DNA from: Nitrososphaerota archaeon
GTDB taxonomy: Archaea; Thermoproteota; Nitrososphaeria; Nitrososphaerales; Gagatemarchaeaceae
NCBI GenBank assembly: GCA_029785825.1
Contig: JAFLYY010000001.1
Coordinates: 1,209,374-1,273,373 of the forward strand
Length of the DNA stretch: 64,000 bases
Direction of reading: 5' to 3'
Positions 1 through 64,000 of the stretch are shown piece after piece. The position numbers and the translations under genes are program-made. Positions within the stretch are counted from its first letter, which is position 1, and every line of letters begins with the position of its first letter. A model generated the notes under the pieces. The model worked only from the letters and a program-made list of their open reading frames with translations, was not told the origin of the DNA and ran no database searches.

Positions 1-758
1 TGGGAGCCTACAAGGTCTACGAGAAGAGGCTCAAAGCCCAAGTCAAAGGGGAAGAGATTCCGGGCCACATCGGCATCATCCTTGACGGGAACAGGCGCTG
101 GGCCCAGTTCCAGGGAGTCTCCCAGGGATTGGGGCATGAAGAGGGGGCGAACCGGGCGGAGGAGCTGCTTGACTGGTGCCATGAGCTTGGCATCAAGACG
201 GTGACCCTCTACGTCCTCTCGACCGAGAACCTGGACCGGACCCCCGATGAGCTGAGGGAGCTCTTTGTGCTCATCGAAGCCAGGCTGAGACGGCTGCTCA
301 GCGACCCCCGGATAGTCAGGTACAGGGTCAACGTCAGGGCGATAGGGCACCTGGACCTCCTCCCCGGCTCCATAGTTGACCTCCTGCGGGAGATAGAGAG
401 GAAGACGGCCGAGTACAGCGACCACTACCTGAACATCGCGGTCGCCTACGGAGGGCGCGCGGAGATAACCGACGTGGTGAGGTCGGTTGCACTGGACGTG
501 AAAGAGGGGAGGCTGAGTCCCAGGTCGATAACGGAGGAGACCGTTTCGAAGAGGCTCTACACCGCCTATCTGCCTAACCAGGAACCCGACCTGATAATCA
601 GGACGTCAGGGGAGGAGAGGATGAGCGGCTTCCTGCTCTGGCAGGGGGCGTACTCTGAACTGGTCTTCGTCGACGTCTTCTGGCCTGCGTTCCGATACAT
701 CGACCTTCTGAGGGCGGTCCGTACCTATCAGAAGCGCAGGAGAAGGCACGGGAAGTAA
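1..758 (+). CDS. uppS: cis-prenyl diphosphate synthase (UppS family), 5' end outside window
   Basis: The reading frame is open from base 3, so the gene begins before the window. The translation shows the family signatures in order: HIGIILDGNRRWA (substrate Asp and phosphate-binding loop), LSTENLDRTPDEL, and RTSGEERMSGFLLWQGAYSE near the C terminus. Enzymes of this family condense isopentenyl diphosphate onto allylic diphosphates in cis configuration to make the polyprenyl/dolichyl lipid carriers used for glycosylation at the archaeal membrane. About 250 residues are visible, close to the usual full length, so only a short N terminus is missing. The C terminus is basic (KRRRRHGK). The following gene starts 40 bases downstream behind its own TATA-like box at about 770-778. 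Confidence 0.93.
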   Translation, partial: GAYKVYEKRLKAQVKGEEIPGHIGIILDGNRRWAQFQGVSQGLGHEEGANRAEELLDWCHELGIKTVTLYVLSTENLDRTPDELRELFVLIEARLRRLLSDPRIVRYRVNVRAIGHLDLLPGSIVDLLREIERKTAEYSDHYLNIAVAYGGRAEITDVVRSVALDVKEGRLSPRSITEETVSKRLYTAYLPNQEPDLIIRTSGEERMSGFLLWQGAYSELVFVDVFWPAFRYIDLLRAVRTYQKRRRRHGK

Positions 759-798
759 GGGAAAGATTATAGCCTGACTTCACGAGAGGGATTCTGAG

Positions 799-1263
799 AT
801 GAAGGTAACCCTGGGCACGTTCAAGGACAGCGGGGACGACCTCGCCGCGTTCCTGGAACCAAGGGTCGGCGCCAAGCCGTCGCTTTCCGGAGGGGTCATG
901 GAGATCGACGATGGGGGTCTCAGAGAAGGGGTGAAGCCACGTCATGTGAAGACGTACATTAAGCGGTTCCTCTACATGAAGGGGGCCAGAAAGAAGTACA
1001 GGGTCTTCGTGTCAGGGAAGGAACTCACCATACAAGAGATAGTGGTGGGAGAAGAGGCCGAGGAGGAGAAGGAGAAGAAGGAACCTAAGAAGGAGGTAGA
1101 AGAGGAAAAGGAGGTAACCGACGAGAAACAGGAGGAGGCGGAGGCCCCTGCCGACGCGGAGGCGGAGGAGCCTTCCAAGGAAGAGGCAGAAGAGCCGAAA
1201 GCGAAGCCGAAGAAGGCCGCACCAAAGAAGCCTCGGGCCGCCAAGAAGAAGTCGGAAGACTAG
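799..1263 (+). CDS. L22e-like ribosomal protein with charged C-terminal tail
   Basis: This 154-residue protein aligns by eye over its first 80 residues with eukaryotic ribosomal protein L22e. MKVTLGTFKDSGDDLAAFLE matches the KFTLD..D..NFEQFLQER segment, SGGVMEID matches GGGVVTIE, and KTYIKRFLYMKGARKKYRV matches the KRYLKYLTKKYLKK..LRDWLRV segment. L22e also ends in an acidic tail; here the tail is about 70 residues of alternating Glu/Lys with Ala and Pro. It starts with ATG at 799, behind TATA-like GATTATAGCC. L22e homologues are not among the commonly annotated archaeal ribosomal proteins, so the assignment is an inference from the alignment. It could also be a nucleic-acid-binding relative outside the ribosome. 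Confidence 0.65.
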   Translation: MKVTLGTFKDSGDDLAAFLEPRVGAKPSLSGGVMEIDDGGLREGVKPRHVKTYIKRFLYMKGARKKYRVFVSGKELTIQEIVVGEEAEEEKEKKEPKKEVEEEKEVTDEKQEEAEAPADAEAEEPSKEEAEEPKAKPKKAAPKKPRAAKKKSED

Positions 1264-1655
1264 CCTCTTACCCTACCCTTCCTCACCCGCTTCAGCCTTT
1301 CTCTCCTGAGGAAAGCTCTCAGATAGTTCCTCGCGTCCCTTAGGTCCCTGAGCGCGAGTCGGAAGTCCCCAAGCGTGAAGCTGTCTGCCCCCTTCGACAG
1401 GCTCTTCAGAGCGAACTGCATGGCCTGCCTCTCGTCGGGAACGGCGTATCTCCCCAGGGGGATGAACCGGCCTGGGTTCTCCTCCTCGATCTCGAGCCTG
1501 ATGAACGCGATGCTCTTCTCTATCCTGGCGTAGGCGGCCCAGACCGACCTGACCTGCGCGGCTGTCGCCTCTCCCGATAGAGACCTTGCAACAGACTCCA
1601 AGGCTGCCTTCGCTTCGCCGAGGTCTCCTGCGGTCTCGGCTCTCCACTCGCTCAC
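1260..1655 (-). CDS. hypothetical helical protein
   Basis: About 131 residues from a GTG at 1655. The product looks all-helical, rich in Ala, Glu and Arg, with a very basic C terminus (RRERLKRVRKGRVRG). I recognise no domain or catalytic motif. The frame stays open upstream to 1847, but that part would overlap the divergent gene at 1745. The TATA box at 1711-1720 predicts a transcript start near 1686, so the GTG at 1655 is the more sensible start. The 3' end meets the L22e-like gene tail to tail with a 4-base overlap. The basic tail hints at nucleic-acid binding, but that is only a guess. Confidence 0.55.
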   Translation of the reverse strand: MSEWRAETAGDLGEAKAALESVARSLSGEATAAQVRSVWAAYARIEKSIAFIRLEIEEENPGRFIPLGRYAVPDERQAMQFALKSLSKGADSFTLGDFRLALRDLRDARNYLRAFLRRERLKRVRKGRVRG

Positions 1656-1710
1656 GGCCCTCTCGTCGACTCCCGCGGAGAATCCAAGGAGAGTCGCGTT
1701 TGGTCTCCGA

Positions 1711-1720
1711 TTATTTATAA
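1711..1720. promoter_or_regulatory. shared TATA box between divergent genes
   Basis: The AT-only stretch TTATTTATAA sits in GC-rich surroundings and reads as a TATA box on both strands. On the plus strand it lies about 27-30 bases before the TTG start at 1745 (leaderless). On the minus strand it predicts a start near 1686, ahead of the GTG at 1655. Confidence 0.6.
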
Positions 1721-1744
1721 CCAAGACGGAGGCGGCGGTCTTGT

Positions 1745-2422
1745 TTGCCGAAGAAAGACGAAGCAAGAATCGGCGGCGCTTGCTATGTGGGCCTCGATTC
1801 GATCCTAGACCTCGGAAGGCTGTCCTGTGCCCTCGAGAGGGCGCCATTTCCCCTCTTCGCTTTCAAACAGGGGAAGACAACGAGGATCGCGGCTCAGGCA
1901 GACCTGTTCATGGGGACCCCCATCTTCTACTACTTCGACAACGGGACGGTCGACGAGTTCCTGGCCTACAGGACTGCAGGTGACGGCGAAGAGGTCGTGT
2001 TCGTCAACTCGGCTGCGAACGCCTCTTACCTCTACGCCCCGATAATCAGGGTCCAGAAGATGGCGAAGCCGCTCGAAGAAAAGGACGGGTTCCAGGACAA
2101 GTTCATGTCCGTGGAGGTCGAGAACGTGTCTAGCCTGGTGAAGGTAGGCGCATACAAGACCCTCTTCGAGGAGCCCCCTCTCCCGCTCTTCGGGTTCCGG
2201 GACGGCTCAGGCTGGGTCCTGGGGACCTTCGCGCGCATCGACGACTACGAGGAGGCGTCCATCTTCTTCTACACCAGGGTCAAGGAGGAACCTTCGGGCT
2301 TCATCAGATACACCTACGACAGGATTACTGAGACGACCTACGTGAAGCGGACAGACGAGCCCGGGTACCATTACATCAAAGTGGTGAAGCTCGCGGGTCC
2401 CCACCCCCTGGTGGAGTTCTAA
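1745..2422 (+). CDS. conserved-looking hypothetical protein
   Basis: 225 residues from a TTG that lies one TATA spacing downstream of 1711-1720. The protein is soluble, mixed alpha/beta and rich in aromatic residues (FYYFDNGTVDEF, YLYAPIIRVQKMAKPLEE, SIFFYTRVKEE). There is no signal peptide or membrane segment, and no cysteine cluster or nucleotide-binding motif. I do not recognise the family. Codon use matches its neighbours, and the protein-like composition throughout argues that it is real. Its stop overlaps the 3' end of the convergent Nudix gene by four bases. Confidence 0.7.
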   Translation: MPKKDEARIGGACYVGLDSILDLGRLSCALERAPFPLFAFKQGKTTRIAAQADLFMGTPIFYYFDNGTVDEFLAYRTAGDGEEVVFVNSAANASYLYAPIIRVQKMAKPLEEKDGFQDKFMSVEVENVSSLVKVGAYKTLFEEPPLPLFGFRDGSGWVLGTFARIDDYEEASIFFYTRVKEEPSGFIRYTYDRITETTYVKRTDEPGYHYIKVVKLAGPHPLVEF

Positions 2423-2832
2423 GCCGCCCCGCTGACGAAGCGTTCGGCCTCGCTCAGGGTCACCTTCGAGTTGTCGTAGGAAGCCTTCAGCACAGCCTCC
2501 TTGTATGCGAACCAGCCGAACCCTTGATGCTCGAAGGATATCCTGACCTTTTCTGTGCTCGTGGACGCCAGCAGGTAAACCACCTGCTTGTGTATGTTCT
2601 TCCTGTCCCTCCTGTAGTAGTACTCGATGATCTTCCTGAACCCTGGCAAGATTCTGATCTCCCTCAGCCCCGTCTCTTCCTCCACCTCCCTCATCACCGT
2701 GTCGAGCTCGGTCTCCCCTTTCTCCACGCCCCCTTTGGGGAAGTCCCACCTCCCTCCGTTCTGGAGGAGAAGGTACCGCCGCCCCCCGGGGGTGTCTCTG
2801 AAGACGACCGCCCCGGCAGACCTCTCTTCCAT
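2419..2832 (-). CDS. Nudix hydrolase
   Basis: 137 residues with a complete Nudix box at residues 34-56: G, five residues, E40, seven residues, REVEEETGL. The Glu residues of REVEEE bind the catalytic magnesium. Nudix enzymes cleave nucleoside diphosphates linked to another moiety. The size and the FPKGGVEKGE..EYYYRRD pattern resemble diadenosine-tetraphosphate hydrolases (MutT/Ap4A type), but the substrate cannot be fixed from sequence. The ATG at 2832 is about 28 bases from an AT-rich box at 2855-2866, so the transcript is probably leaderless. Confidence 0.88.
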   Translation of the reverse strand: MEERSAGAVVFRDTPGGRRYLLLQNGGRWDFPKGGVEKGETELDTVMREVEEETGLREIRILPGFRKIIEYYYRRDRKNIHKQVVYLLASTSTEKVRISFEHQGFGWFAYKEAVLKASYDNSKVTLSEAERFVSGAA

Positions 2833-2955
2833 GCGGTTGGGACCGCGGAGCGAAATTATTTAGGGTTCCCCCGGCAGACTCGCCAAACCGTTTTAACCGC
2901 GCCGAGGGGCTGCAGGGGCCGCCGGGTTGGACCGCGAACGAGCGACGAGGGGCAG

Positions 2956-3273
2956 TTGCACTTCCTAGAGAGGCTGAAAGAAAAGGTCCAGAAGGAGAAC
3001 CTCTGGTTCTTCATCCTCGTCCTCCTCTCGAAGGAAGAGAGGTACGGGTTCGAGCTCAGGCGGCTGATCAACGAGGAGTTCGGGTTCTGGAGCGGCAACG
3101 TGACCGCTTACCGGGTCCTGTACGATCTGGAAAGGTCGAAGCTGGTGAAGTCCGAGACGAAGGACAGGCGGAAGTATTACACGATAACACGCCTCGGGCG
3201 GAGGGAACTCGAAGAGGCCAAGGAGTTTCTGAAGACCCTGACAGCCGAGCATCCCTGGGAGGCTGGGAGTTGA
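2956..3273 (+). CDS. PadR-family transcriptional regulator
   Basis: 105 residues from a TTG at 2956 preceded by GAGGGG, a reasonable ribosome site. The sequence NLWFFILVLLSKEERYGFEL, then the winged helix TAYRVLYDLERSKLVKSE and DRRKYYTITRLGRRELEEAK, is the classical PadR signature: a winged helix-turn-helix with a C-terminal dimerisation helix. The longer open frame upstream overlaps the Nudix gene in antisense and is not needed. A TATA-like TTTTAA lies near 2889. A perfect palindrome directly downstream, before ino1, is a candidate binding site. PadR proteins are usually repressors relieved by small ligands; the ligand here is unknown. Confidence 0.85.
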   Translation: MHFLERLKEKVQKENLWFFILVLLSKEERYGFELRRLINEEFGFWSGNVTAYRVLYDLERSKLVKSETKDRRKYYTITRLGRRELEEAKEFLKTLTAEHPWEAGS

Positions 3274-3300
3274 GGCGCTCCGACCGTCTGGAGGGGGAGT

Positions 3301-3320
3301 TATTTTACAACAGTAAAATA
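3301..3320. promoter_or_regulatory. 20-bp palindrome upstream of ino1
   Basis: TATTTTAC-AACA-GTAAAATA is a perfect 8-bp inverted repeat with a 4-base spacer. It lies between the padR gene and ino1 and overlaps the only AT-rich, TATA-like sequence ahead of ino1. Its size and position suit an operator for a dimeric winged-helix repressor, with the neighbouring PadR protein the obvious candidate. That pairing is inference. Confidence 0.55.
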
Positions 3321-3357
3321 GTGGGGAGAACCACCCCGGAGACCAGGTGATTCAGGG

Positions 3358-4419
3358 CTGGCAAAGATCAAGGTAGCCATAGCCGGGGTCGGGAACTGCG
3401 CATCGGCGCTCATCCAGGGGGTCCAATATTACTCGAAGAAGGGGGCGAGCGAAGGGCTGACCTATTGGGACGTCGGAGGGTACACGCCGAGGGACATCGA
3501 GTTCGTGGCCGCCTTCGACGTCAACTCGAAGAAGGTGGGGAAGGACCTGTCGCAGGCCATTTTCGAGCATCCGAACAACACAGAGAAGATCGTGGACGTG
3601 CCCAAGCTCGACGTCCGGGTGAAGAAGGGGCCTGTCCTCGACGGGATAGGGAAGTACCTGAAGGACGTGGTCGCCGTCTCAGGCCAGCCAGACCAGGACG
3701 TGGCCCGGGAGCTGAAGGATAGCGGAGCTCAGATGCTCCTGAACTACCTCCCCGTCGGGAGCACGGCGGCGACGGGGATGTACGCCGAAGCGGCCCTGAA
3801 GGCTGAGGTCGCGTTCGTGAACGCGATCCCGGTGTTCATCGCGTCTGAGAAGAGGTGGGCAGACAGGTTCGCGGCGGCGGGGCTCCCGGTGGCCGGTGAC
3901 GACGTCATGAGCCAGGTAGGGGCCACCGTGCTGCACAAGACCCTTGTGAAGATGGCTGTCGACAGGGGGGTGAAGGTCGACGAGACGTATCAGCTCAACA
4001 TTGGAGGAGACACCGACTTCCTCAACATGCTCGAGGAGAGCCGGCTGAAGGACAAGAGGGAGAGCAAGACGAGCGCCGTGAGGGCGATGTCTCCCTACGA
4101 GGTCCCTACAAGGATCGGCCCAAGCGACTACGTCCCCTTCCTGGACAACGACAAGGTCTGCTACATCTGGCTGAAGGGGCGGTATTTCGGGGGGACGGTC
4201 GTGAAGATGGACGTCAAGCTCCACGTGGTCGACGCCTACGACAGCGGCGGGGTGATGGTGGACGCGATAAGGGGGACGAAGATAGCGCTGGACAGAGGGG
4301 TCAGCGGCCAGCTTGAGAGCCTGTCGGCGTTCTGCTTCAAGCACCCCCCCAAGCAGATGCCTTATCCGGCCGCCAAGGCCGCCTTCGAAGAGTTCACTTC
4401 GGGGAAGCTGGAGCGGTAG
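3358..4419 (+). CDS. ino1: myo-inositol-1-phosphate synthase
   Basis: 353 residues if read from the CTG at 3358. The protein matches the actinobacterial/archaeal Ino1 class along its length: VAIAGVGNCASALIQGVQYY (NAD-binding Gly loop), VAAFDVNSKKVGKDL, NYLPVGS, FVNAIPVFIAS, VGDDVMSQVGATVLHK, QLNIGGDTDFLNML and KTSAVRA. Ino1 turns glucose 6-phosphate into inositol 1-phosphate, the head-group precursor of archaeal phosphoinositol lipids. No ATG, GTG or TTG precedes the essential Gly loop. The first standard start in frame, GTG at 3505, would delete that loop. AGGTGAT at 3345-3351, a perfect Shine-Dalgarno site, stands six bases before CTG 3358, so CTG initiation is the best reading. A sequencing error is the alternative. 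The last 26 bases overlap the convergent surface-protein gene. Confidence 0.88.
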   Translation: MAKIKVAIAGVGNCASALIQGVQYYSKKGASEGLTYWDVGGYTPRDIEFVAAFDVNSKKVGKDLSQAIFEHPNNTEKIVDVPKLDVRVKKGPVLDGIGKYLKDVVAVSGQPDQDVARELKDSGAQMLLNYLPVGSTAATGMYAEAALKAEVAFVNAIPVFIASEKRWADRFAAAGLPVAGDDVMSQVGATVLHKTLVKMAVDRGVKVDETYQLNIGGDTDFLNMLEESRLKDKRESKTSAVRAMSPYEVPTRIGPSDYVPFLDNDKVCYIWLKGRYFGGTVVKMDVKLHVVDAYDSGGVMVDAIRGTKIALDRGVSGQLESLSAFCFKHPPKQMPYPAAKAAFEEFTSGKLER

Positions 4420-7120
4420 CCATCCTTCTGAGGTAGAAGGCGACCGCCAAAGTCACAAGCAGGATGAACCCGGTCGGGATGATGTATCTGAGGAGCACGT
4501 TCTCCGTTATCACAATCCCAGAGTTCGCAGGGACGATCCCGTTCACGGTGCTCCCGCCATAGACGAAGGTCAGCTTCGCGCCGCTGAATGGCACGCTGAT
4601 CCCTGAGCTCGCCACCGCGGTGGCGTTTGCCGACGCGCTTCCGTGGGGGGCCAGAGACCCGACGTACACCGTCATGTCCCCGGATGTTGCCTGGGCGTTC
4701 TGCAGCTCTGACAAGGCAATCCCCGAGGGCAGAGGGAGCGTGAAGTTGACGTCAGAGACCTGCAGCCCCGAGGGGTTGGTGATCTGGACCAGGATCTTGA
4801 ATGGCTTCCCTTCTTCGGGGGTTGTCGGAGTAGAGGCTACAGTGACCGAGAGAGGCGGATAGACATAGATGTGCGGGACTGGGCTGTCCAGTGTGAACTG
4901 CGTGCCACCGTAGTAGAAGGTCGCTGAAAACGGCGTCCCGGAGAGGTTCCCATAGATCTGCGAGGTCGTGACCCGATAGGAGAATGTGACGTTCCCTGAG
5001 CCTGGGATGGACCCAGCCGTCTGGACCAGGGAAGGCGCATTGCTTACCACGTCGAAGGTGTCGGCCGAGGCTTTCACGGAGGCGTTGAACAGCGGCGCCG
5101 ACCCCTGATTGGTTGCGAGCACTGTGACGAGAGACGACATCCCGCCGAACAGCTGAGCCGGGGCATAGAGCTTCTCCAGCCTCAGCCCGGCGCCTACGGC
5201 GACCGGGTTGGAGTACCCCGTGATTCCGGTCCCGGCAGCGACTGAAGTGAATTGAGCCGGAGGGAGGACGAAATTGAGTCCGGTGGTGAGGTTGTACGTC
5301 ATGGAAGACCTCACGGCGGTAGAGACATTTATGGTCGGGAAGGCCACCGTGATGACATCCCCGCTGCACGACGTTCCGTTGTTGAACGCCTTCCCGCACC
5401 CCAGGCTCGGCGGAACGTCGAGGGTCGCCGTGAAGTTTGTCACTCTGACGAAGGAGAAATCAGACACGGTGAAGGTCAGCGTCACGTTCATCTGACCGTT
5501 CGAGAGCTGGGAGATGCCGACCCCCGACGTCATCTGCGGGAAGCCGATTTGCATGCTCGTCTGCGAGAAGTAGTCCGTGAACACGTTCGACGTGGCGTTC
5601 AAAGCATTCCCGCTCGGGTCCTGGTAAGTCACCCCGTAGGACTTCGCGATGAAAACCCCGGTGAGGCCGGAGGCCTTCTGGGTCACGGTCACGTTGGCAG
5701 TCCCTCCGTCCGCCGCGAGCCCGGCTACCGACTGGCCCCCAGCCACCACCGACAAAGCCGGCAGCGTCCCGACGTTGACGAGCTTCAGGGTCAGGCTCTG
5801 AGCCGTCCCGACAACCTTTCCTAGGGGCCCGGACGGGACGACTACTGCATAGACCACCGCGTCGGCCTGGTTAAGCGAAAGGCGGATCGGATTGAGGGTG
5901 GCGGTCGCGTTGAAGGTCGCCTTCCCCAACTTGTACTGATACCTCACCGTCGATGCGGGTATCGTAACCTGGCCAGCTGACGACCCGGAGAACTCGAGCC
6001 TGTACACCGGAGTGATGGTCTGCCCAGGTGAGATGGTGGAGTTGGTCACCGAGTAGTTCCCGTCGAGGTAGGTGAACCCCGAGGTGGAGTTCCACCAGTT
6101 GTCAGAGAAGGTCAATCCTGTGACCGCTGTGGAAGTGGATAGGTCCCTGAAGGTGAGGGTGACGGCCAAGTCGGTTCCGCTACTTCCGCCGTTCAGCACG
6201 CCGACGTCTACCGCTCTTGTCGCGAGCAGCGGTGCCGGCTGTTCCGCTACCGTCGCGTTGAGCCCGAACACCCTCTCCCCTGGGGCGAGGGAAAGCGAGT
6301 AGGACCCGGAGTGCGATGCTACATCGTTGGTGACCGATCCCGCTCCCGTCGAGCTGACTGACCCTGCCAGGGCCCTCACCTGGATCGTCGAAGAGGAGCT
6401 CCTGTTGGAGGCCTCCAGAGATGCTGCCGAGCTCCCGAAGTAAGACAGGATGGCAGGGGCGCCCGCCGAAGTCAGAGCCGAGGTGCTGATGGAGCCCACC
6501 AGCAGCGTGCGGCTAAACCCGGACGAAGTGGCGTTCCCTTCCAGAATGACGAAAGGAGAGCTGGTCGAGAGCCAAGACGAGGTGGCTATGTCGGCTGCGA
6601 AGCCTCCCTCGGAGGTGGGGAGGAGGCGGAGAAGTGTGGCCGGCATCAGGCTGGCGAATGACACAGGGCTGTAGAACGAGTAGACCCCTGACGAGTTGCT
6701 CATCGAGACGAAGTCGGTGAGCAAGTAGGAATCCGCGGCTGCCGCTGCCGCGGACGCGTGCGCATAGGTGTCGGCTCCCACGGTGAAGAACATCCCCTGC
6801 GACGGGACGTAAGGGAGCCCGAGCGCGCGACCCGTCAGGTTGTACCCGCTGGGCCCGAAGACCTGGAAGTCAGACAGCCAGCCGGCGCCGTCGATCGCGG
6901 ATATGTTGTACCAGCTTATCCCTGGGGTCGACTCCAGAGCGGAGAGGTGCCCCGTTCCGTTTATACCTCCGAAGGAAAAGTACCAGAGGGCATCAGACCC
7001 CGCGATGTAGACGTTGAGCTTCTCGGAATAAGGCGTCTGGGCGTAAGCCTGCTGAAGCGGCAGGGCAGACAGCAGCATTAGGGCAACGACGGCGAAGGCG
7101 AGCAGCCGATAACGCTTCAA
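4394..7120 (-). CDS. large secreted surface protein with C-terminal membrane anchor
   Basis: 908 residues from a TTG at 7120. The start shows a signal peptide (KRY, then LLAFAVVALMLLSALPLQQAYAQ). The end shows one transmembrane helix (IIPTGFILLVTLAVAFYL) followed by a short basic tail. The long exterior part is rich in Ser, Thr, Gly and Asn, with many N-glycosylation sequons. It contains repeated beta-sandwich-like stretches of the kind seen in cell-surface conserved-repeat proteins (for example TLKLVNVGTLPALSVVAGG and VTVLATNQGSAPLFNASVKA). No enzymatic motif is visible. It is probably an exported, membrane-anchored cell-envelope protein. A TATA box at about 7148-7157 fits a nearly leaderless TTG start. 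Confidence 0.75.
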   Translation of the reverse strand: MKRYRLLAFAVVALMLLSALPLQQAYAQTPYSEKLNVYIAGSDALWYFSFGGINGTGHLSALESTPGISWYNISAIDGAGWLSDFQVFGPSGYNLTGRALGLPYVPSQGMFFTVGADTYAHASAAAAAADSYLLTDFVSMSNSSGVYSFYSPVSFASLMPATLLRLLPTSEGGFAADIATSSWLSTSSPFVILEGNATSSGFSRTLLVGSISTSALTSAGAPAILSYFGSSAASLEASNRSSSSTIQVRALAGSVSSTGAGSVTNDVASHSGSYSLSLAPGERVFGLNATVAEQPAPLLATRAVDVGVLNGGSSGTDLAVTLTFRDLSTSTAVTGLTFSDNWWNSTSGFTYLDGNYSVTNSTISPGQTITPVYRLEFSGSSAGQVTIPASTVRYQYKLGKATFNATATLNPIRLSLNQADAVVYAVVVPSGPLGKVVGTAQSLTLKLVNVGTLPALSVVAGGQSVAGLAADGGTANVTVTQKASGLTGVFIAKSYGVTYQDPSGNALNATSNVFTDYFSQTSMQIGFPQMTSGVGISQLSNGQMNVTLTFTVSDFSFVRVTNFTATLDVPPSLGCGKAFNNGTSCSGDVITVAFPTINVSTAVRSSMTYNLTTGLNFVLPPAQFTSVAAGTGITGYSNPVAVGAGLRLEKLYAPAQLFGGMSSLVTVLATNQGSAPLFNASVKASADTFDVVSNAPSLVQTAGSIPGSGNVTFSYRVTTSQIYGNLSGTPFSATFYYGGTQFTLDSPVPHIYVYPPLSVTVASTPTTPEEGKPFKILVQITNPSGLQVSDVNFTLPLPSGIALSELQNAQATSGDMTVYVGSLAPHGSASANATAVASSGISVPFSGAKLTFVYGGSTVNGIVPANSGIVITENVLLRYIIPTGFILLVTLAVAFYLRRMATAPASPK

Positions 7121-7172
7121 ACGAGACAGGGGTGGGCGCCCGGTTCACCATATAAAACCGTTGGGCGGTTTC

Positions 7173-9704
7173 TCACTTCTTTCTGGTGCTTTCTTCGGAG
7201 GGGTCGTCTACCCCTCTGTCGTTCAGGACGAACACCGTATCCCTCTCGGGGTGGTAGGGGCTGTCGACCATCCGGGCGATGCGGTTCTTGGCGGCCTTCC
7301 TCAGGTAGATTCTGTAGGTGCTGGTATGAGCCACCACGTGCCCCCCCGTCGGCCTAGTGGGGTCCCCGAAGAACGAGTCCGGGGCCGCCTGGACCTGGTT
7401 CGTGACCACCACGGCGATGTTGTATATCTCCGCTGTCCTGAGAAGCTGATGCATGAAACGGTTGAGCCTCTGCTGCCTCTCGGCGAGGGTCCCGCGCCCC
7501 AGGAACTCCGCCCTGTAGTGGGCCACGGCACTGTCGAGTATGACCAACCTCACTTTGTTCGGTTCGATGATCCTGCCCAGGTCCTTGACGATGAGCTCCT
7601 GGTGGGCGCTGTTGTACGCCCTGGCGACGGTTATCCGTGAGAGCACCTTCTCCGAGTCCAGCCCCCTGGCCTCGGCTATCTCCTGGATTCTCTCCGGGCG
7701 GAACGTCCCTTCGGTGTCGATGTAGACCGACCCGGCGTCGAGACCTCCTTCTCCCCTAGGCTGCTGGGCCATCACGCACAGGGTGTGGCAGATCTGGCTG
7801 TTGTGGAGAATAGTGGGCATGTTACCGCTGACGAAAGCGTGGTCTCCTGGGACCTCGAAGTCGTACACGTAGTCGTCATACCGCTCCTCCTTGATTTCCA
7901 TCACCGTGTCCCAGTTGAACTCCATTGCCCGTTCGACTGTAGCGACGGTGTCGTTCAGGACCCGGATTCTACGTTCGGCTTCCTTGGCAACGGCGTTCCT
8001 GAACGCTTCTACTTTTTCCACGGGCAGTCCGCGGCTGAAGTAGTTGTTGAAGCCGGCCTTCGACAGCCCCATCTGCGAAGCGAGGGAGCTTGTCGGAAAA
8101 GGAAGCGAAAGGGCATACCTTCTGAACTCTGCCCTCGATGTCAGCCTTGCCTTTTTGACGCCTTGCAGAACCAGGACCATCTCGCCTGATATCTGCCTTA
8201 GGGATCCGGTCACCGACCTCGCTAGTTTCTCGCTCAACCCCTCCTTGGCGTGCGCCGACCTGGTCAAGACCTCGTACAGGGCCCTGCTCCTCCGGAGGGC
8301 GGCTGTCCGTTTCAGGCGCCTGGAAGAGACCGCCGCCTTGACGCAGGCGCGGAGCAGGTCGCCCGCGGGGACGCGGTCTTCGCTGCGTCCTGTCCGTGAG
8401 CGAGGAGTCCTCTTGCTTTTGAGCGGAGTCCGGGATATCTTCTCCCTGTCAAAGCCTGCAACCCGGAGTCGGTAGCGCTCCCCCGTAGCCGACTGCTTGG
8501 CGCCGAAGGTAGACGCGACGCCGAGCCTTGACAGCAGGTAGGAGACACCCTCAGTAAGCTCCTTGCTGTTCGACGACGCCTCAATGTCGTCTCCTTTGGC
8601 GCGCCCGTCTCCTTCAAAATACCCTGAGAGGAAATGGCGGACAGTCTCGTCGCAACCGTTGAGGACGCAGTCTGGGACGAACTTTGTGGACGAGTCACAC
8701 TCGGCCAACCCGCCGAGGAGGGATTTCACGGGACTCTGGAGCAAGACCACGGCTGAGTGATCGTCTCCTCGCGATATTGTCGGGGCGAAGCCAAATCTGC
8801 GATTCAGGTAGTCCTTGGTCCACCGGATTGGTTCCGAATCTGCGCTGGTGATGGACAGAGTGTCCTTGGTCCCCCCGGCGGCATAGAGCCCTAAGAAGAA
8901 GGCGTCATCGTTTGACACGTCTGCCCTGCCTGGCAGGACGAGTCGCCTAGGCGTCGCTATCTTGTCGCCCACTGACAGGGCACCTGAAGGGACCCATCTG
9001 ATCCCTCCCCCAGAGAGGACCATCGCCATGTGGGGCTTTGCGAGTCTCAGCAGCCTGCCCTGTTCGGTCTTGACGGCCAGGACTGATCGCACGCGCTCGC
9101 GATAGAGGTACGAAGCCGGAGTTAGCGTGGAGTCGAGCCCCACGACGTTCACCCCTTTCAGGGGGACGACGGAACCAGCATCCAGCGGCTCCTCCCCGTA
9201 TATCGACCTGTACTTCTCGTAAGTCGTGGAGATTGGTTCAAAGTGGATGTTGGCGTCGTTGCTGTAGAAGACCCGCGTGTCCCCTGCGACGCATTTTCCG
9301 CTGCCGAACTCCCCGAAGAACTCCGTCATCGCCCAGGTCTCTATCCCCCCGCCGAGCAGATCGTCTAGGTTCTTCGAGCCCGTCGAGACCCTGTCGATGG
9401 CCTTCCTCTTCACGAGCAGGTCGGCGGCATTGATGAAGTCAGGCTCCAGACGGTTCAGCTCCACCAACTTCTTCCTCGCCTTGTTGTTGAGCTCAACCGC
9501 CTTCGAGACGTCTATGTCGACCGCATCAGCTATGTCCATCGGACCAGCGGTGGCCAGGTCGAGCACGGTCTCGATGCCCGCGTCCTTCAGCTTCTGCTTC
9601 GTGGCGGGTCCGACCCCCGGAAGGGTGTCGAGCTCAAGATCCTCCTCGGTGGTCTTCACGTCATCCTCGGCTCCGTCCTTCTTCTCCACCTTCGCCCCAG
9701 CCAA
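7173..9704 (-). CDS. radA: RadA recombinase precursor, interrupted by an intein
   Basis: 843 residues from a TTG about 28 bases after a TATA-like box. The first 137 residues are the RadA N terminus: an acidic lead, a helix-hairpin-helix domain (LDTLPGVGPATKQKLKDAGI, residues 26-45) and the start of the ATPase core up to GEFGSGK. The next 498 residues are an intein. The chain resumes at Ser636 with SQICHTLCVMAQ, completing the Walker A motif, and continues with VRLVILDSAVAHYR (Walker B), RQQRLNRFMHQLL and VVVTNQVQAAPD. The joined exteins make a 345-residue RadA of normal size. RadA forms filaments on single-stranded DNA and drives strand exchange in recombinational repair. It can only work after protein splicing, because the ATP-binding loop is split. 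Confidence 0.96.
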   Translation of the reverse strand: MAGAKVEKKDGAEDDVKTTEEDLELDTLPGVGPATKQKLKDAGIETVLDLATAGPMDIADAVDIDVSKAVELNNKARKKLVELNRLEPDFINAADLLVKRKAIDRVSTGSKNLDDLLGGGIETWAMTEFFGEFGSGKCVAGDTRVFYSNDANIHFEPISTTYEKYRSIYGEEPLDAGSVVPLKGVNVVGLDSTLTPASYLYRERVRSVLAVKTEQGRLLRLAKPHMAMVLSGGGIRWVPSGALSVGDKIATPRRLVLPGRADVSNDDAFFLGLYAAGGTKDTLSITSADSEPIRWTKDYLNRRFGFAPTISRGDDHSAVVLLQSPVKSLLGGLAECDSSTKFVPDCVLNGCDETVRHFLSGYFEGDGRAKGDDIEASSNSKELTEGVSYLLSRLGVASTFGAKQSATGERYRLRVAGFDREKISRTPLKSKRTPRSRTGRSEDRVPAGDLLRACVKAAVSSRRLKRTAALRRSRALYEVLTRSAHAKEGLSEKLARSVTGSLRQISGEMVLVLQGVKKARLTSRAEFRRYALSLPFPTSSLASQMGLSKAGFNNYFSRGLPVEKVEAFRNAVAKEAERRIRVLNDTVATVERAMEFNWDTVMEIKEERYDDYVYDFEVPGDHAFVSGNMPTILHNSQICHTLCVMAQQPRGEGGLDAGSVYIDTEGTFRPERIQEIAEARGLDSEKVLSRITVARAYNSAHQELIVKDLGRIIEPNKVRLVILDSAVAHYRAEFLGRGTLAERQQRLNRFMHQLLRTAEIYNIAVVVTNQVQAAPDSFFGDPTRPTGGHVVAHTSTYRIYLRKAAKNRIARMVDSPYHPERDTVFVLNDRGVDDPSEESTRKK
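7800..9293 (-). mobile_element. intein inserted in the RadA P-loop
   Basis: 498 residues encoded in frame inside radA. The N-terminal splice residue is Cys138 (CVAGDTRVFYS). The C-terminal end is TILHN followed by the extein Ser636, so both junctions keep the residues needed for splicing. The block B histidine is present (LAKPHMAMVL) and block F reads YVYDFEVPGDHAFVSG. A LAGLIDADG-type endonuclease domain lies between them. The second motif is intact (FLSGYFEGDGRA). The first reads FLGLYAAGG, with Gly where the catalytic acidic residue belongs, so DNA cleavage is probably lost. A helix-turn-helix-like segment (SSLASQMGLSKAGFNNYF) follows. Confidence 0.93.
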
Positions 9705-9741
9705 CTTGACTCGCGAGCGTCGTCAGGTAGATAAGTCTGCA

Positions 9742-11043
9742 CTAGGGGGAGATCCGTGAAAGTGTTCTGGGGAACAGGCTCGCGGACCTGATGTGCCTGA
9801 GGCCTGCAATCCACCTCGTGGTCCGCTCGACCCCGATGCCGAATCCAGAGTGCGGGGGCATCCCGAACTTCCTGAGCTCCAAGTACCATGAGAAGGACTC
9901 GGTCGGGAGGTCCTGCTTCGCTATCCTGTCCATCAGCTGCTGATAGTCGTGAATCCTCTGACCGCCGGTGGCGAGCTCGCCGATTCCTTCTGGGGCTATC
10001 AGGTCGGCCGACTTCGTCACCTTTGGCCTGTCCTCGTAGGTCATGTGGTAGAAAGAGCGGGCGGTCAGAGGGTAGTCGGTCACGAAGAATGGCGAGTCCT
10101 GGGTCAGGCTAACCGCTCTCTCCGCCTCAGTAGGGAGGTCATCCCCCCACTCGAATGGGAACCCCTTCTTCTCGGCCACGGACCTGGCCTCGTCGTAGGT
10201 CATCCTCTGGAAGGGGACGTCCGGCTGCTTTATGGTCCGGCCCAGGACTTTCAGCTCCGCCTGCCTATTGGCGATTACCCGCTCTACCATCTTGGACAGC
10301 AGCCCCTCCTGGACTTCCATGTTCTCCTTTTGGTCTGCGAACGCCTGCTCGGCTTCGATCATCCAGAACTCGGTAAGGTGCTTGGCCGTCTTCGACTTCT
10401 CCGCCCTGAACGCTGGCTGGAAAATCCATACCTTCTGCAGCGCCGGGAGCGCGGCTTCCTCGTAGAACTGCGCGCTCTGGCTGAGGTTAGCCTTCTTGCC
10501 GAAGTAGTCCAGAGAAAAGAGGGTGGACCCTCCCTCCACCGCAGCCTGCACGAAGGTCGGGGCGCTTATCAGCTGGAACCCGTGGTCCCTGAAGAAGTCG
10601 AAGGCGGCCCCTATCACTTCCGCCCTTATCCTCATGGTCGCGATGGCCTTGGGCCCCCTGATGCTGAGGTGGCGCTTGTCGAACAGGTACGAGGCAGACT
10701 TCGCCGCGGTGCGGGTTATGGGCCAGGTTTCGGCTGCAGCCACCACCTCGAACTCCCTGGCAGAGATTTCCTTTCCTCCGGGAGCCCTACGGTCCTCTCT
10801 CGCGTCACCCCTGACGGCCACGGCGGTCTCCAGGGTCGCTCCCCTGGCTGCTTCGAACGCCCCCCCTGGCGAGCCCTTTCTGGCAGACACCTGGATGTAT
10901 CCCGTGCCGTCACGTATCAGCGCGAACACGAGCCCCCCTACGGTGTGCTTCCGGGCGACCCATCCCTTGACTTCGACCTCGCCGCCGGATTTGCCGGCGA
11001 GGATGTCCGCTGCACACGCGCGTGCGTATCGGGAGCCCTCCAT
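9742..11043 (-). CDS. asnS: asparaginyl-tRNA synthetase
   Basis: 433 residues from the ATG at 11043. The upstream open frame is rejected because it crosses the promoter. An N-terminal OB-fold anticodon domain (EVEVKGWVARKHTVGGLVFALIRDG) is followed by the class IIb catalytic core. This has FRAEKSKTAKHLTEFW with WMIEAE (motif 2), SFYHMTYEDRP, and GFGIGVERTTRWIAGL with IR (motif 3). The FRAEKS..HLTEFW wording and the RSFYHM segment favour Asn over Asp specificity. The enzyme attaches asparagine to tRNA-Asn, so direct charging is likely. The palindromic TATA box at 11069-11077 lies about 28 bases upstream. Confidence 0.9.
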   Translation of the reverse strand: MEGSRYARACAADILAGKSGGEVEVKGWVARKHTVGGLVFALIRDGTGYIQVSARKGSPGGAFEAARGATLETAVAVRGDAREDRRAPGGKEISAREFEVVAAAETWPITRTAAKSASYLFDKRHLSIRGPKAIATMRIRAEVIGAAFDFFRDHGFQLISAPTFVQAAVEGGSTLFSLDYFGKKANLSQSAQFYEEAALPALQKVWIFQPAFRAEKSKTAKHLTEFWMIEAEQAFADQKENMEVQEGLLSKMVERVIANRQAELKVLGRTIKQPDVPFQRMTYDEARSVAEKKGFPFEWGDDLPTEAERAVSLTQDSPFFVTDYPLTARSFYHMTYEDRPKVTKSADLIAPEGIGELATGGQRIHDYQQLMDRIAKQDLPTESFSWYLELRKFGMPPHSGFGIGVERTTRWIAGLRHIRSASLFPRTLSRISP

Positions 11044-11068
11044 GGTTAAGGAGGGCTGTGCGGCACGT

Positions 11069-11077
11069 GCTAAAAGC
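11069..11077. promoter_or_regulatory. palindromic TATA-like element (asnS promoter)
   Basis: GCTAAAAGC is the AT-rich core between asnS and the divergent ThiI-like gene. It sits at the right distance for a leaderless start of asnS at 11043. For the plus strand, a second box near 11099-11105 (GTTAAAG) is better placed for the TTG at 11132. Confidence 0.45.
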
Positions 11078-11131
11078 GTGATGCGGGAAAAGCTCAACGT
11101 TAAAGCGGGCACAGAGGACGCCGGACAGCGG

Positions 11132-12100
11132 TTGGAACGAAGGGCCGCTATTCTGCGGTGGACGGGATCGGGGCGCCTAGCCGATCTGATTTCAACGGTT
11201 GAATTCAAGCTGAGAGTCGGACGTGTGGTAGGCGGCGTCCGGGCTGCCGGGTCCTCGCTGGTCGTGTCCGGTCCCGACCCGGTCCGCGTCTGCGCCCTCT
11301 TTCAGCACTTACCTGGGGCGTCGTGGCTCGCGGCCGGATACGAGGTCCGGACCGTCGGCGAGGCCGCGAAGGAAGCGGGAACGCTCGCCTGCAGGTACCT
11401 CCGCAGGGGGAGCCGCTTCGTCGTAGAGGCTCAGGGAGGGGCCGTCACCTCCGCCGACCTGGCAGGGACGGTCACGGCGAAGATCCTCGACGCCGTACCG
11501 GGCGCGAGGGTTTCTTCCGAGTCGCCCGAGATTACGTTCAGGGCCGCGATGGACCGGGCCGGAGGAGTTGTGGGGGTGGAGGTCTTCCGGGGCCCGGGAG
11601 GGGTACCCACAGGGAGGAAGAGAGTCGCCTGTCTAGTCTCGGGAGGGAAGCACAGTGCCGTCCTGGCGTGGTACGCCGTGCTCATGGGATATGCCGTCAC
11701 TCTCGTGCACGTGAAGTCAAACGACGAAGGCACGATAGCCGCAGCGAAGCTCTACTCTGAGCTTTCTCACCGCGCCGACCCCAGGGGCCTGAAGCTGGTG
11801 GTACTGGAAGGATGCCCGGTGCCCGCAGCGGTGAAGGCGTACGTTTCCGATGCTGAGACCCCGGTCTTCGGGGGTTTCACCGCCTCGGGCAGCGGACCGC
11901 CCGAGTGGGCGAGAGGCGTCCAGCAGAACCCCCTTTTCCTACTGCCAGAGGAGGAGTTCGAGCCTCGGTTCGTTGCTCTGGGGATTGGAAGCGTCGGCGG
12001 AGCCACAGACTGGGGTGTCAGAGGGGACCATGAGTATCTGCGGAAGGAGTTCGGAGGTGTCACCGCCGACGTCAGCGAGGTCCTCGACCGGCTAGGGTAG
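11132..12100 (+). CDS. ThiI-like protein: THUMP domain plus altered PP-loop ATPase
   Basis: About 322 residues from the TTG at 11132, 30 bases after a TATA-like box; ATG 11081 is an alternative start. The N-terminal half (AAILRWTGSGRLADLISTVE, FQHLPGASWLAAGYEV) follows the ferredoxin-like plus THUMP layout of ThiI. The C-terminal half has a PP-loop reading CLVSGGKHSAVLAWYAVLMG, where ThiI has SGGIDSPVA. The true ThiI is at 16289-17545, so this is a paralogue. THUMP proteins bind tRNA, and PP-loops adenylate a substrate for thiolation or ligation. The Asp of SGGxDS is replaced by His, so activity may differ or be lost. The specific modification is unknown. It overlaps the convergent glycosyltransferase gene by 29 bases. 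Confidence 0.68.
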   Translation: MERRAAILRWTGSGRLADLISTVEFKLRVGRVVGGVRAAGSSLVVSGPDPVRVCALFQHLPGASWLAAGYEVRTVGEAAKEAGTLACRYLRRGSRFVVEAQGGAVTSADLAGTVTAKILDAVPGARVSSESPEITFRAAMDRAGGVVGVEVFRGPGGVPTGRKRVACLVSGGKHSAVLAWYAVLMGYAVTLVHVKSNDEGTIAAAKLYSELSHRADPRGLKLVVLEGCPVPAAVKAYVSDAETPVFGGFTASGSGPPEWARGVQQNPLFLLPEEEFEPRFVALGIGSVGGATDWGVRGDHEYLRKEFGGVTADVSEVLDRLG

Positions 12101-13235
12101 AAGCCTGGAGGGCGCCGACTATGGCTGACGTGGCGTCGAAGCCGCGTGCGTATCTCCCCAGGCTCGAGGTCTTCCGCTTGTACTCCCCGCCCAGGAGCGC
12201 TGCCAGGGACCTCGCAAGCACGTCAGTGGTGAGCTGGTCCTGGCTGATCATGATGGAGACCCCGAGCTTGGACGCTTTCTCGGCGTTCCCCTCTTGCTCC
12301 GGCTGGTTAGGGATGGGTACCAGAAGAGACGGCTTCATCGATGTTATCGACTGTCCTATGGTCCCGTGCCCCGCCCTGGAGACCACCGCGTCACAGCTCT
12401 CGAAGTAGAAGTTGGCCAACGGGCACCACTCGTAGTACCATCCCCCTCCGATGCGGCGCGGCTCCTGGGCGCCCTGCGGGTCTCCCCCTGAGACGACGAA
12501 GACATACCTGTCCTTGAGCTCCTCTGCAATCCTAAGCCCGGCCCTCAGCAGCGGCGACCTAGTCCTCGGAGGCCCGGAGACCTGCCAGAAGACCTTCGGT
12601 CGGGGGTCGCCTGCCAGCTCTTCTGCCGCAGCATCCGGAGCATGGTCCTCGGTTGAACTCAGGAAGCCTACGTACCGCACCTTCTCCACCTTGCTCCCCC
12701 AGAGGTTCCTCTCGCTGATGGTGTAAGGGGGAGGGAGGTCGGGGATGAGGATGGCGTCGCTGAACTCCCAGGACCGCCCCATGACCTCTGAGGTCCCCAC
12801 GGAGAGGAGCTTGCGGAGCGTTCCGGTCTTCACGTTCGAGCTCGTGAGGTTGAGCTGATTCAGGACGGTGAACACAGGGAGCCGGAGGACCTTTCCGGCG
12901 AGGACGGTGGAGAGGGAGGAGTCGCTCAGGACCGCGTCCGCGCCGAACATCTCGATGTTCCGCACCTCCAAGGCGAGCTGGCGGTAGGTCCTGGCCAGGA
13001 TCATGGGCGACTCCAGGAGGGTCTCCTTAACTTGGAACTCTCCGTTATCCGAGTACTTCACGTCGGCCAGGGGAAGGCTGTTGCACCTGTACCCCCTCCC
13101 CGAGATGTAAGACGCGACCTCTCCCGAAGAAGAGAATTCGAGCTCGGCGCCCCTGGCGGTCAGCTGTCTCGCGAGCTCCAGCATCCTGCTCGCGTGGCCG
13201 AGCCCAGAGCCGAAGCAGCCGATGTAGACCTTCAA
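12072..13235 (-). CDS. glycosyltransferase, MurG/GT28-like fold
   Basis: 387 residues. The N terminus MKVYIGCFGSGLGHASRMLE carries the Gly-rich acceptor-side loop with GxGHxxR typical of GT-B enzymes. The C-terminal half has WQVSGPPRTRSP, RYVFVVSGGDP, then DAVVSRAGHGTIGQSITSMK and PIPNQPEQEGNAEK. This is the nucleotide-sugar binding region shared by MurG-like and UDP-glucuronosyl-like transferases. No membrane helix is obvious, so it probably works at the cytoplasmic face of the membrane, on a lipid-linked or surface glycan. Donor and acceptor cannot be told from sequence. Its start overlaps the stop of the AMMECR1 gene by four bases, so the two are translationally coupled. Confidence 0.8.
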   Translation of the reverse strand: MKVYIGCFGSGLGHASRMLELARQLTARGAELEFSSSGEVASYISGRGYRCNSLPLADVKYSDNGEFQVKETLLESPMILARTYRQLALEVRNIEMFGADAVLSDSSLSTVLAGKVLRLPVFTVLNQLNLTSSNVKTGTLRKLLSVGTSEVMGRSWEFSDAILIPDLPPPYTISERNLWGSKVEKVRYVGFLSSTEDHAPDAAAEELAGDPRPKVFWQVSGPPRTRSPLLRAGLRIAEELKDRYVFVVSGGDPQGAQEPRRIGGGWYYEWCPLANFYFESCDAVVSRAGHGTIGQSITSMKPSLLVPIPNQPEQEGNAEKASKLGVSIMISQDQLTTDVLARSLAALLGGEYKRKTSSLGRYARGFDATSAIVGALQASTLAGRGPR

Positions 13236-13852
13236 TTCCGTGTCGCTGGGTCCGCCCTCGTAACGTCTCCCCTCGGCCTAGACTCGGAGAAGATGTCCGC
13301 CTGGAAGGTCTGGACGTTGGTGGCGTTGTCCAGCCAGGCGTCCATGGGGAGCCCCGCCTTCTCGCAGGCCTCGGCGAGGAAGGTGTCCTGGTCCCACCCC
13401 TGTTCGGTAGCCACCTGCGGGAGCAGGAGGCCGCTGCAGTTCCGGTTCGAGACGATGAGGCCGTCTCTGCCTATCCTGATCATCGAAGGGAAGTCCTGCC
13501 GCCTCGGAGCCGTGAGGACTTCGGGGAGGGTCAGGATGCTGACTTCGACTACTATCCGGTCGAGCTCCCCCGGGTCCACGGGAGAGGGGAAGCGAGGGTC
13601 CTCGGACGCATACACCGTCACGTCCCTGATCGCGTCTCCGAGGGGCTTGATCGGCTGAGGATAGCCGATGCACCCTCTGAGGTGCTTCACGCCGGCCTCC
13701 TGGACGTTCAACGTGACGAACACCCCTCGCTTTTCCGCCAGGAGCCCTGAGTCGCCGCCTTGCTTCGACGGCCTTGCGTGCTTCACGTGTGCTTCGAGGG
13801 TCTCCCGCGCGAGGGCCACCGCTCTCCTGCCTTCTTCGAGGCTCACCGCCAA
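13232..13852 (-). CDS. AMMECR1 family protein
   Basis: 206 residues from TTG at 13852. The hallmark LRGCIGYPQPIKPLGDAI is present, followed by PRFPSPVDPGELDRIVVEVS, GRDGLIVSNRNCSGLLLPQV and WDQDTFLAEACEKAGLP. These are the usual AMMECR1 (DUF51) conserved blocks, at normal length. The family is found across archaea and eukaryotes. The conserved Cys in RGCIG suggests an enzymatic role, but no reaction is established. Four-base coupling to the downstream glycosyltransferase indicates an operon. A second open frame (Mut7-C extension) runs across the whole gene; AMMECR1 clearly carries the protein-like sequence here. Confidence 0.9.
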   Translation of the reverse strand: MAVSLEEGRRAVALARETLEAHVKHARPSKQGGDSGLLAEKRGVFVTLNVQEAGVKHLRGCIGYPQPIKPLGDAIRDVTVYASEDPRFPSPVDPGELDRIVVEVSILTLPEVLTAPRRQDFPSMIRIGRDGLIVSNRNCSGLLLPQVATEQGWDQDTFLAEACEKAGLPMDAWLDNATNVQTFQADIFSESRPRGDVTRADPATRN

Positions 13853-14387
13853 TGCGATTCTGCCCGAGGCGGCGGGCCAGCGACCTTAACTTTTTCCAGT
13901 GACTCCCCCGCCAGTAGAGGTGCCCGCAGTCGGAGCACCTGAAGAAGAGCCTGTGCCTCACTCCTACCGTCCGGGGCACTTTGCCGGCTACCTCGCTCTT
14001 CGGTACTGCTTCGAGCCGTCCGCCGCATATGGAACAGAGCGGCGGGCCCCTGACCAAGGCGATCCCGAGTTCGAATGCCGCGTCCGCCAGAGAGGCAATC
14101 CTGGCAGGGTCATCCGACCCCCTGATCAGGATAGCCGGCACCCCCTTCCGTCTGGCCCGCAGCGCGAGCTCGCGGTCTGAGGTCAGTATGACCCTTCCTT
14201 CCGCCCCGGCGAGCTCGATGAGCGCAGAGTCGTCCCCGCTCCTGAAGTAGGCGGTCTCGAAACCAAGAGCCCTCAGCTTTCGGGAAAGTGATCCGAGCAT
14301 GGCGTCGGCTATGAAGCTAGCCTTCCTTCCGTGCGTGCCTGGAGCCAGGGGAGGCCGGCTATCTGGTGGTCTCGGCTGCCCTGACAA
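13278..14387 (-). CDS. Mut7-C family (PIN-like RNase) protein with an out-of-frame-looking extension
   Basis: From TTG 14387 the first 175 residues form a Mut7-C/DUF82 protein: FIADAMLGSLSRKLRALGFE (PIN-like Asp), GRVILTSDRELALRARRKG, then the zinc ribbon CSICGGRLEAV..FFRCSDCGHLYWRGSHWKKL. This family is thought to be a PIN-like nuclease with a zinc ribbon. Homologues normally end just after the SHW segment. Here no stop follows, and the frame runs 575 bases through the AMMECR1 gene as an Arg/Pro/Gly-rich, non-protein-like tail. The genuine product probably ends near 13850, and a small indel in the GGAAAAAG tract is possible. In the alternative frame a stop lies at 13843. The start overlaps tyrS by 29 bases. 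Confidence 0.6.
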   Translation of the reverse strand: MSGQPRPPDSRPPLAPGTHGRKASFIADAMLGSLSRKLRALGFETAYFRSGDDSALIELAGAEGRVILTSDRELALRARRKGVPAILIRGSDDPARIASLADAAFELGIALVRGPPLCSICGGRLEAVPKSEVAGKVPRTVGVRHRLFFRCSDCGHLYWRGSHWKKLRSLARRLGQNRIGGEPRRRQESGGPRAGDPRSTREARKAVEARRRLRAPGGKARGVRHVERPGGRREAPQRVHRLSSADQAPRRRDQGRDGVCVRGPSLPLSRGPGGARPDSSRSQHPDPPRSPHGSEAAGLPFDDQDRQRRPHRLEPELQRPPAPAGGYRTGVGPGHLPRRGLREGGAPHGRLAGQRHQRPDLPGGHLLRV

Positions 14388-15450
14388 GGTCGTAGAGCCT
14401 CCGCGCGGCGGGGTCTTTCACGAAGTGCTCCCTGATGGGCGAAACCATCTCGTCCAGAGCGGCGGCCACCCCCTTCTTCAGGTCTGCCGGGTGCAGCCCC
14501 CCGGCTGCGTAGCTCTCTTCGAGCTCCCTGGCTGAGTGATACTCCACGGTCCCCCCGTACTTCTCCGGCCTCTCGATTCTGAGCGACTTCATCTTCCTGA
14601 ATATGATGTACCTGCAGTACTCGACGAGGACGTTCCCTTCCAAGACCCTCGGAGGACAGTAGGCCGAGTTGATCTTACTGGCAATCTCCCCCTGCGAGTC
14701 GTGGACGAATATCGACGTCTCGGGCCTGCTCTTGCTCATCTTACTGGCTATCTCCGCGTCCAGGGCGGCGTTCTCATCGAACAGGCCGTCGGGCTCTTTC
14801 TTGCCCTGCAGCCCTATCAGCATGTGGTGGTGGACCGCGACAGGCTTCCTCCACTTCAGCTTCTCCGCGACTTCCCTCGCAAGGATGTTGGCCCTGCGCT
14901 GGTCCAGCCCGAGCTGACAGATGTCCACGTCCAGCCAGAATATGTCGGCCACCTGCATCATGGGGTAGAGCAGCTGGGCGGCCTGTATCGACTCCTTTGA
15001 GGTCCTCCCCGCGATGGTCAGAGCCCTCTGCGCCCTGGCCAGGGTGAAGTTCTGGGCGACGGTGACGACCTTCTTCCAGTATTCTTCGTTCCTCGCCGCA
15101 TCGCTGGTCCAGAGTATGTCGACCTTGCTCATGTCGACCCCGGCTGCCTTCCACACTTCTACGAAGTATCGACCCACGTCCTGTATCCTGTCCAGGTCCC
15201 CGCCCATTTTGTTGTTCACCCAGGCGAACCAGTCGGCGATCCAGAGCTTCATCTTCACCCCCGCCTTCTGCATGTCTTCAACGAGGATGGGGCGGAGTAC
15301 GCCGAAGGGGAGGTGGGCGAGGCCGCTGGGCTCGAACCCGTCGTAAGCTGTCGGGTGCTGGGTCGTCTCGAGCAGGTGCCGCAGTTCGGGTTCGGTGATT
15401 ATTTCCTCGCCGACACCGCGGATGAGTCTGAGCCTTTCCTCCAGGTCCAA
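14359..15450 (-). CDS. tyrS: tyrosyl-tRNA synthetase, archaeal type
   Basis: 363 residues from ATG 15450. It is a class I synthetase with YDGFEPSGLAHLPFG in the HIGH position and SKMSKSRPETSIF as the KMSKS loop. The tyrosine pocket and CP1 region (QLLYPMMQVADIFWLDVDIC, QLGLDQRRANILAREVAEKL) are of the archaeal/eukaryotic type that lacks the bacterial S4 domain. It charges tRNA-Tyr with the C1:G72 pair, and the tRNA gene at 18556-18712 carries exactly that pair. It is followed, with overlap, by the Mut7-C and AMMECR1 genes. Confidence 0.95.
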   Translation of the reverse strand: MDLEERLRLIRGVGEEIITEPELRHLLETTQHPTAYDGFEPSGLAHLPFGVLRPILVEDMQKAGVKMKLWIADWFAWVNNKMGGDLDRIQDVGRYFVEVWKAAGVDMSKVDILWTSDAARNEEYWKKVVTVAQNFTLARAQRALTIAGRTSKESIQAAQLLYPMMQVADIFWLDVDICQLGLDQRRANILAREVAEKLKWRKPVAVHHHMLIGLQGKKEPDGLFDENAALDAEIASKMSKSRPETSIFVHDSQGEIASKINSAYCPPRVLEGNVLVEYCRYIIFRKMKSLRIERPEKYGGTVEYHSARELEESYAAGGLHPADLKKGVAAALDEMVSPIREHFVKDPAARRLYDLVRAAETTR

Positions 15451-15477
15451 CGCGTTTCTAGGGCCTGCACACCGTTG

Positions 15478-15927
15478 TTAAAGGCTTGGAGGCCCACGCG
15501 ACCTTGCGAAGGCAGCGACCGTCACCCCGAAGGTGAGTATCGCCACAGCCTGGTGTGCCGTCGTGGTGAGTGGGGCCTCCGACTGGGCGATCACGAGCCC
15601 TCCCAGCATCACCTGGGCGATGATCAACCCCATGGCCACGTAGACCGCCGTCTTTACCCCCCTGTCAGCGTCCTTCGCCCTCCAGAAGGCGATGGTCGTC
15701 AGAAGGAGGAAGAGCGTCGAGAGGGCGGCGAAGATCCTGTGTGTGTACTCCATCATGGGCGCGAGCTGCAGCGGCGGGAAGAGACCCCCCAAGCACGTGG
15801 GCCAATCCTGCGGGACGCTCGAGCCGCATGCGCCTCCGAAACCCGCGACTGTCACGTAGGCTCCGACCACGATAACCGTGAAGAGTGAGAACACCGAGAG
15901 AAGGAGTAAGACGTACTTCGCTTGCAT
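15478..15927 (-). CDS. ctaA: heme A synthase, short archaeal (four-helix) form
   Basis: 149 residues with four predicted membrane helices (about residues 5-27, 60-80, 92-112 and 122-142). The extracellular loop holds a Cys pair (GGACGSSVPQDWPTCLGG). Conserved histidines lie in EYTHRIFAAL and TTTAHQAV, the heme ligands of CtaA/Cox15. Bacterial CtaA has eight helices; the half-size form is known from archaea and is thought to dimerise. The enzyme converts heme O to heme A for cytochrome oxidases. Heme O synthase is encoded 1.7 kb away at 17600-18466, with only thioredoxin and ThiI between. Confidence 0.85.
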   Translation of the reverse strand: MQAKYVLLLLSVFSLFTVIVVGAYVTVAGFGGACGSSVPQDWPTCLGGLFPPLQLAPMMEYTHRIFAALSTLFLLLTTIAFWRAKDADRGVKTAVYVAMGLIIAQVMLGGLVIAQSEAPLTTTAHQAVAILTFGVTVAAFARSRGPPSL

Positions 15928-15960
15928 GCTGCGCCCCTCTGCATCGCGGAATTTATGGCC

Positions 15961-16296
15961 CTACGGGTGCCCGACCAGGGAGTCTACCTTCGTCTTCAGG
16001 ACGGCCGAAGGAACGGCTCCGACGACTATGTCTTCGACCTTGCCCTTTGAGAAGAACATCACAGTCGGGATGCTCATGATGCCGAACTGCGTCGCCAGCT
16101 CCTGGTTGGAGTCCGTGTCCACCTTGACGAACTTCACCTTCCCCTCGTATTCCTTGGAGAGCTGGTGGATGACAGGCTCCATCATCTTGCAGGGCCCGCA
16201 CCAGTCGGCATAGAAGTCTACGACCACGGGGCGTGGTGACTTCACCACTTCCTCCTGGAAACTGCTCCCCTGCACGACAGTCACTGAATCAGTCAT
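15961..16296 (-). CDS. trxA: thioredoxin
   Basis: 111 residues with the active site DWCGPC at residues 31-36 and the cis-proline in MSIPTVMFF. Length and fold order (VVVDFYADWCGPC, KVDTDSNQELATQFGI) are those of a single-domain cytosolic thioredoxin, which reduces protein disulfides. ATG 16296 has GGGGAGG about nine bases upstream and overlaps the end of thiI (ATG inside CATGACTGA), so the two are coupled. An in-frame upstream TTG-type start would only add residues encoded inside thiI. Confidence 0.95.
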   Translation of the reverse strand: MTDSVTVVQGSSFQEEVVKSPRPVVVDFYADWCGPCKMMEPVIHQLSKEYEGKVKFVKVDTDSNQELATQFGIMSIPTVMFFSKGKVEDIVVGAVPSAVLKTKVDSLVGHP

Positions 16297-17545
16297 GTGC
16301 TTCGCCTCCCCTTCCCTGTTCATAAATCTGCCTTGGGCCGGACCGGGGTCCGGCTCCCTGGAGGGCGCTCGGGAGCTGGGAGACCTTGGCGACGTCCCCC
16401 ACAGGGTTGTAGGTATAGAGGGTGGCGTTCTCGACCGTCCTCCAGACGAGGTCCTGAAGGCGGAGTCGTTTTACGTACTCGTCAATCAGCTCCCCTTTCA
16501 CCCGGGTCCGCGGATGGCGTGTGACGATTGCACAGCAGTCCTTGTACTCCTCCAGCGAAGGCTCATAGGTGGAAATCCGCCGCGCCAGGGCGATGACCTC
16601 CTCCTTGTCGTAGGAGAGCAGCGGCCTCAGGATGGGAAGGCCAGAGCCTCTGTCGAAGGCGGCGAGGTTCCACAGCGTCTGAGAGGCAGCCTGAGACAGC
16701 GAGTCGCCCGTCGAGAGGGCGACGGCACCGAACCGGGGAGCGAGCGCCTCTGCGGTCATCCTCATGAACCTCCTGAAGAGGGAAGGCTCGAGTTCCACAG
16801 GGGCTCCGGCGGCGGCGATCTGGTACTCCGCGAATGGCACCAGGACCATGGTGCTCTTTCCGCAGTAGCTGGAGAGGATCCTGACCAGCCTGGTCACCTT
16901 GCTCTCTACCGCTGACGAGGGGGTCGGAGCCAGGTAGAAGTGGAGGTACACCGGCACACACCCCCTCTTCATAAGGAGCCAGGCGGCAACTGGGGAGTCG
17001 ATCCCCCCGGAGAAGAGATGAAGGACCCGACCCGCGGTCCCTACGGGCAGGCCCCCGGGCCCCCTGGTCTTGTTCGAGTAGACGAGGGCCCTCGTCTTGG
17101 TGACGTCGACCCTGATGGACACGTCAGGCGCTGACAGGTCGACCTTCAGTCCGGTCTCGCTCTCGACGGCCGCCCCGAGCTTGACCGCGAGATCGTGCGA
17201 TGAAAGCCCGAACCCCTTGTCGGAGCGCCTCGGCTCGACCTTGAAAGTATTCCCAGGGGCCTTTTTCGCTGCGTCGAGGACCGCCGCCAGGATGCGGGCA
17301 TACTCGGGTTCGACCGCGGTGACGTTGGAGTACCAGGCGACGCCGAAAGTCCTGCCGAGACGCTCAGAAACCTCGCCTTCTGCCCCTTCGGCTGTGACCA
17401 AGAACCGCCCTTCCCTCAGCTCGACCACTGGCTCCAGGCCGTTCAGCGCCCGGATGAGGTTCCTCCTCAGGGCGCGGACGAACTCGGGCCTGTTCCGCCC
17501 CTTCAGAGCCACCTCGGAGTAGTGGACAACGTACATCTGTTTCAT
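16289..17545 (-). CDS. thiI: tRNA 4-thiouridine synthase ThiI
   Basis: 418 residues from ATG 17545. The order is a ferredoxin-like N-terminal domain (YVVHYSEVALKGRNRPEFV), a THUMP domain (VSIRVDVTKTRALVYSNK) and a PP-loop ATPase domain (HLFSGGIDSPVAAWLLMKRG). LSTGDSLSQAASQTL follows, then EYKDCCAIVTRHP. The protein adenylates U8 of tRNA and transfers sulfur to make 4-thiouridine. There is no C-terminal rhodanese domain, as usual in archaea. The adjacent Cys pair (DCC) sits where archaeal ThiI proteins keep catalytic cysteines. It is coupled to thioredoxin downstream, which could supply reducing power; that link is inference. Confidence 0.93.
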   Translation of the reverse strand: MKQMYVVHYSEVALKGRNRPEFVRALRRNLIRALNGLEPVVELREGRFLVTAEGAEGEVSERLGRTFGVAWYSNVTAVEPEYARILAAVLDAAKKAPGNTFKVEPRRSDKGFGLSSHDLAVKLGAAVESETGLKVDLSAPDVSIRVDVTKTRALVYSNKTRGPGGLPVGTAGRVLHLFSGGIDSPVAAWLLMKRGCVPVYLHFYLAPTPSSAVESKVTRLVRILSSYCGKSTMVLVPFAEYQIAAAGAPVELEPSLFRRFMRMTAEALAPRFGAVALSTGDSLSQAASQTLWNLAAFDRGSGLPILRPLLSYDKEEVIALARRISTYEPSLEEYKDCCAIVTRHPRTRVKGELIDEYVKRLRLQDLVWRTVENATLYTYNPVGDVAKVSQLPSALQGAGPRSGPRQIYEQGRGGEAHD

Positions 17546-17599
17546 GGCGGCCGGACGGCCGCTCCCCACCCTCGGATAAAGCAGTTGAGGGGAGCCGCG

Positions 17600-18466
17600 T
17601 CAGTGGAGGACGGCCGCGACCATGGCCACGAGGAAGATCACTGCGAGGTAGGGGCTCGAGAACTTGAAAGCCAGCCAAGCGTTGTCCTTCGTAGGGGACC
17701 GGAACAGCTTGATGTTGGTCGCCAGCAGGAACAGGTCGAAAACGAGCGCAACCGCCAGGTAAACGTAGAACCCCGGTCCGAGGAAATAGAAGATGTAGAG
17801 GAGGCTCACCGGGATCAGGAGGAGCGTGTTCACCACGATGTACCTCGACGCCACCACCGGTCCCACGACCGAGGGGAGCATCGGGATGTTTATCGCCGAG
17901 TAGTCCTCTTCAGTGATCACCGCAAGGGACCAGAAGTGGCTGGGGGTCCAGACAAAGACGAGGGCCCCGAGGAGCCACCCTACGACCGCGCTCTCCGAGG
18001 TCACGGCGTACCACCCTGCTAGGGCCGCGCAGCTCCCGGCGAACCCGCCGAGGACGATGTTCCAGCTCGTCCTAGGCTTGAGGAACAGCGTGTAGACCGG
18101 GACGTAGACGAACGCACCGAGGACGATGAAGAAAGTGGCCAGGTGGTCGATGGTGAAGAGGGCGACCAGCACCCCTGCCGCAAGGAGGCCCGCGCCAAGG
18201 ACCAGCGCGTGCGAAGACGGGACTATCTTCCCTGACGGCAGAGGCCGCCCCATCGTCCGCTTCATCTTCGCGTCCATCCCCATCTCCAGGTAGCTGTTCA
18301 AGGCGAGCGCCCCGCTGGACGCCAGGGCCCCTCCCACGAGCACGCCGACGAGTACCTGGGCAGAGGGGATCCCCCTCGCAGCAACTACCGAAGAGCCGAG
18401 AGCCGCCATGAGGAGCAGCGGGGTTATCTTCGGTTTGGTAAGTGCGAGATAGTCTGACAGGCTCAC
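17600..18466 (-). CDS. ctaB: heme O synthase (protoheme IX farnesyltransferase)
   Basis: 288 residues from GTG 18466, which is about 30 bases from a TATA-like box (18495-18504). The long open frame upstream covers the tRNA promoter and tRNA gene and is not coding. It is a UbiA-family membrane enzyme with about nine helices. The first Asp-rich motif region is NSYLEMGMDAKMKRTMGRPL, and the second region is FVWTPSHFWSLAV with EEDYSAINIPMLP, both diagnostic of CtaB. It adds a farnesyl group to heme B. With ctaA nearby it implies heme A/O-containing terminal oxidases and aerobic respiration. Confidence 0.93.
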   Translation of the reverse strand: MSLSDYLALTKPKITPLLLMAALGSSVVAARGIPSAQVLVGVLVGGALASSGALALNSYLEMGMDAKMKRTMGRPLPSGKIVPSSHALVLGAGLLAAGVLVALFTIDHLATFFIVLGAFVYVPVYTLFLKPRTSWNIVLGGFAGSCAALAGWYAVTSESAVVGWLLGALVFVWTPSHFWSLAVITEEDYSAINIPMLPSVVGPVVASRYIVVNTLLLIPVSLLYIFYFLGPGFYVYLAVALVFDLFLLATNIKLFRSPTKDNAWLAFKFSSPYLAVIFLVAMVAAVLH

Positions 18467-18523
18467 GAGGCTCAGAACGACGCCCCCTCGGCGTGTATTT
18501 TGAGTTACCTGCTGGCTGAAACC

Positions 18524-18531
18524 CTTAAGAA
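18524..18531 (+). promoter_or_regulatory. TATA box of tRNA-Tyr
   Basis: CTTAAGAA lies 25-32 bases upstream of the first base of the tRNA (18556), the normal archaeal spacing, and is the only AT-rich element there. Confidence 0.6.
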
Positions 18532-18555
18532 ATCTGCAGCAGGTCGGCCGCCCGT

Positions 18556-18712
18556 CCCGCAGTAGCTCAGCCTGGTAGACCCGAAAGGGGCAGAAAGCTT
18601 CCGGCTGTAGAGGTCGGCCATCGGCTGACCCGTTCAGCCTACTCAGGCCACAGTCACCGGAGTGTCGTCGGCTCAAATGGGCCGCAAGGCCCTGAGGTTC
18701 CGACCTGCGGGA
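18556..18712 (+). tRNA. tRNA-Tyr (GTA) with three introns
   Basis: The acceptor stem is CCCGCAG (18556-18562) with CTGCGGG plus A73 (18705-18712). The D arm is TA-GCTC-AGCCTGGTA then G|AGC. The anticodon stem is TCCGG/CCGGA with loop CTGTAG|A and anticodon GTA at 18607-18609. The variable loop is GTGTC and the T stem is GTCGG/CCGAC with loop CTCAAA|T. Three introns break it: 18579-18595 (17 nt, position 22/23), 18611-18655 (45 nt, 37/38) and 18678-18698 (21 nt, 59/60). The last two sit in perfect bulge-helix-bulge folds (central helices CTGT/ACAG and CTCA/TGAG, 3-base bulges). The first is a looser version. The mature length is 74 nt. The C1:G72 pair and A73 are archaeal Tyr identity elements. 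CCA is not encoded. Confidence 0.9.
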
Positions 18713-19020
18713 CAGCCACTCAGCCTTTCTCATAGTCCCGAACCGCCTTCGAACCGTCGTACGACGATGAGCCACGGAACAGTGATGTCTTCTGCAAGGC
18801 GGACGGGATCCCTAGTTTCTACGTTTTCAGTTTCAAAAAACGACGGTCTCGCTGGACCGTACGTCCTTGGGCTCCCCTGCAAGCCGTAGGGCGCAGATGC
18901 TCTAGGCGTGCGCTTAAGCCCACGATTAAGGCGGACATCCAGGGAAGGCCCTAGCGGCACTCACGCGTCCTTCGGACGACCCCTGCAGGGCCGGTCGAAT
19001 CGACTTCGGGGACCCCCGGG
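18713..19020. other. intergenic region with no recognised gene
   Basis: This is about 308 bases between the tRNA and the 3' end of the Rieske gene. A pyrimidine-rich run (CCTTTCTCAT) just after the tRNA may end its transcript. Several short palindromes occur, for example CGTCGTACGACG near 18756. I see no tRNA arms and no RNase P or SRP signatures. The only open frames have non-protein-like composition. Confidence 0.4.
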
Positions 19021-20031
19021 CTAGACGCCGCACGGTCCCGGGTCGCTTACCCCCGTGGGGAAAAGGTTCCCCGATGGGTCCACCCGGTACTGTATCTGTG
19101 GGAGGTCGATGGTAGCAGGTCCTCTGACGACCTTCCCCGAGGTGTCGAACACCGAGCCGTGGCAGTAGCAGACGAAGGCGCCGGCCGACTGGTCGAAGGA
19201 GAGCTGGCAGCAGGTGTGGGTGCAGAGCATGCTGAGCGCCGTGACGGAGCCGTCGGAGTTCTTTATCAAAACGTCAGGGTACCCGGTGGGATACTCGAAA
19301 TAGGCCGGGATCCCTACGACTAGGTCGTTGACGTTCGCCACCGACCCTTGCGCCTTCCCCGAGCTCGTAGTCTGAGAAGGCGCGGGAACAGGGATCTTTA
19401 TCGACCCGAGTAGGACCCCGACCCCCACCACCCCCGCGACTGAGACCAGGGCCTTGATGAAGCCGCGCCTGGTGTAATCGAGGGCCCTCCCACTCCTCGT
19501 CCTCCTCTTCGCCAAGTAGCGCGCGTGCGGACGCCCCAGGATGCCGGCCGCGATTATCCCCCCTTGAAGCGCCAGGAGGATGTCGAAGGCGCCCAGCCCG
19601 AACAGGTAGCGGGCAAAGTACGGTATCGTCATGTGATACTGGGGGGCGGTGAAGACGTCCCCGCCCTGCAGGACGAACCCGAGCACGCCGGCGGCTATCG
19701 AGGGAAGATAGACTGATTTCGAGGAACCAAGGCTGTAGATTCCGAGGACCAGGTCGATGATGACTATCATAATCAGGCCCACGGCGTGGGAGACGGCGAG
19801 CAGCCAGAGCGATTTGTCCGTCGCCAGCAGGTAGGTCCCAGCCGCCGACGAGAGAAGGAGCATGGCCCCCGTGACCATCTGCAGCCTGCGGAGCCCTCTC
19901 TTCGCCGTCTGCTTCACAGAGGCGGGTCCTCCAGAAGAGACGGCCCGTGCGCAGCCGGCACAGTCCCTCTTGCACTTCCCCTTCGGACCTGCCCCGACCT
20001 CTCTTCCTTCACGGCTGGGAAAAGACTGCAA
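19021..20031 (-). CDS. Rieske iron-sulfur protein fused to a four-helix membrane domain
   Basis: 336 residues from TTG 20031, 28 bases after a TATA-like box at 20055-20064. A short N terminus carries C20, C24 and C27 (GKCKRDCAGC). About four membrane helices follow (residues 50-165), then a twin-arginine-like segment TRRGFIKALVSVAGVVGVG, then a Rieske domain. Its ligands are CTHTCC (C270, H272, C275) and CYCHGS (C288, C290, H291), including the disulfide pair typical of high-potential Rieske proteins of cytochrome bc-type complexes. It probably passes electrons from quinol to a cytochrome on the outer membrane face. No cytochrome b gene is next to it. The fused membrane part is of unknown function. 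Confidence 0.82.
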   Translation of the reverse strand: MQSFPSREGREVGAGPKGKCKRDCAGCARAVSSGGPASVKQTAKRGLRRLQMVTGAMLLLSSAAGTYLLATDKSLWLLAVSHAVGLIMIVIIDLVLGIYSLGSSKSVYLPSIAAGVLGFVLQGGDVFTAPQYHMTIPYFARYLFGLGAFDILLALQGGIIAAGILGRPHARYLAKRRTRSGRALDYTRRGFIKALVSVAGVVGVGVLLGSIKIPVPAPSQTTSSGKAQGSVANVNDLVVGIPAYFEYPTGYPDVLIKNSDGSVTALSMLCTHTCCQLSFDQSAGAFVCYCHGSVFDTSGKVVRGPATIDLPQIQYRVDPSGNLFPTGVSDPGPCGV

Positions 20032-20397
20032 CAGGCTCAGGAGCCAGGGCGCCGCCTTTTGTAGTGATGCCTTGCGGTGCAACCGTCGGACCTCGACGGG
20101 GAGCGGGCCGTTCCCTCCTTCTCGTGACGGTAGAAAGAGCACCGGGCGCTCCCCACGGCTGGCCCGAGGTCACGGCACCTCAGCCTCAGGTGGACACCGG
20201 TATGGCACTCGGTGCGTCTGAGGGTCGTCTGCCGGTCAGGACTGAGACCCGCCTAGGTGTCCCCTTCTCTTCCAGTCCGCGCAGACACCTCAGCAGTTGC
20301 CTTCCTGCCTGGAAGCGATGTCGCCCCGTTGTCAACCCGCTGAAACCGGTTGCTGCCAAACACATATTGAGGCGTCCAGCCGGGCCTCCCAGACTTC
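20032..20397. other. intergenic region with no recognised gene
   Basis: 366 bases hold the minus-strand promoter of the Rieske gene (20055-20064) and little else I can name. A 7-base inverted repeat AGGTGTC/GACACCT frames about 20 bases near 20254-20290. Open frames crossing it look like noise. The TATA-like CACATATTG near 20360 may serve the small membrane gene at 20398. Confidence 0.35.
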
Positions 20398-20589
20398 ATG
20401 AAGATTTGGATCCCGGTAGCCGTGGGAGGGCTGATCGTGGTCGCCTATGCCCTGTTCTTCGCCATGAGCGCGGCCGAGTCACGGGGGGCGACTTCTTTCG
20501 GGATAATCAACTCGGTTGGCCTGGTAGGGGTGTTCGTCGCCCTGATAGCCGCCGGTTTCATCTTTCGGCGGGCAACGCCCCAGAGATGA
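20398..20589 (+). CDS. small two-helix membrane protein
   Basis: 63 residues: a helix at about 3-24 (WIPVAVGGLIVVAYALFFAM), a short Ser/Ala loop and a second helix at 36-57 (NSVGLVGVFVALIAAGFIF) ending in FRRATPQR. The hydrophobicity pattern and ATG start are convincing. It matches no family I know. Its position between the Rieske gene and another membrane protein, in a genome segment with heme A/O synthesis, suggests a possible accessory role in respiration. That is guilt by association only. Confidence 0.6.
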   Translation: MKIWIPVAVGGLIVVAYALFFAMSAAESRGATSFGIINSVGLVGVFVALIAAGFIFRRATPQR

Positions 20590-20642
20590 CGGGCGCCCCT
20601 AGAAACGCTTAAGAAATGTGAGAGGGTTGCTGGGGGAGAGAC

Positions 20643-21137
20643 TTGGACAAGGAGTTTCTCGCCATCTCGGCCGTGTTCATGCTCCTGGGGATAACCGGGG
20701 TGCTTCTCTTCAGCAGCATCATCCCACCGTACTACTCTATCCTCCCGGTTATGACGCCTAGCTTGGACGGCTGTTACTGCCTGATCTCGAGCCCTGAGCC
20801 GACGGCGGCCCAGAGCACTTCCAGCATCATCCTAGCCCTCGGGGTCATGTTCCTGCCGATGGGACTGATGAAGGGAGGGCTCCCGTCCTTCAGGAGAGGG
20901 CCGACCACCGCCGCCCCGGCCGTCAGTCTCCCAGGTGGGAGGGTCGCGAGCCCCATAACGATAGGGAGCGGGAACTACTTCGCCTTCGGTCTGGTGGTGC
21001 TGCTCATAGGGGTGGACGCGCTTCTTGTCCCCGGATATCTGCTATTCGACAACTTCTACTATGTGCTGGCAGGGGCGCTCTTGTCTGCGGCCGGGATAGT
21101 CTCGGTCCTTTATGGGCTACGTAAGCCGAAACAGTAG
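20643..21137 (+). CDS. four-helix membrane protein of unknown function
   Basis: 164 residues from TTG 20643, preceded by GGGGGAG and a TATA-like CTTAAGAAAT. Helices lie at about 5-27, 58-78, 108-130 and 135-155. The first outer loop has a CYC motif (LDGCYCLISS) that could bind a metal or form a disulfide. A Pro/Ala-rich inner loop follows the second helix. No family is recognised. It is transcribed in the same direction as the two-helix gene before it. Confidence 0.65.
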   Translation: MDKEFLAISAVFMLLGITGVLLFSSIIPPYYSILPVMTPSLDGCYCLISSPEPTAAQSTSSIILALGVMFLPMGLMKGGLPSFRRGPTTAAPAVSLPGGRVASPITIGSGNYFAFGLVVLLIGVDALLVPGYLLFDNFYYVLAGALLSAAGIVSVLYGLRKPKQ

Positions 21138-21199
21138 GCTCCGACTGTCCAACTTCAGGGAACCGTTTTAACCCTCGTCGGAATGGGCTGGTCGGAACC

Positions 21200-21784
21200 T
21201 TGAGTTCGACAGCGACCAAGAAGCCCAAAGGCGGCAAGAAGATGGGCGTCGTGAATGAGACGGAGGCAGGCATCAAGAAAGCAGAGACCGCAGTGAAGAA
21301 AGATGTGAAGAAGCTGGCGAAGGAGGCAGAAGGGAGGAGACCGAAGAAGACAGGGCATCCAGGGCCCGCAGGACGTCCGCCTGTGGCGCTGGTGTCGTCG
21401 AGGCACGGCGGCGAGATGGTTTCGAGGGAGGGGAGAGGGTTCTCATTTGGCGAGATTTCCGGAGCGGGGCTCGCCCCGGCCGTCGCGTCCAAGTGGGGTT
21501 TGAGGGTGGACACGAGAAGGAGGAGCGTCATCGACGGGAACGTGGCCTCTATCAGAGGGTGGGCCGCCCATCCGAGCATCGCCGGGCGCGCGAAGGGGGA
21601 GGCAGAGGGCGTGGAAGGAGGAATGGAGAAGGCAGGGAAGGAGGTCGAGAAGGAAGCGGAGAAGGTCGCCGTAGTGGCAGAAAAAGCCGTGAAGAAAGCA
21701 GGGAAGGAGATCAAGAAGACCGAAAAGACGGTCAAGGAAAGGGCGGAGAAGAAGCCCCGACCGAAGAAGAAGGACGCCGCCTAG
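21200..21784 (+). CDS. rpl13e: ribosomal protein L13e-like
   Basis: 194 residues from TTG 21200. The core, residues about 70-115 (REGRGFSFGEISGAGLAP, ASKWGLRVDTRRRSVIDGNV), matches L13e, where eukaryotes read GFTLEELKAAGI..ARTIGIAVDPRRRNKS..NVQ. It is flanked by Lys/Ala/Glu-rich helices on both sides, the C-terminal one about 70 residues long. L13e occurs in eukaryotes and only some TACK archaea. The long charged tails are longer than the core needs and may contact rRNA. Its stop overlaps the convergent ogg gene by four bases. Confidence 0.72.
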   Translation: MSSTATKKPKGGKKMGVVNETEAGIKKAETAVKKDVKKLAKEAEGRRPKKTGHPGPAGRPPVALVSSRHGGEMVSREGRGFSFGEISGAGLAPAVASKWGLRVDTRRRSVIDGNVASIRGWAAHPSIAGRAKGEAEGVEGGMEKAGKEVEKEAEKVAVVAEKAVKKAGKEIKKTEKTVKERAEKKPRPKKKDAA

Positions 21785-22701
21785 GCAGGCTCCTGCTCCC
21801 TGACGGCCATGTACAGGTACTGTTGCGCATACCCAGCGTATTCACCGAACCGCCTTCTGACAGACTCGGACAGCTTCGAGTAATCCCCGGTCGAGATCTT
21901 CGCCTTCCCGTCCCGCTTCAGGCGTGCGAGCAGGGGAGGCGGAAGGAGGTTAGGATATGAGCGGGCGAGCGCCCTCGCGATCCAGACGTCGATAGGAAAC
22001 GCCTCGTCCTTGTCGCACGAATACAAGAGCACGCAGTCAGCGACCTTGGGGCCCACACCCAGGAGGACCTTCTCCCCGAACAGCTCCTGCAGGAGCAGGG
22101 CTCGAGCACCCTCGTACGGGAGGGCGGCGACCGCGTCAAAGTTGACCCTCCCACCCTCCACCGACGCTGCGACCTTCTTGAGGAAGGGCGCCCTGTATCC
22201 GAGCCCGCATTTGGCGAGGTCCGAGCCAGAGGCCTCGGCCAGGGCCCTCGAGGTGGGAAATGACATGTAGCTTGCACCGGCATGGTCGAAGGGACGTCCG
22301 TACCTGTCGCAGATCGAGGCGACCATCTTCTTTATCCTAGGGATGTTGGCGTTGGTGGCCAAGACGAACGAGGCGAGGCACTCCCACCTGTCCTGCCTGA
22401 CGAGCCTGAGACCATAGAACCTTTCTGCCGCCCTAGTCATCGCGTCGTCCTTGGCTATGGCTGCGATGATGTGGTTGAGGTCGTCGCCGAGCCTGAAGTA
22501 GCGGGCCACGAACGAGGGGTCGATCTGGTCCGAACTGGATTCGCACCTGAGCACATCCACCTCCTGCTTGACCTTGAGCACCCCACCGGCGACCACGCCA
22601 TACCACCACTCTTCTCTCCTGCTCCACCTGAACACCTGCCCGCTCTCCAAGGTGTGTTCCAGGCTGAAGGGAGAATCCAGGGGGACGGTGAAGGCGGGCA
22701 T
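21781..22701 (-). CDS. ogg: 8-oxoguanine DNA glycosylase, OGG1 type
   Basis: 306 residues. The N-terminal part begins FTVPLDSPFSLEHTLESGQVFRW, as in OGG1. The helix-hairpin-helix glycosylase core has ANIPRIKKMVASIC and LGYRAPFLKKVAASV. The catalytic HhH reads GVGPKVADCVLLYS, with the nucleophilic Lys, followed by FPIDVWIARAL, with the catalytic Asp. It excises 8-oxoguanine opposite cytosine and nicks the strand, a defence against oxidative damage that fits the superoxide dismutase and aerobic enzymes nearby. Length and motif order are normal for OGG1. Confidence 0.9.
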   Translation of the reverse strand: MPAFTVPLDSPFSLEHTLESGQVFRWSRREEWWYGVVAGGVLKVKQEVDVLRCESSSDQIDPSFVARYFRLGDDLNHIIAAIAKDDAMTRAAERFYGLRLVRQDRWECLASFVLATNANIPRIKKMVASICDRYGRPFDHAGASYMSFPTSRALAEASGSDLAKCGLGYRAPFLKKVAASVEGGRVNFDAVAALPYEGARALLLQELFGEKVLLGVGPKVADCVLLYSCDKDEAFPIDVWIARALARSYPNLLPPPLLARLKRDGKAKISTGDYSKLSESVRRRFGEYAGYAQQYLYMAVREQEPA

Positions 22702-22781
22702 CCGACGTCAGGAACCCGCGTGGGGCGTTAAATGGCTGTTGCGGGGGGCCCTTGAAATAAGCGCCGCCCTGGGGCGGGCCG

Positions 22782-24089
22782 TTGCCGAGAGACTACGAAT
22801 CGAGGACGCGTGGGTCGAAGCGGCTCTTCGAGCGGGGATCGAAGGTCTTCGCTGGAGGAATCAACCACAACGCGAGGTACTACGAACCGTACCCCATAGC
22901 CGTATCCAGGGCCAGGGGGAAACACATCTGGGACGAGGACGGGAACAGGTACACCGACTACTGGATGGGGCACATGGCCCTGATACTGGGGCATTCGCCT
23001 CCGGCCGTAGTAGATGCTCTCCGGAGGCAGATCGCCAACGGCACCCACTATGGGATGGGGAGCAAGACATCCGTGGAGCTCGCCGAGGAGGTGCACAAGG
23101 CCGTTCCCTGCGCCGAGATGATGCGGTTCTGCAACACCGGCGCGGAGGCGACGATGTACCTTGTGAGGCTCGCCAGGGGGTACACAGGTAAGAGGGTGGT
23201 CATCAAGATGGCCGGGGGATGGCACGGATACAACACCGAGCTGAACAAGGGGGTCCACCGGCCGTTCGACAGGAGCGAAAGCGCCGGGATACTAGAGGAA
23301 GAGCAGGCGTATGTGAAGAGCGTCGCGTTCAACGACCTCCCCGCCGCCGAGGAGGCGGTCAAGAAAGCAGAGGAGGACGTGGCGGTGATCTTCCTTGAGC
23401 CCGTCCTCGGCGCTGGCGGCTGCATCCCGGCCGACAGGGAATACCTGAAGGGGCTGAGGGAGCTGGCGGACAGGACAGGGGCGCTCCTGGCCTTCGACGA
23501 GATAATCACCGGGTTCAGGGTCTCCCTCGGAGGGGCACAGGAGTACTACGGGGTCACCCCGGACCTGGCTTCCTTCGGGAAAATCGCTGGGGGAGGGCTC
23601 CCCCTGGGCTTCGTCGCCGGACGGAAGGAGGTGGTGTCCCTGGCGGACCCTACCCGGAAGGAGAAGTTCGTTTCAATAGGAGGCGGGACGTTCTCGGAGA
23701 ACCCTCTCTCGATGGCCGCCGGACTGGCGACGTTGCGGTATCTCAGGAGTCATGAGAAGAGCGTCTATCCGGCCCTGGACAGGATAGGGAAGGAGGCGAG
23801 GACGAGCGTCGACAAGGAATTCGCCGACGCTGGGGTCGAGGCCCATACGACAGGGCTGGGCTCGCTCTTCCTCACCCACTTCGGCGGGGTGCCCAGAGAC
23901 GCAGAAGGGGCCGCCGGGAGGGAAAAGAAGACGAAACTGGGATACGCTCTGTATCTGATGTCCAAGGGGATCTTCATCCTCCCCGGTCATCCGGGCGGTA
24001 TCTCGACGGACCACACGCCGGAGGACATCAAGAGACTGGCCTCCTGCAGCGGGAAGTTCGCCGAAACGATGGCGAACCAACAGAGATAG
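22782..24089 (+). CDS. class III PLP aminotransferase, glutamate-1-semialdehyde aminomutase-like
   Basis: 435 residues from TTG 22782. It is a full class III fold: FCNTGAEATMYLVRLAR (cofactor phosphate loop), KMAGGWHGY, EPVLGAGGCIPADREYL, LLAFDEIITGFRVSLGGAQEYYGVTPDLASFGK with the Schiff-base Lys at the end, and GGTFSENPLSMAAGLATL. The pattern is closest to glutamate-1-semialdehyde 2,1-aminomutase, which makes 5-aminolevulinate for heme. However, the usual YHGHxD loop reads WHGYNT, so a related aminotransferase is possible and I leave the symbol empty. It stands alone between ogg and sod. Confidence 0.75.
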   Translation: MPRDYESRTRGSKRLFERGSKVFAGGINHNARYYEPYPIAVSRARGKHIWDEDGNRYTDYWMGHMALILGHSPPAVVDALRRQIANGTHYGMGSKTSVELAEEVHKAVPCAEMMRFCNTGAEATMYLVRLARGYTGKRVVIKMAGGWHGYNTELNKGVHRPFDRSESAGILEEEQAYVKSVAFNDLPAAEEAVKKAEEDVAVIFLEPVLGAGGCIPADREYLKGLRELADRTGALLAFDEIITGFRVSLGGAQEYYGVTPDLASFGKIAGGGLPLGFVAGRKEVVSLADPTRKEKFVSIGGGTFSENPLSMAAGLATLRYLRSHEKSVYPALDRIGKEARTSVDKEFADAGVEAHTTGLGSLFLTHFGGVPRDAEGAAGREKKTKLGYALYLMSKGIFILPGHPGGISTDHTPEDIKRLASCSGKFAETMANQQR

Positions 24090-24119
24090 TCACTGAAAAA
24101 ATCGGAGGCTTGAGGAAAG

Positions 24120-24725
24120 CTACCGGACTGCCTTCCCCAATCTCGCGTCGGCTTCTGACCAGTTTACCACGTTCCACCATGCGTCGACGTACTTCGCCTT
24201 GTCGTTGAGGTAGTCCAGGTACCAGGAGTGCTCCCAGAGATCGCTCGCTATGATGACGGCCGACTGCGCGATGTGGTTCAGGTTGTGCTTCTCCACCTGC
24301 GAGATGATCAGCTGCTCGCTGACTGGCTCGTAAATGAGCATCGCCCAGCCGCTTCCTTCCACGGTCTTCGATGCGTCCGAGAACTGCGCCTTGAACTTGT
24401 CGAACCCTCCGAAATCTTTGGTTATCTGGTCTGCAAGCTTTCCTCCGGGCGCGCCCCCTCCCTTGCCTGCGGGGGCCATGTTGAGCCAGAAGAGAGAGTG
24501 CAGGATGTGTCCGTCTGCGTTGAAGCCGTAGTCACGGAGGACCGCCTTGATGTCGATCTGGGCTTCACCCTTTCTGGCTTTGTCCAGCTTCTCCATGGCG
24601 GCGTTTGCCCCGTTGACGTATCCCTGGTGGTGCTTGTCGTGGTGCAGGGTCATGATCTGCTTCGAGATGTGCGGCTCGAGTGCCTCGTATGAATAGGGCA
24701 GTGGTGGCAGTGTGTAGGTCTTCAT
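24120..24725 (-). CDS. sod: superoxide dismutase, Fe/Mn type
   Basis: 201 residues. The metal ligands appear in the standard order: TLHHDKHHQGYVNG near residue 27, HILHSLFWLNM near 80, and DLWEHSWYLDYLNDKAKYVD near 165, which supplies the Asp and the last His. It detoxifies superoxide in the cytoplasm. The metal (Fe, Mn or either) cannot be chosen safely from sequence. ATG 24725 is followed by the typical KTYTLPPLPYSYEALEPHI. Upstream, TGTAAAAAC-type AT-rich sequence probably holds the promoter. Confidence 0.96.
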   Translation of the reverse strand: MKTYTLPPLPYSYEALEPHISKQIMTLHHDKHHQGYVNGANAAMEKLDKARKGEAQIDIKAVLRDYGFNADGHILHSLFWLNMAPAGKGGGAPGGKLADQITKDFGGFDKFKAQFSDASKTVEGSGWAMLIYEPVSEQLIISQVEKHNLNHIAQSAVIIASDLWEHSWYLDYLNDKAKYVDAWWNVVNWSEADARLGKAVR

Positions 24726-24765
24726 GGGTATCAGCGAATTCTCATCATGTAAAAACTTGTTGCTG

Positions 24766-25431
24766 CTAAACCGTGGCCGAGGCTCTCGTCTTCTTCGCCC
24801 TCTCCCAGTCGTCCAGGAACCTCTTGAGCCCCGCGTCAGTGAGAGGGTGGTGCATCATCTTCTCCATCACCTCTGGGGGCATGGTAGCGATATCGGCCCC
24901 CACTTTGGCCGCCTCAAGGACGTGCTGGGGATGCCTTATGCTCCCCACAAGGACCTCCGCCTTCAGCCGGTAGTTGCCCCGTATCTTCACGAGGTCTTCG
25001 ACCAGCTCCATCCCTCTCTGCCCTATGTCGTCCAGCCTCCCGATGAAGGGGCTGACGAATGAAGCCCCGGCTTTCGCAGCGAGGAGCCCCTGGTTCGCCG
25101 AGAAGACGAGCGTCACGTTGACCCTGGTCCCCATGGCGCTCAGCGACTTCGTCGCCCTGAGCCCCTCGGGGATCATCGGGACCTTCACCACAACGTTAGG
25201 AGCTATGGCCGAGAGTCGCTTCCCTTCGGCGACCATGCCGTCGGAGTCGGTGGCCACCACCTCCGCGCTCACGTCCCCTCTCACCTCCCTGCAGATGGCT
25301 CCGACGATCTCCTCGAACTCCCCGGGCTCCTTGGCGACCAGCGTCGGGTTCGTGGTGACGCCGTCGACCACCCCCATCTGGTTGAGCTTCTTAATCTCTG
25401 CAAGGTTCGCTGTGTCGAGGAAGAGCTTCAA
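24766..25431 (-). CDS. tal: transaldolase (TalC / fructose-6-phosphate aldolase subfamily)
   Basis: 221 residues, the short form of the family. Motifs are MKLFLDTANLAEI, GVVDGVTTNPTLVAK, VVVKVPM with Schiff-base Lys83, NVTLVFSANQGLLAAKAGASFVSPFIGR and ILVGSIRHPQH-like VLVGSIRHPQHV. It moves a dihydroxyacetone unit between sugar phosphates in the non-oxidative pentose phosphate pathway. The related fructose-6-phosphate aldolase activity cannot be ruled out. It is the last gene of a run with both transketolase halves, ribulose-phosphate epimerase and a sugar kinase. Confidence 0.92.
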   Translation of the reverse strand: MKLFLDTANLAEIKKLNQMGVVDGVTTNPTLVAKEPGEFEEIVGAICREVRGDVSAEVVATDSDGMVAEGKRLSAIAPNVVVKVPMIPEGLRATKSLSAMGTRVNVTLVFSANQGLLAAKAGASFVSPFIGRLDDIGQRGMELVEDLVKIRGNYRLKAEVLVGSIRHPQHVLEAAKVGADIATMPPEVMEKMMHHPLTDAGLKRFLDDWERAKKTRASATV

Positions 25432-25464
25432 TGTGGGTCCGAGCCTCCTTTTGATAGATAAAGC

Positions 25465-26403
25465 CTACTCCGGCCTGAGGCCCAGTGCCGCCTGCTCTAT
25501 GTTCGCGGCCGTGAGCCCGTACTTCTTCAGCAGCTCCCCGGCCTCGCCGCTCTCTCCGAACGTATCCATGACGCCTACGCGCTTCATGGGGGTAGGATGT
25601 TGCTCTCCTAGGACCTCTGCTACCGCCGAGCCCATCCCGCCCATTATGTTGTGCTCTTCGGCCGTCACAACCCTGCCGCAGCTCCGGGCGACCTTCGTAA
25701 GCGCCTCGGAGTCGATGGGCTTCACAGTGTGGAGGTCGACCACCGCCGCGGACACCCCCTTGGCCTTCAGCGACTCCGCAGCTTTCAACGCCTCCGGGAC
25801 CATGATCCCGCAGGCCACGAGGGCGACGTCGCTCCCTTCCCTGATGACGTTCGCCTTGCCGAAGCTGTATTCGAAACCGGCCTCATAGACTATGGGGGTG
25901 GACGCCCTTGGCAGCCGGACGTAGAACGGGCCAGGGATGCTGGATATCGCCTTGACCATCACTTTGGTGGAGACGGCGTCGCCTGGGACGATCACCTTCA
26001 TCCTCGGTATCGCCCTCATTATCGCGATGTCTTCGACCTGTTGGTGCGATGCGCCGTCGGGGCCGACGGATATGCCTCCGTGCGAGCAGACCAGCTTGAC
26101 GTTCAGGTTCGGATAGGCGATGTTGTTCCTGATTTGGTCGACCGACTTGCCTGGGACGAAGATGGCGTAGGTCCCCGCGTAGGCGACCTTGCCGGCCAGC
26201 GCGAGCCCGGCTGCTATGGAGACAAGGTTCTGCTCGGCGATCCCCACGTTGAAGAAGCGTTGTGGGAACTTCGTGGCGAAGACCCCCGACTTCAGCGAAC
26301 CTGTTGTGTCCGCACCCACGACCACCACGTCTCTGTTTTCGGCGCCGAGCTCCAGAAGCGCGTCGCCGTAGGCGTCCCTCATGGCTGCGGCCTTGGACAG
26401 CAT
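25465..26403 (-). CDS. transketolase, C-terminal subunit
   Basis: 312 residues that make up the pyrimidine-binding and C-terminal domains of transketolase: MRDAYGDALLELGAENRDVVVVGADT, RFFNVGIAEQNLVSIAAGLA (with the Glu that activates thiamine diphosphate), HGGISVGPDGASHQQVEDIA, and TVKPIDSEAL near the end. Archaea usually encode transketolase as two chains; the N-terminal partner is at 27094-27912. The start codon shares one base with the stop of rpe, so the genes are translated together. Confidence 0.94.
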   Translation of the reverse strand: MLSKAAAMRDAYGDALLELGAENRDVVVVGADTTGSLKSGVFATKFPQRFFNVGIAEQNLVSIAAGLALAGKVAYAGTYAIFVPGKSVDQIRNNIAYPNLNVKLVCSHGGISVGPDGASHQQVEDIAIMRAIPRMKVIVPGDAVSTKVMVKAISSIPGPFYVRLPRASTPIVYEAGFEYSFGKANVIREGSDVALVACGIMVPEALKAAESLKAKGVSAAVVDLHTVKPIDSEALTKVARSCGRVVTAEEHNIMGGMGSAVAEVLGEQHPTPMKRVGVMDTFGESGEAGELLKKYGLTAANIEQAALGLRPE

Positions 26404-27089
26404 CAGCGGCCCCTCCTCGCTTCCTCGGCCTTGCTCCTCAGGACCGATATCGCACTTATTGGATCGTCCTTACCATATACCCCGGCCCCCGCGACGAGGA
26501 CGTTCCCGCCCCTCCTGACGACCTCCCGGACGTTCTCGGGCTCCACCCCTCCGTCTATCTCGATGTCAGTACCGAACCCGCCGTCGCTTATCATCTCCCT
26601 CGCTCTCTGGATCTTTGGCATCACCGACATGTCCATGGTCTGACCGCTGAACCCGGGGGTGACTGTCATCACGACCAGGGCGGAGATCTTGTCGAGCCGG
26701 TCCAGGGCCCACCCTGGGACCTCGGTCTTCGGCTTCACTGCGAGCCCCACCTCCTTCCCCTTCGCCTTCACGGTGCGGTAGAGCTCGTCAAAACCGGGAC
26801 CGTCCAAAACCTCGGCATGGAATGTAAGGAGGTCGGACCCGGCGTCGAGGAACTTGCCCACGTACGCTGCAGGGTTGTCGACCATCAGGTGCGTGTCGAA
26901 CTTCAGGTCTGTGCGCCCGCGGAGCGCCTTCACGGTCCCGGGACCGAAGGTGATGTTGGGAGCGAAGTGGCCGTCTATGACGTCCAGGTGAATCTGGTCG
27001 GCCCCACCCTTCACAGATATCTCCACCGCCCTCTCGAGGTCGCCCAGGTCCCAGGCGAGAATCGACGGTGCGATCTTGATGCCGTCCAA
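26403..27089 (-). CDS. rpe: ribulose-phosphate 3-epimerase
   Basis: 228 residues forming a TIM barrel: IKIAPSILAWDLGDLERAV, GADQIHLDVIDGHFAPNITFGP (metal-binding His and Asp), FDTHLMVDNPAAYV, VVMTVTPGFSGQ (second Asp/Gly loop) and DIEIDGGVEPENV. It interconverts ribulose 5-phosphate and xylulose 5-phosphate. The gene sits precisely between the two transketolase halves, which use its product. It starts five bases after the stop of the transketolase N-terminal gene. Confidence 0.95.
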   Translation of the reverse strand: MDGIKIAPSILAWDLGDLERAVEISVKGGADQIHLDVIDGHFAPNITFGPGTVKALRGRTDLKFDTHLMVDNPAAYVGKFLDAGSDLLTFHAEVLDGPGFDELYRTVKAKGKEVGLAVKPKTEVPGWALDRLDKISALVVMTVTPGFSGQTMDMSVMPKIQRAREMISDGGFGTDIEIDGGVEPENVREVVRRGGNVLVAGAGVYGKDDPISAISVLRSKAEEARRGR

Positions 27090-27093
27090 CCCA

Positions 27094-27912
27094 TCACCCT
27101 AGCTCGCTTAGCACGTCCCCGAGCGTGTCCTTGGTCGGGGGGGTCCCGTGGTACCGAGGAGACCACTCCATGAAGGAGATCCCCTTCCCCTTGACCGTGT
27201 GCGCGACTATGACCGTCGGCCTGTTCCTGGTGCTCATGGCCAGGTCGAAGCCGTCCATTATCTGAGGCAAATCGTAGCCGTCCACCTCTATGACGTTCCA
27301 GTTGAAGGCCCTCCACTTCGCGGCCAGGGGCTCGAGGGGCATGACCTGCTCTGTCAGCCCGTCCTGCTGGATGCCGTTCCTGTCGATGATCGCCGTCAGG
27401 TTGTCCAGCCGGAACTTCGAGGCAGACATTGCTGCCTCCCAGACCTGCCCCTCCTGTTGCTCGCCGTCCCCCATCAGCACGTAAGTGCGGAACGACTTGC
27501 CGTCCAGCTTGGCGGCGAGGGAAGTCCCGACGCCGAGAGAGAGTCCGATTCCCTCCGACCCCGCGGGCGCCTCGATCCCGGGGATCCCCATCGAGGGGTG
27601 TCCCTGAAGGCGAGACCCCAACTTCCTGAGCGTCATGAGCTCCTCGACCGGGAAGTACCCTGCCTGGGCGAGAATCGAATAGAGGAGAGGCGCCGCATGG
27701 CCCTTGCTCAGGAAGAACCTGTCCCTGTCCGGCCACTTCGGGTTCTTGGGATCGAAGCGCATGACCCTGAAGTACAGGGTGACAAGGAGCTCCACCGCCG
27801 ACAAGGACCCCCCGGGGTGCCCGGAGCCCGCCTCTGCGAGCGCCTCCAGGATGAGCTTCCTGGTGTTCTTCGCGATCTCCTTCAACCGGGCTACCTCCTG
27901 GGCAGTCTCCAC
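27094..27912 (-). CDS. transketolase, N-terminal (thiamine diphosphate) subunit
   Basis: 272 residues. Key motifs are ALAEAGSGHPGGSLSAVELLV, RDRFFLSKGHAAPLLYSIL, GHPSMGIPGIEAPAGSEGIGLSLGVG split over a loop, and the thiamine diphosphate/Mg motif GDGEQQEGQVWEAAMSAS with a downstream Asn (DRNG). It pairs with the chain at 25465-26403 to move two-carbon units between sugar phosphates. Its ATG overlaps the stop of the upstream kinase gene by a single base. Confidence 0.95.
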   Translation of the reverse strand: METAQEVARLKEIAKNTRKLILEALAEAGSGHPGGSLSAVELLVTLYFRVMRFDPKNPKWPDRDRFFLSKGHAAPLLYSILAQAGYFPVEELMTLRKLGSRLQGHPSMGIPGIEAPAGSEGIGLSLGVGTSLAAKLDGKSFRTYVLMGDGEQQEGQVWEAAMSASKFRLDNLTAIIDRNGIQQDGLTEQVMPLEPLAAKWRAFNWNVIEVDGYDLPQIMDGFDLAMSTRNRPTVIVAHTVKGKGISFMEWSPRYHGTPPTKDTLGDVLSELG

Positions 27913-28952
27913 TATCTTCTCACCGGCGCCTGGATTATGTGCCTGACGAAGTCCTCCGCCCCCCGGGCCTTCGACTCCAAGTCATGGAGAGAGAGCGAAG
28001 CGATCCTGGGGAGCTCGCTCCTGGCCTGCCCTGCTACGTTGCTGAGGACGGCCGCCTGGTATGGGTTCCCTCCCGACGCCACCGCCAGGCCGAAGACTCC
28101 GGTCATGGCGTCCCTCACCCCCACCTTGCTGAAGAGGTTCTTCTTTCCTTCTACCGGAGGGAAGAAGGTGACGTTGTCCTTGTCGAAAAGCGCCACCCCC
28201 TGCTCGCCGCGGGTGATGAGTATGGCCCTCGACTCAAGCCTGCTGAGCAGGTTCACCCCCATGTTCCTGAGGCTGGTCTCGTTCACCATCGCCATCCCGG
28301 TGGCGTGCTCCGCCTCTTCGAGGTTGGACTTCACGTAGGTGACGCCAGAGAAGTCCAAGTAGTGCCGCATCTTGGGCTGGCCTACCACTATCTTCCCAAG
28401 GCCTTGGGCCACGGAGACGATCCCTCCGATCAGGTGGCTGGTGATGGCCCCTCTGTCGTAGTCAGAGAAGATCACACAGTCGGCGTCTTTGACCTGGGGC
28501 TCTGCCTTGGCGAGAAGCTCCTTCGAAGTGGCCAGTGGGGCGTCGCGCCTGTCCTCCTTGTCCACTCTGAGCGCATGGAAGTTGTTGACCAGATACCACG
28601 TCCTGAGAGAAGTGGGGCGGCTCGCCTCGGTCACAACGCCGTCGAAAGAGAGGCCGTATTTTGTGAACTCCGACTTCAGCCAGGTCCCATACTCGTCCGG
28701 CCCTATGAGGCCGACCAAACTCACGGACGCCCCAAGGGAAGCGAGCTCCCTCGCCAGGTTCGCAGCCCCTCCCGGCAGGAGAGTCTGGCCGACGAAGTCC
28801 CCCGCCGGGACCGGAGCCTCTCGGGCGAGCTTCCTAGCTGCTATCTCCACGAACCGGCTCACAAGCAGGTCGCCCACCACCAGCACCTTGCGCCCCTGGA
28901 ACTGGCGAAGGACCGCGGTCAGCTTCTCCCCGTCGACCGAGTCCAACGGCAA
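27912..28952 (-). CDS. PfkB/RfaE-like sugar kinase with altered catalytic motif
   Basis: 346 residues of the ribokinase (PfkB) fold, closest in wording to heptose-phosphate kinases (HldE/RfaE N-terminal domain): VLVVGDLLVSRFVEI, LPGGAANLARELASLGASVSLVGLIGPDEYG, RVDKEDRR, CVIFSDYDRGAIT and AILITRGEQGVALFD. The usual anion-hole and base motif GAGD is replaced by GVRDAM near residue 280. The catalytic Asp is kept. It probably phosphorylates a sugar phosphate, perhaps a heptose made from sedoheptulose 7-phosphate of the downstream pathway, but activity may be weakened. It is the first gene of the transketolase-transaldolase operon. Confidence 0.78.
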   Translation of the reverse strand: MPLDSVDGEKLTAVLRQFQGRKVLVVGDLLVSRFVEIAARKLAREAPVPAGDFVGQTLLPGGAANLARELASLGASVSLVGLIGPDEYGTWLKSEFTKYGLSFDGVVTEASRPTSLRTWYLVNNFHALRVDKEDRRDAPLATSKELLAKAEPQVKDADCVIFSDYDRGAITSHLIGGIVSVAQGLGKIVVGQPKMRHYLDFSGVTYVKSNLEEAEHATGMAMVNETSLRNMGVNLLSRLESRAILITRGEQGVALFDKDNVTFFPPVEGKKNLFSKVGVRDAMTGVFGLAVASGGNPYQAAVLSNVAGQARSELPRIASLSLHDLESKARGAEDFVRHIIQAPVRR

Positions 28953-28983
28953 CCTTTTCGTGCTCGCTGAGCGCGCCGCCTAG

Positions 28984-29490
28984 TTAAGGTTTGACGGTTT
29001 TTTTCATGGCCCGGCCCTTCTGCTCCTCCCACTTCTCGGAGAGCAGATCCTCGATGACCTCCACCGCCTTCCTCACCTCCCTGTCCATAGCGAGAGGGTC
29101 GTATCCCTTTGGGGGGGCGTAGTCGAGGAACTTCTGGTTTGGGTCAGCTCCCAGGAAATCTCTGCTCGACTCGTAGATGGACATGAGCGCGGGACCGTCG
29201 AGCTTCCTCAGCTCAGATTTCCAAGCGTGGTGGAACCCCTTGTCGGAGAGGAAGGTGACTTTCACGTCCCCTTCGGCTTCCTTTTTCACGTCCTCCCAGA
29301 AGACCCTGTCGAACTCGCTGGCGTGCACCTCGCCTGTTTCTAGCTTGGTTCTGTAAGACTCCACCAGAACGCGGACCCTCTCCGGCTGGATCTCGAAGCG
29401 GGAAGCGACTTCCTCCTTCGTGAGACCGATCTGCGTGAGATGATAGGCGCCCTCCTCCATCACTTCCTCGCTTATCTCGTCAGAGGACAA
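28984..29490 (-). CDS. hypothetical protein with possible helix-turn-helix
   Basis: 168 residues, soluble and strongly charged. Residues about 15-50 (YHLTQIGLTKEEVASRFEIQ, then PERVRVLVESYRTK) read like a helix-turn-helix of the sigma/Trp-repressor kind. The rest is helical, ending in a Lys-rich tail (KGRAMKKTVKP). No family is recognised. It lies 31 bases upstream of the sugar kinase on the same strand, so it may be the first gene of that operon or its regulator. Confidence 0.6.
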   Translation of the reverse strand: MSSDEISEEVMEEGAYHLTQIGLTKEEVASRFEIQPERVRVLVESYRTKLETGEVHASEFDRVFWEDVKKEAEGDVKVTFLSDKGFHHAWKSELRKLDGPALMSIYESSRDFLGADPNQKFLDYAPPKGYDPLAMDREVRKAVEVIEDLLSEKWEEQKGRAMKKTVKP

Positions 29491-29515
29491 CAGCCCTCTG
29501 AGGCCGCCCCCCTCT

Positions 29516-32467
29516 TTAAGATGTGCGCGGAGAGTCTTCCCTCTCGAAGAGGGATCTAGACCGGTTGAGATGAGGTACCGGGCTCCACCAGTTCCACCTC
29601 CCCATGGCAGACATCACCGCCGGGACGAGGTATGTCCTTACGACCAGGGCGTCGACCAGGATGGAGAAGGCGAACGCGAAACCCACTTCCTTGAGGAGGA
29701 GATCACTCGAGAGCATCAGGGCGCCCAGGGATCCTGCGAGTATGACGGCGGCGGCGGTGATGATGCCCCCGGTCTGTTCGATGGCCCCTATGATGGCGTC
29801 GTCCAGGTGCTTGCCCTTGGTCGCCTCCTCCCGGATGCGAGTGAGAATGAAGATGTTGTAGTCCATCCCCAGCCCCAGCAGGGCTACAAAGAGGAAGAGC
29901 GGGATGATGAACAGCAGCTGGTAGTCGAACAGCTGTTGGAAGACCAGCCTGGTGACCGCCAGGGTCCAGACGATACTCATCAGGACGGAGAATACTGCGA
30001 AGATGGGGAGGAACAGGGAGCCGAGGACCGCCAGCAGGACTAGGGCGACCCCGACGGCCACCAGAGGGACGATGGTGCTGAACTCAGCGTCGAAGGTGCT
30101 CTTCGTGTCGAGCGTCGACCCAGAAGCGCCCCCCATGTAGACCCCGGTGACGCCCGGAGCGCTCCCGAAATCCGAGTGCAGGGAGTGGCGGAGTGCCTGG
30201 GCGTCGGCAATGGCGGCGGTAGAGTAGGGGTCGATCCCGTATGTGACCGTGACCAGGATGGTCCTGTTGTCCTTCCCTACCCCCTGCATCATGCTGTCGA
30301 ATGTCGTCTTCCCGCTGCTGGTGGAATAGTTGAGGGAAGCAAAGTCTACCGGCTTTCCGAAAGGCATCGCAGGGCCGGTCACGTTGCGGACGCCGGGCGA
30401 AGCAGCGATCATGGCCATGGCCGCCTGCACCGTCCCCATCTCCTGCGAGTCGAAGGAGGTCCCGACGACGACAGGTTGGTCGAATGTCATGACCACGTAC
30501 GTGGGGAACACCTTCCCTCCGCCGAACGAGTCGGCGAGGATGTTTGACGCCCGAATCGACTGGAGGTTGCTCGGGGCGGCTGAGATGAAGTTGAAATTGG
30601 GGGTCGTGGTCGCGTAGACATACAGCGCGGGGCCCGTCGCGAAGAGGGCGAGGACGATGAGCGCCTTCGCCCTCTTGACTGAGAAGGCGCCGCTCCTCGA
30701 GAAGTACCCTCTCTTCCCCTGGAGCTTGGCGACGTAGGAAGAAGAGTATCTGGCGAAGCGAGTCCCTGAGTTGGGCCAGAAGGTACGCCCTGCCACCATG
30801 CTGACCACCGCCGGGACGAGAGTAAGGGCGACGAGCAGGGCGACCAGCACCCCAAGTCCGACTACGTATCCGATGGTCCTTAGAAAGACGACCGGGATGG
30901 CTGCTAGCGCCAGGAAGGAGACTATAACAGTCGCTCCGCTGGTGGTGATGCTCTCTCCCGCCCAAGTCACCGAGGTCCCTATGGCTTCTTGGACGGTGCC
31001 GCCTCTCACCCTCTCCTCTCGGAAGCGCGCCAGGATGAAGACGCTGTAATCGGTGCCCACCCCGATCAGGATGGTGAGGAGTATTGTGGGGACGGTGAAG
31101 TCGACCTTAGCGACGAAGAGCCCGACGATCACGATGAATATCTGCGAGATGCCTAACGCTAGACCTATGGTCGCGAGGGTGATGAAAGGCGTCACGACAG
31201 ACCGGAAGAAGATGCCTGTCGCGGCGATCAGGAGGACTATGGTGACCGGGAGGATGAGGGCCAGGTCGGCCTGGGCGGACCCCCCGAAGTCGTAGGAGAT
31301 GGCGTCTTCGCCGGTCACGAGCGCGGACTGGACGCCGGTGCTCCTGTTCGCGGACAAAGCGGACGAGACGGCGGCCCTGACTGCGACAACGTTGGAGTTG
31401 GAAGACGCGTTCAGCCCGAGCGAGACTATTGTGGTGTTCCTCGAAGGCGACACCAGGGACGAGATGAGCGCGGAGAGCGCGCCATTGAGGTGATAGCCCC
31501 CCGGGGCCCAGACGATGTCTCCGGCGAGCGAATAGAGGCTGGCGTTGTCATAGGAGCGTCCGAGTGTGAATGCGGACGCGACGAACGTAGGAGAGTAGCC
31601 GGTGGAGTTCGAGATGTATCCGACCGCGAACGCGGCGAGCCTCTGCGCCGCCTGGGCGGCGGAGTCTGTCGTGTACTGTGCAAGTGAGATGTTCTTCAGC
31701 ATGGCGTCACCGAAAACCTCGGCGCCAGGGGAGTAAGCAGCCAGATATTCCTCCCCCGCAACCCGCGCGGCCATGGAGCCCCTGGCCGGGATGGTCATGT
31801 TGGTCGAGGCTGCGTCCGTCCAGCTGGACACCCAGGTCGAGTTGAAGAGCGCGAGGACATGAGACGAATAGAGCCGGTAGCTCGTGGCGTTTGACGAGCT
31901 CAGATACGAGGCGGTGCGGTTGTATGCAACGGAGTCCGCGACCGTAACGCTCTTGGTCGAGGCAAATGTTGAGTTCCAGATGTTGAGATAGAGCTTGGGG
32001 ACCCCCAGCAGCAGGCTGCTGGTCCCGTTGGCGCCGTCGTAGGCCGAGTATGCAGCCGTGTTCACCCCGCGCAGGGCCGAGTAAAGGCGGGAGTAGACGT
32101 CGACAGTCTGGTTGAGCCCCTTGATGCTAGGGTCGGACTTCAGGTCGCCTACCAGCTGGCTGACGAAAACCTGGACGGCAGGGCTGCTGACGTTCTGCGA
32201 AGTCACGACCACCAGGAGGGTGCTGTTGGGGACCGTCTTCGGGAACTCCGCGGAGATCAGGTTAGAAGCCTTCACCGACTCGAGTTGCTGCCCAGTAGTG
32301 GTACCGAGCTGGAGCGAAGTGACCTTCCCTTCCTGGGAGATGACCGGGACCACCAGCACGAGCGCGACTATCCAGACGGCGATGATCACCTTCCTCCGCG
32401 CATAGACGAACCTGCCTAGGCGCCCGAAAATGGCAGAACCCCTGCCTGGCCGTGCGACCGAGACCAA
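29516..32467 (-). CDS. MMPL/RND-family transporter
   Basis: 983 residues with the two-repeat RND plan. One helix near residue 30 is followed by a large outer domain to about 390, five helices, another helix near 600, a second outer domain and five last helices. The paired proton-relay motifs GVGTDYSVFILARFREERV and GLGMDYNIFILTRIREEA are typical of MMPL proteins, which export lipids, glycolipids or drugs using the ion gradient. The archaeal substrate is unknown; membrane lipid traffic is a reasonable guess. It ends in a short polar tail. It starts with GTG/ATG-type codon at 32467, and no partner genes adjoin. Confidence 0.88.
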   Translation of the reverse strand: MVSVARPGRGSAIFGRLGRFVYARRKVIIAVWIVALVLVVPVISQEGKVTSLQLGTTTGQQLESVKASNLISAEFPKTVPNSTLLVVVTSQNVSSPAVQVFVSQLVGDLKSDPSIKGLNQTVDVYSRLYSALRGVNTAAYSAYDGANGTSSLLLGVPKLYLNIWNSTFASTKSVTVADSVAYNRTASYLSSSNATSYRLYSSHVLALFNSTWVSSWTDAASTNMTIPARGSMAARVAGEEYLAAYSPGAEVFGDAMLKNISLAQYTTDSAAQAAQRLAAFAVGYISNSTGYSPTFVASAFTLGRSYDNASLYSLAGDIVWAPGGYHLNGALSALISSLVSPSRNTTIVSLGLNASSNSNVVAVRAAVSSALSANRSTGVQSALVTGEDAISYDFGGSAQADLALILPVTIVLLIAATGIFFRSVVTPFITLATIGLALGISQIFIVIVGLFVAKVDFTVPTILLTILIGVGTDYSVFILARFREERVRGGTVQEAIGTSVTWAGESITTSGATVIVSFLALAAIPVVFLRTIGYVVGLGVLVALLVALTLVPAVVSMVAGRTFWPNSGTRFARYSSSYVAKLQGKRGYFSRSGAFSVKRAKALIVLALFATGPALYVYATTTPNFNFISAAPSNLQSIRASNILADSFGGGKVFPTYVVMTFDQPVVVGTSFDSQEMGTVQAAMAMIAASPGVRNVTGPAMPFGKPVDFASLNYSTSSGKTTFDSMMQGVGKDNRTILVTVTYGIDPYSTAAIADAQALRHSLHSDFGSAPGVTGVYMGGASGSTLDTKSTFDAEFSTIVPLVAVGVALVLLAVLGSLFLPIFAVFSVLMSIVWTLAVTRLVFQQLFDYQLLFIIPLFLFVALLGLGMDYNIFILTRIREEATKGKHLDDAIIGAIEQTGGIITAAAVILAGSLGALMLSSDLLLKEVGFAFAFSILVDALVVRTYLVPAVMSAMGRWNWWSPVPHLNRSRSLFEREDSPRTS

Positions 32468-32542
32468 CGAAGGGCCCCGTCAGGGTTCGCTAATAAACCG
32501 AGAACCTGCGGCCCTCAGTTACGAGGGATGGGTGGCCCAGCT

Positions 32543-32854
32543 CTAGCGTTTCTTAACGTAGAGGAACCCGCCTTCCTCCTTGACGTCGTAGAGGGGCTCG
32601 TCCCGGAGCGGCTCGTCAAAGACCCCCTTTCCTGTCTTGAGGTCCCAGACGGTCCCGTGCCCCGCGCACGTGACCGCCGTCCCGTCTAGGGTCCCCTCGG
32701 ACAGGTCCCACTCTTCGTGGGTGCAGTAGGCCCCGATGCCATAGTACGTCCCATCCACGTTGGCGATGAGGACGTAGCCTCCCTCGACTTCCACAGTCCT
32801 CATGCTGTCTGGCGGGACCTTGGACGCTTCGACCGCCTTCTTGAACTCGGCCAT
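32543..32854 (-). CDS. Rieske-type ferredoxin
   Basis: 103 residues from ATG 32854, about 28 bases after the TATA-like ATATTTTAGC at 32878-32889. An in-frame upstream start would ignore this promoter. The cluster ligands are YCTHEEWDLSEGTL (Cys, His) and VTCAGHGTVWDLKTG (Cys, His). The extra disulfide cysteines of bc-complex Rieske proteins are absent, so this is the soluble, low-potential class that feeds electrons to oxygenases or other partners. No oxygenase gene is nearby, so its partner is unknown. Confidence 0.9.
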   Translation of the reverse strand: MAEFKKAVEASKVPPDSMRTVEVEGGYVLIANVDGTYYGIGAYCTHEEWDLSEGTLDGTAVTCAGHGTVWDLKTGKGVFDEPLRDEPLYDVKEEGGFLYVKKR

Positions 32855-32954
32855 GGGAGAACCGGAACCATCGGGTGCTAAAATATCTGCCGGGCCGGAA
32901 GTCATAGGCTCGAGACCATCGCAACTGAGGAGCGAAGCGCACCCAGGCGCTGCT

Positions 32955-33662
32955 TTACAATCGGCCGCCCTGGGCCTGCACTTGGAACGCTTCTTCTAGC
33001 TCCTTCAGGTCTTTGATCGAGTCTACGAAGGACCAGTCACCATAGTACGGATATGAGAGCAGCTCTCCGTGCTTCACCAGTCTGGGGAACGTGTCCCTCT
33101 CTATGTCGCCCCTGTCAGGGAGGCCTTTGATGATCTTCTGCGGGTTCAGGATGTAGACGCCGCCGTTAATCCAGACGTCAGGGAAAGCCGGTTTTTCGTC
33201 GAAGTCCCTGACCATCTTGAGCTTGTCTATCTTTACCACGCCGAACCTAGACCTGTATGGGACCACGAGCATCGATGCCGACATCCCGCCTGCCTGGCGG
33301 TGATCTTCCACCATCCTCCTCAGAGGAAGGTCAGTAACTATGTCACCGTTGGTCACTACTACCGTGTCGTCTGACTTGCCGGACAGCGCCCTCTTTATCC
33401 CGCCTCCCGTCCCCAGGGGTTCGTCTTCGACTGAGTAGTCTACCGGGACACCTGCGTACCTGTCCCCAAAGTGCTCCTTCAGCCTCTCCCACTTGTAGCC
33501 GCAGGCGAAGGTCACTGTGTCGACCCCTCCGCTCTTGACGAGCCATTCTATCTGATACTCGGAGATCGGGCGTCCGTTGACTGGAATCAGGGCCTTCGGT
33601 TTGTCGTCGGTGAGGGGCCGGAGACGCATCCCGAGCCCCCCGCTGAGGATGATGGCTCTCAA
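32955..33662 (-). CDS. sugar-1-phosphate nucleotidyltransferase
   Basis: 235 residues from TTG 33662, 30 bases after TATA-like AGTATTTATC. The N-terminal signature IILSGGLGMRLRPLTDDKPK and ALIPVNGRP binds the nucleotide and magnesium. Later motifs are DEPLGTGGGIKRAL, VVTNGDIVTDL and WINGGVYILNP, with the catalytic Asp pattern FVDSIKDLKEL at the end. It makes a nucleotide-activated sugar (mannose/glucose-1-phosphate type) for glycosylation. There is no left-handed beta-helix acyltransferase extension. The neighbouring surface proteins are rich in sequons and would be consumers of such sugars. Confidence 0.9.
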   Translation of the reverse strand: MRAIILSGGLGMRLRPLTDDKPKALIPVNGRPISEYQIEWLVKSGGVDTVTFACGYKWERLKEHFGDRYAGVPVDYSVEDEPLGTGGGIKRALSGKSDDTVVVTNGDIVTDLPLRRMVEDHRQAGGMSASMLVVPYRSRFGVVKIDKLKMVRDFDEKPAFPDVWINGGVYILNPQKIIKGLPDRGDIERDTFPRLVKHGELLSYPYYGDWSFVDSIKDLKELEEAFQVQAQGGRL

Positions 33663-33775
33663 TGTCCCCACGTAGGGTCGCGGCCGGCTTCTATGCGATA
33701 AATACTTTCCCGAGGGCAAGGAAAGGCGACACCTAGAACCGCCTCGGAGGCTTCAGCTTACGCTAGGTGAATCAG

Positions 33776-33815
33776 AAACAAAAAGGGAGGAAAGCTGTCT
33801 GTCTAGGACAGCTTT
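33776..33815 (-). terminator. hairpin plus T-tract terminator of the S-layer-like gene
   Basis: On the minus strand AAAGCTGTC-CTAGACA-GACAGCTTT forms a 9-bp stem around the stop codon region and is followed by CCTCCCTTTTTGTTT. A stem followed by a T-run is a clear intrinsic-type stop signal. It is the best hairpin terminator in the window and suits a strongly expressed gene. Confidence 0.65.
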
Positions 33816-36355
33816 CTTACCAATATGGCTAGTTCTAGTACCAGGGTGATGGCTGCGAGCACCGCGACCACGAGTACGTAGGTCGAGGTGTTCCCTATGC
33901 CGCTGGTGTTCGAGGCCGCCGTGCTGGCCGCCGCCGCCGCCGACTGGGCTGCGGTAGCTGCCGAGGAGGCGCTCGAAGCGGCTCCGCTCACAGCAGATGC
34001 GAGCGAAGTGAGCTGGGTTCCGATCCCGCTGACGCTGCTCTGCAGGCTCGTCACGTCCGACGTAAGGGTCGTGATGGAGCTGCTGATGCTGGTCAGAGAG
34101 CTCTGGATGCTTGTGAGTGTGGTGGAGAGGCTGCTCACCGCGCTGGTCACGCTGCTCATGGCAGTGTTGAGCGCAGCGAAGCCGCCGTAGATGTAGTCAC
34201 CCGTGGTGGTGACGTTGAAGTAGGCGTAGGTGGCGTAGTTGTAGACTCCGTTAGTGCTCATGTTGGGGCCTACACGGCTTAAGACCTCGAGGAGCTGGTG
34301 GCCCGCTGCGTTGTTGGCCAGGGTCACGACGTGCTCTCCAGGCCTGTACCCCGCGGTGGGGAAGGTGAAGGAGAGGTCGCCGGTCCCGTTGGCCATCAGC
34401 GCGCTCGTGGCGCCGCCTTGGCTCGAAGTGATGGGGAGCTGGTTGTTGTCGATTGTCGCGGTGTAGAAGATGTTGCCGACGACCGAGGCGGCCGAGAGGC
34501 GCTTGAACAGCGTCTTGCAGCCGAGGTGGAGCGCGTCGCCGATGGTGGTGCCGTCCTTGTTGCATCCGGGCGCGAGCCCTTCAGCGGTGGCCGTCAGCCA
34601 CCCTGAGGTGCCGACGTCGTTGGAGTTGACCGAGCCTGGAGTGATTACGAGGGTGGGCGTGATCGTGAAGTTGCCGCTGCCCTCGATCCCCGCGGGGTGC
34701 GCCAGAGCGAGTTTGATGGTCTCGCTCGCGTTGTCGGCGATGCTCACGAAGGTGTAGGTGGTGTTGGAGAGAGCGACGACCTTGTGCGGCAGGAGCCCGT
34801 AGGCGTTCGGGACCGTGAAGCTCACGGCCGAGGTGAACTCGCCGTTGGAGCCGATGGACCCGTTGACCACGTTGTAGGCTTGGCCGTCACCGAAGGCCAT
34901 CTCAGTCCAGTAGAGGTACTGGACGGTGTTGGCTGGGAAGCCGTAGGCGCTCACCGTGACGGTAGAGCTCGGGTTCGAGGACGGCCCGTTGGCCGCGCCC
35001 GTCACCGAGTCGGTGAGTATGAGGGTCGGGAGTATGTTGATGGTGAAGTTGTAGTAGACCCCGCCCTGGTCGACCCACACGTTGTGGTGGCCCAGGCCGA
35101 GGATGGGGACGGTGACCGTGGTGTTCCAGAACCCGCTTGCGTCCGCGGTGACAGCCACTGAGGTCATGGCCGTCGACTTCGCGACGGAGGCGGTTGCGCC
35201 TCCGACGAGGAAGGTCACAGGCGCTCCGACCTCAGAGTTGTTGCCCGCGATGTAGAGGGTCCCGAAGACGTTGGCATCGACAACCGCCGGGTCGGCGATC
35301 GTGATGGTGCCGACCGTGCCTATGGCGCCGGTGTCGTTGCCGTAGAGGTGGCTGAGGGTGAACGCGTCAGCGCCCACGAAGGCGCCGGCGTTGCTGTAGG
35401 ATGAGATCGAGGCGATGCCCCTGCTGAACTCGTGGAAGACGGGTAGGTTGAGCGCATACTCTGCGCTGTCGACCACATACGGGGTCGAGGCCTTGTCGTT
35501 GGCCGCGAAGACCGTTATGGGTACCGTGGTGTAGATGTTGGTGGTCTTCTGGTTGATCACCTGCATCGCGTCGACCATTGGGGTCGCCGCGGTGGTGAAG
35601 TAACCGCTGCCGGTCGAGACCCCGCTTATGAGGGTCCCGGTCGTAGTGGTGTTTGCTCCCGTCCATCCGGACGAGGAGAAGGTGTAGTTGATGTCAACCG
35701 TGAGTCCAGATGGGAACGCGCCGCCGGCCACTGCCACCGGAGTCCCTGGCGCCCCTGAGGTCTTGCTCAGGAGTAAGCCGGGCTGCGGGTAGAGCGTGCC
35801 TGCGGTCACTGCGACGGCGCCAGTGGAGCCGTCGTAGATCTTGATGAAGTTGTAGGAGCTGTTGATGTTAAGGGGGATTGGCCCTACGACCACGTCGGTG
35901 CCAGCTACGTTGCCTATGTACCATGTCCCTGTGATCCCTTCGCCGAGCGGACCCTTCACCGCCTTCAGTGCGGGGGCGGTGTTCGAGAAGTCAGCTACGT
36001 TGAAGGTCGGGCCGTACTGGACGTCGGAGGCGCTGATGTGCGAGAACCCGTCGAGGCTCATGAAGAGCTGGAACTGGGTCCCGGAGAAGGTCACTCCTGG
36101 GTGCGAGAAGTCGATGGCGAAGGGTAACGCAGCGGTCGCGACGTTGTTCTGAGCGACCGTGTCGTTCAGGATCCCTGCCGTGACGTTCTCGGAGAGGGTC
36201 GCGTCGGTGACGGTCGTGGCGTGGGTGACGTTGGGGGTGACGTAGGCCAGGCTGGCGTGGCCAGTCGAAGCATACGTCGGTGCGATCGGGATAATCATGA
36301 GGAGCGCAGAGAGAGCGAGAAGAGTTGCAAGTAGTATAGAGCTAGTCTTATTCAT
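33803..36355 (-). CDS. S-layer-like surface protein
   Basis: 850 residues from ATG 36355; TTG 36379 is nearer the TATA-predicted start and would add eight residues. A signal peptide (SSILLATLLALSALLMIIPI, ending APTYAS) leads into a long Thr/Ser/Gly/Ala-rich beta-structured exterior with many N-glycosylation sequons. Near residue 740 comes a roughly 90-residue Ser/Ala/Thr helical stalk (repeats such as LSTTLTSIQSSLTSISSSIT), then one membrane helix (YVLVVAVLAAITLVLELAIL) and the tail VRKLS. Exterior plus stalk plus anchor is the plan of archaeal S-layer proteins. A shared TATA box and a strong terminator suggest high expression. Confidence 0.78.
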   Translation of the reverse strand: MNKTSSILLATLLALSALLMIIPIAPTYASTGHASLAYVTPNVTHATTVTDATLSENVTAGILNDTVAQNNVATAALPFAIDFSHPGVTFSGTQFQLFMSLDGFSHISASDVQYGPTFNVADFSNTAPALKAVKGPLGEGITGTWYIGNVAGTDVVVGPIPLNINSSYNFIKIYDGSTGAVAVTAGTLYPQPGLLLSKTSGAPGTPVAVAGGAFPSGLTVDINYTFSSSGWTGANTTTTGTLISGVSTGSGYFTTAATPMVDAMQVINQKTTNIYTTVPITVFAANDKASTPYVVDSAEYALNLPVFHEFSRGIASISSYSNAGAFVGADAFTLSHLYGNDTGAIGTVGTITIADPAVVDANVFGTLYIAGNNSEVGAPVTFLVGGATASVAKSTAMTSVAVTADASGFWNTTVTVPILGLGHHNVWVDQGGVYYNFTINILPTLILTDSVTGAANGPSSNPSSTVTVSAYGFPANTVQYLYWTEMAFGDGQAYNVVNGSIGSNGEFTSAVSFTVPNAYGLLPHKVVALSNTTYTFVSIADNASETIKLALAHPAGIEGSGNFTITPTLVITPGSVNSNDVGTSGWLTATAEGLAPGCNKDGTTIGDALHLGCKTLFKRLSAASVVGNIFYTATIDNNQLPITSSQGGATSALMANGTGDLSFTFPTAGYRPGEHVVTLANNAAGHQLLEVLSRVGPNMSTNGVYNYATYAYFNVTTTGDYIYGGFAALNTAMSSVTSAVSSLSTTLTSIQSSLTSISSSITTLTSDVTSLQSSVSGIGTQLTSLASAVSGAASSASSAATAAQSAAAAASTAASNTSGIGNTSTYVLVVAVLAAITLVLELAILVRKLS

Positions 36356-36409
36356 GCGTACGCTTGATAGCGTAGACAAATCTGTTTTCGGGTCCGCTCC
36401 CTGGAATTC

Positions 36410-36419
36410 CTATATAAGC
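36410..36419. promoter_or_regulatory. TATA box upstream of the S-layer-like gene
   Basis: CTATATAAGC reads as a strong TATA box on the minus strand about 26-30 bases before the likely S-layer transcript start. It also reads well on the plus strand. Between it and the zinc-ribbon gene (36420-36654) I find only another AT-rich patch near 36439-36447. Confidence 0.55.
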
Positions 36420-36654
36420 TGGGTGGACGAATCATCCATTTTCCATAATATCCGCAGGATTCGGGGTGTGATTCCAACCGTCTGCCATCAGACAGGGCAG
36501 AAAAGAGGTCCATCTGCTACTGATGCCTTGGTCTGGTCCCCCTTTGGCGGACGGACCGAGGACGTCGCCTTTCGGCTTGGCGGTCGTAGGGGACAGAGTG
36601 GAATGCACAGGCTGTCAAAGGCTTAACTACGAAACAGTTCTGTATAATCGGGGT

Positions 36655-37161
36655 TTGCCCTACTGCTCCACCTGCGGGAAGGAGGTCCAGTCCGGGGTCA
36701 GTTTCTGTTCAAACTGCGGAGCTCCCGTGGGACAAGCTCAGGCCCCCACTTTCGTAGGGCACGCCCCGCCCGTCCACCCCGCCCCCCCGGCCCCATCGAA
36801 GCCGCCGCTCACCCTTCCTTTGACACTTCTGGCCCTGTTGGTCGGCGTGATCTATCTTTTCATGGGGACAATCTCCCTCGGCGTCAGGTCAGGTTACGTG
36901 GCCGCCCTGGTCGTGGCGCAGCTAGCACTGTTCGGCGTTGGCATACTCTCCCTCGCAAGTGTCTATGGGTTGGTCAAACGTAAACGATGGACGAAGAAAG
37001 AAGGGATGGCGAACGCCGTCGCGGCCATTCTCGTGGGGGTCCTGTTCGCCGTGTTGGCGAACGCCCTGTTTTTAGCGCTCGCGGCCCTTGGCATAGTCCT
37101 TGGAGGCGCACTCCTCTACTACCTCGGGCGCCCCGCCTCGCAGCAGTTTCTGATTGGATGA
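36655..37161 (+). CDS. zinc-ribbon membrane protein
   Basis: 168 residues from TTG 36655, giving the familiar N terminus MPYCSTCGKEVQSGVSFCSNC (shown in the sequence with Leu for the TTG). Two CxxC knuckles form a zinc ribbon. A Pro-rich linker (PPVHPAPPAPSKPP) follows, then about four membrane helices (about 45-140) with a basic loop KRKRWTKKEG. Such zinc-ribbon membrane proteins are common in archaea and have no assigned function. The frame is open further upstream, where ECTGC would add another Cys pair, so an earlier start such as GTG near 36597 is possible. Confidence 0.65.
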   Translation: MPYCSTCGKEVQSGVSFCSNCGAPVGQAQAPTFVGHAPPVHPAPPAPSKPPLTLPLTLLALLVGVIYLFMGTISLGVRSGYVAALVVAQLALFGVGILSLASVYGLVKRKRWTKKEGMANAVAAILVGVLFAVLANALFLALAALGIVLGGALLYYLGRPASQQFLIG

Positions 37162-37228
37162 AACAGAGTTTCGGAGGGTCCGAGGTCGCGGCCGGAAGGC
37201 GCTTGGTTCTCTTTCCGAGCTAGCGTCG

Positions 37229-37993
37229 TCAGCTGACAGTGAAGTCCACCGTGTGCGTCACTGTTCCCCCACCACCGCCTCCAATGGAGTAAGTCAGGCT
37301 CAGCGTCTCCCCCTCCGTCACCCCTGAAACCACCATGCGGACGATTATCCAGCCGCCGCCAGAAATGTCGGGTGAACAGTGGCTCCCAGTCCCAGCGGTG
37401 CAGAGATATACCCCGCCGCTGGAGTAGTATTTTGCCGTCCACCCCCCAACCAGGGTCGTCCCAGACGGAACGACGTCGTGTATCTGGGATGGGCTGATCG
37501 TGTAGCTCCCGTTGTCCACGACCTTGACCGTTACCGTGGTGTCGCCCGTCGAGCTGTTGTACACGGCGGTTTCGGATGCGAAGTACCAGGACATTCCGGT
37601 TGTCGAAGTCGAGGTCGCGGTCGTAGTGGAAGTAGTTACGGTTGAAGTCAAAGCTGTGGAGGTCGACCTAGTGGTGCTTGTGGTGGTGGAGATAGTGGAC
37701 GAGCTTGTGTGACTGGTCGAGCTGGAGGTGCTGGAAGCCCCTGACGTAGTCGTGGAGGCGACCTCCGTGGACAGGATAGGTTGGGTCGTGCTCGCGGCGA
37801 GAGACGAGGAAGAAGTGGAAGCCAGGGAAAGCGTATTGGTCGAACTGGGCGGCTGGTAAGACGAGCTCGAGGAGGATGAAGATCCGACAGAGGAACTACC
37901 TTTAGGAGCACCCACAGCCCCTGGGAGAGCCACATAAGCTGCCGCCGCAACCAAGATCACTGCGACGACAATGACTACCAATACGGTACGCAT
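37229..37993 (-). CDS. Ser/Thr-rich membrane-anchored surface protein
   Basis: 254 residues. An N-terminal helix (VLVVIVVAVILVAAAAYVAL) anchors or exports the chain. Residues about 30-130 are almost only Ser and Thr, a mucin-like stalk probably heavily O-glycosylated. The last 120 residues form a beta-rich domain (TTVTVKVVDNGSYTISPSQI) with one Cys pair (YLCTAGTGSHCSP), resembling a short CARDB/DUF11-like module. It resembles the flagellin-free surface proteins of TACK archaea. No enzymatic motif is visible. Confidence 0.7.
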   Translation of the reverse strand: MRTVLVVIVVAVILVAAAAYVALPGAVGAPKGSSSVGSSSSSSSSYQPPSSTNTLSLASTSSSSLAASTTQPILSTEVASTTTSGASSTSSSTSHTSSSTISTTTSTTRSTSTALTSTVTTSTTTATSTSTTGMSWYFASETAVYNSSTGDTTVTVKVVDNGSYTISPSQIHDVVPSGTTLVGGWTAKYYSSGGVYLCTAGTGSHCSPDISGGGWIIVRMVVSGVTEGETLSLTYSIGGGGGGTVTHTVDFTVS

Positions 37994-38058
37994 CTATGAT
38001 TCCGCTTGTTCTGTCTGGTATTAAAGCCGAGATACTCTGCGCTGACCTTCAGAGGTGC

Positions 38059-38880
38059 TCAGGAGGCTATACGACGTAGAACCAGCGATGCCAACGACAG
38101 CAGGGCGAGGGTGTAGGCTGCGAGGACAGCGAGGTCGGTCGGAAGCATCGTAAAGTTCTGGGTCAGCAGGAGCGCCCGCACCGCCTGGACACCATAACTC
38201 AACGGGTTCACCTTCGCGATCAGCTGGAGCCACTCTGGCATTATCTGCGTCGGATAGATGGCGTTGCTGGCGAAGAAGAGGGGGAATATTATCACCTGGC
38301 TGAGCCCCATCATCCTGTCCCTTGTCCGGGCAATGCTGGCTATCACCATCGATAGGCTCGAGAAACACATGGCAAGGAGTACCACGACGCCGAAGACCCC
38401 CAAGACGTACAGAGGAAAGACGCTGATCCCTGTCCCGATGGCGATGGAGAGAGCGAAGACCAGCACCCCCTGGAAAATCCCCCTTATGCTCGCCGCCAGA
38501 GCTTTCCCGACGATGATCGACGGGCGCGGGGCAGGGGTGGCGAGGAGCTTGTTCAGGAGCCCGAGGTCGCGCTCCCATACCAGAGTCACCCCATAGAAGA
38601 TCGCGATGAAGAGCACCGACTGGGAGAGGATCCCAGGCGTGATGAAGGCGATGTAGCTGAACTGGCTTGGTGCTATGTCCCGGACGCCGGCCAGGGCAGA
38701 TCCGAAAACAAGCAGCCAGAGAGCCGGCTGAATCGCTCTGATCCAGAGCTCGGAGGAGGCGTGCCTGATCTTACGGGCCTCCATCTCCGCGACCACCAAA
38801 GAACTGGTGACGAACCTTACCAGGACTGATCTCTGGCGTTCCTCGAGGGTAGCAGCTACCACGCCAGCCTCACCTGGCAT
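38059..38880 (-). CDS. ABC-2 type exporter permease
   Basis: 273 residues with six predicted helices and the ABC-2 pattern: a cytoplasmic lead ending RFVTSSLVVAEMEARKIRH, then ELWIRAIQPALWLLVFGSAL, FITPGILSQSVLFIAIFYG, ERDLGLLNKLLATPAPRP (the coupling segment) and FFASNAIYPTQIMPEWLQLI, with NPLSYGVQAVRALLL near the end. This is the DrrB/NodJ class. With the ATPase encoded just upstream (11-base overlap) it forms an export pump. The MarR gene at the head of the operon points to drug or lipid-like substrates. Confidence 0.88.
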   Translation of the reverse strand: MPGEAGVVAATLEERQRSVLVRFVTSSLVVAEMEARKIRHASSELWIRAIQPALWLLVFGSALAGVRDIAPSQFSYIAFITPGILSQSVLFIAIFYGVTLVWERDLGLLNKLLATPAPRPSIIVGKALAASIRGIFQGVLVFALSIAIGTGISVFPLYVLGVFGVVVLLAMCFSSLSMVIASIARTRDRMMGLSQVIIFPLFFASNAIYPTQIMPEWLQLIAKVNPLSYGVQAVRALLLTQNFTMLPTDLAVLAAYTLALLSLASLVLRRIAS

Positions 38881-39958
38881 GCTTCCTGAAGCTCCTCCTT
38901 GCTGACTTAGCCTGCCTGAACTCCTCGGCCTCGCCGATGCGCGTTGCCGTGTACTTCAGGAAGACGTCGTCCAGGGTGGGTCTGCTGACTGAGATGGAAG
39001 AGACATCCACTCCAGCCGCCTCGTAGGCCCTGACTATCTGAGGCACGCCCTCCTCCGCTCGCCCGCCCACCAGGATGACGTCTTCTCGTCCTCGGGCTCC
39101 CCTGCCGGGACCAGGGCCGTCGTCCTGCTTCATGAACTCGAAGCCGAGAGGGAGGACGACGGGCCCGCTTCCGAGCCCTCCCGAACCACCGCCGCCCACC
39201 CGGACAGAGACGAGCTCCCTCCCCACCCCCGCTTTCAGCTCGTCGGGAGAGCCTGAGACCACAATCTTGCCGGCGTTCATTATCGCAATCCTGTGGCAGA
39301 GCCTGTCCGCTTCGAGCATGTCGTGAGTGGTGAGGAAGATCGTGGTCCGGAGCTCTTCGTTCAGCTTCCTCACGTGTTTCCACACCTCCAACCTGGCCGC
39401 CGGGTCCAGCCCGATGCTCGGCTCGTCCAGGAACAGGACGCTGGGCCTGTTCACCAGAGCCTGCGCGATTTCAAGCCTCCGCATCATCCCGCCTGAGAAG
39501 GTCTTGACCAGGTCGTCTGACCTCTCGTCCAGCCCCATGTATTGGAGGGCTTCCCTGATCCGGGCCCCTCGCTCCGCTCGGTCGACATAGTAGAATTTCG
39601 AGAAGATCAGGAGGTTCTCATACGCCGTGAGGTCGCCGTCCACCGAGACCTCCTGCGGGACGTACCCCATCACCTGCCTGACCGCAGCCTGGTTAGCCAA
39701 GGCGTCGACGGAGCGGATGAAGATGCGTCCTGAGGTCGGGGAAGTGAGCGTCATTATCGACTTTATCACTGTCGTTTTCCCCGCGCCGTTTGGCCCGAGG
39801 AGTCCGAACACCTCTCCTTCCTTCACGTCGAATGACACGGAGTCGACCGCCCTCAGGCCGTTCGGGTAGACCTTCGTCAGGCTCTCGACCCGGACCGCAG
39901 AGCTCAGGCCGGGCGCCTGAGACCGTACCGGTTCCTGACCGGTGGTCATGTCAGCCAA
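38870..39958 (-). CDS. ABC exporter ATPase, DrrA-like
   Basis: 362 residues. Walker A is LLGPNGAGKTTVIKSIMTL, the signature is TFSGGMMRRLEIAQAL and Walker B is VLFLDEPSIGLDPAARLE, with switch His in LTTHDMLEADRL. The C-terminal DrrA-type extension contains an unusual Gly/Pro-rich insert (about residues 260-290) and then RPTLDDVFLKYT, the usual ending of antibiotic exporter ATPases. It energises the permease encoded next. It overlaps the MarR gene by eight bases, making a marR-ATPase-permease operon. Confidence 0.92.
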   Translation of the reverse strand: MADMTTGQEPVRSQAPGLSSAVRVESLTKVYPNGLRAVDSVSFDVKEGEVFGLLGPNGAGKTTVIKSIMTLTSPTSGRIFIRSVDALANQAAVRQVMGYVPQEVSVDGDLTAYENLLIFSKFYYVDRAERGARIREALQYMGLDERSDDLVKTFSGGMMRRLEIAQALVNRPSVLFLDEPSIGLDPAARLEVWKHVRKLNEELRTTIFLTTHDMLEADRLCHRIAIMNAGKIVVSGSPDELKAGVGRELVSVRVGGGGSGGLGSGPVVLPLGFEFMKQDDGPGPGRGARGREDVILVGGRAEEGVPQIVRAYEAAGVDVSSISVSRPTLDDVFLKYTATRIGEAEEFRQAKSARRSFRKHAR

Positions 39959-40394
39959 CCCCTTCGGCCCTCCTCAGGCCTTCACCGATGGGCTCGGGCC
40001 CCGCGACCTTCCTGAGGAGATTCTCGAGTTCCCTCCTCTCCCTCGCGTCCAGCCGCTCGAAGAGCGCCGAAAGGTTCCCAAGCTGCTCCCTCCGCCAGGA
40101 CGCGACCGTGTTCCCCCCCTCTTCCGTCAGCATGACTCTGACCTCCCTTTCGTCGTCCCTGTTCCTTTCTCTTGACACCAGACCCGCTTTCTCCAGCCTC
40201 TTGACCGACACCGACGCGGTGCTCGAGGTGCACTCCAGCCTATCTGCCAGGTCCTTTATCCTCTGGGGGCCCGACACGGAAAGCATCCGGAGTATCCAGT
40301 ACTGCTCTTGGGTGACATCCCCTCTCCCGACGGGAGAGGAGCTGCGCCACTTCCTCCAGATCCGCATGAAGAGGTCAGGAATCTCCGAAGCCAA
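39951..40394 (-). CDS. MarR-family transcriptional regulator
   Basis: 147 residues from TTG 40394. The winged helix is clear: GDVTQEQYWILRMLSVSGPQ, RIKDLADRLECTSSTASVSV (recognition helix), KRLEKAGLVSRERNRDDERE (wing) and VMLTEEGGNTVASW. MarR proteins are dimeric repressors that leave DNA when a small aromatic compound binds. Here it probably controls its own operon with the ABC exporter. The TATA box TTAATTAAAT at 40424-40433 is 30 bases upstream, and a 20-base motif shared with the lrp promoter lies just beyond it. Confidence 0.88.
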   Translation of the reverse strand: MASEIPDLFMRIWRKWRSSSPVGRGDVTQEQYWILRMLSVSGPQRIKDLADRLECTSSTASVSVKRLEKAGLVSRERNRDDEREVRVMLTEEGGNTVASWRREQLGNLSALFERLDARERRELENLLRKVAGPEPIGEGLRRAEGVG

Positions 40395-40445
40395 GGCTGA
40401 GCCTGACGGGGTGCGAAGCAGGATTTAATTAATCTATCTATTCAT

Positions 40446-40465
40446 TTGATGGCCTAATGATTTGA
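40446..40465. repeat. copy 1 of a 20-bp promoter motif
   Basis: TTGATGGCCTAATGATTTGA matches 18 of 20 bases with TTGATGGCCCGATGATTTGA at 63722-63741. Both copies lie 12-20 bases upstream of the TATA box of a minus-strand regulator gene, marR here and lrp there. It may be a common activator or repressor site. Confidence 0.5.
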
Positions 40466-40480
40466 GTGTGAAGGGGAGCG

Positions 40481-41080
40481 TCAGAGGTGGAGGGGCCGCT
40501 CCGTCTTCGCAAGGACCACTTCCGTGGCCTTGACGATGGCCTCGACCTCGTCCCCCGGTTTCAGGTCGAGGTCCTCGACTGCTTCGTTCGAGATTATCGA
40601 GGTAAGGCGTCCTGGCCCCCTGATCTCCATCTTGACCTCAGATGTTATGGGCCCCTCCCTCACCTCCAGGACCTTTGCCCTGATGCGGTTGCGCGCGCTG
40701 AGCCTGTAGCTGATGTGCTGCCAGAAGTCCTTGTCACCCAAGGCGCCGAAGAGATACGTGTTCAGCTTCCTGTACTCAGAGATCAAGGCAGTCCCCTCCG
40801 CCGTGAGGGAAGCCCCTCCGCCGCTCGCGCCTCCAGCCTGCGCCAGCACTATCTCCCGGCCGAGCTTCGTCTGGATCGCTCTAATGCGATCCCAGGCGCC
40901 CCGGTAGGAAATCCCCGACACCTTGGCAGCCGCAGATATCGAACGTCTCTCCGCTATGTTGTGCAAGAGCAGGGCATCTATGTGATCGATGGTGGCCCCG
41001 CTGGCATCCTTCAAGACAAGGGAGAAGCTGGGCTCGAACTCGGCTGTCCTGGGCGCGCTTCCCTGCTTAGCACGGGTCAA
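40481..41080 (-). CDS. modE: ModE-type molybdate/tungstate-responsive regulator
   Basis: 199 residues from TTG 41080, which is 28 bases from the shared TATA box at 41105-41113 (leaderless). The N-terminal LysR-like helix-turn-helix reads ISAAAKVSGISYRGAWDRIR, then LTAEGTALISEYRKL, as in ModE. The C-terminal Mop/TOBE domain reads SARNRIRAKVLEVREGPITS, VKMEIRGPGRLTSIISNEAV and LKPGDEVEAIVKATEVVLAK, which binds molybdate or tungstate. It is divergent from the transporter and storage genes, the classical place for their repressor. An upstream open extension would cross the promoter and is rejected. Confidence 0.9.
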   Translation of the reverse strand: MTRAKQGSAPRTAEFEPSFSLVLKDASGATIDHIDALLLHNIAERRSISAAAKVSGISYRGAWDRIRAIQTKLGREIVLAQAGGASGGGASLTAEGTALISEYRKLNTYLFGALGDKDFWQHISYRLSARNRIRAKVLEVREGPITSEVKMEIRGPGRLTSIISNEAVEDLDLKPGDEVEAIVKATEVVLAKTERPLHL

Positions 41081-41104
41081 CGGGGCACAGCCACAACACG
41101 CCAG

Positions 41105-41113
41105 CTTAAATAG
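41105..41113. promoter_or_regulatory. shared TATA box of modE and the transporter operon
   Basis: CTTAAATAG serves modE (TTG 41080) on one side and the binding-protein gene (ATG 41142) on the other, each at 27-33 bases. ModE bound here would control both directions at once. No obvious ModE palindrome is visible. Confidence 0.6.
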
Positions 41114-41141
41114 GCCGTTATGCATGGCTCTGCATATCGCT

Positions 41142-42194
41142 ATGCGCCTGACCAGGAGAGGTGTCTCGACAGTCGCGGTTACTGTCATCGTCATACTGAT
41201 AGTGGTCGCCTCGGTAGGCGCCTACGCGTACGTCACCTACTATGGGACTGGGAAGCCGAAGGTCCCGCTGATAGTCTACACCGCCGACCTGTACACGCGA
41301 GAAGCGAGCTACCTCTACAGCGGCTTCTCCAACTCCACCGGGGTCCCATATGCGGCCCCGAACGGCGGCGGCTCGAACGCCCTGGCCACGCAGATCGCGC
41401 AAGGGACCCCCGTAAGCGTATTCATTTCAGTCGCGAAGCCGACCCTCGGGTCGGCCGACTTGGGCACGCAGTACTCCGGGTGGGGGATCGCCTTCGCCGC
41501 CGACCAGATGACCCTCGGCTACACCAGTTCCGCCGGACAGCCCAGCGAATTCCAGCCGATCCTCAAAGCCTATCAGGCGGCGAACTCCTCGAACAGCGCC
41601 GCCGACTGGAAGGCCTTCTTCTCAGACCTGGTATCGGGGTCGGTCAAAGTCGGGATTTCCAACCCCAACACAGACCCCGCAGGCTTCCGAGGGTGGATGG
41701 TGCTTGAAGCCGCGGGCGCAGAATATGCCGGGAACTCCTCCTACTTCACAGACATGCTCCTGCAGTCGGGGAGCAACGTCACTCGCACCAGCGCGTCCGA
41801 CCTCGTCGCCCCTCTCCAAGCCGGGCAGATCCAGTTCCTCTTCATGTACAAGTCGTCTGCAATCTCTGACCATATCCAGGCGCTGAACCTGCCCAACCAT
41901 GTGAACCTGGGAGACCCGGCGCTGTCCAGCTTCTACTCTCAATTCAGCTATCAGACCACATCGGGGCTCCAGACGGGAGGGCCCATCTATCTGTACGTCA
42001 CAGTCCCCAAGAACAGCGCCGAGACGACATACGCGCTGCAGTTCGTAGTCTACATAGTCCAGCACTCGTCTGACATGTCAGCGTTCGGGATGGTCCCTCT
42101 CAGCCCGGCCAAGCTCTACAACAGTACGCAAGTCCCGGCCCCCATCGCCCAGCTCCTCACGAGCGGGACGCTCGTTGAGAGTGGAACCATCTGA
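41142..42194 (+). CDS. molybdate/tungstate-binding protein of an ABC importer (ModA/WtpA-like)
   Basis: 350 residues from ATG 41142, chosen by TATA distance over ATG 41124. A signal anchor (STVAVTVIVILIVVASVGAYAYV) is followed by a type II periplasmic-binding fold: PLIVYTADLYTREASYLYSG, GGGSNALATQIAQGTPVSVF, GIAFAADQMTLGYTSSAG, KVGISNPNTDPAGFRGWMVL (the DPxG oxyanion loop), LVAPLQAGQIQFLFMYKSSA. This layout is that of ModA/WtpA family proteins. The protein would capture molybdate or tungstate outside the cell, tethered to the membrane. The choice between the two metals cannot be made from sequence. Confidence 0.85.
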   Translation: MRLTRRGVSTVAVTVIVILIVVASVGAYAYVTYYGTGKPKVPLIVYTADLYTREASYLYSGFSNSTGVPYAAPNGGGSNALATQIAQGTPVSVFISVAKPTLGSADLGTQYSGWGIAFAADQMTLGYTSSAGQPSEFQPILKAYQAANSSNSAADWKAFFSDLVSGSVKVGISNPNTDPAGFRGWMVLEAAGAEYAGNSSYFTDMLLQSGSNVTRTSASDLVAPLQAGQIQFLFMYKSSAISDHIQALNLPNHVNLGDPALSSFYSQFSYQTTSGLQTGGPIYLYVTVPKNSAETTYALQFVVYIVQHSSDMSAFGMVPLSPAKLYNSTQVPAPIAQLLTSGTLVESGTI

Positions 42195-42970
42195 ACTGGC
42201 TACGTCCCCTCGCGTATGTCCCCCTTGCCCTCCTCGTCTTGCCTGTCTTCGCACTCCTCTACTGGGGGTTCGGGCCCCTCTTCTCCGCCGAGGGGTTCAA
42301 CGTCGGGGTCCTCAGGTCCATAGAGGTCACCCTGCTCGCATCCGGACTGACCGTGGTCACGGAGATACTTCTTTTCACCCCCCTTGCATATCACCTGGCA
42401 AGAAGCAAGAACGAGGCAGCCGAAACCCTGGCGGACATCCCTGCCTCCATCCCCCACCCCATCATCGGGATAGCCCTGGTCGTCCTCGACAGCCCCCTCA
42501 CCCCGACGGGGAGGTTCCTGAACTCGATAGGGATCAATTTCTTCGATACCCTGCTTGGGATGGTCGTCGCACTGACCATAATTTCCGCTCCGATATACAT
42601 CAAGGCGATGCAGCCCTTCTTCGAATCGATGAACAGGGCCCCGGAGGACTTCGCCCTGGGGCTCGGGGCGTCGCGCCTGAAGACTTTCGTCTCGGTCGCG
42701 CTCCCCAACTCGGGGAACGGGATAATGGGCGCGTCCCTGATCGCCCTCAGCAGGGCGATGAGCGAGTTCGGGTCAATCGTGATAATCTCCTATGCGCTTC
42801 TGTCATTCCCCCTGGGGCTGGGAGGTGTCAGTCCGGCGTCCGTGCTGATCTTCAACCTCTACAGCTCAAACGGCCTCAACGCCGCTGTGACCGCTTCAGC
42901 GACCCTGGTCGTCGTGTCCATCCCCATCATGGTGGCGTTGAGGGTCGTCAAGCACAGGGCGACAACTTAA
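42191..42970 (+). CDS. molybdate/tungstate ABC importer permease (ModB/WtpB-like)
   Basis: 259 residues if read from CTG 42191, which overlaps the TGA stop of the binding-protein gene (CTGA). The nearest standard start, TTG 42239, would cut the first membrane helix (LAYVPLALLVLPVFALLYWG) in half, so CTG is preferred. There are six helices and the EAA loop APEDFALGLGASRLKTFVSV followed by ALPNSGNGIMGASLIALSRAMSEFGS, a hallmark of ModB/WtpB/CysT permeases (the ARAxGEFG region reads SRAMSEFGS). It forms the channel for the oxyanion. Confidence 0.87.
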   Translation: MNWLRPLAYVPLALLVLPVFALLYWGFGPLFSAEGFNVGVLRSIEVTLLASGLTVVTEILLFTPLAYHLARSKNEAAETLADIPASIPHPIIGIALVVLDSPLTPTGRFLNSIGINFFDTLLGMVVALTIISAPIYIKAMQPFFESMNRAPEDFALGLGASRLKTFVSVALPNSGNGIMGASLIALSRAMSEFGSIVIISYALLSFPLGLGGVSPASVLIFNLYSSNGLNAAVTASATLVVVSIPIMVALRVVKHRATT

Positions 42971-42998
42971 GCACCCCTGAGCGCGGAGCCCGCCTCGT

Positions 42999-43604
42999 TT
43001 GCTTGACGTGCAAGTCACGTTCCAGAGGGGGAACCTGGTCCTATCGGGGGAGCTGCACGACGGCGGGTGCATCTGCCTGTCAGGGCTAAACGGGTCTGGG
43101 AAGACCACACTCCTCAACGTCGTCGCCGGGAACCTGAGCCCGAAGACGGGATATGTGAAGGTCGGCGGGGCTGATGTGACCCGGCTCCCCTCCGAGAAGA
43201 GAGGGGTGGTGCTCGTCAGCCCGGACTCTCTGATCCCGCACCTAGACGTAGAGAGGCACCTCCGCTGGGGCGCCGAGGTGAAGAAGGAGCCCCTCGACGG
43301 GGCGACGCTCTCAGGAGTGAAGGACAGGCTCGGGATTTCGTTCTCCGGGCGCGTTGACAGGCTGAGCCTGGGTATGAGGGAGAGGGTCTCGCTTGCCACC
43401 GCTCTCCTGTCGAGACCGAAGGCGATACTGGTAGACGAGGCGTTTTCGAACATCGACCATAGGGACGACTTCGTGTCCGCCTACAGAGGACTCTGCGCTG
43501 CCGGGGGGATCGACCTAGTCTTCACGACGCAGCAGCAGTCGGAGGCGAGTCTGGCGGACCACCATTACGAGATGGTAAACGGTAGGTCGAGCAGGCTCTT
43601 CTGA
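42999..43604 (+). CDS. short ABC importer ATPase (ModC/WtpC-like)
   Basis: 201 residues from TTG 42999. Walker A is LSGLNGSGKTTLLNVVAG, Walker B is KAILVDEAFSNIDHRDD, and the region between reads VLVSPDSLIPHLDVERHL, as in importer ATPases. The signature LSGGQ is changed to LSLGMRERVSLATALL, and the Mop/TOBE domain usual in ModC/WtpC is absent, so the protein is about 150 residues shorter than typical. It should power the permease encoded just before it. The lack of a regulatory domain suggests that metal sensing lies in ModE alone. Confidence 0.83.
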   Translation: MLDVQVTFQRGNLVLSGELHDGGCICLSGLNGSGKTTLLNVVAGNLSPKTGYVKVGGADVTRLPSEKRGVVLVSPDSLIPHLDVERHLRWGAEVKKEPLDGATLSGVKDRLGISFSGRVDRLSLGMRERVSLATALLSRPKAILVDEAFSNIDHRDDFVSAYRGLCAAGGIDLVFTTQQQSEASLADHHYEMVNGRSSRLF

Positions 43605-43620
43605 GTTGGATTCCCTGGAC

Positions 43621-43630
43621 TGCTTAAATA
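43621..43630 (+). promoter_or_regulatory. TATA box of the storage-protein genes
   Basis: GCTTAAATAC lies about 28-30 bases before ATG 43656, so the two storage genes probably also have their own leaderless transcript, separate from the transporter operon. Confidence 0.55.
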
Positions 43631-43655
43631 CGAACCTGGACACGCCGCGGCTCCG

Positions 43656-44429
43656 ATGAAGAGTTCTTCTGGCCTCGCAGAGTCATTGGGACCATCAGAG
43701 AAAGGGTTCAGGCTCCTCCCTGACTCCTGGGTGGTGAAGGTCGGCGGCCAGAGCATCATAGACAGAGGGAAGGCAGCCCTCGTCCCAGTAGTGGAGGAGC
43801 TGACGAGGAACTTCCTCGCAGACAAGAAGATCATAATCGGGACCGGAGCGGGGACCCGGGCGAGGCACATCTACAGCCTTGCCATCGAGTTCGGGCTCCC
43901 CACGGGCGTCCTCTCGGCCCTTGGCGCGGGCGTCGCCTCTCAGAACGCGCGTATGGTCGGATGGCTACTTTCGAAATATGGAATACCCGTCCTCAACCCT
44001 GGGGAGCTCAGCTCCAAGCTCGCTTTCGACCTCGAGGAGAGGAGGGCGGTGGTCTTTCCCGGGATGCCTCCCTATGCCTTCTGGGAGAGATACCCCAACG
44101 TAGGGCTCATCCCGCCGCACAGGACTGACACCGGGTGCTACCTAGTGGCGGAGACGTTCGGGGCCGCCGGCATGCTGTACGTGAAAGACGAAGACGGCCT
44201 GTACGCAGATGACCCGAAGAAGAACCCCGACGCAGAATTCATACCGAAGGCATCGCCGAAGGAGGTCATGGGCATGAAGCTCCCTGACCTGGTCGTCGAG
44301 CAGCCGGTCCTCGAATTCATGGCGCTGGGGAAGCATGTGAGGAAGATACAGATAGTTAACGGCCTTAAGCCTGGGAACATCACCAGGGCGCTGAGAGGGG
44401 AGCAAGTTGGCACAGTCATCGAAGCATAG
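43656..44429 (+). CDS. mosB: molybdenum storage protein subunit beta-like (amino-acid-kinase fold)
   Basis: 257 residues. It follows the beta subunit of the Azotobacter-type Mo/W storage protein along its length: VVKVGGQSIIDRGKAALVPV, IIGTGAGTRARHIYSLAIEF, LPTGVLSALGAGVASQNARM, AVVFPGMPPYAFWERYPNVG, LIPPHRTDTGCYLVAETFGA, LYVKDEDGLYADDPKK and VNGLKPGNITRALRGEQVGT. These motifs (GTGAGTRARH, GMPPY, IPPxRTDxG) separate it from true UMP kinases. In bacteria the protein cage uses ATP to pack molybdate or tungstate as polyoxometalate clusters. Downstream of a Mo/W importer, storage of the same metal is the natural role. Confidence 0.85.
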   Translation: MKSSSGLAESLGPSEKGFRLLPDSWVVKVGGQSIIDRGKAALVPVVEELTRNFLADKKIIIGTGAGTRARHIYSLAIEFGLPTGVLSALGAGVASQNARMVGWLLSKYGIPVLNPGELSSKLAFDLEERRAVVFPGMPPYAFWERYPNVGLIPPHRTDTGCYLVAETFGAAGMLYVKDEDGLYADDPKKNPDAEFIPKASPKEVMGMKLPDLVVEQPVLEFMALGKHVRKIQIVNGLKPGNITRALRGEQVGTVIEA

Positions 44430-45249
44430 GGGAGAAGACTACCTGCTGAGCGGCGAGAGCCGCCACGTGCAGTCAGGCTTCATGAAGGACTCGCTCCTGA
44501 GCGAGAAGACGAAGAGGCGCTCCGAGGCGTCGGTCTACCCCCTGATGCCGAGCGTGACCGCGATCCAGATAGGAGGAAGGCTAGTCGATTCCGGGAGGGA
44601 CGCGATTCTCCCCATTCTGGCGGAGATTCGCAGGAACCTGAAGCAGCACAAGGTCATCGTGGCTGCCGGTTCCGGCAAGAGGGCGAAACATGTCCTTGCT
44701 GTGGCGAACGACCTGGGTCTCCCACTTGGCTTGAGGGCCGAGCTGAGGAGGCTAGACACCGAGTTGAACGCCCACATAATCGGAGCCCTTCTGTCACCTT
44801 ACGGCATAGCCGAGCTGACTCATGCGGAGATGGTCCACATGCTCCCAGCGATGCTCGAGATATCCAGGGCGGTGGTCTTCAACGGGGTCCCTCCATACGA
44901 CATCTGGGAGCACATCAGGGCAGACGCGTCTGAGCCCCCTACGGGAGCCGACGCAGGGGTCTTCCTTTTCGCCGAGACTTGCGGGATGAAGAGGGTGATC
45001 TTCGTCAGGGACGTCGACGGGATCTACGAGGAGGACCCGGTAACTCACCCATCAGCCAAGCTCGTCAAGAGGGCCATGGCCGGCGACATGAGCACGAGGC
45101 CGAGCACCTGCGTCGACCAAGAGGTGTTCAGGCTCCAGGCGGCGGGCCGGCATCAGATAGACGTCTCGGTCGTGAACGGGCTGAAGAGAGGCGCACTCTC
45201 CACCGCCCTCAGGGGCGGGAACCCCGGGACTCTCGTCAGAGCGCACTGA
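44407..45249 (+). CDS. mosA: molybdenum storage protein subunit alpha-like (amino-acid-kinase fold)
   Basis: 280 residues from TTG 44407, overlapping the previous gene by 23 bases. An N-terminal extension of about 45 residues precedes the fold, as in MosA. Motifs run in the same order as in MosA/MosB: AIQIGGRLVDSGRDAILPIL, VIVAAGSGKRAKHVLAVAND, LPLGLRAELRRLDTELNAHI, AVVFNGVPPYDIWEHIRADA, GADAGVFLFAETCGMKRVIF, VRDVDGIYEEDP and VNGLKRGALSTALRGGNPGT. It differs from its partner in the IPPxRTD loop (SEPPTGAD). The two should form a mixed cage like the bacterial alpha3-beta3 particle. It could still be a paralogue with another oxyanion cargo. Confidence 0.82.
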   Translation: MAQSSKHRGEDYLLSGESRHVQSGFMKDSLLSEKTKRRSEASVYPLMPSVTAIQIGGRLVDSGRDAILPILAEIRRNLKQHKVIVAAGSGKRAKHVLAVANDLGLPLGLRAELRRLDTELNAHIIGALLSPYGIAELTHAEMVHMLPAMLEISRAVVFNGVPPYDIWEHIRADASEPPTGADAGVFLFAETCGMKRVIFVRDVDGIYEEDPVTHPSAKLVKRAMAGDMSTRPSTCVDQEVFRLQAAGRHQIDVSVVNGLKRGALSTALRGGNPGTLVRAH

Positions 45250-45489
45250 GGAGCAGGCCTCGCCCGGCCGACCAGACGCCTGCGATTCCGTTTGGCTCGT
45301 TCCGACAGGCTTGTTGACCCCCTTTGTCATTCGTTCTTCTCGCTCAATGTGGCCACTCGCTCCTCCCTGGATCGCGCAAGCCAAACCCGACGACTGGGAG
45401 ACGCAGGCAGAGTGGTCGTCACGGCAGCCGCGTCCTGACGAGGACGTTTCAGCGGGGGTCACCAGCAGGATGTGACATTCGAGAGTAGA

Positions 45490-46248
45490 TTATCCACGGA
45501 TGACCTTGACAAGCCTCTTCACCACTTCGTCGTCAGACCCTTGTATGAGTTCTTTCTTCCTTTCCGGGCTCCGCATCATGCTCAGCCCGATGACTTCGGT
45601 GCGCGAGCCCTCGAGGCCGACATCTCCGGTCGCGAACCCGAGGTCCTGGTTGCTCATCACCCTGAGCTTGAATTCGTTCTCCGCCCACCTCTTCCTCCGG
45701 AAGTCGGGGAACCTTGGGGAGTTGCATCCGAGCTGTACGCTCACCAGGACAGGGGGCCTCACCTCCACTGTCTCATGGCCGTCTGTGACCTCGCGCCTAG
45801 CCCTCAACTTGTCCCCGTCGACTCCGATTTCGCTAACATAGCTGACCTGCGGGATGCCGAGCCAACCCGCGGTGCTCGGCGGGACCTGTTCGGTGCTCCC
45901 GTCGGATGACGCTTCTCCACACATCACCAAGTCGAACGGCTTCAGCTTCTCTATGCCCGCGGCGAGGACCCGCGACGTGGCGTACGTGTCAGCACCTCCG
46001 AACACCCTGTCGCTGAGCAGGACTGCGTCGTCCGCCCCCATGGCCACCGCCAGCTTGAGGAAGGGCTCGAACGAGGGCGGCCCCATCGAAAGAACCGTCA
46101 CCTTCCCTCCCGTAGAATCTTTCAGTTTGAGCGCTGCCTCCAGGGCGTTCTTGTCTGCGTCGTTGATCACGTTTTCCACCCCTTCCCTCACTATCGTCTT
46201 CCGCTGTTCGTCGAATTTGATCTGCTCGATCTTAGGAGCGACCTTCAT
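45490..46248 (-). CDS. etfB: electron transfer flavoprotein beta subunit
   Basis: 252 residues from ATG 46248. The family pattern is clear: EGVENVINDADKNALEAALK, KVTVLSMGPPSFEPFLKLAV, GADDAVLLSDRVFGGADTYA, TSRVLAAGIEKLKPFDLVMC and GEASSDGSTEQVPPSTAGWL, binding AMP or FAD. The first beta strand (NTIVCMKVAP in related proteins) begins before this ATG. The only upstream start, TTG 46332, lies deep inside etfA, so the real start may be a non-standard codon near 46266. ETF carries electrons from flavoenzymes. It is the last gene of the kor-hdr-etf operon. Confidence 0.88.
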   Translation of the reverse strand: MKVAPKIEQIKFDEQRKTIVREGVENVINDADKNALEAALKLKDSTGGKVTVLSMGPPSFEPFLKLAVAMGADDAVLLSDRVFGGADTYATSRVLAAGIEKLKPFDLVMCGEASSDGSTEQVPPSTAGWLGIPQVSYVSEIGVDGDKLRARREVTDGHETVEVRPPVLVSVQLGCNSPRFPDFRRKRWAENEFKLRVMSNQDLGFATGDVGLEGSRTEVIGLSMMRSPERKKELIQGSDDEVVKRLVKVIRG

Positions 46249-46253
46249 GCAGA

Positions 46254-47240
46254 CTATTGTGTTCGTGTACCCCCGCCCCCGAGCTCTGAAATCAGCCTGG
46301 GGACAAGCTTCCTTGCGTCCCCGACGACACAATAGTCAGCGTGCTTGAATATTTCAGCGCATGGGTCCGAGTTCACTGCCACCACAGTCTCCACATTCCT
46401 CAGCCCGGACGTAAAGTGCGCCGCCCCGCTCACCCCCACCACCACGGCCAGCTTAGCACTCAGGCTGACGCCAGTCGAGCCGACCACCAGGTTCTTGGGG
46501 GCCATCCCCTTGTCAGCCAGAGGTCTCGACACGCCGAACGTCGAGCCTGAAACTTCAGCCAGCTCCTTCGGCAACGTCAGGTCGTCTTTGCATCCCAGCC
46601 CTGCAACTACCACCCTCTGGGCCTTCCTCACGCCCTCCCCATGCTGGACAGCCCTCTCGACCACCTGGCACCTGACATCCTCGGGTTTGAGCGCCACTGG
46701 GAACGGTTCCACCGTCCCTGCCTGGTCCGTGGGGGTAGGCGCCGGGAATACGCCGGGCCTCACCGTCGCCATCTGGGGCCTCCCTTTCTTGCACTTGCAG
46801 ATCGCGACTATGCTTCCACCGAATCCTGGCACCGAGCCTAACAACATGCCTGTCCCCCGCTCAATCTCCAAGTCGACCACGTGGGCCATGAGGCCCGCCC
46901 CGAGCCTGACGGCCAGCACCCCGGCCAGGGCGGTGCCGTTGTGGGTCGCCCCAATGAGGAGGATGCCAGGGTCCCGTTCCTTCACCATGGCCGCGACCAC
47001 GTCAGCGTACGCTTCCGCGGTGAAATTCTTCAGGACCGGCGAGTCGGCCGCCAGCACCAAGTCGGCCCCCCTATGCGCGCACTCTTCGGCCAGCGCTTGG
47101 ACTCCCTCTCCCAGAATGACCCCAGTCACCCTTGCGCCGAGCTTGCCCGCTATCTCCCTGCCCTTTCCGAGCACCTCGTACGAGGAGTCCTCTACGACGC
47201 CATCAATCTGCTCGAGGAAGACTAGCACTCCGTCGGCCAT
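46254..47240 (-). CDS. etfA: electron transfer flavoprotein alpha subunit
   Basis: 328 residues. The N-terminal domain (VLVFLEQIDGVVEDSSYEVL, GKGREIAGKLGARVTGVILG) leads to the C-terminal FAD domain with VVVAGLGCKDD, SGSTFGVSRPLADKGMAP, VGSTGVSLSAKLAVVVGVSG and VVAVNSDPCAEIFKHADYCV. The usual GISGAIQHLAG reads GVSGAAHFTSG, a mild departure in the flavin loop. It pairs with EtfB. It lies five bases before the stop-start junction with the HdrC-HdrB fusion, within the same operon. Confidence 0.92.
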   Translation of the reverse strand: MADGVLVFLEQIDGVVEDSSYEVLGKGREIAGKLGARVTGVILGEGVQALAEECAHRGADLVLAADSPVLKNFTAEAYADVVAAMVKERDPGILLIGATHNGTALAGVLAVRLGAGLMAHVVDLEIERGTGMLLGSVPGFGGSIVAICKCKKGRPQMATVRPGVFPAPTPTDQAGTVEPFPVALKPEDVRCQVVERAVQHGEGVRKAQRVVVAGLGCKDDLTLPKELAEVSGSTFGVSRPLADKGMAPKNLVVGSTGVSLSAKLAVVVGVSGAAHFTSGLRNVETVVAVNSDPCAEIFKHADYCVVGDARKLVPRLISELGGGGTRTQ

Positions 47241-47244
47241 ACGA

Positions 47245-48390
47245 CTAACCCTCTCCGTTCCCTACGAAGCCTGCGAGGATTTCAGCGACGTCCCTAATCA
47301 TCACCTTCGAACCGACAGTCTTGACCCCATCCTCGAAGTTGAGGACGCAGAAGGGACATGCCGTGGCCATGACCGAGGCGCCTGACTCTTCTGCCTGGGC
47401 GATCCTCTTGTGGCTAGGCCGCGCCCCCTCTGACTCGACGTACATCCCGCCTCCTCCCCCACCACAGCAGAGGGCGTTGCTCCTGTTGTCATCCATCTCG
47501 TTCAGCTTGAGGCCGGAGACGCTCTCGAGGAGCTTCCTAGGTTCTTCGTATATCCCGCCGTACCTCCCGAGATAGCACGGGTCGTGATACGTCACCGTCT
47601 GGCCGTCGAAGTCGTCGGCACGTTCCAGCTTGAGTTGGTCGTGGTCGAGCATCCCGGAAAGGAACTCCGTGTAATGGAGGACTTGAGGGAGTGAGCCGTA
47701 CTTCGGGTAGACGTCCCTGAAGACGCCGTTGCTGTGAGGTGAAATCGTTATGATGTCTTCCGCTCCTATGTTCTTGAACGACTCGATGTTAGACTGGGCC
47801 AGCTCCTCGAGGAACCCCTCTTCGCCAATTTGGTACACCTCGTCCCCTGAACTCTTCTCCTTGTCCCCGAGGACTGCGAAGTCGACTCCCGTGGAATTGA
47901 AGATCTTCACCAGCGACCGGGCGATACGCTGGAGGCGCGGGTCGAAAGAGGCCGCATCGTCCAGGTAGAGGAGGTGCTTGGCCGTCGACCCCACCTTTAC
48001 TTTGAGACCCTCCGCCCACCTCATCCTTTCGGTCTTCTTCCCCTCCCAGGCGGTCCCCTCTTCGTAGACCCTCCAGAGCGCGCTTTCCAGCTTAGGAGGG
48101 ACCTTCCTGTCCTTGTAACTCAAGCCTCTCAGAGAGTGAATCACCCCCGTGATCTCCACGCCTCGGGGACATGCAACCTCGCACTCCTTGCAGGTTGCGC
48201 ATTGCCACAAAGAATCGGTGATAGCCAGCTCTCTGATTGCAGTCTGGGCTCCTCGCATTATCCTCCTTACGGGGACGTTCATGGGGCAGACCGCCGTGCA
48301 CGTGCCGCACTGGTAGCACGAGGACAGGGAGCCAGGGACAGTCTCCGAGAGCGCCCTGCTGAATTCGACGTCTGGGGACTGGGCGCTCAT
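47245..48390 (-). CDS. HdrC-HdrB-type iron-sulfur oxidoreductase (HdrD/GlpC-like fusion)
   Basis: 381 residues. The N-terminal HdrC-like part has two 4Fe-4S motifs (SCYQCGTCTAVCPMNVP and QCATCKECEVACPRG). The C-terminal HdrB-like part should have two CCG domains. The second is intact (YHDPCYLGR, ALCCGGGGGGMY, TACPFCVLN). In the first, the cysteines are replaced by Ser (EKSSGDEVYQIGEEGF and TISPHSNGVF, where relatives have CxGD and CPHC). So only one non-cubane cluster can form. Such proteins carry electrons between HdrA, ETF and a disulfide or quinone. Its context between hdrA and etf genes supports an electron bridge. Confidence 0.85.
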   Translation of the reverse strand: MSAQSPDVEFSRALSETVPGSLSSCYQCGTCTAVCPMNVPVRRIMRGAQTAIRELAITDSLWQCATCKECEVACPRGVEITGVIHSLRGLSYKDRKVPPKLESALWRVYEEGTAWEGKKTERMRWAEGLKVKVGSTAKHLLYLDDAASFDPRLQRIARSLVKIFNSTGVDFAVLGDKEKSSGDEVYQIGEEGFLEELAQSNIESFKNIGAEDIITISPHSNGVFRDVYPKYGSLPQVLHYTEFLSGMLDHDQLKLERADDFDGQTVTYHDPCYLGRYGGIYEEPRKLLESVSGLKLNEMDDNRSNALCCGGGGGGMYVESEGARPSHKRIAQAEESGASVMATACPFCVLNFEDGVKTVGSKVMIRDVAEILAGFVGNGEG

Positions 48391-48397
48391 CGCCTTC

Positions 48398-49297
48398 TTA
48401 CGCCCCCCTCGCCTTCACCTTGGCGGCGGTCGACTGCAGCTCCGCTTCGGACAGCTTGGCGACCAGTTCAGACATCTCGGTCGCCTTGTCAGAAAAGCGC
48501 CTGGGCTCTGCGGCGCTGACCCACCAGAGCTGCAGGCGGTCTGGGCTCACCCCCCTCGCCTTCAGCTGTGTCCTCCACCGCTCCACCCGCTTCTCCGTCT
48601 GGAGGTTCGCGTTGATGTAGTGGCAGTCTCCCGGATGGCACCCGGTGACCAAGACCGCCCCCACCCCCTTGGAAAACGCGTGCATGACCAGCTTCTGAGA
48701 GACCCTCCCGGAGCACATCGTCCTGATTACACGCGTGTTGGACGGGTACTGTATCTTCATGACCCCCGCCAGGTCTGCCCCGGCGTAGGAGCACCAGTTG
48801 CAGGCGTAGATCAGGACCTTGTTGTTGGCCCCTTCCTCCAGGGCCGCATCCACCTGCGCCATTATCTGCTTGTCAGTGAACCCTTCTTGCGTGAGCGCCC
48901 CCTCCACCATGCACTCGGCCACGCAGGTCCCGCACCCCTGGCAGGCCGCCGCGACGAACTCGACTTCCTTCCTGACCTCGCCCAGTATCGCTCCGTAGGG
49001 GCAGACGGAGATGCATCGGCCGCACTTGGTGCAGATTTCGGGGCTGACCACGGCCACGAAGGGCTCGCGTTCGACGACGTTCCTCGAGATTATCGCCGAC
49101 ACCTTCGCCGCGGCCGCCAGCGCCTGGAGCGCCGACTCCTTCACGTTCTTCGGGTATTGGACCGTCCCCGCGAGCATGACACCCTGCACCGCGGCCTCGG
49201 CAGGTCCCAGCTTCGGGTGGCTCTCGAGTGCGAACCCCGCACGGTCCACCGTCACTTTGAGCTGTTGGAGGACATTCCCTTTCTCACTCTCGCTCAT
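48398..49297 (-). CDS. HdrA C-terminal part fused to an MvhD domain
   Basis: 299 residues. The first 70 (LKVTVDRAGFALESHPKLGP, EAAVQGVMLAGTVQYPKNVK) continue the flavin domain that ends the preceding gene. Two 4Fe-4S motifs follow (ICTKCGRCISVCPYGAI and ACQGCGTCVAECMVEGAL), then an MvhD-type 2Fe-2S domain (YACNWCSYAGADLAGVMKIQ, MCSGRVS, GCHPGDCHYI). In methanogens MvhD links hydrogenase to HdrA. No hydrogenase gene is here, so electrons probably come from the ferredoxin oxidoreductase. ATG 49297 overlaps the hdrA stop (ATGA). Confidence 0.88.
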   Translation of the reverse strand: MSESEKGNVLQQLKVTVDRAGFALESHPKLGPAEAAVQGVMLAGTVQYPKNVKESALQALAAAAKVSAIISRNVVEREPFVAVVSPEICTKCGRCISVCPYGAILGEVRKEVEFVAAACQGCGTCVAECMVEGALTQEGFTDKQIMAQVDAALEEGANNKVLIYACNWCSYAGADLAGVMKIQYPSNTRVIRTMCSGRVSQKLVMHAFSKGVGAVLVTGCHPGDCHYINANLQTEKRVERWRTQLKARGVSPDRLQLWWVSAAEPRRFSDKATEMSELVAKLSEAELQSTAAKVKARGA

Positions 49298-51825
49298 GGC
49301 GACCCCCTCTTACGTACCAGTCCGACATTCAGGACCGTGAGGTCGGTCGGGAGCACTACGTCCCTCCCGCTCAGTTCGTCCTTCACCACGAGGTTCCCAT
49401 TGGCGCGCTCTATCGAGTCCTGGGGGAGCGCCTGCTGGGGGTACTGGTAGAACCTTACTCCCAGCTCGCCCGCCTTCTCGTACTCCTCCTCCCCGAAGCG
49501 GGTGAATGTCCTGATGTCTTTGTAGAGGACGTTGACCTCGTTCCCCTTCTCCTTCAGCCTGACCGCCTGGTTGATCATCGTCTGGCAGCAGAACCTAGAG
49601 CACCCATTCGCGTCGTTCCTTGACCCGACGCAGGAGATGATCGAGACCTTCTTCCCTGCGACTTTTTCCATCATCCCATCGAGCTCCAAGCTAGTCACCA
49701 CGTCCGGGTTCTTTCCATATCCGAACTCGGTGGGCACATAGGGTTCCGCTCCGGTCGCGACCACTACCGCACCTGCGGTGAACTCTGTTCCGTCAGTAAG
49801 GCGGACGTCATAGCTCCCCACGAACCCTGATATCGTCTCGACGGTGGCCGCGGTGTGGATTTTCGCGCCGCTCTCCTTCAGCTCTCTGAGTAGAGGGGCG
49901 AGTAACTCCTTCGACTCCACCCTTAGTGGTGCCACTTCAGTGACCGAGTTGAGCAGTCCGCCGAGCGATTCCTGCTTCTCGACCAGGTGTGCCTCGAACC
50001 CCTGCTTTGCGAGGTTAGTCGCAGCGACTATGCCGGCTATCCCTCCTCCCACCACCAGCGCAGTCTGGGCGACCGGGAACTTCATTGTCTGGAGGGGCTT
50101 CATGTTCAGCGCCCTCAGCACGGACATCTTCACCATGTCCTTCGCCTTCTCCAAGGCACCCTCCCTGTCCTCCTTGTGTACCCAAGAGTCCATGTTCCTG
50201 ATGTTGGCCATGTCCAAGAGGTATGGGTTCAAGCCTGCGCGGGTCAGCGCACCCTGGAAGGTGGCGTAGTGGGTCTTGGGAGTACAGGCAGCCACGACTA
50301 TGCGGTTGATCTGCTTGTCCCTGATGACGGCGCTCATGTCGTTGAGGGTGCTCGCGCCGCAGGAGTACGTCTGGTCTTGGACGTGGACCACGTTGGGGAG
50401 CGTCTTTGCGAAGTCCAGGACGGACCTAATGTCGACCACCCCGGCGATGTTGGAGCCGCAGTGGCAGACGAAGACCCCGATTCTCGGGGGCCCCTCGGTG
50501 CTTATCTGAACTACTTCGGCGGGCTGGGGCCAGGACCGGTTCTTCACGTGGGTGAGGGCCTTCGCCACCGCCGCCCCTGCTTCAATCACGCTGTCAGGTA
50601 TGTCCTTCGGGCCGGTGCTGCACCCCGCGAGGTAGATGCCAGGCCTCGTGCTCGAGTTGAAGCCCCCTTCCTTGTCAGCCGACGCGAAGAACCCATCTGG
50701 GCCGAGCCCGATCCCTATGGTGCGCGCAAGCTCGGGGGTCCCTCTGGCGGGTATGGCGGCCGTGGCGAGGACGACCATGTCGTAGTCTTGCTCAATCTTC
50801 TCCCCCCCGTCCTCGGTGTTCTCGAAGAAGACCTTGATTCTCTCTCCGTCAGGCGAGACCTTCGCGGGCCTGGTCCTAGTGAATCGCACCCCTGCCGCCC
50901 TGGTGCGGTCATAGAACTCGTCAAAGCCCTTCCCATAAGCCCTGATGTCCATGTAGGCCACATCGACTTCCTTGACGCCGTGGTCCTTGAGCTGGTACGC
51001 CTCCTTGATGCCATACATGCAGCAGATTCTCGAGCAGTAGGGGGCCAGTCTCTCGTCTCTGGATCCGGCACAGAGGACAAAGAGCACCCTCTCGGGGTGG
51101 TTCCCGTCCGACGGCCTGACGATCTCTCCCATACTCGGTCCCGACGCCTGAAGGATCCGCTCCAGCTCCATGGACGTCAGGATGTCCGGGTGCTTCCCAT
51201 ACCCGAACTCCCTGAGGAGCGTCGGGTCGAGCAGGTCGAACCCGGTGGCCACCACGACCGCGGCCACCTCCCTTTCGATGAGCGCGGGCGTCATGGTGAA
51301 GTCGATGGCGTTAGGCCCGCATGCGTCCGTGCACCTGCTGCAGGGGAGCAGGTTCGGAGGCTCGTTCAGGCAGTTCTTCTCATCGACCACGTAGGGTCCG
51401 GGGACTGACTGCTCGATAGGGGCATAGATCGCCTTCCTTGCCGCCATGCCGTAGTCGAACTCGTTCTTCACTATGACAGGGCAAGCCGTCACACATTCGC
51501 CGCACCTCGTGCACGCGTCTGTGACGTACCTTGCGTCCTGCTTGATGAGTACCTTGAACCTCCCCGCGTCGCCGTCGACCTGCTCTACCTCGGCCATGGC
51601 CAGTAGCTCGATGTTAGGGTTGAGCCCCACCTCGCTCATCTTCGGGGACTCGATGCAGATGGAGCAGTCAAGAGTCGGGAAGTTCTTGTCCAAGACCGAC
51701 ATCTTTCCCCCGACCGTGGGGCTCCTCTCCACCAGGGTGACCTTGGCTCCGGCGTTAGCGGCGTCTAGGGCCCCCTGGATGCCCGCAATGCCTCCCCCGA
51801 TTATCAGAATCCTATCTTCAGACAA
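49294..51825 (-). CDS. hdrA: double HdrA-like flavoprotein (C-terminally split)
   Basis: 843 residues. The first module has an FAD loop ILIIGGGIAGIQGALDAANA, the HdrA signature NFPTLDCSICIESPKM, an inserted ferredoxin (ACTRCGECVTACP, CLNEPPNLLPCSRCTDAC) and LFVLCAGSRDER. From about residue 470 a second HdrA begins with its own iron-sulfur domain (IGVFVCHCGSNIAGVVDI, YSCGA, AACTPKTHY) and a second FAD loop (TALVVGGGIAGIVAATNLAK). This half stops before its C-terminal ferredoxin, which is in the next gene. HdrA flavins can split electron pairs between ferredoxin and a higher-potential partner. Two flavin modules in one chain is unusual. Confidence 0.9.
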   Translation of the reverse strand: MSEDRILIIGGGIAGIQGALDAANAGAKVTLVERSPTVGGKMSVLDKNFPTLDCSICIESPKMSEVGLNPNIELLAMAEVEQVDGDAGRFKVLIKQDARYVTDACTRCGECVTACPVIVKNEFDYGMAARKAIYAPIEQSVPGPYVVDEKNCLNEPPNLLPCSRCTDACGPNAIDFTMTPALIEREVAAVVVATGFDLLDPTLLREFGYGKHPDILTSMELERILQASGPSMGEIVRPSDGNHPERVLFVLCAGSRDERLAPYCSRICCMYGIKEAYQLKDHGVKEVDVAYMDIRAYGKGFDEFYDRTRAAGVRFTRTRPAKVSPDGERIKVFFENTEDGGEKIEQDYDMVVLATAAIPARGTPELARTIGIGLGPDGFFASADKEGGFNSSTRPGIYLAGCSTGPKDIPDSVIEAGAAVAKALTHVKNRSWPQPAEVVQISTEGPPRIGVFVCHCGSNIAGVVDIRSVLDFAKTLPNVVHVQDQTYSCGASTLNDMSAVIRDKQINRIVVAACTPKTHYATFQGALTRAGLNPYLLDMANIRNMDSWVHKEDREGALEKAKDMVKMSVLRALNMKPLQTMKFPVAQTALVVGGGIAGIVAATNLAKQGFEAHLVEKQESLGGLLNSVTEVAPLRVESKELLAPLLRELKESGAKIHTAATVETISGFVGSYDVRLTDGTEFTAGAVVVATGAEPYVPTEFGYGKNPDVVTSLELDGMMEKVAGKKVSIISCVGSRNDANGCSRFCCQTMINQAVRLKEKGNEVNVLYKDIRTFTRFGEEEYEKAGELGVRFYQYPQQALPQDSIERANGNLVVKDELSGRDVVLPTDLTVLNVGLVRKRGSP

Positions 51826-52378
51826 GGCTCTCGATGCTCCTCCCCTTCGCCTTGTTCGCGAGTTCGGCGCCGACGCTTAGCGCCTTAACGTTCAGCTCCG
51901 CGGCCCTGGGAAACCTCTCGGCAACTGCCGCCTTCAGTGACTCGAAAGACTGCGGGGACGCCAGCGCCGCCATGGCGCCGAGCATCACGATGTTCATCAC
52001 CATCTTTTTCCCGAGGTTCTCCGCTGCCTCCCCCGCAGGAATCGGGAAGACCCGCCTGTCTCCCACCACCTTCGACAGGTCGACCAGCTTCTCCTCGGTT
52101 ACGACGACCCCGCCAGGTTTCACCATTTTCAGGTTAAGGTCGAGACCTTCTTGGTACATCGTCACCAATGCGTCGAGTTTCGATACCAGCGGGTAGTCGA
52201 TGGGCTCGTCTGAGACGACGATGTCTGCCCTGGACCAACCGCCGGTCACGTATGGGCTGTATCCTTCAGTCACGACGGCTTCCTTCCCTTCATGGAGGGC
52301 GGCTGCGCTGCCGAAGATGTGCCCTGCGGTGATTGCGCCCTGGCCTCCGAGTCCCGTGATCCTAGCTTCGAACTTCAT
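51818..52378 (-). CDS. korC: 2-oxoacid:ferredoxin oxidoreductase gamma subunit
   Basis: 186 residues: FEARITGLGGQGAITAGHIF, EGYSPYVTGGWSRADIVVSD, YPLVSKLDALVTMYQEGLDL, VRRVFPIPAGEAAENLG-like RRVFPIPAGEAAENLGKKMV and MVMLGAMAAL, which is the normal gamma fold that contacts coenzyme A. It overlaps hdrA by eight bases and korB by four, so the catalytic enzyme and HdrA are translationally linked. Confidence 0.93.
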   Translation of the reverse strand: MKFEARITGLGGQGAITAGHIFGSAAALHEGKEAVVTEGYSPYVTGGWSRADIVVSDEPIDYPLVSKLDALVTMYQEGLDLNLKMVKPGGVVVTEEKLVDLSKVVGDRRVFPIPAGEAAENLGKKMVMNIVMLGAMAALASPQSFESLKAAVAERFPRAAELNVKALSVGAELANKAKGRSIESLV

Positions 52379-53259
52379 TTCTTCGCAACCTCCTGGGGAG
52401 CGACCCTCGCCCTCAGATCCGCCAATGCCTCTTGGTAGGTGGTCCTCCTCCTGTCGACGAAGTTCCCCACAACTATGCTATCTTCAGGGCGCGCAGTCAT
52501 GCCGATCTGGGAGAGGTCGGCTCGATGGTCGACCACAGCCTTGTCCCTGAAGTACTTCATCATGTCGAGAGGATCGGGGAACCCGTTGAACTCCCCGAAG
52601 GTAGGCGGACACGGCGAGATGACCTCCATGAAGGCGAACCCCTTCACCTCCATCATCCTTCTGATGGCGGCGGTGATTTGCCGGACATGCAGGGCGGTCC
52701 AGCGTGACACGAATGACGCCCCAGCCGCGGCGACGAGATAGGGGACGTTGAAAGGGGACTCGACGTTGCCGTAGGGCGACGTGTGGGTCTTCGCCCCGAA
52801 CGGGGTGGTGCCGCCGTGCTGTCCGCCCGTCATCCCATAGTTGAAGTTGTTCACCATGATGACGTTCAGATCGACGTTGCGGCGCGCGGCGTGGATCAGG
52901 TGGTTCCCTCCGATGGCGCCCAGGTCCCCGTCCCCGGCGACCACGGTGATCTCCAGTTCTGGTCGGGCCACCGCCATCCCGGTCGCGAAGGCGACCGCCC
53001 TGCCATGGGTGGTGTGGTAGGAGTCGAGGTTCAGGTACCCTGAGACCCGCCCCGTGCACCCAATCCCCGATATCGAAATCTGTCTGTCACGCGGAATCGT
53101 CGACTTCTGGATGGCCCTGACGTAGGCCCCCACGACGATGCCGATGCCGCACCCAGGGCACCAGATGTTTGGGAGCCTCTCTGATCTGATTAGCTCGTCG
53201 TTGACGTGATGTTGTACCTTGATTTCAGAACCGCCCTGGCGCGTCTGTGGGGTAGTCAC
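52375..53259 (-). CDS. korB: 2-oxoacid:ferredoxin oxidoreductase beta subunit
   Basis: 294 residues. Cysteines for the proximal 4Fe-4S cluster are in NIWCPGCGIGIVVGAY and SGIGCTGRVSGYL. The thiamine diphosphate motif is VVAGDGDLGAIGGNHLIHAA, and MVNNFNYGMTGGQHGGTTPF follows. It oxidatively decarboxylates a 2-oxoacid (2-oxoglutarate by gene order D-A-B-C, not proven) to an acyl-CoA and reduces ferredoxin. Four-base overlaps join it to korA and korC. Confidence 0.95.
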   Translation of the reverse strand: MTTPQTRQGGSEIKVQHHVNDELIRSERLPNIWCPGCGIGIVVGAYVRAIQKSTIPRDRQISISGIGCTGRVSGYLNLDSYHTTHGRAVAFATGMAVARPELEITVVAGDGDLGAIGGNHLIHAARRNVDLNVIMVNNFNYGMTGGQHGGTTPFGAKTHTSPYGNVESPFNVPYLVAAAGASFVSRWTALHVRQITAAIRRMMEVKGFAFMEVISPCPPTFGEFNGFPDPLDMMKYFRDKAVVDHRADLSQIGMTARPEDSIVVGNFVDRRRTTYQEALADLRARVAPQEVAKK

Positions 53260-54413
53260 GAGGCGACCACCGCCTGCATGGCGTCGACTATAGCCCTGGG
53301 CTCAATCAGTGTCCCCGGCGCCCAGTTGGCCCCCACCACCGGGCAGCGGGAGTTCTCCCTTACCGGGTGCACCATTTGTCCCGCGTTGATTTCCGCGACG
53401 ACTATCCCCGATACTTTCCTGCTGAGCTTCTCGACCACCTCGTCGGGAAAGGGCCAAGGGGTCTGCAGCCTCAGGAGCCCCGCCTTGATCCCCTTCGCTC
53501 TGGCGCTCTTTACGGCGGCCAGGGCCGAGCGAGCTGCGCTGCCGTATGACACCACCGCGACTTCGGCGTCATCGAGGAACTTCTCCTCCCATCGCCATAT
53601 CTCGCGTGTGTGGTTCCTGATCTTCCCCGCCAGGTGCCTGGTCATCCTGTCGGACCAGTCGTGGTCAGTGGTCGGATACCCGAGCGAGTCGTGGGTCAGG
53701 CTGTCAAGGTTCCCGTGGACGCCGGTGCCCGCGATCGGCATCGGGTTGAAGTCCCTGGCATAATCGAAGAGGGGGTGTTCTTTGTCTAGTGCGGTTGGCA
53801 GTTCCACCTCCAGTCTGTGGACGACTTCGACCTCCTCGGCAGGAGGCACATGAAGGCGCTCCCACATTATCCCCACCACCTGGTCAGCCATGACGAACAC
53901 AGGGGTTCGGAACCTCTCGGCGGTGTTGAACGCCTGTACCGTGAAATCGAAGAACTCCTGGACGGTGCTGGGGGCATAGGCTATGGTCTCCAAATCCCCA
54001 TGGCTCCCCCACTTCGCCTGCATCATGTCTCCCTGCCCCACCAGGGTGGGAACACCGGTGCTAGGCCCGGCCCTCTGGACGTTCACCAAGACGATCGGAG
54101 CCTCCATGATGTATGCGAGCCCAATGTTCTCCTGCATCAGGCTGAACCCGGGCCCCGACGTCGCCGTCATCACCTTGGCGCCTGCGAACGAGGCCCCAAC
54201 GAGGGCAGCCATGCTCGCGAGCTCGTCTTCCATCTCGATAGCGTTTCCGCCCACCTGAGGGAACCTGATGCTGGCCCTCTCGAAGATCTCAGATGACGGC
54301 GTAATCGGGTACCCCGCGTAGAACCTGCACCCAGCAAGTATCGCTCCTTCGACGCACGCGAAGTTCCCCATGGTGAAGTAGTCCCCGGGCTTCATCGCCC
54401 CCGTGCTGCTCAC
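53256..54413 (-). CDS. korA: 2-oxoacid:ferredoxin oxidoreductase alpha subunit
   Basis: 385 residues from GTG 54413, which overlaps the korD stop (GTGA). The frame extends further up but inside korD. Motifs are GNFACVEGAILAGCRFYAGY, PITPSSEIFER, MEDELASMAALVGASFAGAK, TATSGPGFSLMQENIGLAY and VNVQRAGPSTGVPTLVGQGD, followed by a C-terminal domain III with VVSYGSAARSALAAVKSARA. This is the pyrimidine-binding alpha chain. YPITPSSE is seen in 2-oxoglutarate and branched-chain enzymes alike, so the substrate is open. Confidence 0.94.
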   Translation of the reverse strand: MSSTGAMKPGDYFTMGNFACVEGAILAGCRFYAGYPITPSSEIFERASIRFPQVGGNAIEMEDELASMAALVGASFAGAKVMTATSGPGFSLMQENIGLAYIMEAPIVLVNVQRAGPSTGVPTLVGQGDMMQAKWGSHGDLETIAYAPSTVQEFFDFTVQAFNTAERFRTPVFVMADQVVGIMWERLHVPPAEEVEVVHRLEVELPTALDKEHPLFDYARDFNPMPIAGTGVHGNLDSLTHDSLGYPTTDHDWSDRMTRHLAGKIRNHTREIWRWEEKFLDDAEVAVVSYGSAARSALAAVKSARAKGIKAGLLRLQTPWPFPDEVVEKLSRKVSGIVVAEINAGQMVHPVRENSRCPVVGANWAPGTLIEPRAIVDAMQAVVAS

Positions 54414-54721
54414 TGCAGCGGCACCTCCTTGGCGTAGATTGCGAACTCGGGGCAGACGGCCTGGCACATGCCGCAGTTCACGCAGTCGTTCTCCTTGCCG
54501 GCCTTCACCCTCGGATGCCGATACCCCGAGGCGTTAATCTCGTCCGACATCTCGAGCACCTCGTTCGGGCAGAAGGTCCAGCAGTAGTCGCACTCCTTGC
54601 ACCTCTCGGGGATTATGTAGACTCGCGCGAGCGGCTTCGAAAACTTCGATGCGTTGATTGGCTCGCGGGTAATCGCCCCCGGGCCGAGTTCTTTCTTCCC
54701 GACCGCGAGTCGTTGCGTCAA
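54410..54721 (-). CDS. korD: 2-oxoacid:ferredoxin oxidoreductase delta (ferredoxin) subunit
   Basis: 103 residues from TTG 54721, leaderless behind TATA-like GTTATAGTTTTAC (about 54733-54746). Two 4Fe-4S motifs, RCKECDYCWTFCPNEVL and DCVNCGMCQAVCPEFAI, form the bacterial-type ferredoxin that receives electrons from the thiamine centre. It is the first gene of the ten-gene kor-hdr-etf operon. Confidence 0.93.
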   Translation of the reverse strand: MTQRLAVGKKELGPGAITREPINASKFSKPLARVYIIPERCKECDYCWTFCPNEVLEMSDEINASGYRHPRVKAGKENDCVNCGMCQAVCPEFAIYAKEVPLQ

Positions 54722-54855
54722 CGAATCGCGGCGGCTCGTAAAACTATAACATCATTTTGTAGTCGAAATAGTACCTGGGTCGTATATTCGATTAATGCTA
54801 ACTAATTAGGGAATAGCGGTAAATCCTCGCCACGTCTACAAGACGGAAAGTTCCA
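54722..54855. promoter_or_regulatory. divergent control region of the kor-hdr-etf operon
   Basis: The 134 bases are strikingly AT-rich compared with their surroundings. They hold the minus-strand TATA box of korD, a palindrome CTAATTAG near 54800 and AT-rich boxes that can serve the plus-strand regulator gene. Operator sites for the divergent regulator are expected here but cannot be pinned down. Confidence 0.5.
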
Positions 54856-55893
54856 TTGAAAGTCCCGATGAGCCTGTTCGGCACCTTCGCTCCCACGGAG
54901 TGGAGTGAAGAGGTCTACACGACCCGCCCACCCTTCGTGGTGGAGAACACCTCTGGGCGTGTCTTCGTGGTGCCGCGGGACTCCGTGGCTGAAGCGCGCA
55001 TCGATAAGGTCTCCGCTTCGCTCGGGCTGAAGAAGGTCCGCCAGGGGCACGTCAGCTTCCTCGTTCATCGCGGGTCCGCCGTCAAGGCCCTCAGAGAGTT
55101 CGATTGGTTCGTGCGCCGGGAGTGGAGGAACAACGAGTTCAAGGCGCTGTGGGCCCTCGCCTACCTCGGCGAGAGGGAGGACTGGCTCAAGGTCAGCGTT
55201 GGGCTGCAGGAGGTCGCCGAAGCCTCAGGGCTTACTGTGAAGGAATGCGGCCAAGCCCTTCAGAAACTCTTCCACTCGAAGGACGAGAACGGCCTCGCCC
55301 AAGTCCTGACCGAGTTCGCGTCCGACAGGAGGCTCATCCAGCAGACCCTGGACAGGAAGGTAGCAGCGCTCCCCATATGGACCGAGGAGATGCTGATGTC
55401 CGTGCTTTGCACCGGCCCCGGAGGCTCCGTCGCCGAGCTGTACGAGGCGATCCTCGCCCAGGGTCTGAGCATAGGCGCCGTATACAAGCTGGCCGAACGC
55501 CTGAAGACTCAGGGGTACGTGTATCCGCTGAGGCACTACAGGGTCAACGAGAGGGGCCCGATGAGAGAGATGCTCTCGGCCGACTGCAGGAACTGCTTCT
55601 TCGGCTACTCCAACCCGGACGTATGCCTGGAGGACACCCTGAGGCAGATCGATGACGTGCTCGAGCGAGACTACGGCAGGCGACCCACGAAGGAGGAGAG
55701 GGCGGCACTCTACAACGAAGTGAAGTCGATCCCCTACGCGTCAAGGACCAACAGGAGGGTCTTGGCGAGCCTCAGGCTCATGCGCGAGATGGACCGGATG
55801 GCGACGGAGGGGAGGGTCTCGAGTGTGCTCAGGAAGATTGAGGAAAGATATGGCGTCGACCTTCCGATCAAAACAGTTCAAGAGCCGGCCTAG
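54856..55893 (+). CDS. probable regulator with winged-helix segments and a three-Cys motif
   Basis: 345 residues from TTG 54856 (ATG 54868 is an alternative). I do not recognise the family. Residues about 90-160 (WRNNEFKALWALAYLGERED, LKVSVGLQEVAEASGLTVKE) and 180-230 (LCTGPGGSVAELYEAILAQG, LSIGAVYKLAERLKTQGYVY, PLRHYRVNERG) both look like winged-helix DNA-binding folds. C244, C247 and C257 (CRNCFFGYSNPDVC) are spaced like a metal or iron-sulfur site. It is divergent from the kor-hdr-etf operon and shares its control region, so a redox- or iron-sulfur-sensing regulator of that operon is likely but inferred. Confidence 0.6.
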   Translation: MKVPMSLFGTFAPTEWSEEVYTTRPPFVVENTSGRVFVVPRDSVAEARIDKVSASLGLKKVRQGHVSFLVHRGSAVKALREFDWFVRREWRNNEFKALWALAYLGEREDWLKVSVGLQEVAEASGLTVKECGQALQKLFHSKDENGLAQVLTEFASDRRLIQQTLDRKVAALPIWTEEMLMSVLCTGPGGSVAELYEAILAQGLSIGAVYKLAERLKTQGYVYPLRHYRVNERGPMREMLSADCRNCFFGYSNPDVCLEDTLRQIDDVLERDYGRRPTKEERAALYNEVKSIPYASRTNRRVLASLRLMREMDRMATEGRVSSVLRKIEERYGVDLPIKTVQEPA

Positions 55894-55987
55894 CAGACGT
55901 GGTCAGGGTCCCGACAGAGAGTCCCTCAATACCGGACGGTCGTGACCGTGCTGGTCATCCCAAGGAGCCTGTGAGACGGTATCTCGA

Positions 55988-56299
55988 CTATGATGTTGCA
56001 ATACCCCGCCGGCCGAGATAGGACGCCAGGACCATGGTGTAGCACGACCCGGAAGAGGAAGGAGTCTCGTCCATCGCCTGCGCCCCGAGCCGAACCGTCT
56101 CTTCCGCCAACACCGGCGGCTTCCAGATGGATCTGATGTCCAGGGTCAGCGGGCTCTCCGGGGCGGTGTCGGACGCGTCCTTCGTCTTTGCGGCCAGCAT
56201 CAGCACGCCCGCGGCCGCCTTGGGTCTAGCCCAGTCCTCGCCCCCTTGAGCCTCACCGGGCCTTTCACAGCGTCCTGACGGAAACGCCGCCGGTACCAC
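55988..56299 (-). CDS. hypothetical protein
   Basis: 103 residues from GTG 56299, 24 bases from the TATA box at 56318-56328, which also serves aIF2-gamma in the other direction. The middle (GVLMLAAKTKDASDTAPESP, LTLDIRSIWKPPVLAEETVR) has protein-like codon choice. It has no known motif, signal peptide or membrane helix. The bases between it and the regulator gene (55894-55987) hold nothing I recognise. The good promoter is the main support. Confidence 0.45.
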   Translation of the reverse strand: MVPAAFPSGRCERPGEAQGGEDWARPKAAAGVLMLAAKTKDASDTAPESPLTLDIRSIWKPPVLAEETVRLGAQAMDETPSSSGSCYTMVLASYLGRRGIATS

Positions 56300-56317
56300 T
56301 ACAGATGTTTCCGCCGA

Positions 56318-56328
56318 ACTTTAAAAGG
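56318..56328. promoter_or_regulatory. TATA box of aIF2-gamma
   Basis: ACTTTAAAAGG lies 27 bases (centre to start) before TTG 56350 of the initiation factor gene. It is nearly symmetrical, so it can also drive the minus-strand gene at 56299. Confidence 0.6.
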
Positions 56329-56349
56329 CCCTTCAGAACGTGCACCCTA

Positions 56350-57615
56350 TTGTCAGGGCAGAAGCTCGTAGAGCCAGCGCCCGAAGGGCCAGTCCTTCCC
56401 AGGCAGCCGGAGGTCAACATCGGGACGGCGGGGCACGTGGACCACGGCAAGTCGACCGTCACCCAGAGCCTTACGGGCGTCTGGACAAGCGCTCATTCTG
56501 AGGAACTGAAGCGGGGCATCACCATCAAGGTAGGGTATGCCGACGCCGCGTTCTACAGGTGCCCCGTGGACCATGGACCGGGGAGCTTCTCCACTAGCAA
56601 GGTCTGTACCATCGACGGGAAGAAGACCGACCTGCTGAGGGCTGTGAGTCTCGTAGACACGCCGGGCCATGAGAGCCTGATGACGAATATGCTCGCCGGC
56701 GCCTTCCTGATGGACGGGGCCCTCCTGGTGATTGCGGCCAACGAGCCTGTCCCCAAGCCTCAGACCCGGGAGCACCTTCAGGCGCTCCAGATGCTGGGGA
56801 TGAAGAAGATAGTCATCGCTCAGAACAAAATCGACCTGGTAACCGACCAGGAAGCCGAACGGAACCACGAACAGATACAGAAGTTCGTCTCAGGCACGGT
56901 CGCCGGAAACGCCCCGATCATCCCCATCTCGGCGCAACAGAAGCTCAACATAGACGCGCTGATTCAGGCGATAGAGGACGTCATCCCAACCCCAAAGAGA
57001 GATGCAGGAGCCAGCCCTCTCATGTACGTTGTAAGAAGCTTCGACGTCAACAGGCCGGGAAGAGAGGTCGGAGGACTGGTCGGCGGGGTGCTGGGAGGGA
57101 GCCTCACCAGGGGTGAGCTCAAGGTCGGAGACGAGATTGAGCTGAGGCCAGGCATGGTCGAAGAGCGGAGCGGAAAGTTCGTACCTGTGATCACGAAGGT
57201 GTCGAGCCTTGAGACAGGCGCCGGCCAGACAGAGAAGGTCGGCCCCGGCGGGCTGGTCGCCGTAGGCACTCACCTCGACCCGACGTTCGTCAAGGGGGAC
57301 CAGATGGTCGGGAGCGTGATAGGCAGAGCAGGGACCCTTCCGGACACCCTCGAACACGTCACATTGGACGTGGCGCTCCTCGAGACGGCGGTCGGGTCGG
57401 CAGACCTCGTAAAGGTGGAGAAGGTCAGGCTCGGAGAGACCGTCAGGCTCAACCTCGGGACGGCATCGTCGCTGGCTGTAGCCACCTCCGTGAGGGGAGA
57501 CGTGGTGGAGCTGGACCTCAAAAAACCCGTGTCGATAGAGATGGGGATGCGCGCGGCGATAAGCAGGAGGATTTCCGAGAGGTGGCGTCTCATTGGCTCG
57601 GGCGTCCTGAAATAG
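56350..57615 (+). CDS. eif2g: translation initiation factor aIF2, gamma subunit
   Basis: 421 residues from TTG 56350 (leaderless); an ATG at 56305 lies before the TATA box and is unlikely. GTPase motifs: NIGTAGHVDHGKSTVTQSLT (G1), GITIKVGYADA (G2), VDTPGHESLMTNMLAGA (G3), IAQNKIDLV (G4). Domains II and III follow (VGGVLGGSLTRGELKVGDEI, RWRLIGSG). As part of the aIF2 heterotrimer it brings initiator tRNA to the ribosome. The zinc knuckle of the family is reduced: of the usual four cysteines only YRC and KVC remain. Confidence 0.96.
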   Translation: MSGQKLVEPAPEGPVLPRQPEVNIGTAGHVDHGKSTVTQSLTGVWTSAHSEELKRGITIKVGYADAAFYRCPVDHGPGSFSTSKVCTIDGKKTDLLRAVSLVDTPGHESLMTNMLAGAFLMDGALLVIAANEPVPKPQTREHLQALQMLGMKKIVIAQNKIDLVTDQEAERNHEQIQKFVSGTVAGNAPIIPISAQQKLNIDALIQAIEDVIPTPKRDAGASPLMYVVRSFDVNRPGREVGGLVGGVLGGSLTRGELKVGDEIELRPGMVEERSGKFVPVITKVSSLETGAGQTEKVGPGGLVAVGTHLDPTFVKGDQMVGSVIGRAGTLPDTLEHVTLDVALLETAVGSADLVKVEKVRLGETVRLNLGTASSLAVATSVRGDVVELDLKKPVSIEMGMRAAISRRISERWRLIGSGVLK

Positions 57616-57618
57616 GGC

Positions 57619-57984
57619 TTGCAGGTCATTTTCGACAGCAGCTTTCTGATGGGCGTGGTCGAGAGGCCGACCACCTGGTTCGAAGATATGGTCGACGACC
57701 TCGGCGGGTTCCAGCCTCTGCTGCTCGAGTGCGTAGAGATAGAGCTCCGGAAGATCTCTGAAGGGAGCGGGAAGAGGGCTAGGACAGCAGGCGTGGCACT
57801 GGCCCTCGCGTCCAAGTTCGTCAGGATCCCCTGTGGTGCCGGAACGGTCGATGACGAGATTGTTTCTGCCGCAGTCTCCGCCAAGGCTGCCGTAGCCACG
57901 ACAGACAGGGACCTCGTGCTGACTCTGAAGTCGGCTCACGTTTCCGTCGTAACGCTGAGGGGAAACAGGGTAGCATTGGATTGA
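57619..57984 (+). CDS. PIN-domain protein, probable rRNA-processing type
   Basis: 121 residues from TTG 57619, three bases after the aIF2-gamma stop. The four acidic positions of a PIN nuclease are present: VIFDSSFLMG, LECVEIELRKI, GTVDDEIVSAA and ATTDRDLVLTL. No antitoxin gene precedes it. Its tight link to a translation factor resembles the conserved archaeal arrangement of PIN proteins related to Fcf1/Nob1-like RNA-processing enzymes rather than VapC toxins. It probably cuts RNA during ribosome biogenesis. Confidence 0.8.
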   Translation: MQVIFDSSFLMGVVERPTTWFEDMVDDLGGFQPLLLECVEIELRKISEGSGKRARTAGVALALASKFVRIPCGAGTVDDEIVSAAVSAKAAVATTDRDLVLTLKSAHVSVVTLRGNRVALD

Positions 57985-58044
57985 CGCTCCCGGAGAGGTC
58001 TCTCAGAAAGGCTGTTAAGCACCGACGCCGCCTGCCAGACGGCC

Positions 58045-58848
58045 TTGGCGTCCGTCCCCAAGATACGCGCCAGCGAAGCTGAAAAGATAGCTTCCTTCAT
58101 CGGTGAGGTCGTCGAGGGGGCCTCCGCGAAGGGAGCGGTGGTCGCCCTGAGCGGCGGAATAGACAGCTCCGTCGTGGGCGCCCTGTGTGTGAAGGCCCTC
58201 GGAAGGGAGAAGGTCTTGGGGTTGCTCCTCCCGTCAGACCATACGCCCGAGGAGGACACGAAGGACGCCCGTTCGTTGGCAGACTCCTGGGGGATAGAGA
58301 CCAAGACCGTCCCGATCACTGGGGTCGTGAAGTCGATTCTGGCGTCCGTGGACGTCGAAGGGACAAGGGTCGCCAGGGGCAACTTGGAAGCCAGGACGAG
58401 GATGGTGATTTCATATTTCTATGCCAACAACCTGAGTTACCTTGTGGCCGGGACTGGGGACAGAAGCGAGCTGGCGCTGGGTTACTTCACCAAGTTCGGC
58501 GACGGAGGCGTCGACTTCCTCCCTATTGCGCATCTCTACAAGACGCAAGTCAGGCAGCTAGGTGCTCATCTTGGGCTCCCGAGAAGGCTCGTCGAGAAGC
58601 CCGCTTCTCCGCAGCTGTGGAAGGGACAGAAGGCAACCGACGAAATCCCAGCCGAATACGACAAGCTCGATGCGGTGCTTAGCTCCCTCCTCGACCTCAA
58701 GGCGCACGCTAAGGAGGCGGCCTTCAGGGGAGGGGTACCTGTCAGCGTCGCCGAGAAGGCCCTTGAGATGCACCGGAGGTCTGCCCACAAGAGGGCAATG
58801 GCGGTGTCGCTCCTCGACGACCGGCAGAGACCGTCTCATGGCGGCTAA
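58045..58848 (+). CDS. nadE: NAD synthetase (ammonia-dependent)
   Basis: 267 residues from TTG 58045. The PP-loop VVALSGGIDSSVVGALCVKA binds ATP. ARTRMVISYFYANNLSYLVA, GTGDRSELALGYFTKFGDGG and VDFLPIAHLYKTQVRQLGAH are the NAD-synthetase signatures. It has no glutaminase domain, so ammonia is the likely nitrogen donor. It makes NAD from deamido-NAD. It stands between the PIN gene and rpoE without overlap. Confidence 0.95.
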   Translation: MASVPKIRASEAEKIASFIGEVVEGASAKGAVVALSGGIDSSVVGALCVKALGREKVLGLLLPSDHTPEEDTKDARSLADSWGIETKTVPITGVVKSILASVDVEGTRVARGNLEARTRMVISYFYANNLSYLVAGTGDRSELALGYFTKFGDGGVDFLPIAHLYKTQVRQLGAHLGLPRRLVEKPASPQLWKGQKATDEIPAEYDKLDAVLSSLLDLKAHAKEAAFRGGVPVSVAEKALEMHRRSAHKRAMAVSLLDDRQRPSHGG

Positions 58849-58896
58849 AGATTAAAATCGCTGATTCGAAGGGGTGCGATAGTTTCTGGATAGTTC

Positions 58897-59481
58897 ATGT
58901 TTCAACTAGTCGAACTCAACGACGTAGTCAGGGTCCCCCCCGAGAAGTTTGGGTCCCCCCTCGAGAAGGTAGCTCTGGAGCTGCTGAAGCTGAAGTATGA
59001 GAGCACCATCAACCCGGACCAGGGGTACCTCGTCCTAGTCACGAAGGTTGACGTGGACAAGGTAGGCAAAATCATCGCCGGGGACGGCGCCACCTACCAT
59101 AGGGTGAAGTTCGAAGTGCTCTCGTTCTACCCCCTGAAACAGGAGCTGGTCGAGGGAGAGGTAGTCGAGGTCACCGACTTCGGTGCGTTCGTCAGGATCG
59201 GACCAGCCGATGCACTGCTGCACCTGAGTCAGATAATGGACGACTACCTCACCAGCGACGTGAAGTCCGGAATAATCACCGCCTCCCAGAGCAAGAGGAC
59301 CCTCCGGGTCGGGAGCAAAGTCAGAGTGAGGATAACAGCGGTCAGCCTCGGCCACGGAATATCCATGGGGAAGATAGGCGTCACATGCAGGCAGCCGTTC
59401 CTCGGCGCTTTCGAGTGGATTGATGAAGAGGTGGCGAAGGCAGGGAAGGCTCGGAAGGCTGCCGAAAGAACGGAGAAGTAG
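58897..59481 (+). CDS. rpoE: DNA-directed RNA polymerase subunit E' (Rpo7)
   Basis: 194 residues: an N-terminal tip domain (MFQLVELNDVVRVPPEKFGS, YLVLVTKVDVDKVGKIIAGD) and a C-terminal S1 domain (VEGEVVEVTDFGAFVRIGPA, DALLHLSQIMDDYLTSD). It forms the stalk of archaeal RNA polymerase with Rpo4 and binds emerging RNA. The helical basic tail (KAGKARKAAERTEK) is usual. Six bases separate it from the Spt4 gene, the normal archaeal order. Confidence 0.96.
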   Translation: MFQLVELNDVVRVPPEKFGSPLEKVALELLKLKYESTINPDQGYLVLVTKVDVDKVGKIIAGDGATYHRVKFEVLSFYPLKQELVEGEVVEVTDFGAFVRIGPADALLHLSQIMDDYLTSDVKSGIITASQSKRTLRVGSKVRVRITAVSLGHGISMGKIGVTCRQPFLGAFEWIDEEVAKAGKARKAAERTEK

Positions 59482-59487
59482 TAGACG

Positions 59488-59673
59488 ATGAAGGAACTCG
59501 CCTGCCGCAAGTGCAAGGCGCTGACGACCGAGAAGGCCTGCCCCAACGACGGCTCGACGGAGCTCAGCAACGAGTGGTCGGGGCTCATAGTCATAATCAA
59601 CGCTGAGAAATCCCAGGTCGCAAAGACCCTCGGGATCACGAAGCCAGGCAGGTACGCGCTAAAGGTAAGCTAG
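59488..59673 (+). CDS. spt4: transcription elongation factor Spt4 (RpoE'')
   Basis: 61 residues: CRKCKALTTEKACPNDGSTE, LSNEWSGLIVIINAEKSQVA, KTLGITKPGRYALKVS. Spt4 binds Spt5 and RNA polymerase to raise processivity. The zinc site normally uses CxxC and CPxC; here the last Cys is Asp (CPNDG), so zinc binding may be altered. Its position after rpoE is standard. Confidence 0.94.
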   Translation: MKELACRKCKALTTEKACPNDGSTELSNEWSGLIVIINAEKSQVAKTLGITKPGRYALKVS

Positions 59674-59677
59674 CCCC

Positions 59678-60199
59678 TTGCCTCGGGCGTACAGGCTCTC
59701 TGGAGAGCTGAGGCAGACCCTCTCGATCCCTCTCGGGCGGGTCTTTGACTCGAAGGAGTCGGCAGAGCCGGGCTTCAGACGCCTCCTGACCGAGGCTTCG
59801 ATGCTGATCACGGTCGGAGACAGGGTGACGGAGACCGCCGGGTCCCTCGGCAGGGTGCCCGACATCCAGGTGGTGGACGGCCTGGAAAGACGGGACAAGA
59901 GGGAGCCACCGTCGGTCCCCTACACCAGGCTCGTGGAGGTGAAGAACCCTGCGGGGGTGCTCACGGCGGAGGCGATAGCGGGGATGAGGGACGCGTTCGG
60001 GGGGAGGAAGCCGGTGAGAGTCCTCGTCGACGGGGAGGAGGATCTCATGGCCCTGCTGGCAGTTGGAATGGCGCCGGTCTCCGCCATGGTGCTCTATGGG
60101 CAACCGGGGGCGGGTGTCGTGGCAGTGAAGGTGGACGGGGTGTCGAAGTCGAGGAACAGGGCGCTCCTTGCGAAGATGGGAATCAAGAGGCTCGCCTAG
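59678..60199 (+). CDS. GTP-dependent dephospho-CoA kinase (DUF359)
   Basis: 173 residues from TTG 59678: LRQTLSIPLGRVFDS, SMLITVGDRVTETAGSLGRV, PDIQVVDGLERRDKR, VEVKNPAGVLTAEAIAGMRD, VRVLVDGEEDLMALLAVGMA and VLYGQPGAGVVAVKVD. These are the motifs of the archaeal enzyme that completes coenzyme A synthesis using GTP. Its location between spt4 and the S24e gene is the usual archaeal context, which strengthens the call. Confidence 0.9.
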   Translation: MPRAYRLSGELRQTLSIPLGRVFDSKESAEPGFRRLLTEASMLITVGDRVTETAGSLGRVPDIQVVDGLERRDKREPPSVPYTRLVEVKNPAGVLTAEAIAGMRDAFGGRKPVRVLVDGEEDLMALLAVGMAPVSAMVLYGQPGAGVVAVKVDGVSKSRNRALLAKMGIKRLA

Positions 60200-60262
60200 T
60201 TTCACTCTGTTTTCAGTGGACTCTTCAACTTAATATCCTCGTGAAATCCGGGTGGGCCAAAG

Positions 60263-60604
60263 TTGCAGGTCGAGAAGAAGTCCGAGTCCAAGGTCCTGGA
60301 CAGGTCCTACGTGGAGCTGTTCCTCGACGACAGGGCGGGGAAGATATCCAGGAAGGAGGCGATAGCGGCGGTAGCCCAAGAGATGGGGGTCCCACCCGAG
60401 AACGTCGCCCTCATAAGGCTGGAGGGCCAGTCGGGGACCACCAAGCTCACCGGAAGGTTCTACGTTTACGGGTCTGCCGAGTCAAAGAAAAGAATCCACC
60501 TTAGGTATCTCGAAGAGAGGACGCTGACCAAGGAAGAGCGCGAGAAGCTCAAGCAAGAAAGGAAGAAGAAAGGCGTCGCCCCCGCCCCAGAGGCGAAGAA
60601 GTAG
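60263..60604 (+). CDS. rps24e: ribosomal protein S24e
   Basis: 113 residues from TTG 60263, leaderless behind TATA-like CTTAATATC at 60229-60238. LQVEKKSESKVLDRSYVELF, GKISRKEAIAAVAQEMGVPP and GRFYVYGSAESKKRIHLRYL are the S24e pattern. A Lys/Glu-rich tail (KLKQERKKKGVAPAPEAKK) ends it. It belongs to the small ribosomal subunit. Confidence 0.95.
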   Translation: MQVEKKSESKVLDRSYVELFLDDRAGKISRKEAIAAVAQEMGVPPENVALIRLEGQSGTTKLTGRFYVYGSAESKKRIHLRYLEERTLTKEEREKLKQERKKKGVAPAPEAKK

Positions 60605-60606
60605 GT

Positions 60607-60876
60607 TTGTCGAAGCAGCCGTCTCCAGCTCCCGCACCTCCTGCTGCCCCGGCGCAGCCCACTCCACCTGCCGAAGAGAAGAAGCCGGAGAAGAAAGAGA
60701 AGCCGAAAGCCCCGAAGCGGAGGATACAGGTCCACAAGCTCTACAAGATAGACGGGGAATCCCTAAGCAGGCTAAGGAAGGAGTGCCCGCGATGCGGCAA
60801 GGGATACTTCATGGCCCAGCACGGCAATAGGCTCACCTGCGGCCACTGTGGATACACGACCTACCTGAAGTCCTAG
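60607..60876 (+). CDS. rps27ae: ribosomal protein S27ae
   Basis: 89 residues from TTG 60607, directly after S24e. The C-terminal 45 residues are the zinc-ribbon S27ae domain (RRIQVHKLYKIDGESLSRLR, KECPRCGKGYFMAQHGNRLT, CGHCGYTTYLKS) with two CxxC pairs. The first 40 residues are a Pro/Ala/Lys-rich extension not found in the shortest archaeal homologues. No ubiquitin is fused. The stop overlaps the convergent gene by four bases. Confidence 0.94.
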   Translation: MSKQPSPAPAPPAAPAQPTPPAEEKKPEKKEKPKAPKRRIQVHKLYKIDGESLSRLRKECPRCGKGYFMAQHGNRLTCGHCGYTTYLKS

Positions 60877-62498
60877 GCATAGACGGCCATCAGGTCCTTC
60901 AGCATCCTCGCCATCCCGGGAGTGAGGAAAGGCCTGAAAGGCCCGAAGTACTTCGACCCCCTCGCCTTCGCGACGCTTGTCCTGTCGCCCCCCTTCGAGT
61001 ACGAGTCGAGGAAAGCCGTGGCCACCTTCTTCATCGAATCTTCCCTGTTCGAGAGCTTTGCGGTGTAATAGAGGAACTCGGCCACGTCCCATGCCTGGTC
61101 TCCGCCGGCATATGCTTGCTCCAGGTCGGTCAGGTACAGTCCCTCCTTGGCGTCTATGACGTTGCTGGGCTTCGCGTCACCCAGCGCCATCCCCCCGCCG
61201 TGGACCCGTGCCATGAGGGCGCCGTAGGCTGAGACGGAAGGCATCTCCTCCGCCCCCCCTTTCAGGAAGGAGTTGATCTCCGAGGCTAGCGTGGGCCCCT
61301 CGACGTAGTCTTTGATCAGAATCCGCTCGGCGGGAGCCACTGCCAGTATCTTGGGGACGAGCACCCCCTTGTCCCTCAGGGCGAGGGTCGACCCGTACTC
61401 CCGCTCCAACCGTGACAGGGAGCCGGTGCTGAACTTGTTGGCCGCAGACGCCCAGATCCCGAGCAGGGCCCACTTCAGCGACCTCACATCTGTGTAGTTC
61501 TTCACGACCACCGACTTCGACATGGCACCGGCCGTGAACGTGAGCACCCGCGTCGTCGAGTAGGGTTCCCCGATGTCCCTTTCCGCCGTGGAATAGGTCT
61601 CGAATCCGAGCATGCCGGCTAGCTCGCTGACCAGAAGAGACGCGTCTGGTATCACCGAGCCTTCTCGCAGCTGCAGGAGCGACCGGGGACGCTCAAGGGG
61701 CCCGAAGCGGGGCGGGGCCTCTCTCATCCTCCTGAGTTTCGACAGCGCTTCCCTGCTGAACACCGAGGGACCGACCCTCCCTGCGTACCCGTGGACGGCG
61801 TACTGCGTCACCCCGCGAGCCGTAACAGAGAACATCGATTGGACCCTGGTGAAGGCGTCGCCTCTGAGCTTTTCCGGGACCATCTTGACCCCGTCCGCAC
61901 CTGCCACGATCAGCCCCCTTGACTGGAGCGGCTCGACGGCGGCCCGGAACCCTTCGATGGAGATCCGCCTGTTTTCGTCCCCGAGCTTCGACGTGTAGGT
62001 GTGGACGTAGCTGTAGGCCGCGGGGGGGTAGATGGAAGACCTCCTGTGGAGCTTGTCGAAGAGGAAGTAGTCATAGGGGATCAGAAGGTGCCGTCCGAAC
62101 TCCCCATAGTCCGAGGAGAGGTCGAGGAGCGCTTCGATGGCGACCCTCCGCTTGTACTCGAGCTCCACCGACCGGAAGAGCTCGGGGCTTGAGAGGGGCT
62201 CGTAGACGTTGAGCAGCCGGCCCACTACGAACTCCCCGAGGTAGGAAGAGCGCGCGTCCTCCACCATCATCCCCTCGTCCACCATCAGAGCCGAAGCCTC
62301 CAGCGGGGAGTCCACATACCTGTAGCGAACCCCCTCTTTGAAGCGTTTCAGGACGACAATCAGGTCGTAGTCTGAGTCGGGCCTGGAGTACCCCGCTACC
62401 TTGGACCCGTAGGCGGCCACCCCCGAGATCTCGGCGTGACCTGCCAGACCCTGTGCGAGCCCCGCTAGGGAAACTCGCTCGGAATCGGTCAGCCTCAA
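60873..62498 (-). CDS. nucleotidyltransferase fused to a Bud32/RIO-like kinase
   Basis: 541 residues. The N-terminal domain is a minimal nucleotidyltransferase: SGVAAYGSKVAGYSRPDSDY with GS at 31-32 and the metal Asp pair D43/D45. A helical middle follows. The C-terminal half is a small kinase: SKSVVVKNYTDV (ATP Lys), ERILIKDYVEGPTLASEINS, GALMARVHGGGMALGDAKPS with the catalytic Asp and Asn, and GLYLTDLEQAYAG as the metal motif, as in Bud32/PRPK, RIO and lipopolysaccharide kinases. Both active sites look intact. The combination suggests an RNA- or protein-modifying enzyme, but the target is unknown. It is coupled (ATGA-type overlap) to the metallopeptidase gene upstream. Confidence 0.7.
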   Translation of the reverse strand: MRLTDSERVSLAGLAQGLAGHAEISGVAAYGSKVAGYSRPDSDYDLIVVLKRFKEGVRYRYVDSPLEASALMVDEGMMVEDARSSYLGEFVVGRLLNVYEPLSSPELFRSVELEYKRRVAIEALLDLSSDYGEFGRHLLIPYDYFLFDKLHRRSSIYPPAAYSYVHTYTSKLGDENRRISIEGFRAAVEPLQSRGLIVAGADGVKMVPEKLRGDAFTRVQSMFSVTARGVTQYAVHGYAGRVGPSVFSREALSKLRRMREAPPRFGPLERPRSLLQLREGSVIPDASLLVSELAGMLGFETYSTAERDIGEPYSTTRVLTFTAGAMSKSVVVKNYTDVRSLKWALLGIWASAANKFSTGSLSRLEREYGSTLALRDKGVLVPKILAVAPAERILIKDYVEGPTLASEINSFLKGGAEEMPSVSAYGALMARVHGGGMALGDAKPSNVIDAKEGLYLTDLEQAYAGGDQAWDVAEFLYYTAKLSNREDSMKKVATAFLDSYSKGGDRTSVAKARGSKYFGPFRPFLTPGMARMLKDLMAVYA

Positions 62499-63181
62499 GC
62501 CCGGGTCTTCTCTTGCAGCTCGGCGACCTTGGACAAGACTGCCGGATCAAACCTAGTCGAAGCCACAGCCCCCATAGGGAGCTTCACAAAGTTCTCTTCG
62601 GGCCCCACCCACCTTATCGGGAGGTTCTTGCCTATCCAGGACTCTCCGACCTTTTTGTTGAGGGCGGCGTCCGAGAGGTTCTCCTTGAACTTGCGGCTCA
62701 GCAGGGAGACGAGCGCCCTTTCGGAGAAGATCAGCTTCGGAGGCACAAGGTGCTCCGAGTCTGCGTACGACGCCTCGTAGAGGGTGGTAGCCACTTCGTC
62801 GCTGGCCACGTCCTTGGTGCTGAGCCTTCTCACGAGCTCGATGTAGTGGGTGAACTCGTGGGCTGCCACGGCTTCTATGGTGGCCTTCGTGCCGAACGCC
62901 ACCAGGGCGGCTGAGAACTGGACGAGTATGAGGACGCTACCGTTGACGGTCGTGGGGATCACCCTCGCGAAGAGGACCCCCATCTGTCCATACTCTGCCC
63001 CGGTCTTGGAGACCGGAAGGCTCGGTTCGATGTAGTAAGGAGGATAACGGAGCCCGCTTGCCCTTTCGACTCTGGTCACTGCTCCCTGGACGTATCCCAG
63101 CCTGGTCCGGACCTTCTTGGCCATGACCCTCGGCACCTTTCCCTGGGCCACCGCCTGGTCGAGCAAGATCAGGGGGTCCAC
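62495..63181 (-). CDS. small HExxH zinc metallopeptidase-like protein
   Basis: 228 residues with HEFTH at 108-112 inside AVAAHEFTHYIELVRRL, the zinc motif of gluzincin-type peptidases. A possible third ligand Glu lies about 20-27 residues on (SDEVATTLYEASYADSEH). There is no signal peptide or membrane helix, so it appears cytoplasmic. The wording is not from a family I can name. It overlaps the start of the nucleotidyltransferase-kinase gene by four bases, so the two are made together. Confidence 0.62.
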   Translation of the reverse strand: MDPLILLDQAVAQGKVPRVMAKKVRTRLGYVQGAVTRVERASGLRYPPYYIEPSLPVSKTGAEYGQMGVLFARVIPTTVNGSVLILVQFSAALVAFGTKATIEAVAAHEFTHYIELVRRLSTKDVASDEVATTLYEASYADSEHLVPPKLIFSERALVSLLSRKFKENLSDAALNKKVGESWIGKNLPIRWVGPEENFVKLPMGAVASTRFDPAVLSKVAELQEKTRA

Positions 63182-63221
63182 GGTTTGGCGACCGTCCTCC
63201 CGTGCATATGAACCTTGGGGG

Positions 63222-63680
63222 CTATTCCACTATCCTGAACGTCACCGGAGGGTTTCTGCGTGAGACCTCCATGAATATCTCGGCATGCATCACGCCCTGG
63301 TTCTTGCCCAGCACGTCGTAGACCGCCCGGTGCAGCTCATCCAGTGACTGTCCCTTGAGGTTGACGATGATGTCGAATCTTCCCGTCACCTCCCTTATCA
63401 GCCGCACTCCTTCGACCTTCTCGATCTCTCTCAGGACCGTTTCCCTCTGCTTCGGGTCGATGTTCAGGCCGGCCAGAGCCCCGGCCCTCATCCCGAGCCG
63501 GTCTTCGTTCACCATGACCGTGAACTTTTCGATGACGCCCCGCTTCTGGAGCCTCTTTATCCTGCTGTACATCACCGACAGGTTGACCCCCATTTCTCTG
63601 CTAAGCTTCGGGACGGACATCGATGCGTCCGCATAGAGAGAGGAGAGGATCCTCATGTCGAGGTCGTCCAGCCTAGCCAT
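63222..63680 (-). CDS. Lrp/AsnC-family transcriptional regulator
   Basis: 152 residues from ATG 63680, about 25 bases after TATA-like AGAAATATCTAGC. The helix-turn-helix is LDDLDMRILSSLYADASMSV, PKLSREMGVNLSVMYSRIKR, LQKRGVIEKF; the ligand-binding RAM domain is AGALAGLNIDPKQRETVLRE, RLIREVTGRFDIIVNLKGQS. Such regulators respond to amino acids or act as general controllers. The conserved 20-base motif at 63722-63741 sits upstream of its promoter. Confidence 0.92.
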   Translation of the reverse strand: MARLDDLDMRILSSLYADASMSVPKLSREMGVNLSVMYSRIKRLQKRGVIEKFTVMVNEDRLGMRAGALAGLNIDPKQRETVLREIEKVEGVRLIREVTGRFDIIVNLKGQSLDELHRAVYDVLGKNQGVMHAEIFMEVSRRNPPVTFRIVE

Positions 63681-63721
63681 GCCTTTTCGAGGGGTACGCT
63701 AGATATTTCTACTTTTCAGCG

Positions 63722-63741
63722 TTGATGGCCCGATGATTTGA
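63722..63741. repeat. copy 2 of a 20-bp promoter motif
   Basis: TTGATGGCCCGATGATTTGA is the second copy of the motif at 40446-40465. It lies between the lrp promoter and the end of the S6e gene; the sequence continues with ATGAA, repeating TTGATG. Confidence 0.5.
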
Positions 63742-63766
63742 TGAACTTCGGGCAGAATTGCAGAAC

Positions 63767-64000
63767 CTAAGCAGGCTTCGCTTCCACCAGCTTGCCGTTT
63801 AGCTGGTAGGTCTCCTCGGTGATGGTGTTCCCCCTGACGTACTTCCGCTTCTTCACCCCTTCTTCCTTCCCCCTGTACCCGACCCCCCTGGTCATGAGGA
63901 CGTAGTTCTTCCCGCCGCCGAGTGTGTCAGCCCTCATGGGGAAGCCTGCTTTGTCGCTTCCTCCCGTGATCATGAACTTCCCGGCGAGCCCTATGGTGGC
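63767..64000 (-). CDS. rps6e: ribosomal protein S6e, 5' end outside window
   Basis: The frame is open to the right edge. The visible 77 residues read ATIGLAGKFMITGGSDKAGF, PMRADTLGGGKNYVLMTRGV, GYRGKEEGVKKRKYVRGNTI, TEETYQLNGKLVEAKPA. ITGGSDKxGFPMR and RKxVRGNTIxEE are the S6e signatures. It is a small-subunit ribosomal protein; about 40-60 N-terminal residues lie outside. Confidence 0.93.
   Translation of the reverse strand, partial: ATIGLAGKFMITGGSDKAGFPMRADTLGGGKNYVLMTRGVGYRGKEEGVKKRKYVRGNTITEETYQLNGKLVEAKPA

Follow-up and report, generated by a model that had tools for sequence, protein, structure and literature searches.

The question raised by positions 40481–45249 of the window, a 64 kb stretch of DNA from a Nitrososphaerota archaeon, is whether an archaeon may import molybdate or tungstate and hoard the metal in a cage of the type of the bacterial Mo/W storage protein (MoSto). 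The earlier note, made from the sequence alone, had described a ModE-type regulator divergent from a Mo/W binding protein, permease and ATPase, followed by two overlapping genes for both MoSto subunits. All of these genes were recovered at the positions it gave and with domain matches to these families, and the motifs it had quoted (GTGAGTRARH, GMPPY and IPPHRTDTG in the 43656 product; AGSGKRAKH and GVPPY in the 44407 product) are present. The host genome (G000; 1.97 Mb, 100% complete) contains an archaeal SSU rRNA, by which the locus joining importer, regulator and MoSto-type pair is confirmed as archaeal. Judged from the names of related MAGs, the habitat of the host seems likely to be acid mine drainage.

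Importer, regulator and promoter region

The binding protein, permease and ATPase genes are followed by the mosB-like and mosA-like genes, with the ModE-like gene divergent (Table 1). The mosA-like gene has a TTG start and overlaps the mosB-like gene by 23 nt.

Table 1. Features of the locus, in window positions
Feature	Position	Strand	Basis
ModE-like regulator	40481..41194	-	winged HTH and single Mop/TOBE; HTH_1, TOBE and Mop matches
TATA-like box TTAAATA	41106..41112	+	read from the sequence; identical in L007 and L008
Candidate ModE operator	41116..41139		inverted repeat CGTTATGCA-N6-TGCATATCG
Wtp/Mod-type oxyanion-binding protein	41142..42194	+	SBP_bac_11, WtpA and 3cfz matches
ABC permease, WtpB-like	42239..42970	+	BPD_transp_1 and WtpB matches
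Short, atypical ABC ATPase	42999..43604	+	ABC_tran; TOBE domain absent; other residues at the Q-loop Gln and H-loop His positions
MoSto β-like subunit (mosB-like)	43656..44429	+	PDB 4f6t_B/2ogx_B, predicted fold
MoSto α-like subunit (mosA-like)	44407..45249	+	PDB 2ogx_B/2ogx_A, tree, predicted fold

The binding protein matched SBP_bac_11 (Pfam, E = 5.3e-18) and PDB entry 3cfz (9.2e-20), with WtpA as its best NCBIfam model (1.5e-27, under the curated cut-off). The permease, whose start is uncertain as the reading frame stays open upstream, matched BPD_transp_1 (1.3e-10) and best WtpB (1.5e-38, again under the curated cut-off). The ATPase (201 aa; ABC_tran, Pfam, 1.8e-21) contains Walker A and B; the replacements of its Q-loop Gln and H-loop His, seen in the motif alignment, are identical in kind in the sibling locus L007. 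Since its dN/dS against L007 is 0.134, this atypical ATPase is maintained and not decaying. Compared with archaeal WtpABC and ModABC systems, the three proteins match best or near-best to Wtp models, but all remain below the curated WtpA/B/C cut-offs, the ATPase is short with altered catalytic loops, and the binding protein is without one expected ligand: of the Asp and Glu of A. fulgidus ModA, which we take to be the oxyanion ligands, the Asp is kept and Ala stands at the Glu position. Because of this change, Mo/W specificity rests on family resemblance and gene neighbours, not on ligands.

The ModE-like protein matched Pfam HTH_1 (2.9e-06) and TOBE (4.8e-14), exceeded the cut-off of TIGR00638 (Mop) and scored 68.4 bits against TIGR00637 (ModE HTH; curated cut-off 98.5); its PDB matches were ModE, ModG and Mop. 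With ModE regulators it shares the HTH and Mop/TOBE domains, the orientation divergent from an importer and a promoter palindrome, but it contains one TOBE domain instead of two and stays below the ModE model cut-off. The called reading frames of the regulator (to 41194) and the binding protein (from 40989) overlap, and both are over-extended: the regulator, the 5′ extension of which is missing from L007, probably starts at or below ~41099 (minus strand), and the binding protein likely at 41124 or 41142 (plus strand). The TATA-like box is followed by the inverted repeat, the arms of which are the same in the sibling loci L007 and L008, while the spacer differs. Its core, CGNTAT-N12-ATANCG, occurred once in the 64 kb window against 0.01 expected, for a pattern picked after the repeat had been seen. 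Compared with the full published E. coli ModE operator consensus, ATCGNTATATA-N6-TATATANCGAT (PMC545781), the candidate operator agreed at 13 of 20 positions, which is the chance level (about one per simulated window).

Relationship of the pair to MoSto and to UMP kinases

The 43656 product was aligned over residues 15–257 of 257 to MoSto β (PDB 4f6t_B/2ogx_B; E = 1.8e-83) and the 44407 product over residues 26–279 of 280 to MoSto β (2ogx_B; 2.2e-45) and MoSto α (2ogx_A; 9.2e-44), which bears out the near full-length match to both subunits. UMP kinases appeared among the PDB matches only at E = 4e-10 and 3.5e-4, respectively. In AlphaFold2 monomer models (pLDDT 84 and 80, respectively) the first fold match of both proteins was to MoSto chains at a TM-score of about 0.8–0.9, with E = 2.6e-30 for the 43656 product against 6rj4_B.

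The fold is the same as that of UMP kinase, curated UMP kinase models match the pair weakly, and the MosB of Azospirillum is auto-annotated as uridine kinase, all of which would suit a paralogous pair of AA-family kinases with another small-molecule substrate, placed beside the transporter by chance. The curated models score far under their cut-off, however (pyrH: 56.8 and 48.1 bits, cut-off 158), and G000 has an apparent UMP kinase of its own (L003). In a tree with UMP kinases as outgroup, every MoSto sequence, including the pair, fell into one group apart from the UMP kinases (100/100), in agreement with the placement that the earlier note had proposed to check by phylogeny. The outgroup included L013, L015, L016, L017 and L018, the five inspected of six weak matches in the phylum (E 4e-21 to 4e-16), which look like UMP kinases. 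An α/β two-gene order next to a Mo/W importer moreover recurs in other phyla. Kinase identity was rejected on curated-model scores, tree and fold, and we regard the kinase explanation as a whole as improbable.

Within the MoSto group, the archaeal alphas were found together (100/100) and joined with Azotobacter-type alphas (94/92); the α-like protein of the window stands among alphas at 94/92 and 83/87. The archaeal betas likewise formed a group (96/99), but support for separating all alphas from all betas was weak (52–54).

Conserved and replaced residues of the proposed cage

Residues were numbered after chain 2OGX_A, a numbering that reproduces the published α ligand letters. In the β-like protein, Lys28 and Met137 correspond to Kb42 and Mb149 of MoSto, the latter presumably being the Met gate; both were invariant in 10 of 10 β sequences, and the β-side motifs GTGAGTRARH and VKDEDG are retained. 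The β subunit was reportedly described as the ATP-driven pump of MoSto in a 2019 PNAS paper. The N-terminal arm of MoSto α, which we take to close the β ATP site, is recognizable by the motif H[VLM]xSxxxxx[ST]L, conserved across alphas; in the model of the 44407 product this arm has low pLDDT.

The cluster side differs. In A. vinelandii, His156 and Glu129 of the α subunit are ligands for Mo8 and three His140 for W3 (PMC8154434, PMC4504029). In the α-like protein of the window these positions are occupied by Thr138 (Glu129), Met149 (His140) and Asp165 (His156), and Lys45 is replaced by Gln54. Among the alphas compared, Glu129, His140 and His156 occurred together only in four Azotobacter/Azospirillum-type sequences. 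MoSto variants in the PDB include H156A in α (6h6w) and Kb42S in β (6ris).

Compared with A. vinelandii MoSto (MosA/MosB; 2OGX, 4F6T, 6RKD), the pair therefore has in common two AA-kinase-fold subunits with near full-length matches, the β ATPase-side residues, the Met gate and the α arm; it differs in the absence of E129, H140, H156 and K45, in the archaeal host without a nitrogenase match, and in its position directly behind a Wtp-like importer. Of the MoSto-like cage that had been proposed, the β ATPase side and the α arm thus stand, and the α cluster ligands do not. The lack of metal-cluster residues, which the earlier note had named as counting against its claim, was found in part, the Azotobacter α ligands being replaced. 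Because the tested cluster ligands are absent, the pair is not classed as an A. vinelandii-type MoSto, and one may not take it for granted that its polyoxometalate chemistry is the same.

An alternative is a cage of MoSto type in which oxyanions are pumped or buffered singly, for Mo/W homeostasis or detoxification, and no polyoxometalate clusters are built. This would agree with pump-side residues being kept while three of three tested cluster ligands are gone. It would also agree with the alphas of the Planctomycetota genomes G1018 and G1041, which are without Glu129, His140 and His156, with those of L010 and L011, in which only His156 of the three is retained, and with a Micrarchaeota carrier that matched none of four Mo/W enzyme families. 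Against it, His130 is retained in the α-like protein, and some A. vinelandii clusters have no covalent ligands and depend mainly on van der Waals contacts (PMC4504029). On balance, this explanation is considered unlikely, though less so than a kinase pair.

Distribution and proposed role

A contig scan gave five relatives. Two were sibling MAGs (98%) and one was a Micrarchaeota MAG (69%); the others were an alphaproteobacterium and a planctomycete (51%). The pair was carried by 1/398 genomes of the phylum of the window (G000 alone), by 2/25 genomes of the host genus (host counted) and by 1/148 genomes of the order of the Micrarchaeota MAG (G400 alone); in two bacterial phyla carriers numbered 2/399 and 3/392 (query genomes counted), and further bacterial carriers were Azospirillum plasmids. 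This patchy distribution suggests spread of the pair by horizontal transfer.

With the family otherwise known from bacteria and carriers in just two of the 25 genus genomes searched, bacterial genes placed on an archaeal contig by assembly or binning were considered. The contig with the locus (C1) is 1.7 Mb long and itself bears the archaeal SSU rRNA, however, and the sibling MAGs share the block with synonymous-site divergence: window positions 37918–45264 correspond to 2273–9609 of L007 at 89.5% DNA identity, and dN/dS values of 0.026 (mosB-like), 0.082 (mosA-like) and 0.126 (binding protein) show purifying selection. The Micrarchaeota locus L009 holds a related α/β pair near a Wtp importer, and segments of its contig correlate in tetranucleotide use with their own bin at 0.69–0.92 and with the window at 0.1–0.5, so that misbinning of L009 is unsupported by composition. 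An artefact is thus highly improbable.

In the alphaproteobacterium OFTM82 (L010) about 0.7 kb separates the pair from genes for a molybdate ABC importer (mosAB-modABC), and, as in G000, there was no nitrogenase match. This locus differs in that the importer genes lie on the opposite strand, a CbiQ-like gene is upstream and the α gene comes first; its α subunit has His156, and Ala at position 45. Since importer and storage genes are joined in this bacterium too, their pairing is not special to archaea.

Gene absences are those of family searches. G000 has five matches to PF02738 (Mo-hydroxylase), one to PF00384 (DMSO-reductase-type) and none to PF02730 (AOR-type tungsten enzyme), and the sibling G561 has three to PF02738. 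In G338, a complete genus-mate without the storage pair, no match to PF02738, PF00384 or PF02730 was found; nitrogenase (PF00148) was without a match in eight carriers, G000 included. The counts fit storage for molybdenum hydroxylases, in few genomes and with the Micrarchaeota carrier having no match to PF02738, PF00384, PF02730 or PF00148.

We consider it rather probable that the locus is a molybdenum (or tungsten) uptake-and-storage operon with an ATP-filled cage of altered cavity chemistry, and there is a fair probability that the pair works like MoSto. The importer would bring molybdate or tungstate into the cell, where the two AA-kinase-fold proteins may assemble as a MoSto-like α3β3 cage; the β-like subunit would spend ATP to push the oxyanion through the cage wall, with the α N-terminal arm closing the β ATP site. 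Metal would be held inside at sites unlike those of A. vinelandii α and could supply molybdoenzymes, not nitrogenase. The ModE-like protein may sense cytoplasmic oxyanion and control the operon via the repeat at its start. A narrower version of this proposal, a MoSto-derived archaeal cage whose new cavity chemistry forms Mo/W clusters for molybdenum hydroxylases independently of nitrogen fixation, is put forward tentatively, at somewhat less than an even chance.

An intracellular Mo/W storage role is shared with Tub/Mop, tungsten/molybdenum storage proteins that are small TOBE proteins without ATPase (PMC11980592) and are unrelated to the MoSto-like pair. In line with the earlier note, which knew of no described archaeal system combining importer, regulator and storage cage, no archaeal MoSto was found in the open-access literature searched.

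The locus suggests metal hoarding outside nitrogen-fixing bacteria. If the proposal is true, the occurrence of α/β pairs in two archaeal lineages and in several bacteria without a nitrogenase match would mean that hoarding of the metal is not tied to nitrogen fixation. The altered cavity would then provide a natural test of the residues that decide cluster formation.

Components of the importer

The ABC ATPase encoded in the window is short (201 aa), lacks a TOBE domain and carries the signature LSLGM; upon motif alignment, the positions of the Q-loop Gln and the H-loop His were found to be occupied by other residues. These atypical features recur in the sibling archaeal MAG (L007). In the binding protein, compared with A. 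fulgidus ModA, the Asp was retained and the Glu was replaced by Ala, both positions being ligands in ModA; the Glu is retained in the binding protein of the Micrarchaeota locus (L009).

Coordinates of the features discussed
Feature	Window	Other loci	Basis
Short ABC ATPase	42999-43604	L007 7346-7951	motif alignment
Binding protein	41142-42194		
Segment between mosA-like and eIF2 gamma genes	45265-56309		
eIF2 gamma	56305-57615	L007 9666-12851	
NAD synthase	58045-58848	L007 13275-15215	
CbiQ-like membrane protein		L010 2700-3947; L011 5755-6993	

Region 3′ of the mosA-like gene

The segment of ~11 kb, which includes genes for ETF subunits and a CCG/4Fe-4S oxidoreductase, separates the mosA-like gene from eIF2 gamma in the window but is missing at this position in L007. 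The sibling eIF2 gamma contains an intein and comprises 1061 aa, versus 436 aa in the window. Because the sibling NAD synthase has 646 aa, versus 267 aa in the window, an insert is suggested there, possibly an intein.

Bacterial mosAB loci and public annotation

Upstream of mosAB, a CbiQ-like membrane protein gene was observed in two bacterial phyla (L010, alphaproteobacterium OFTM82; L011, another phylum), with a Pfam match above cut-off in L010 only. Since public records (NC_013859.1 and other Azospirillum plasmids) label MosB as uridine or UMP kinase, the family is probably under-reported.
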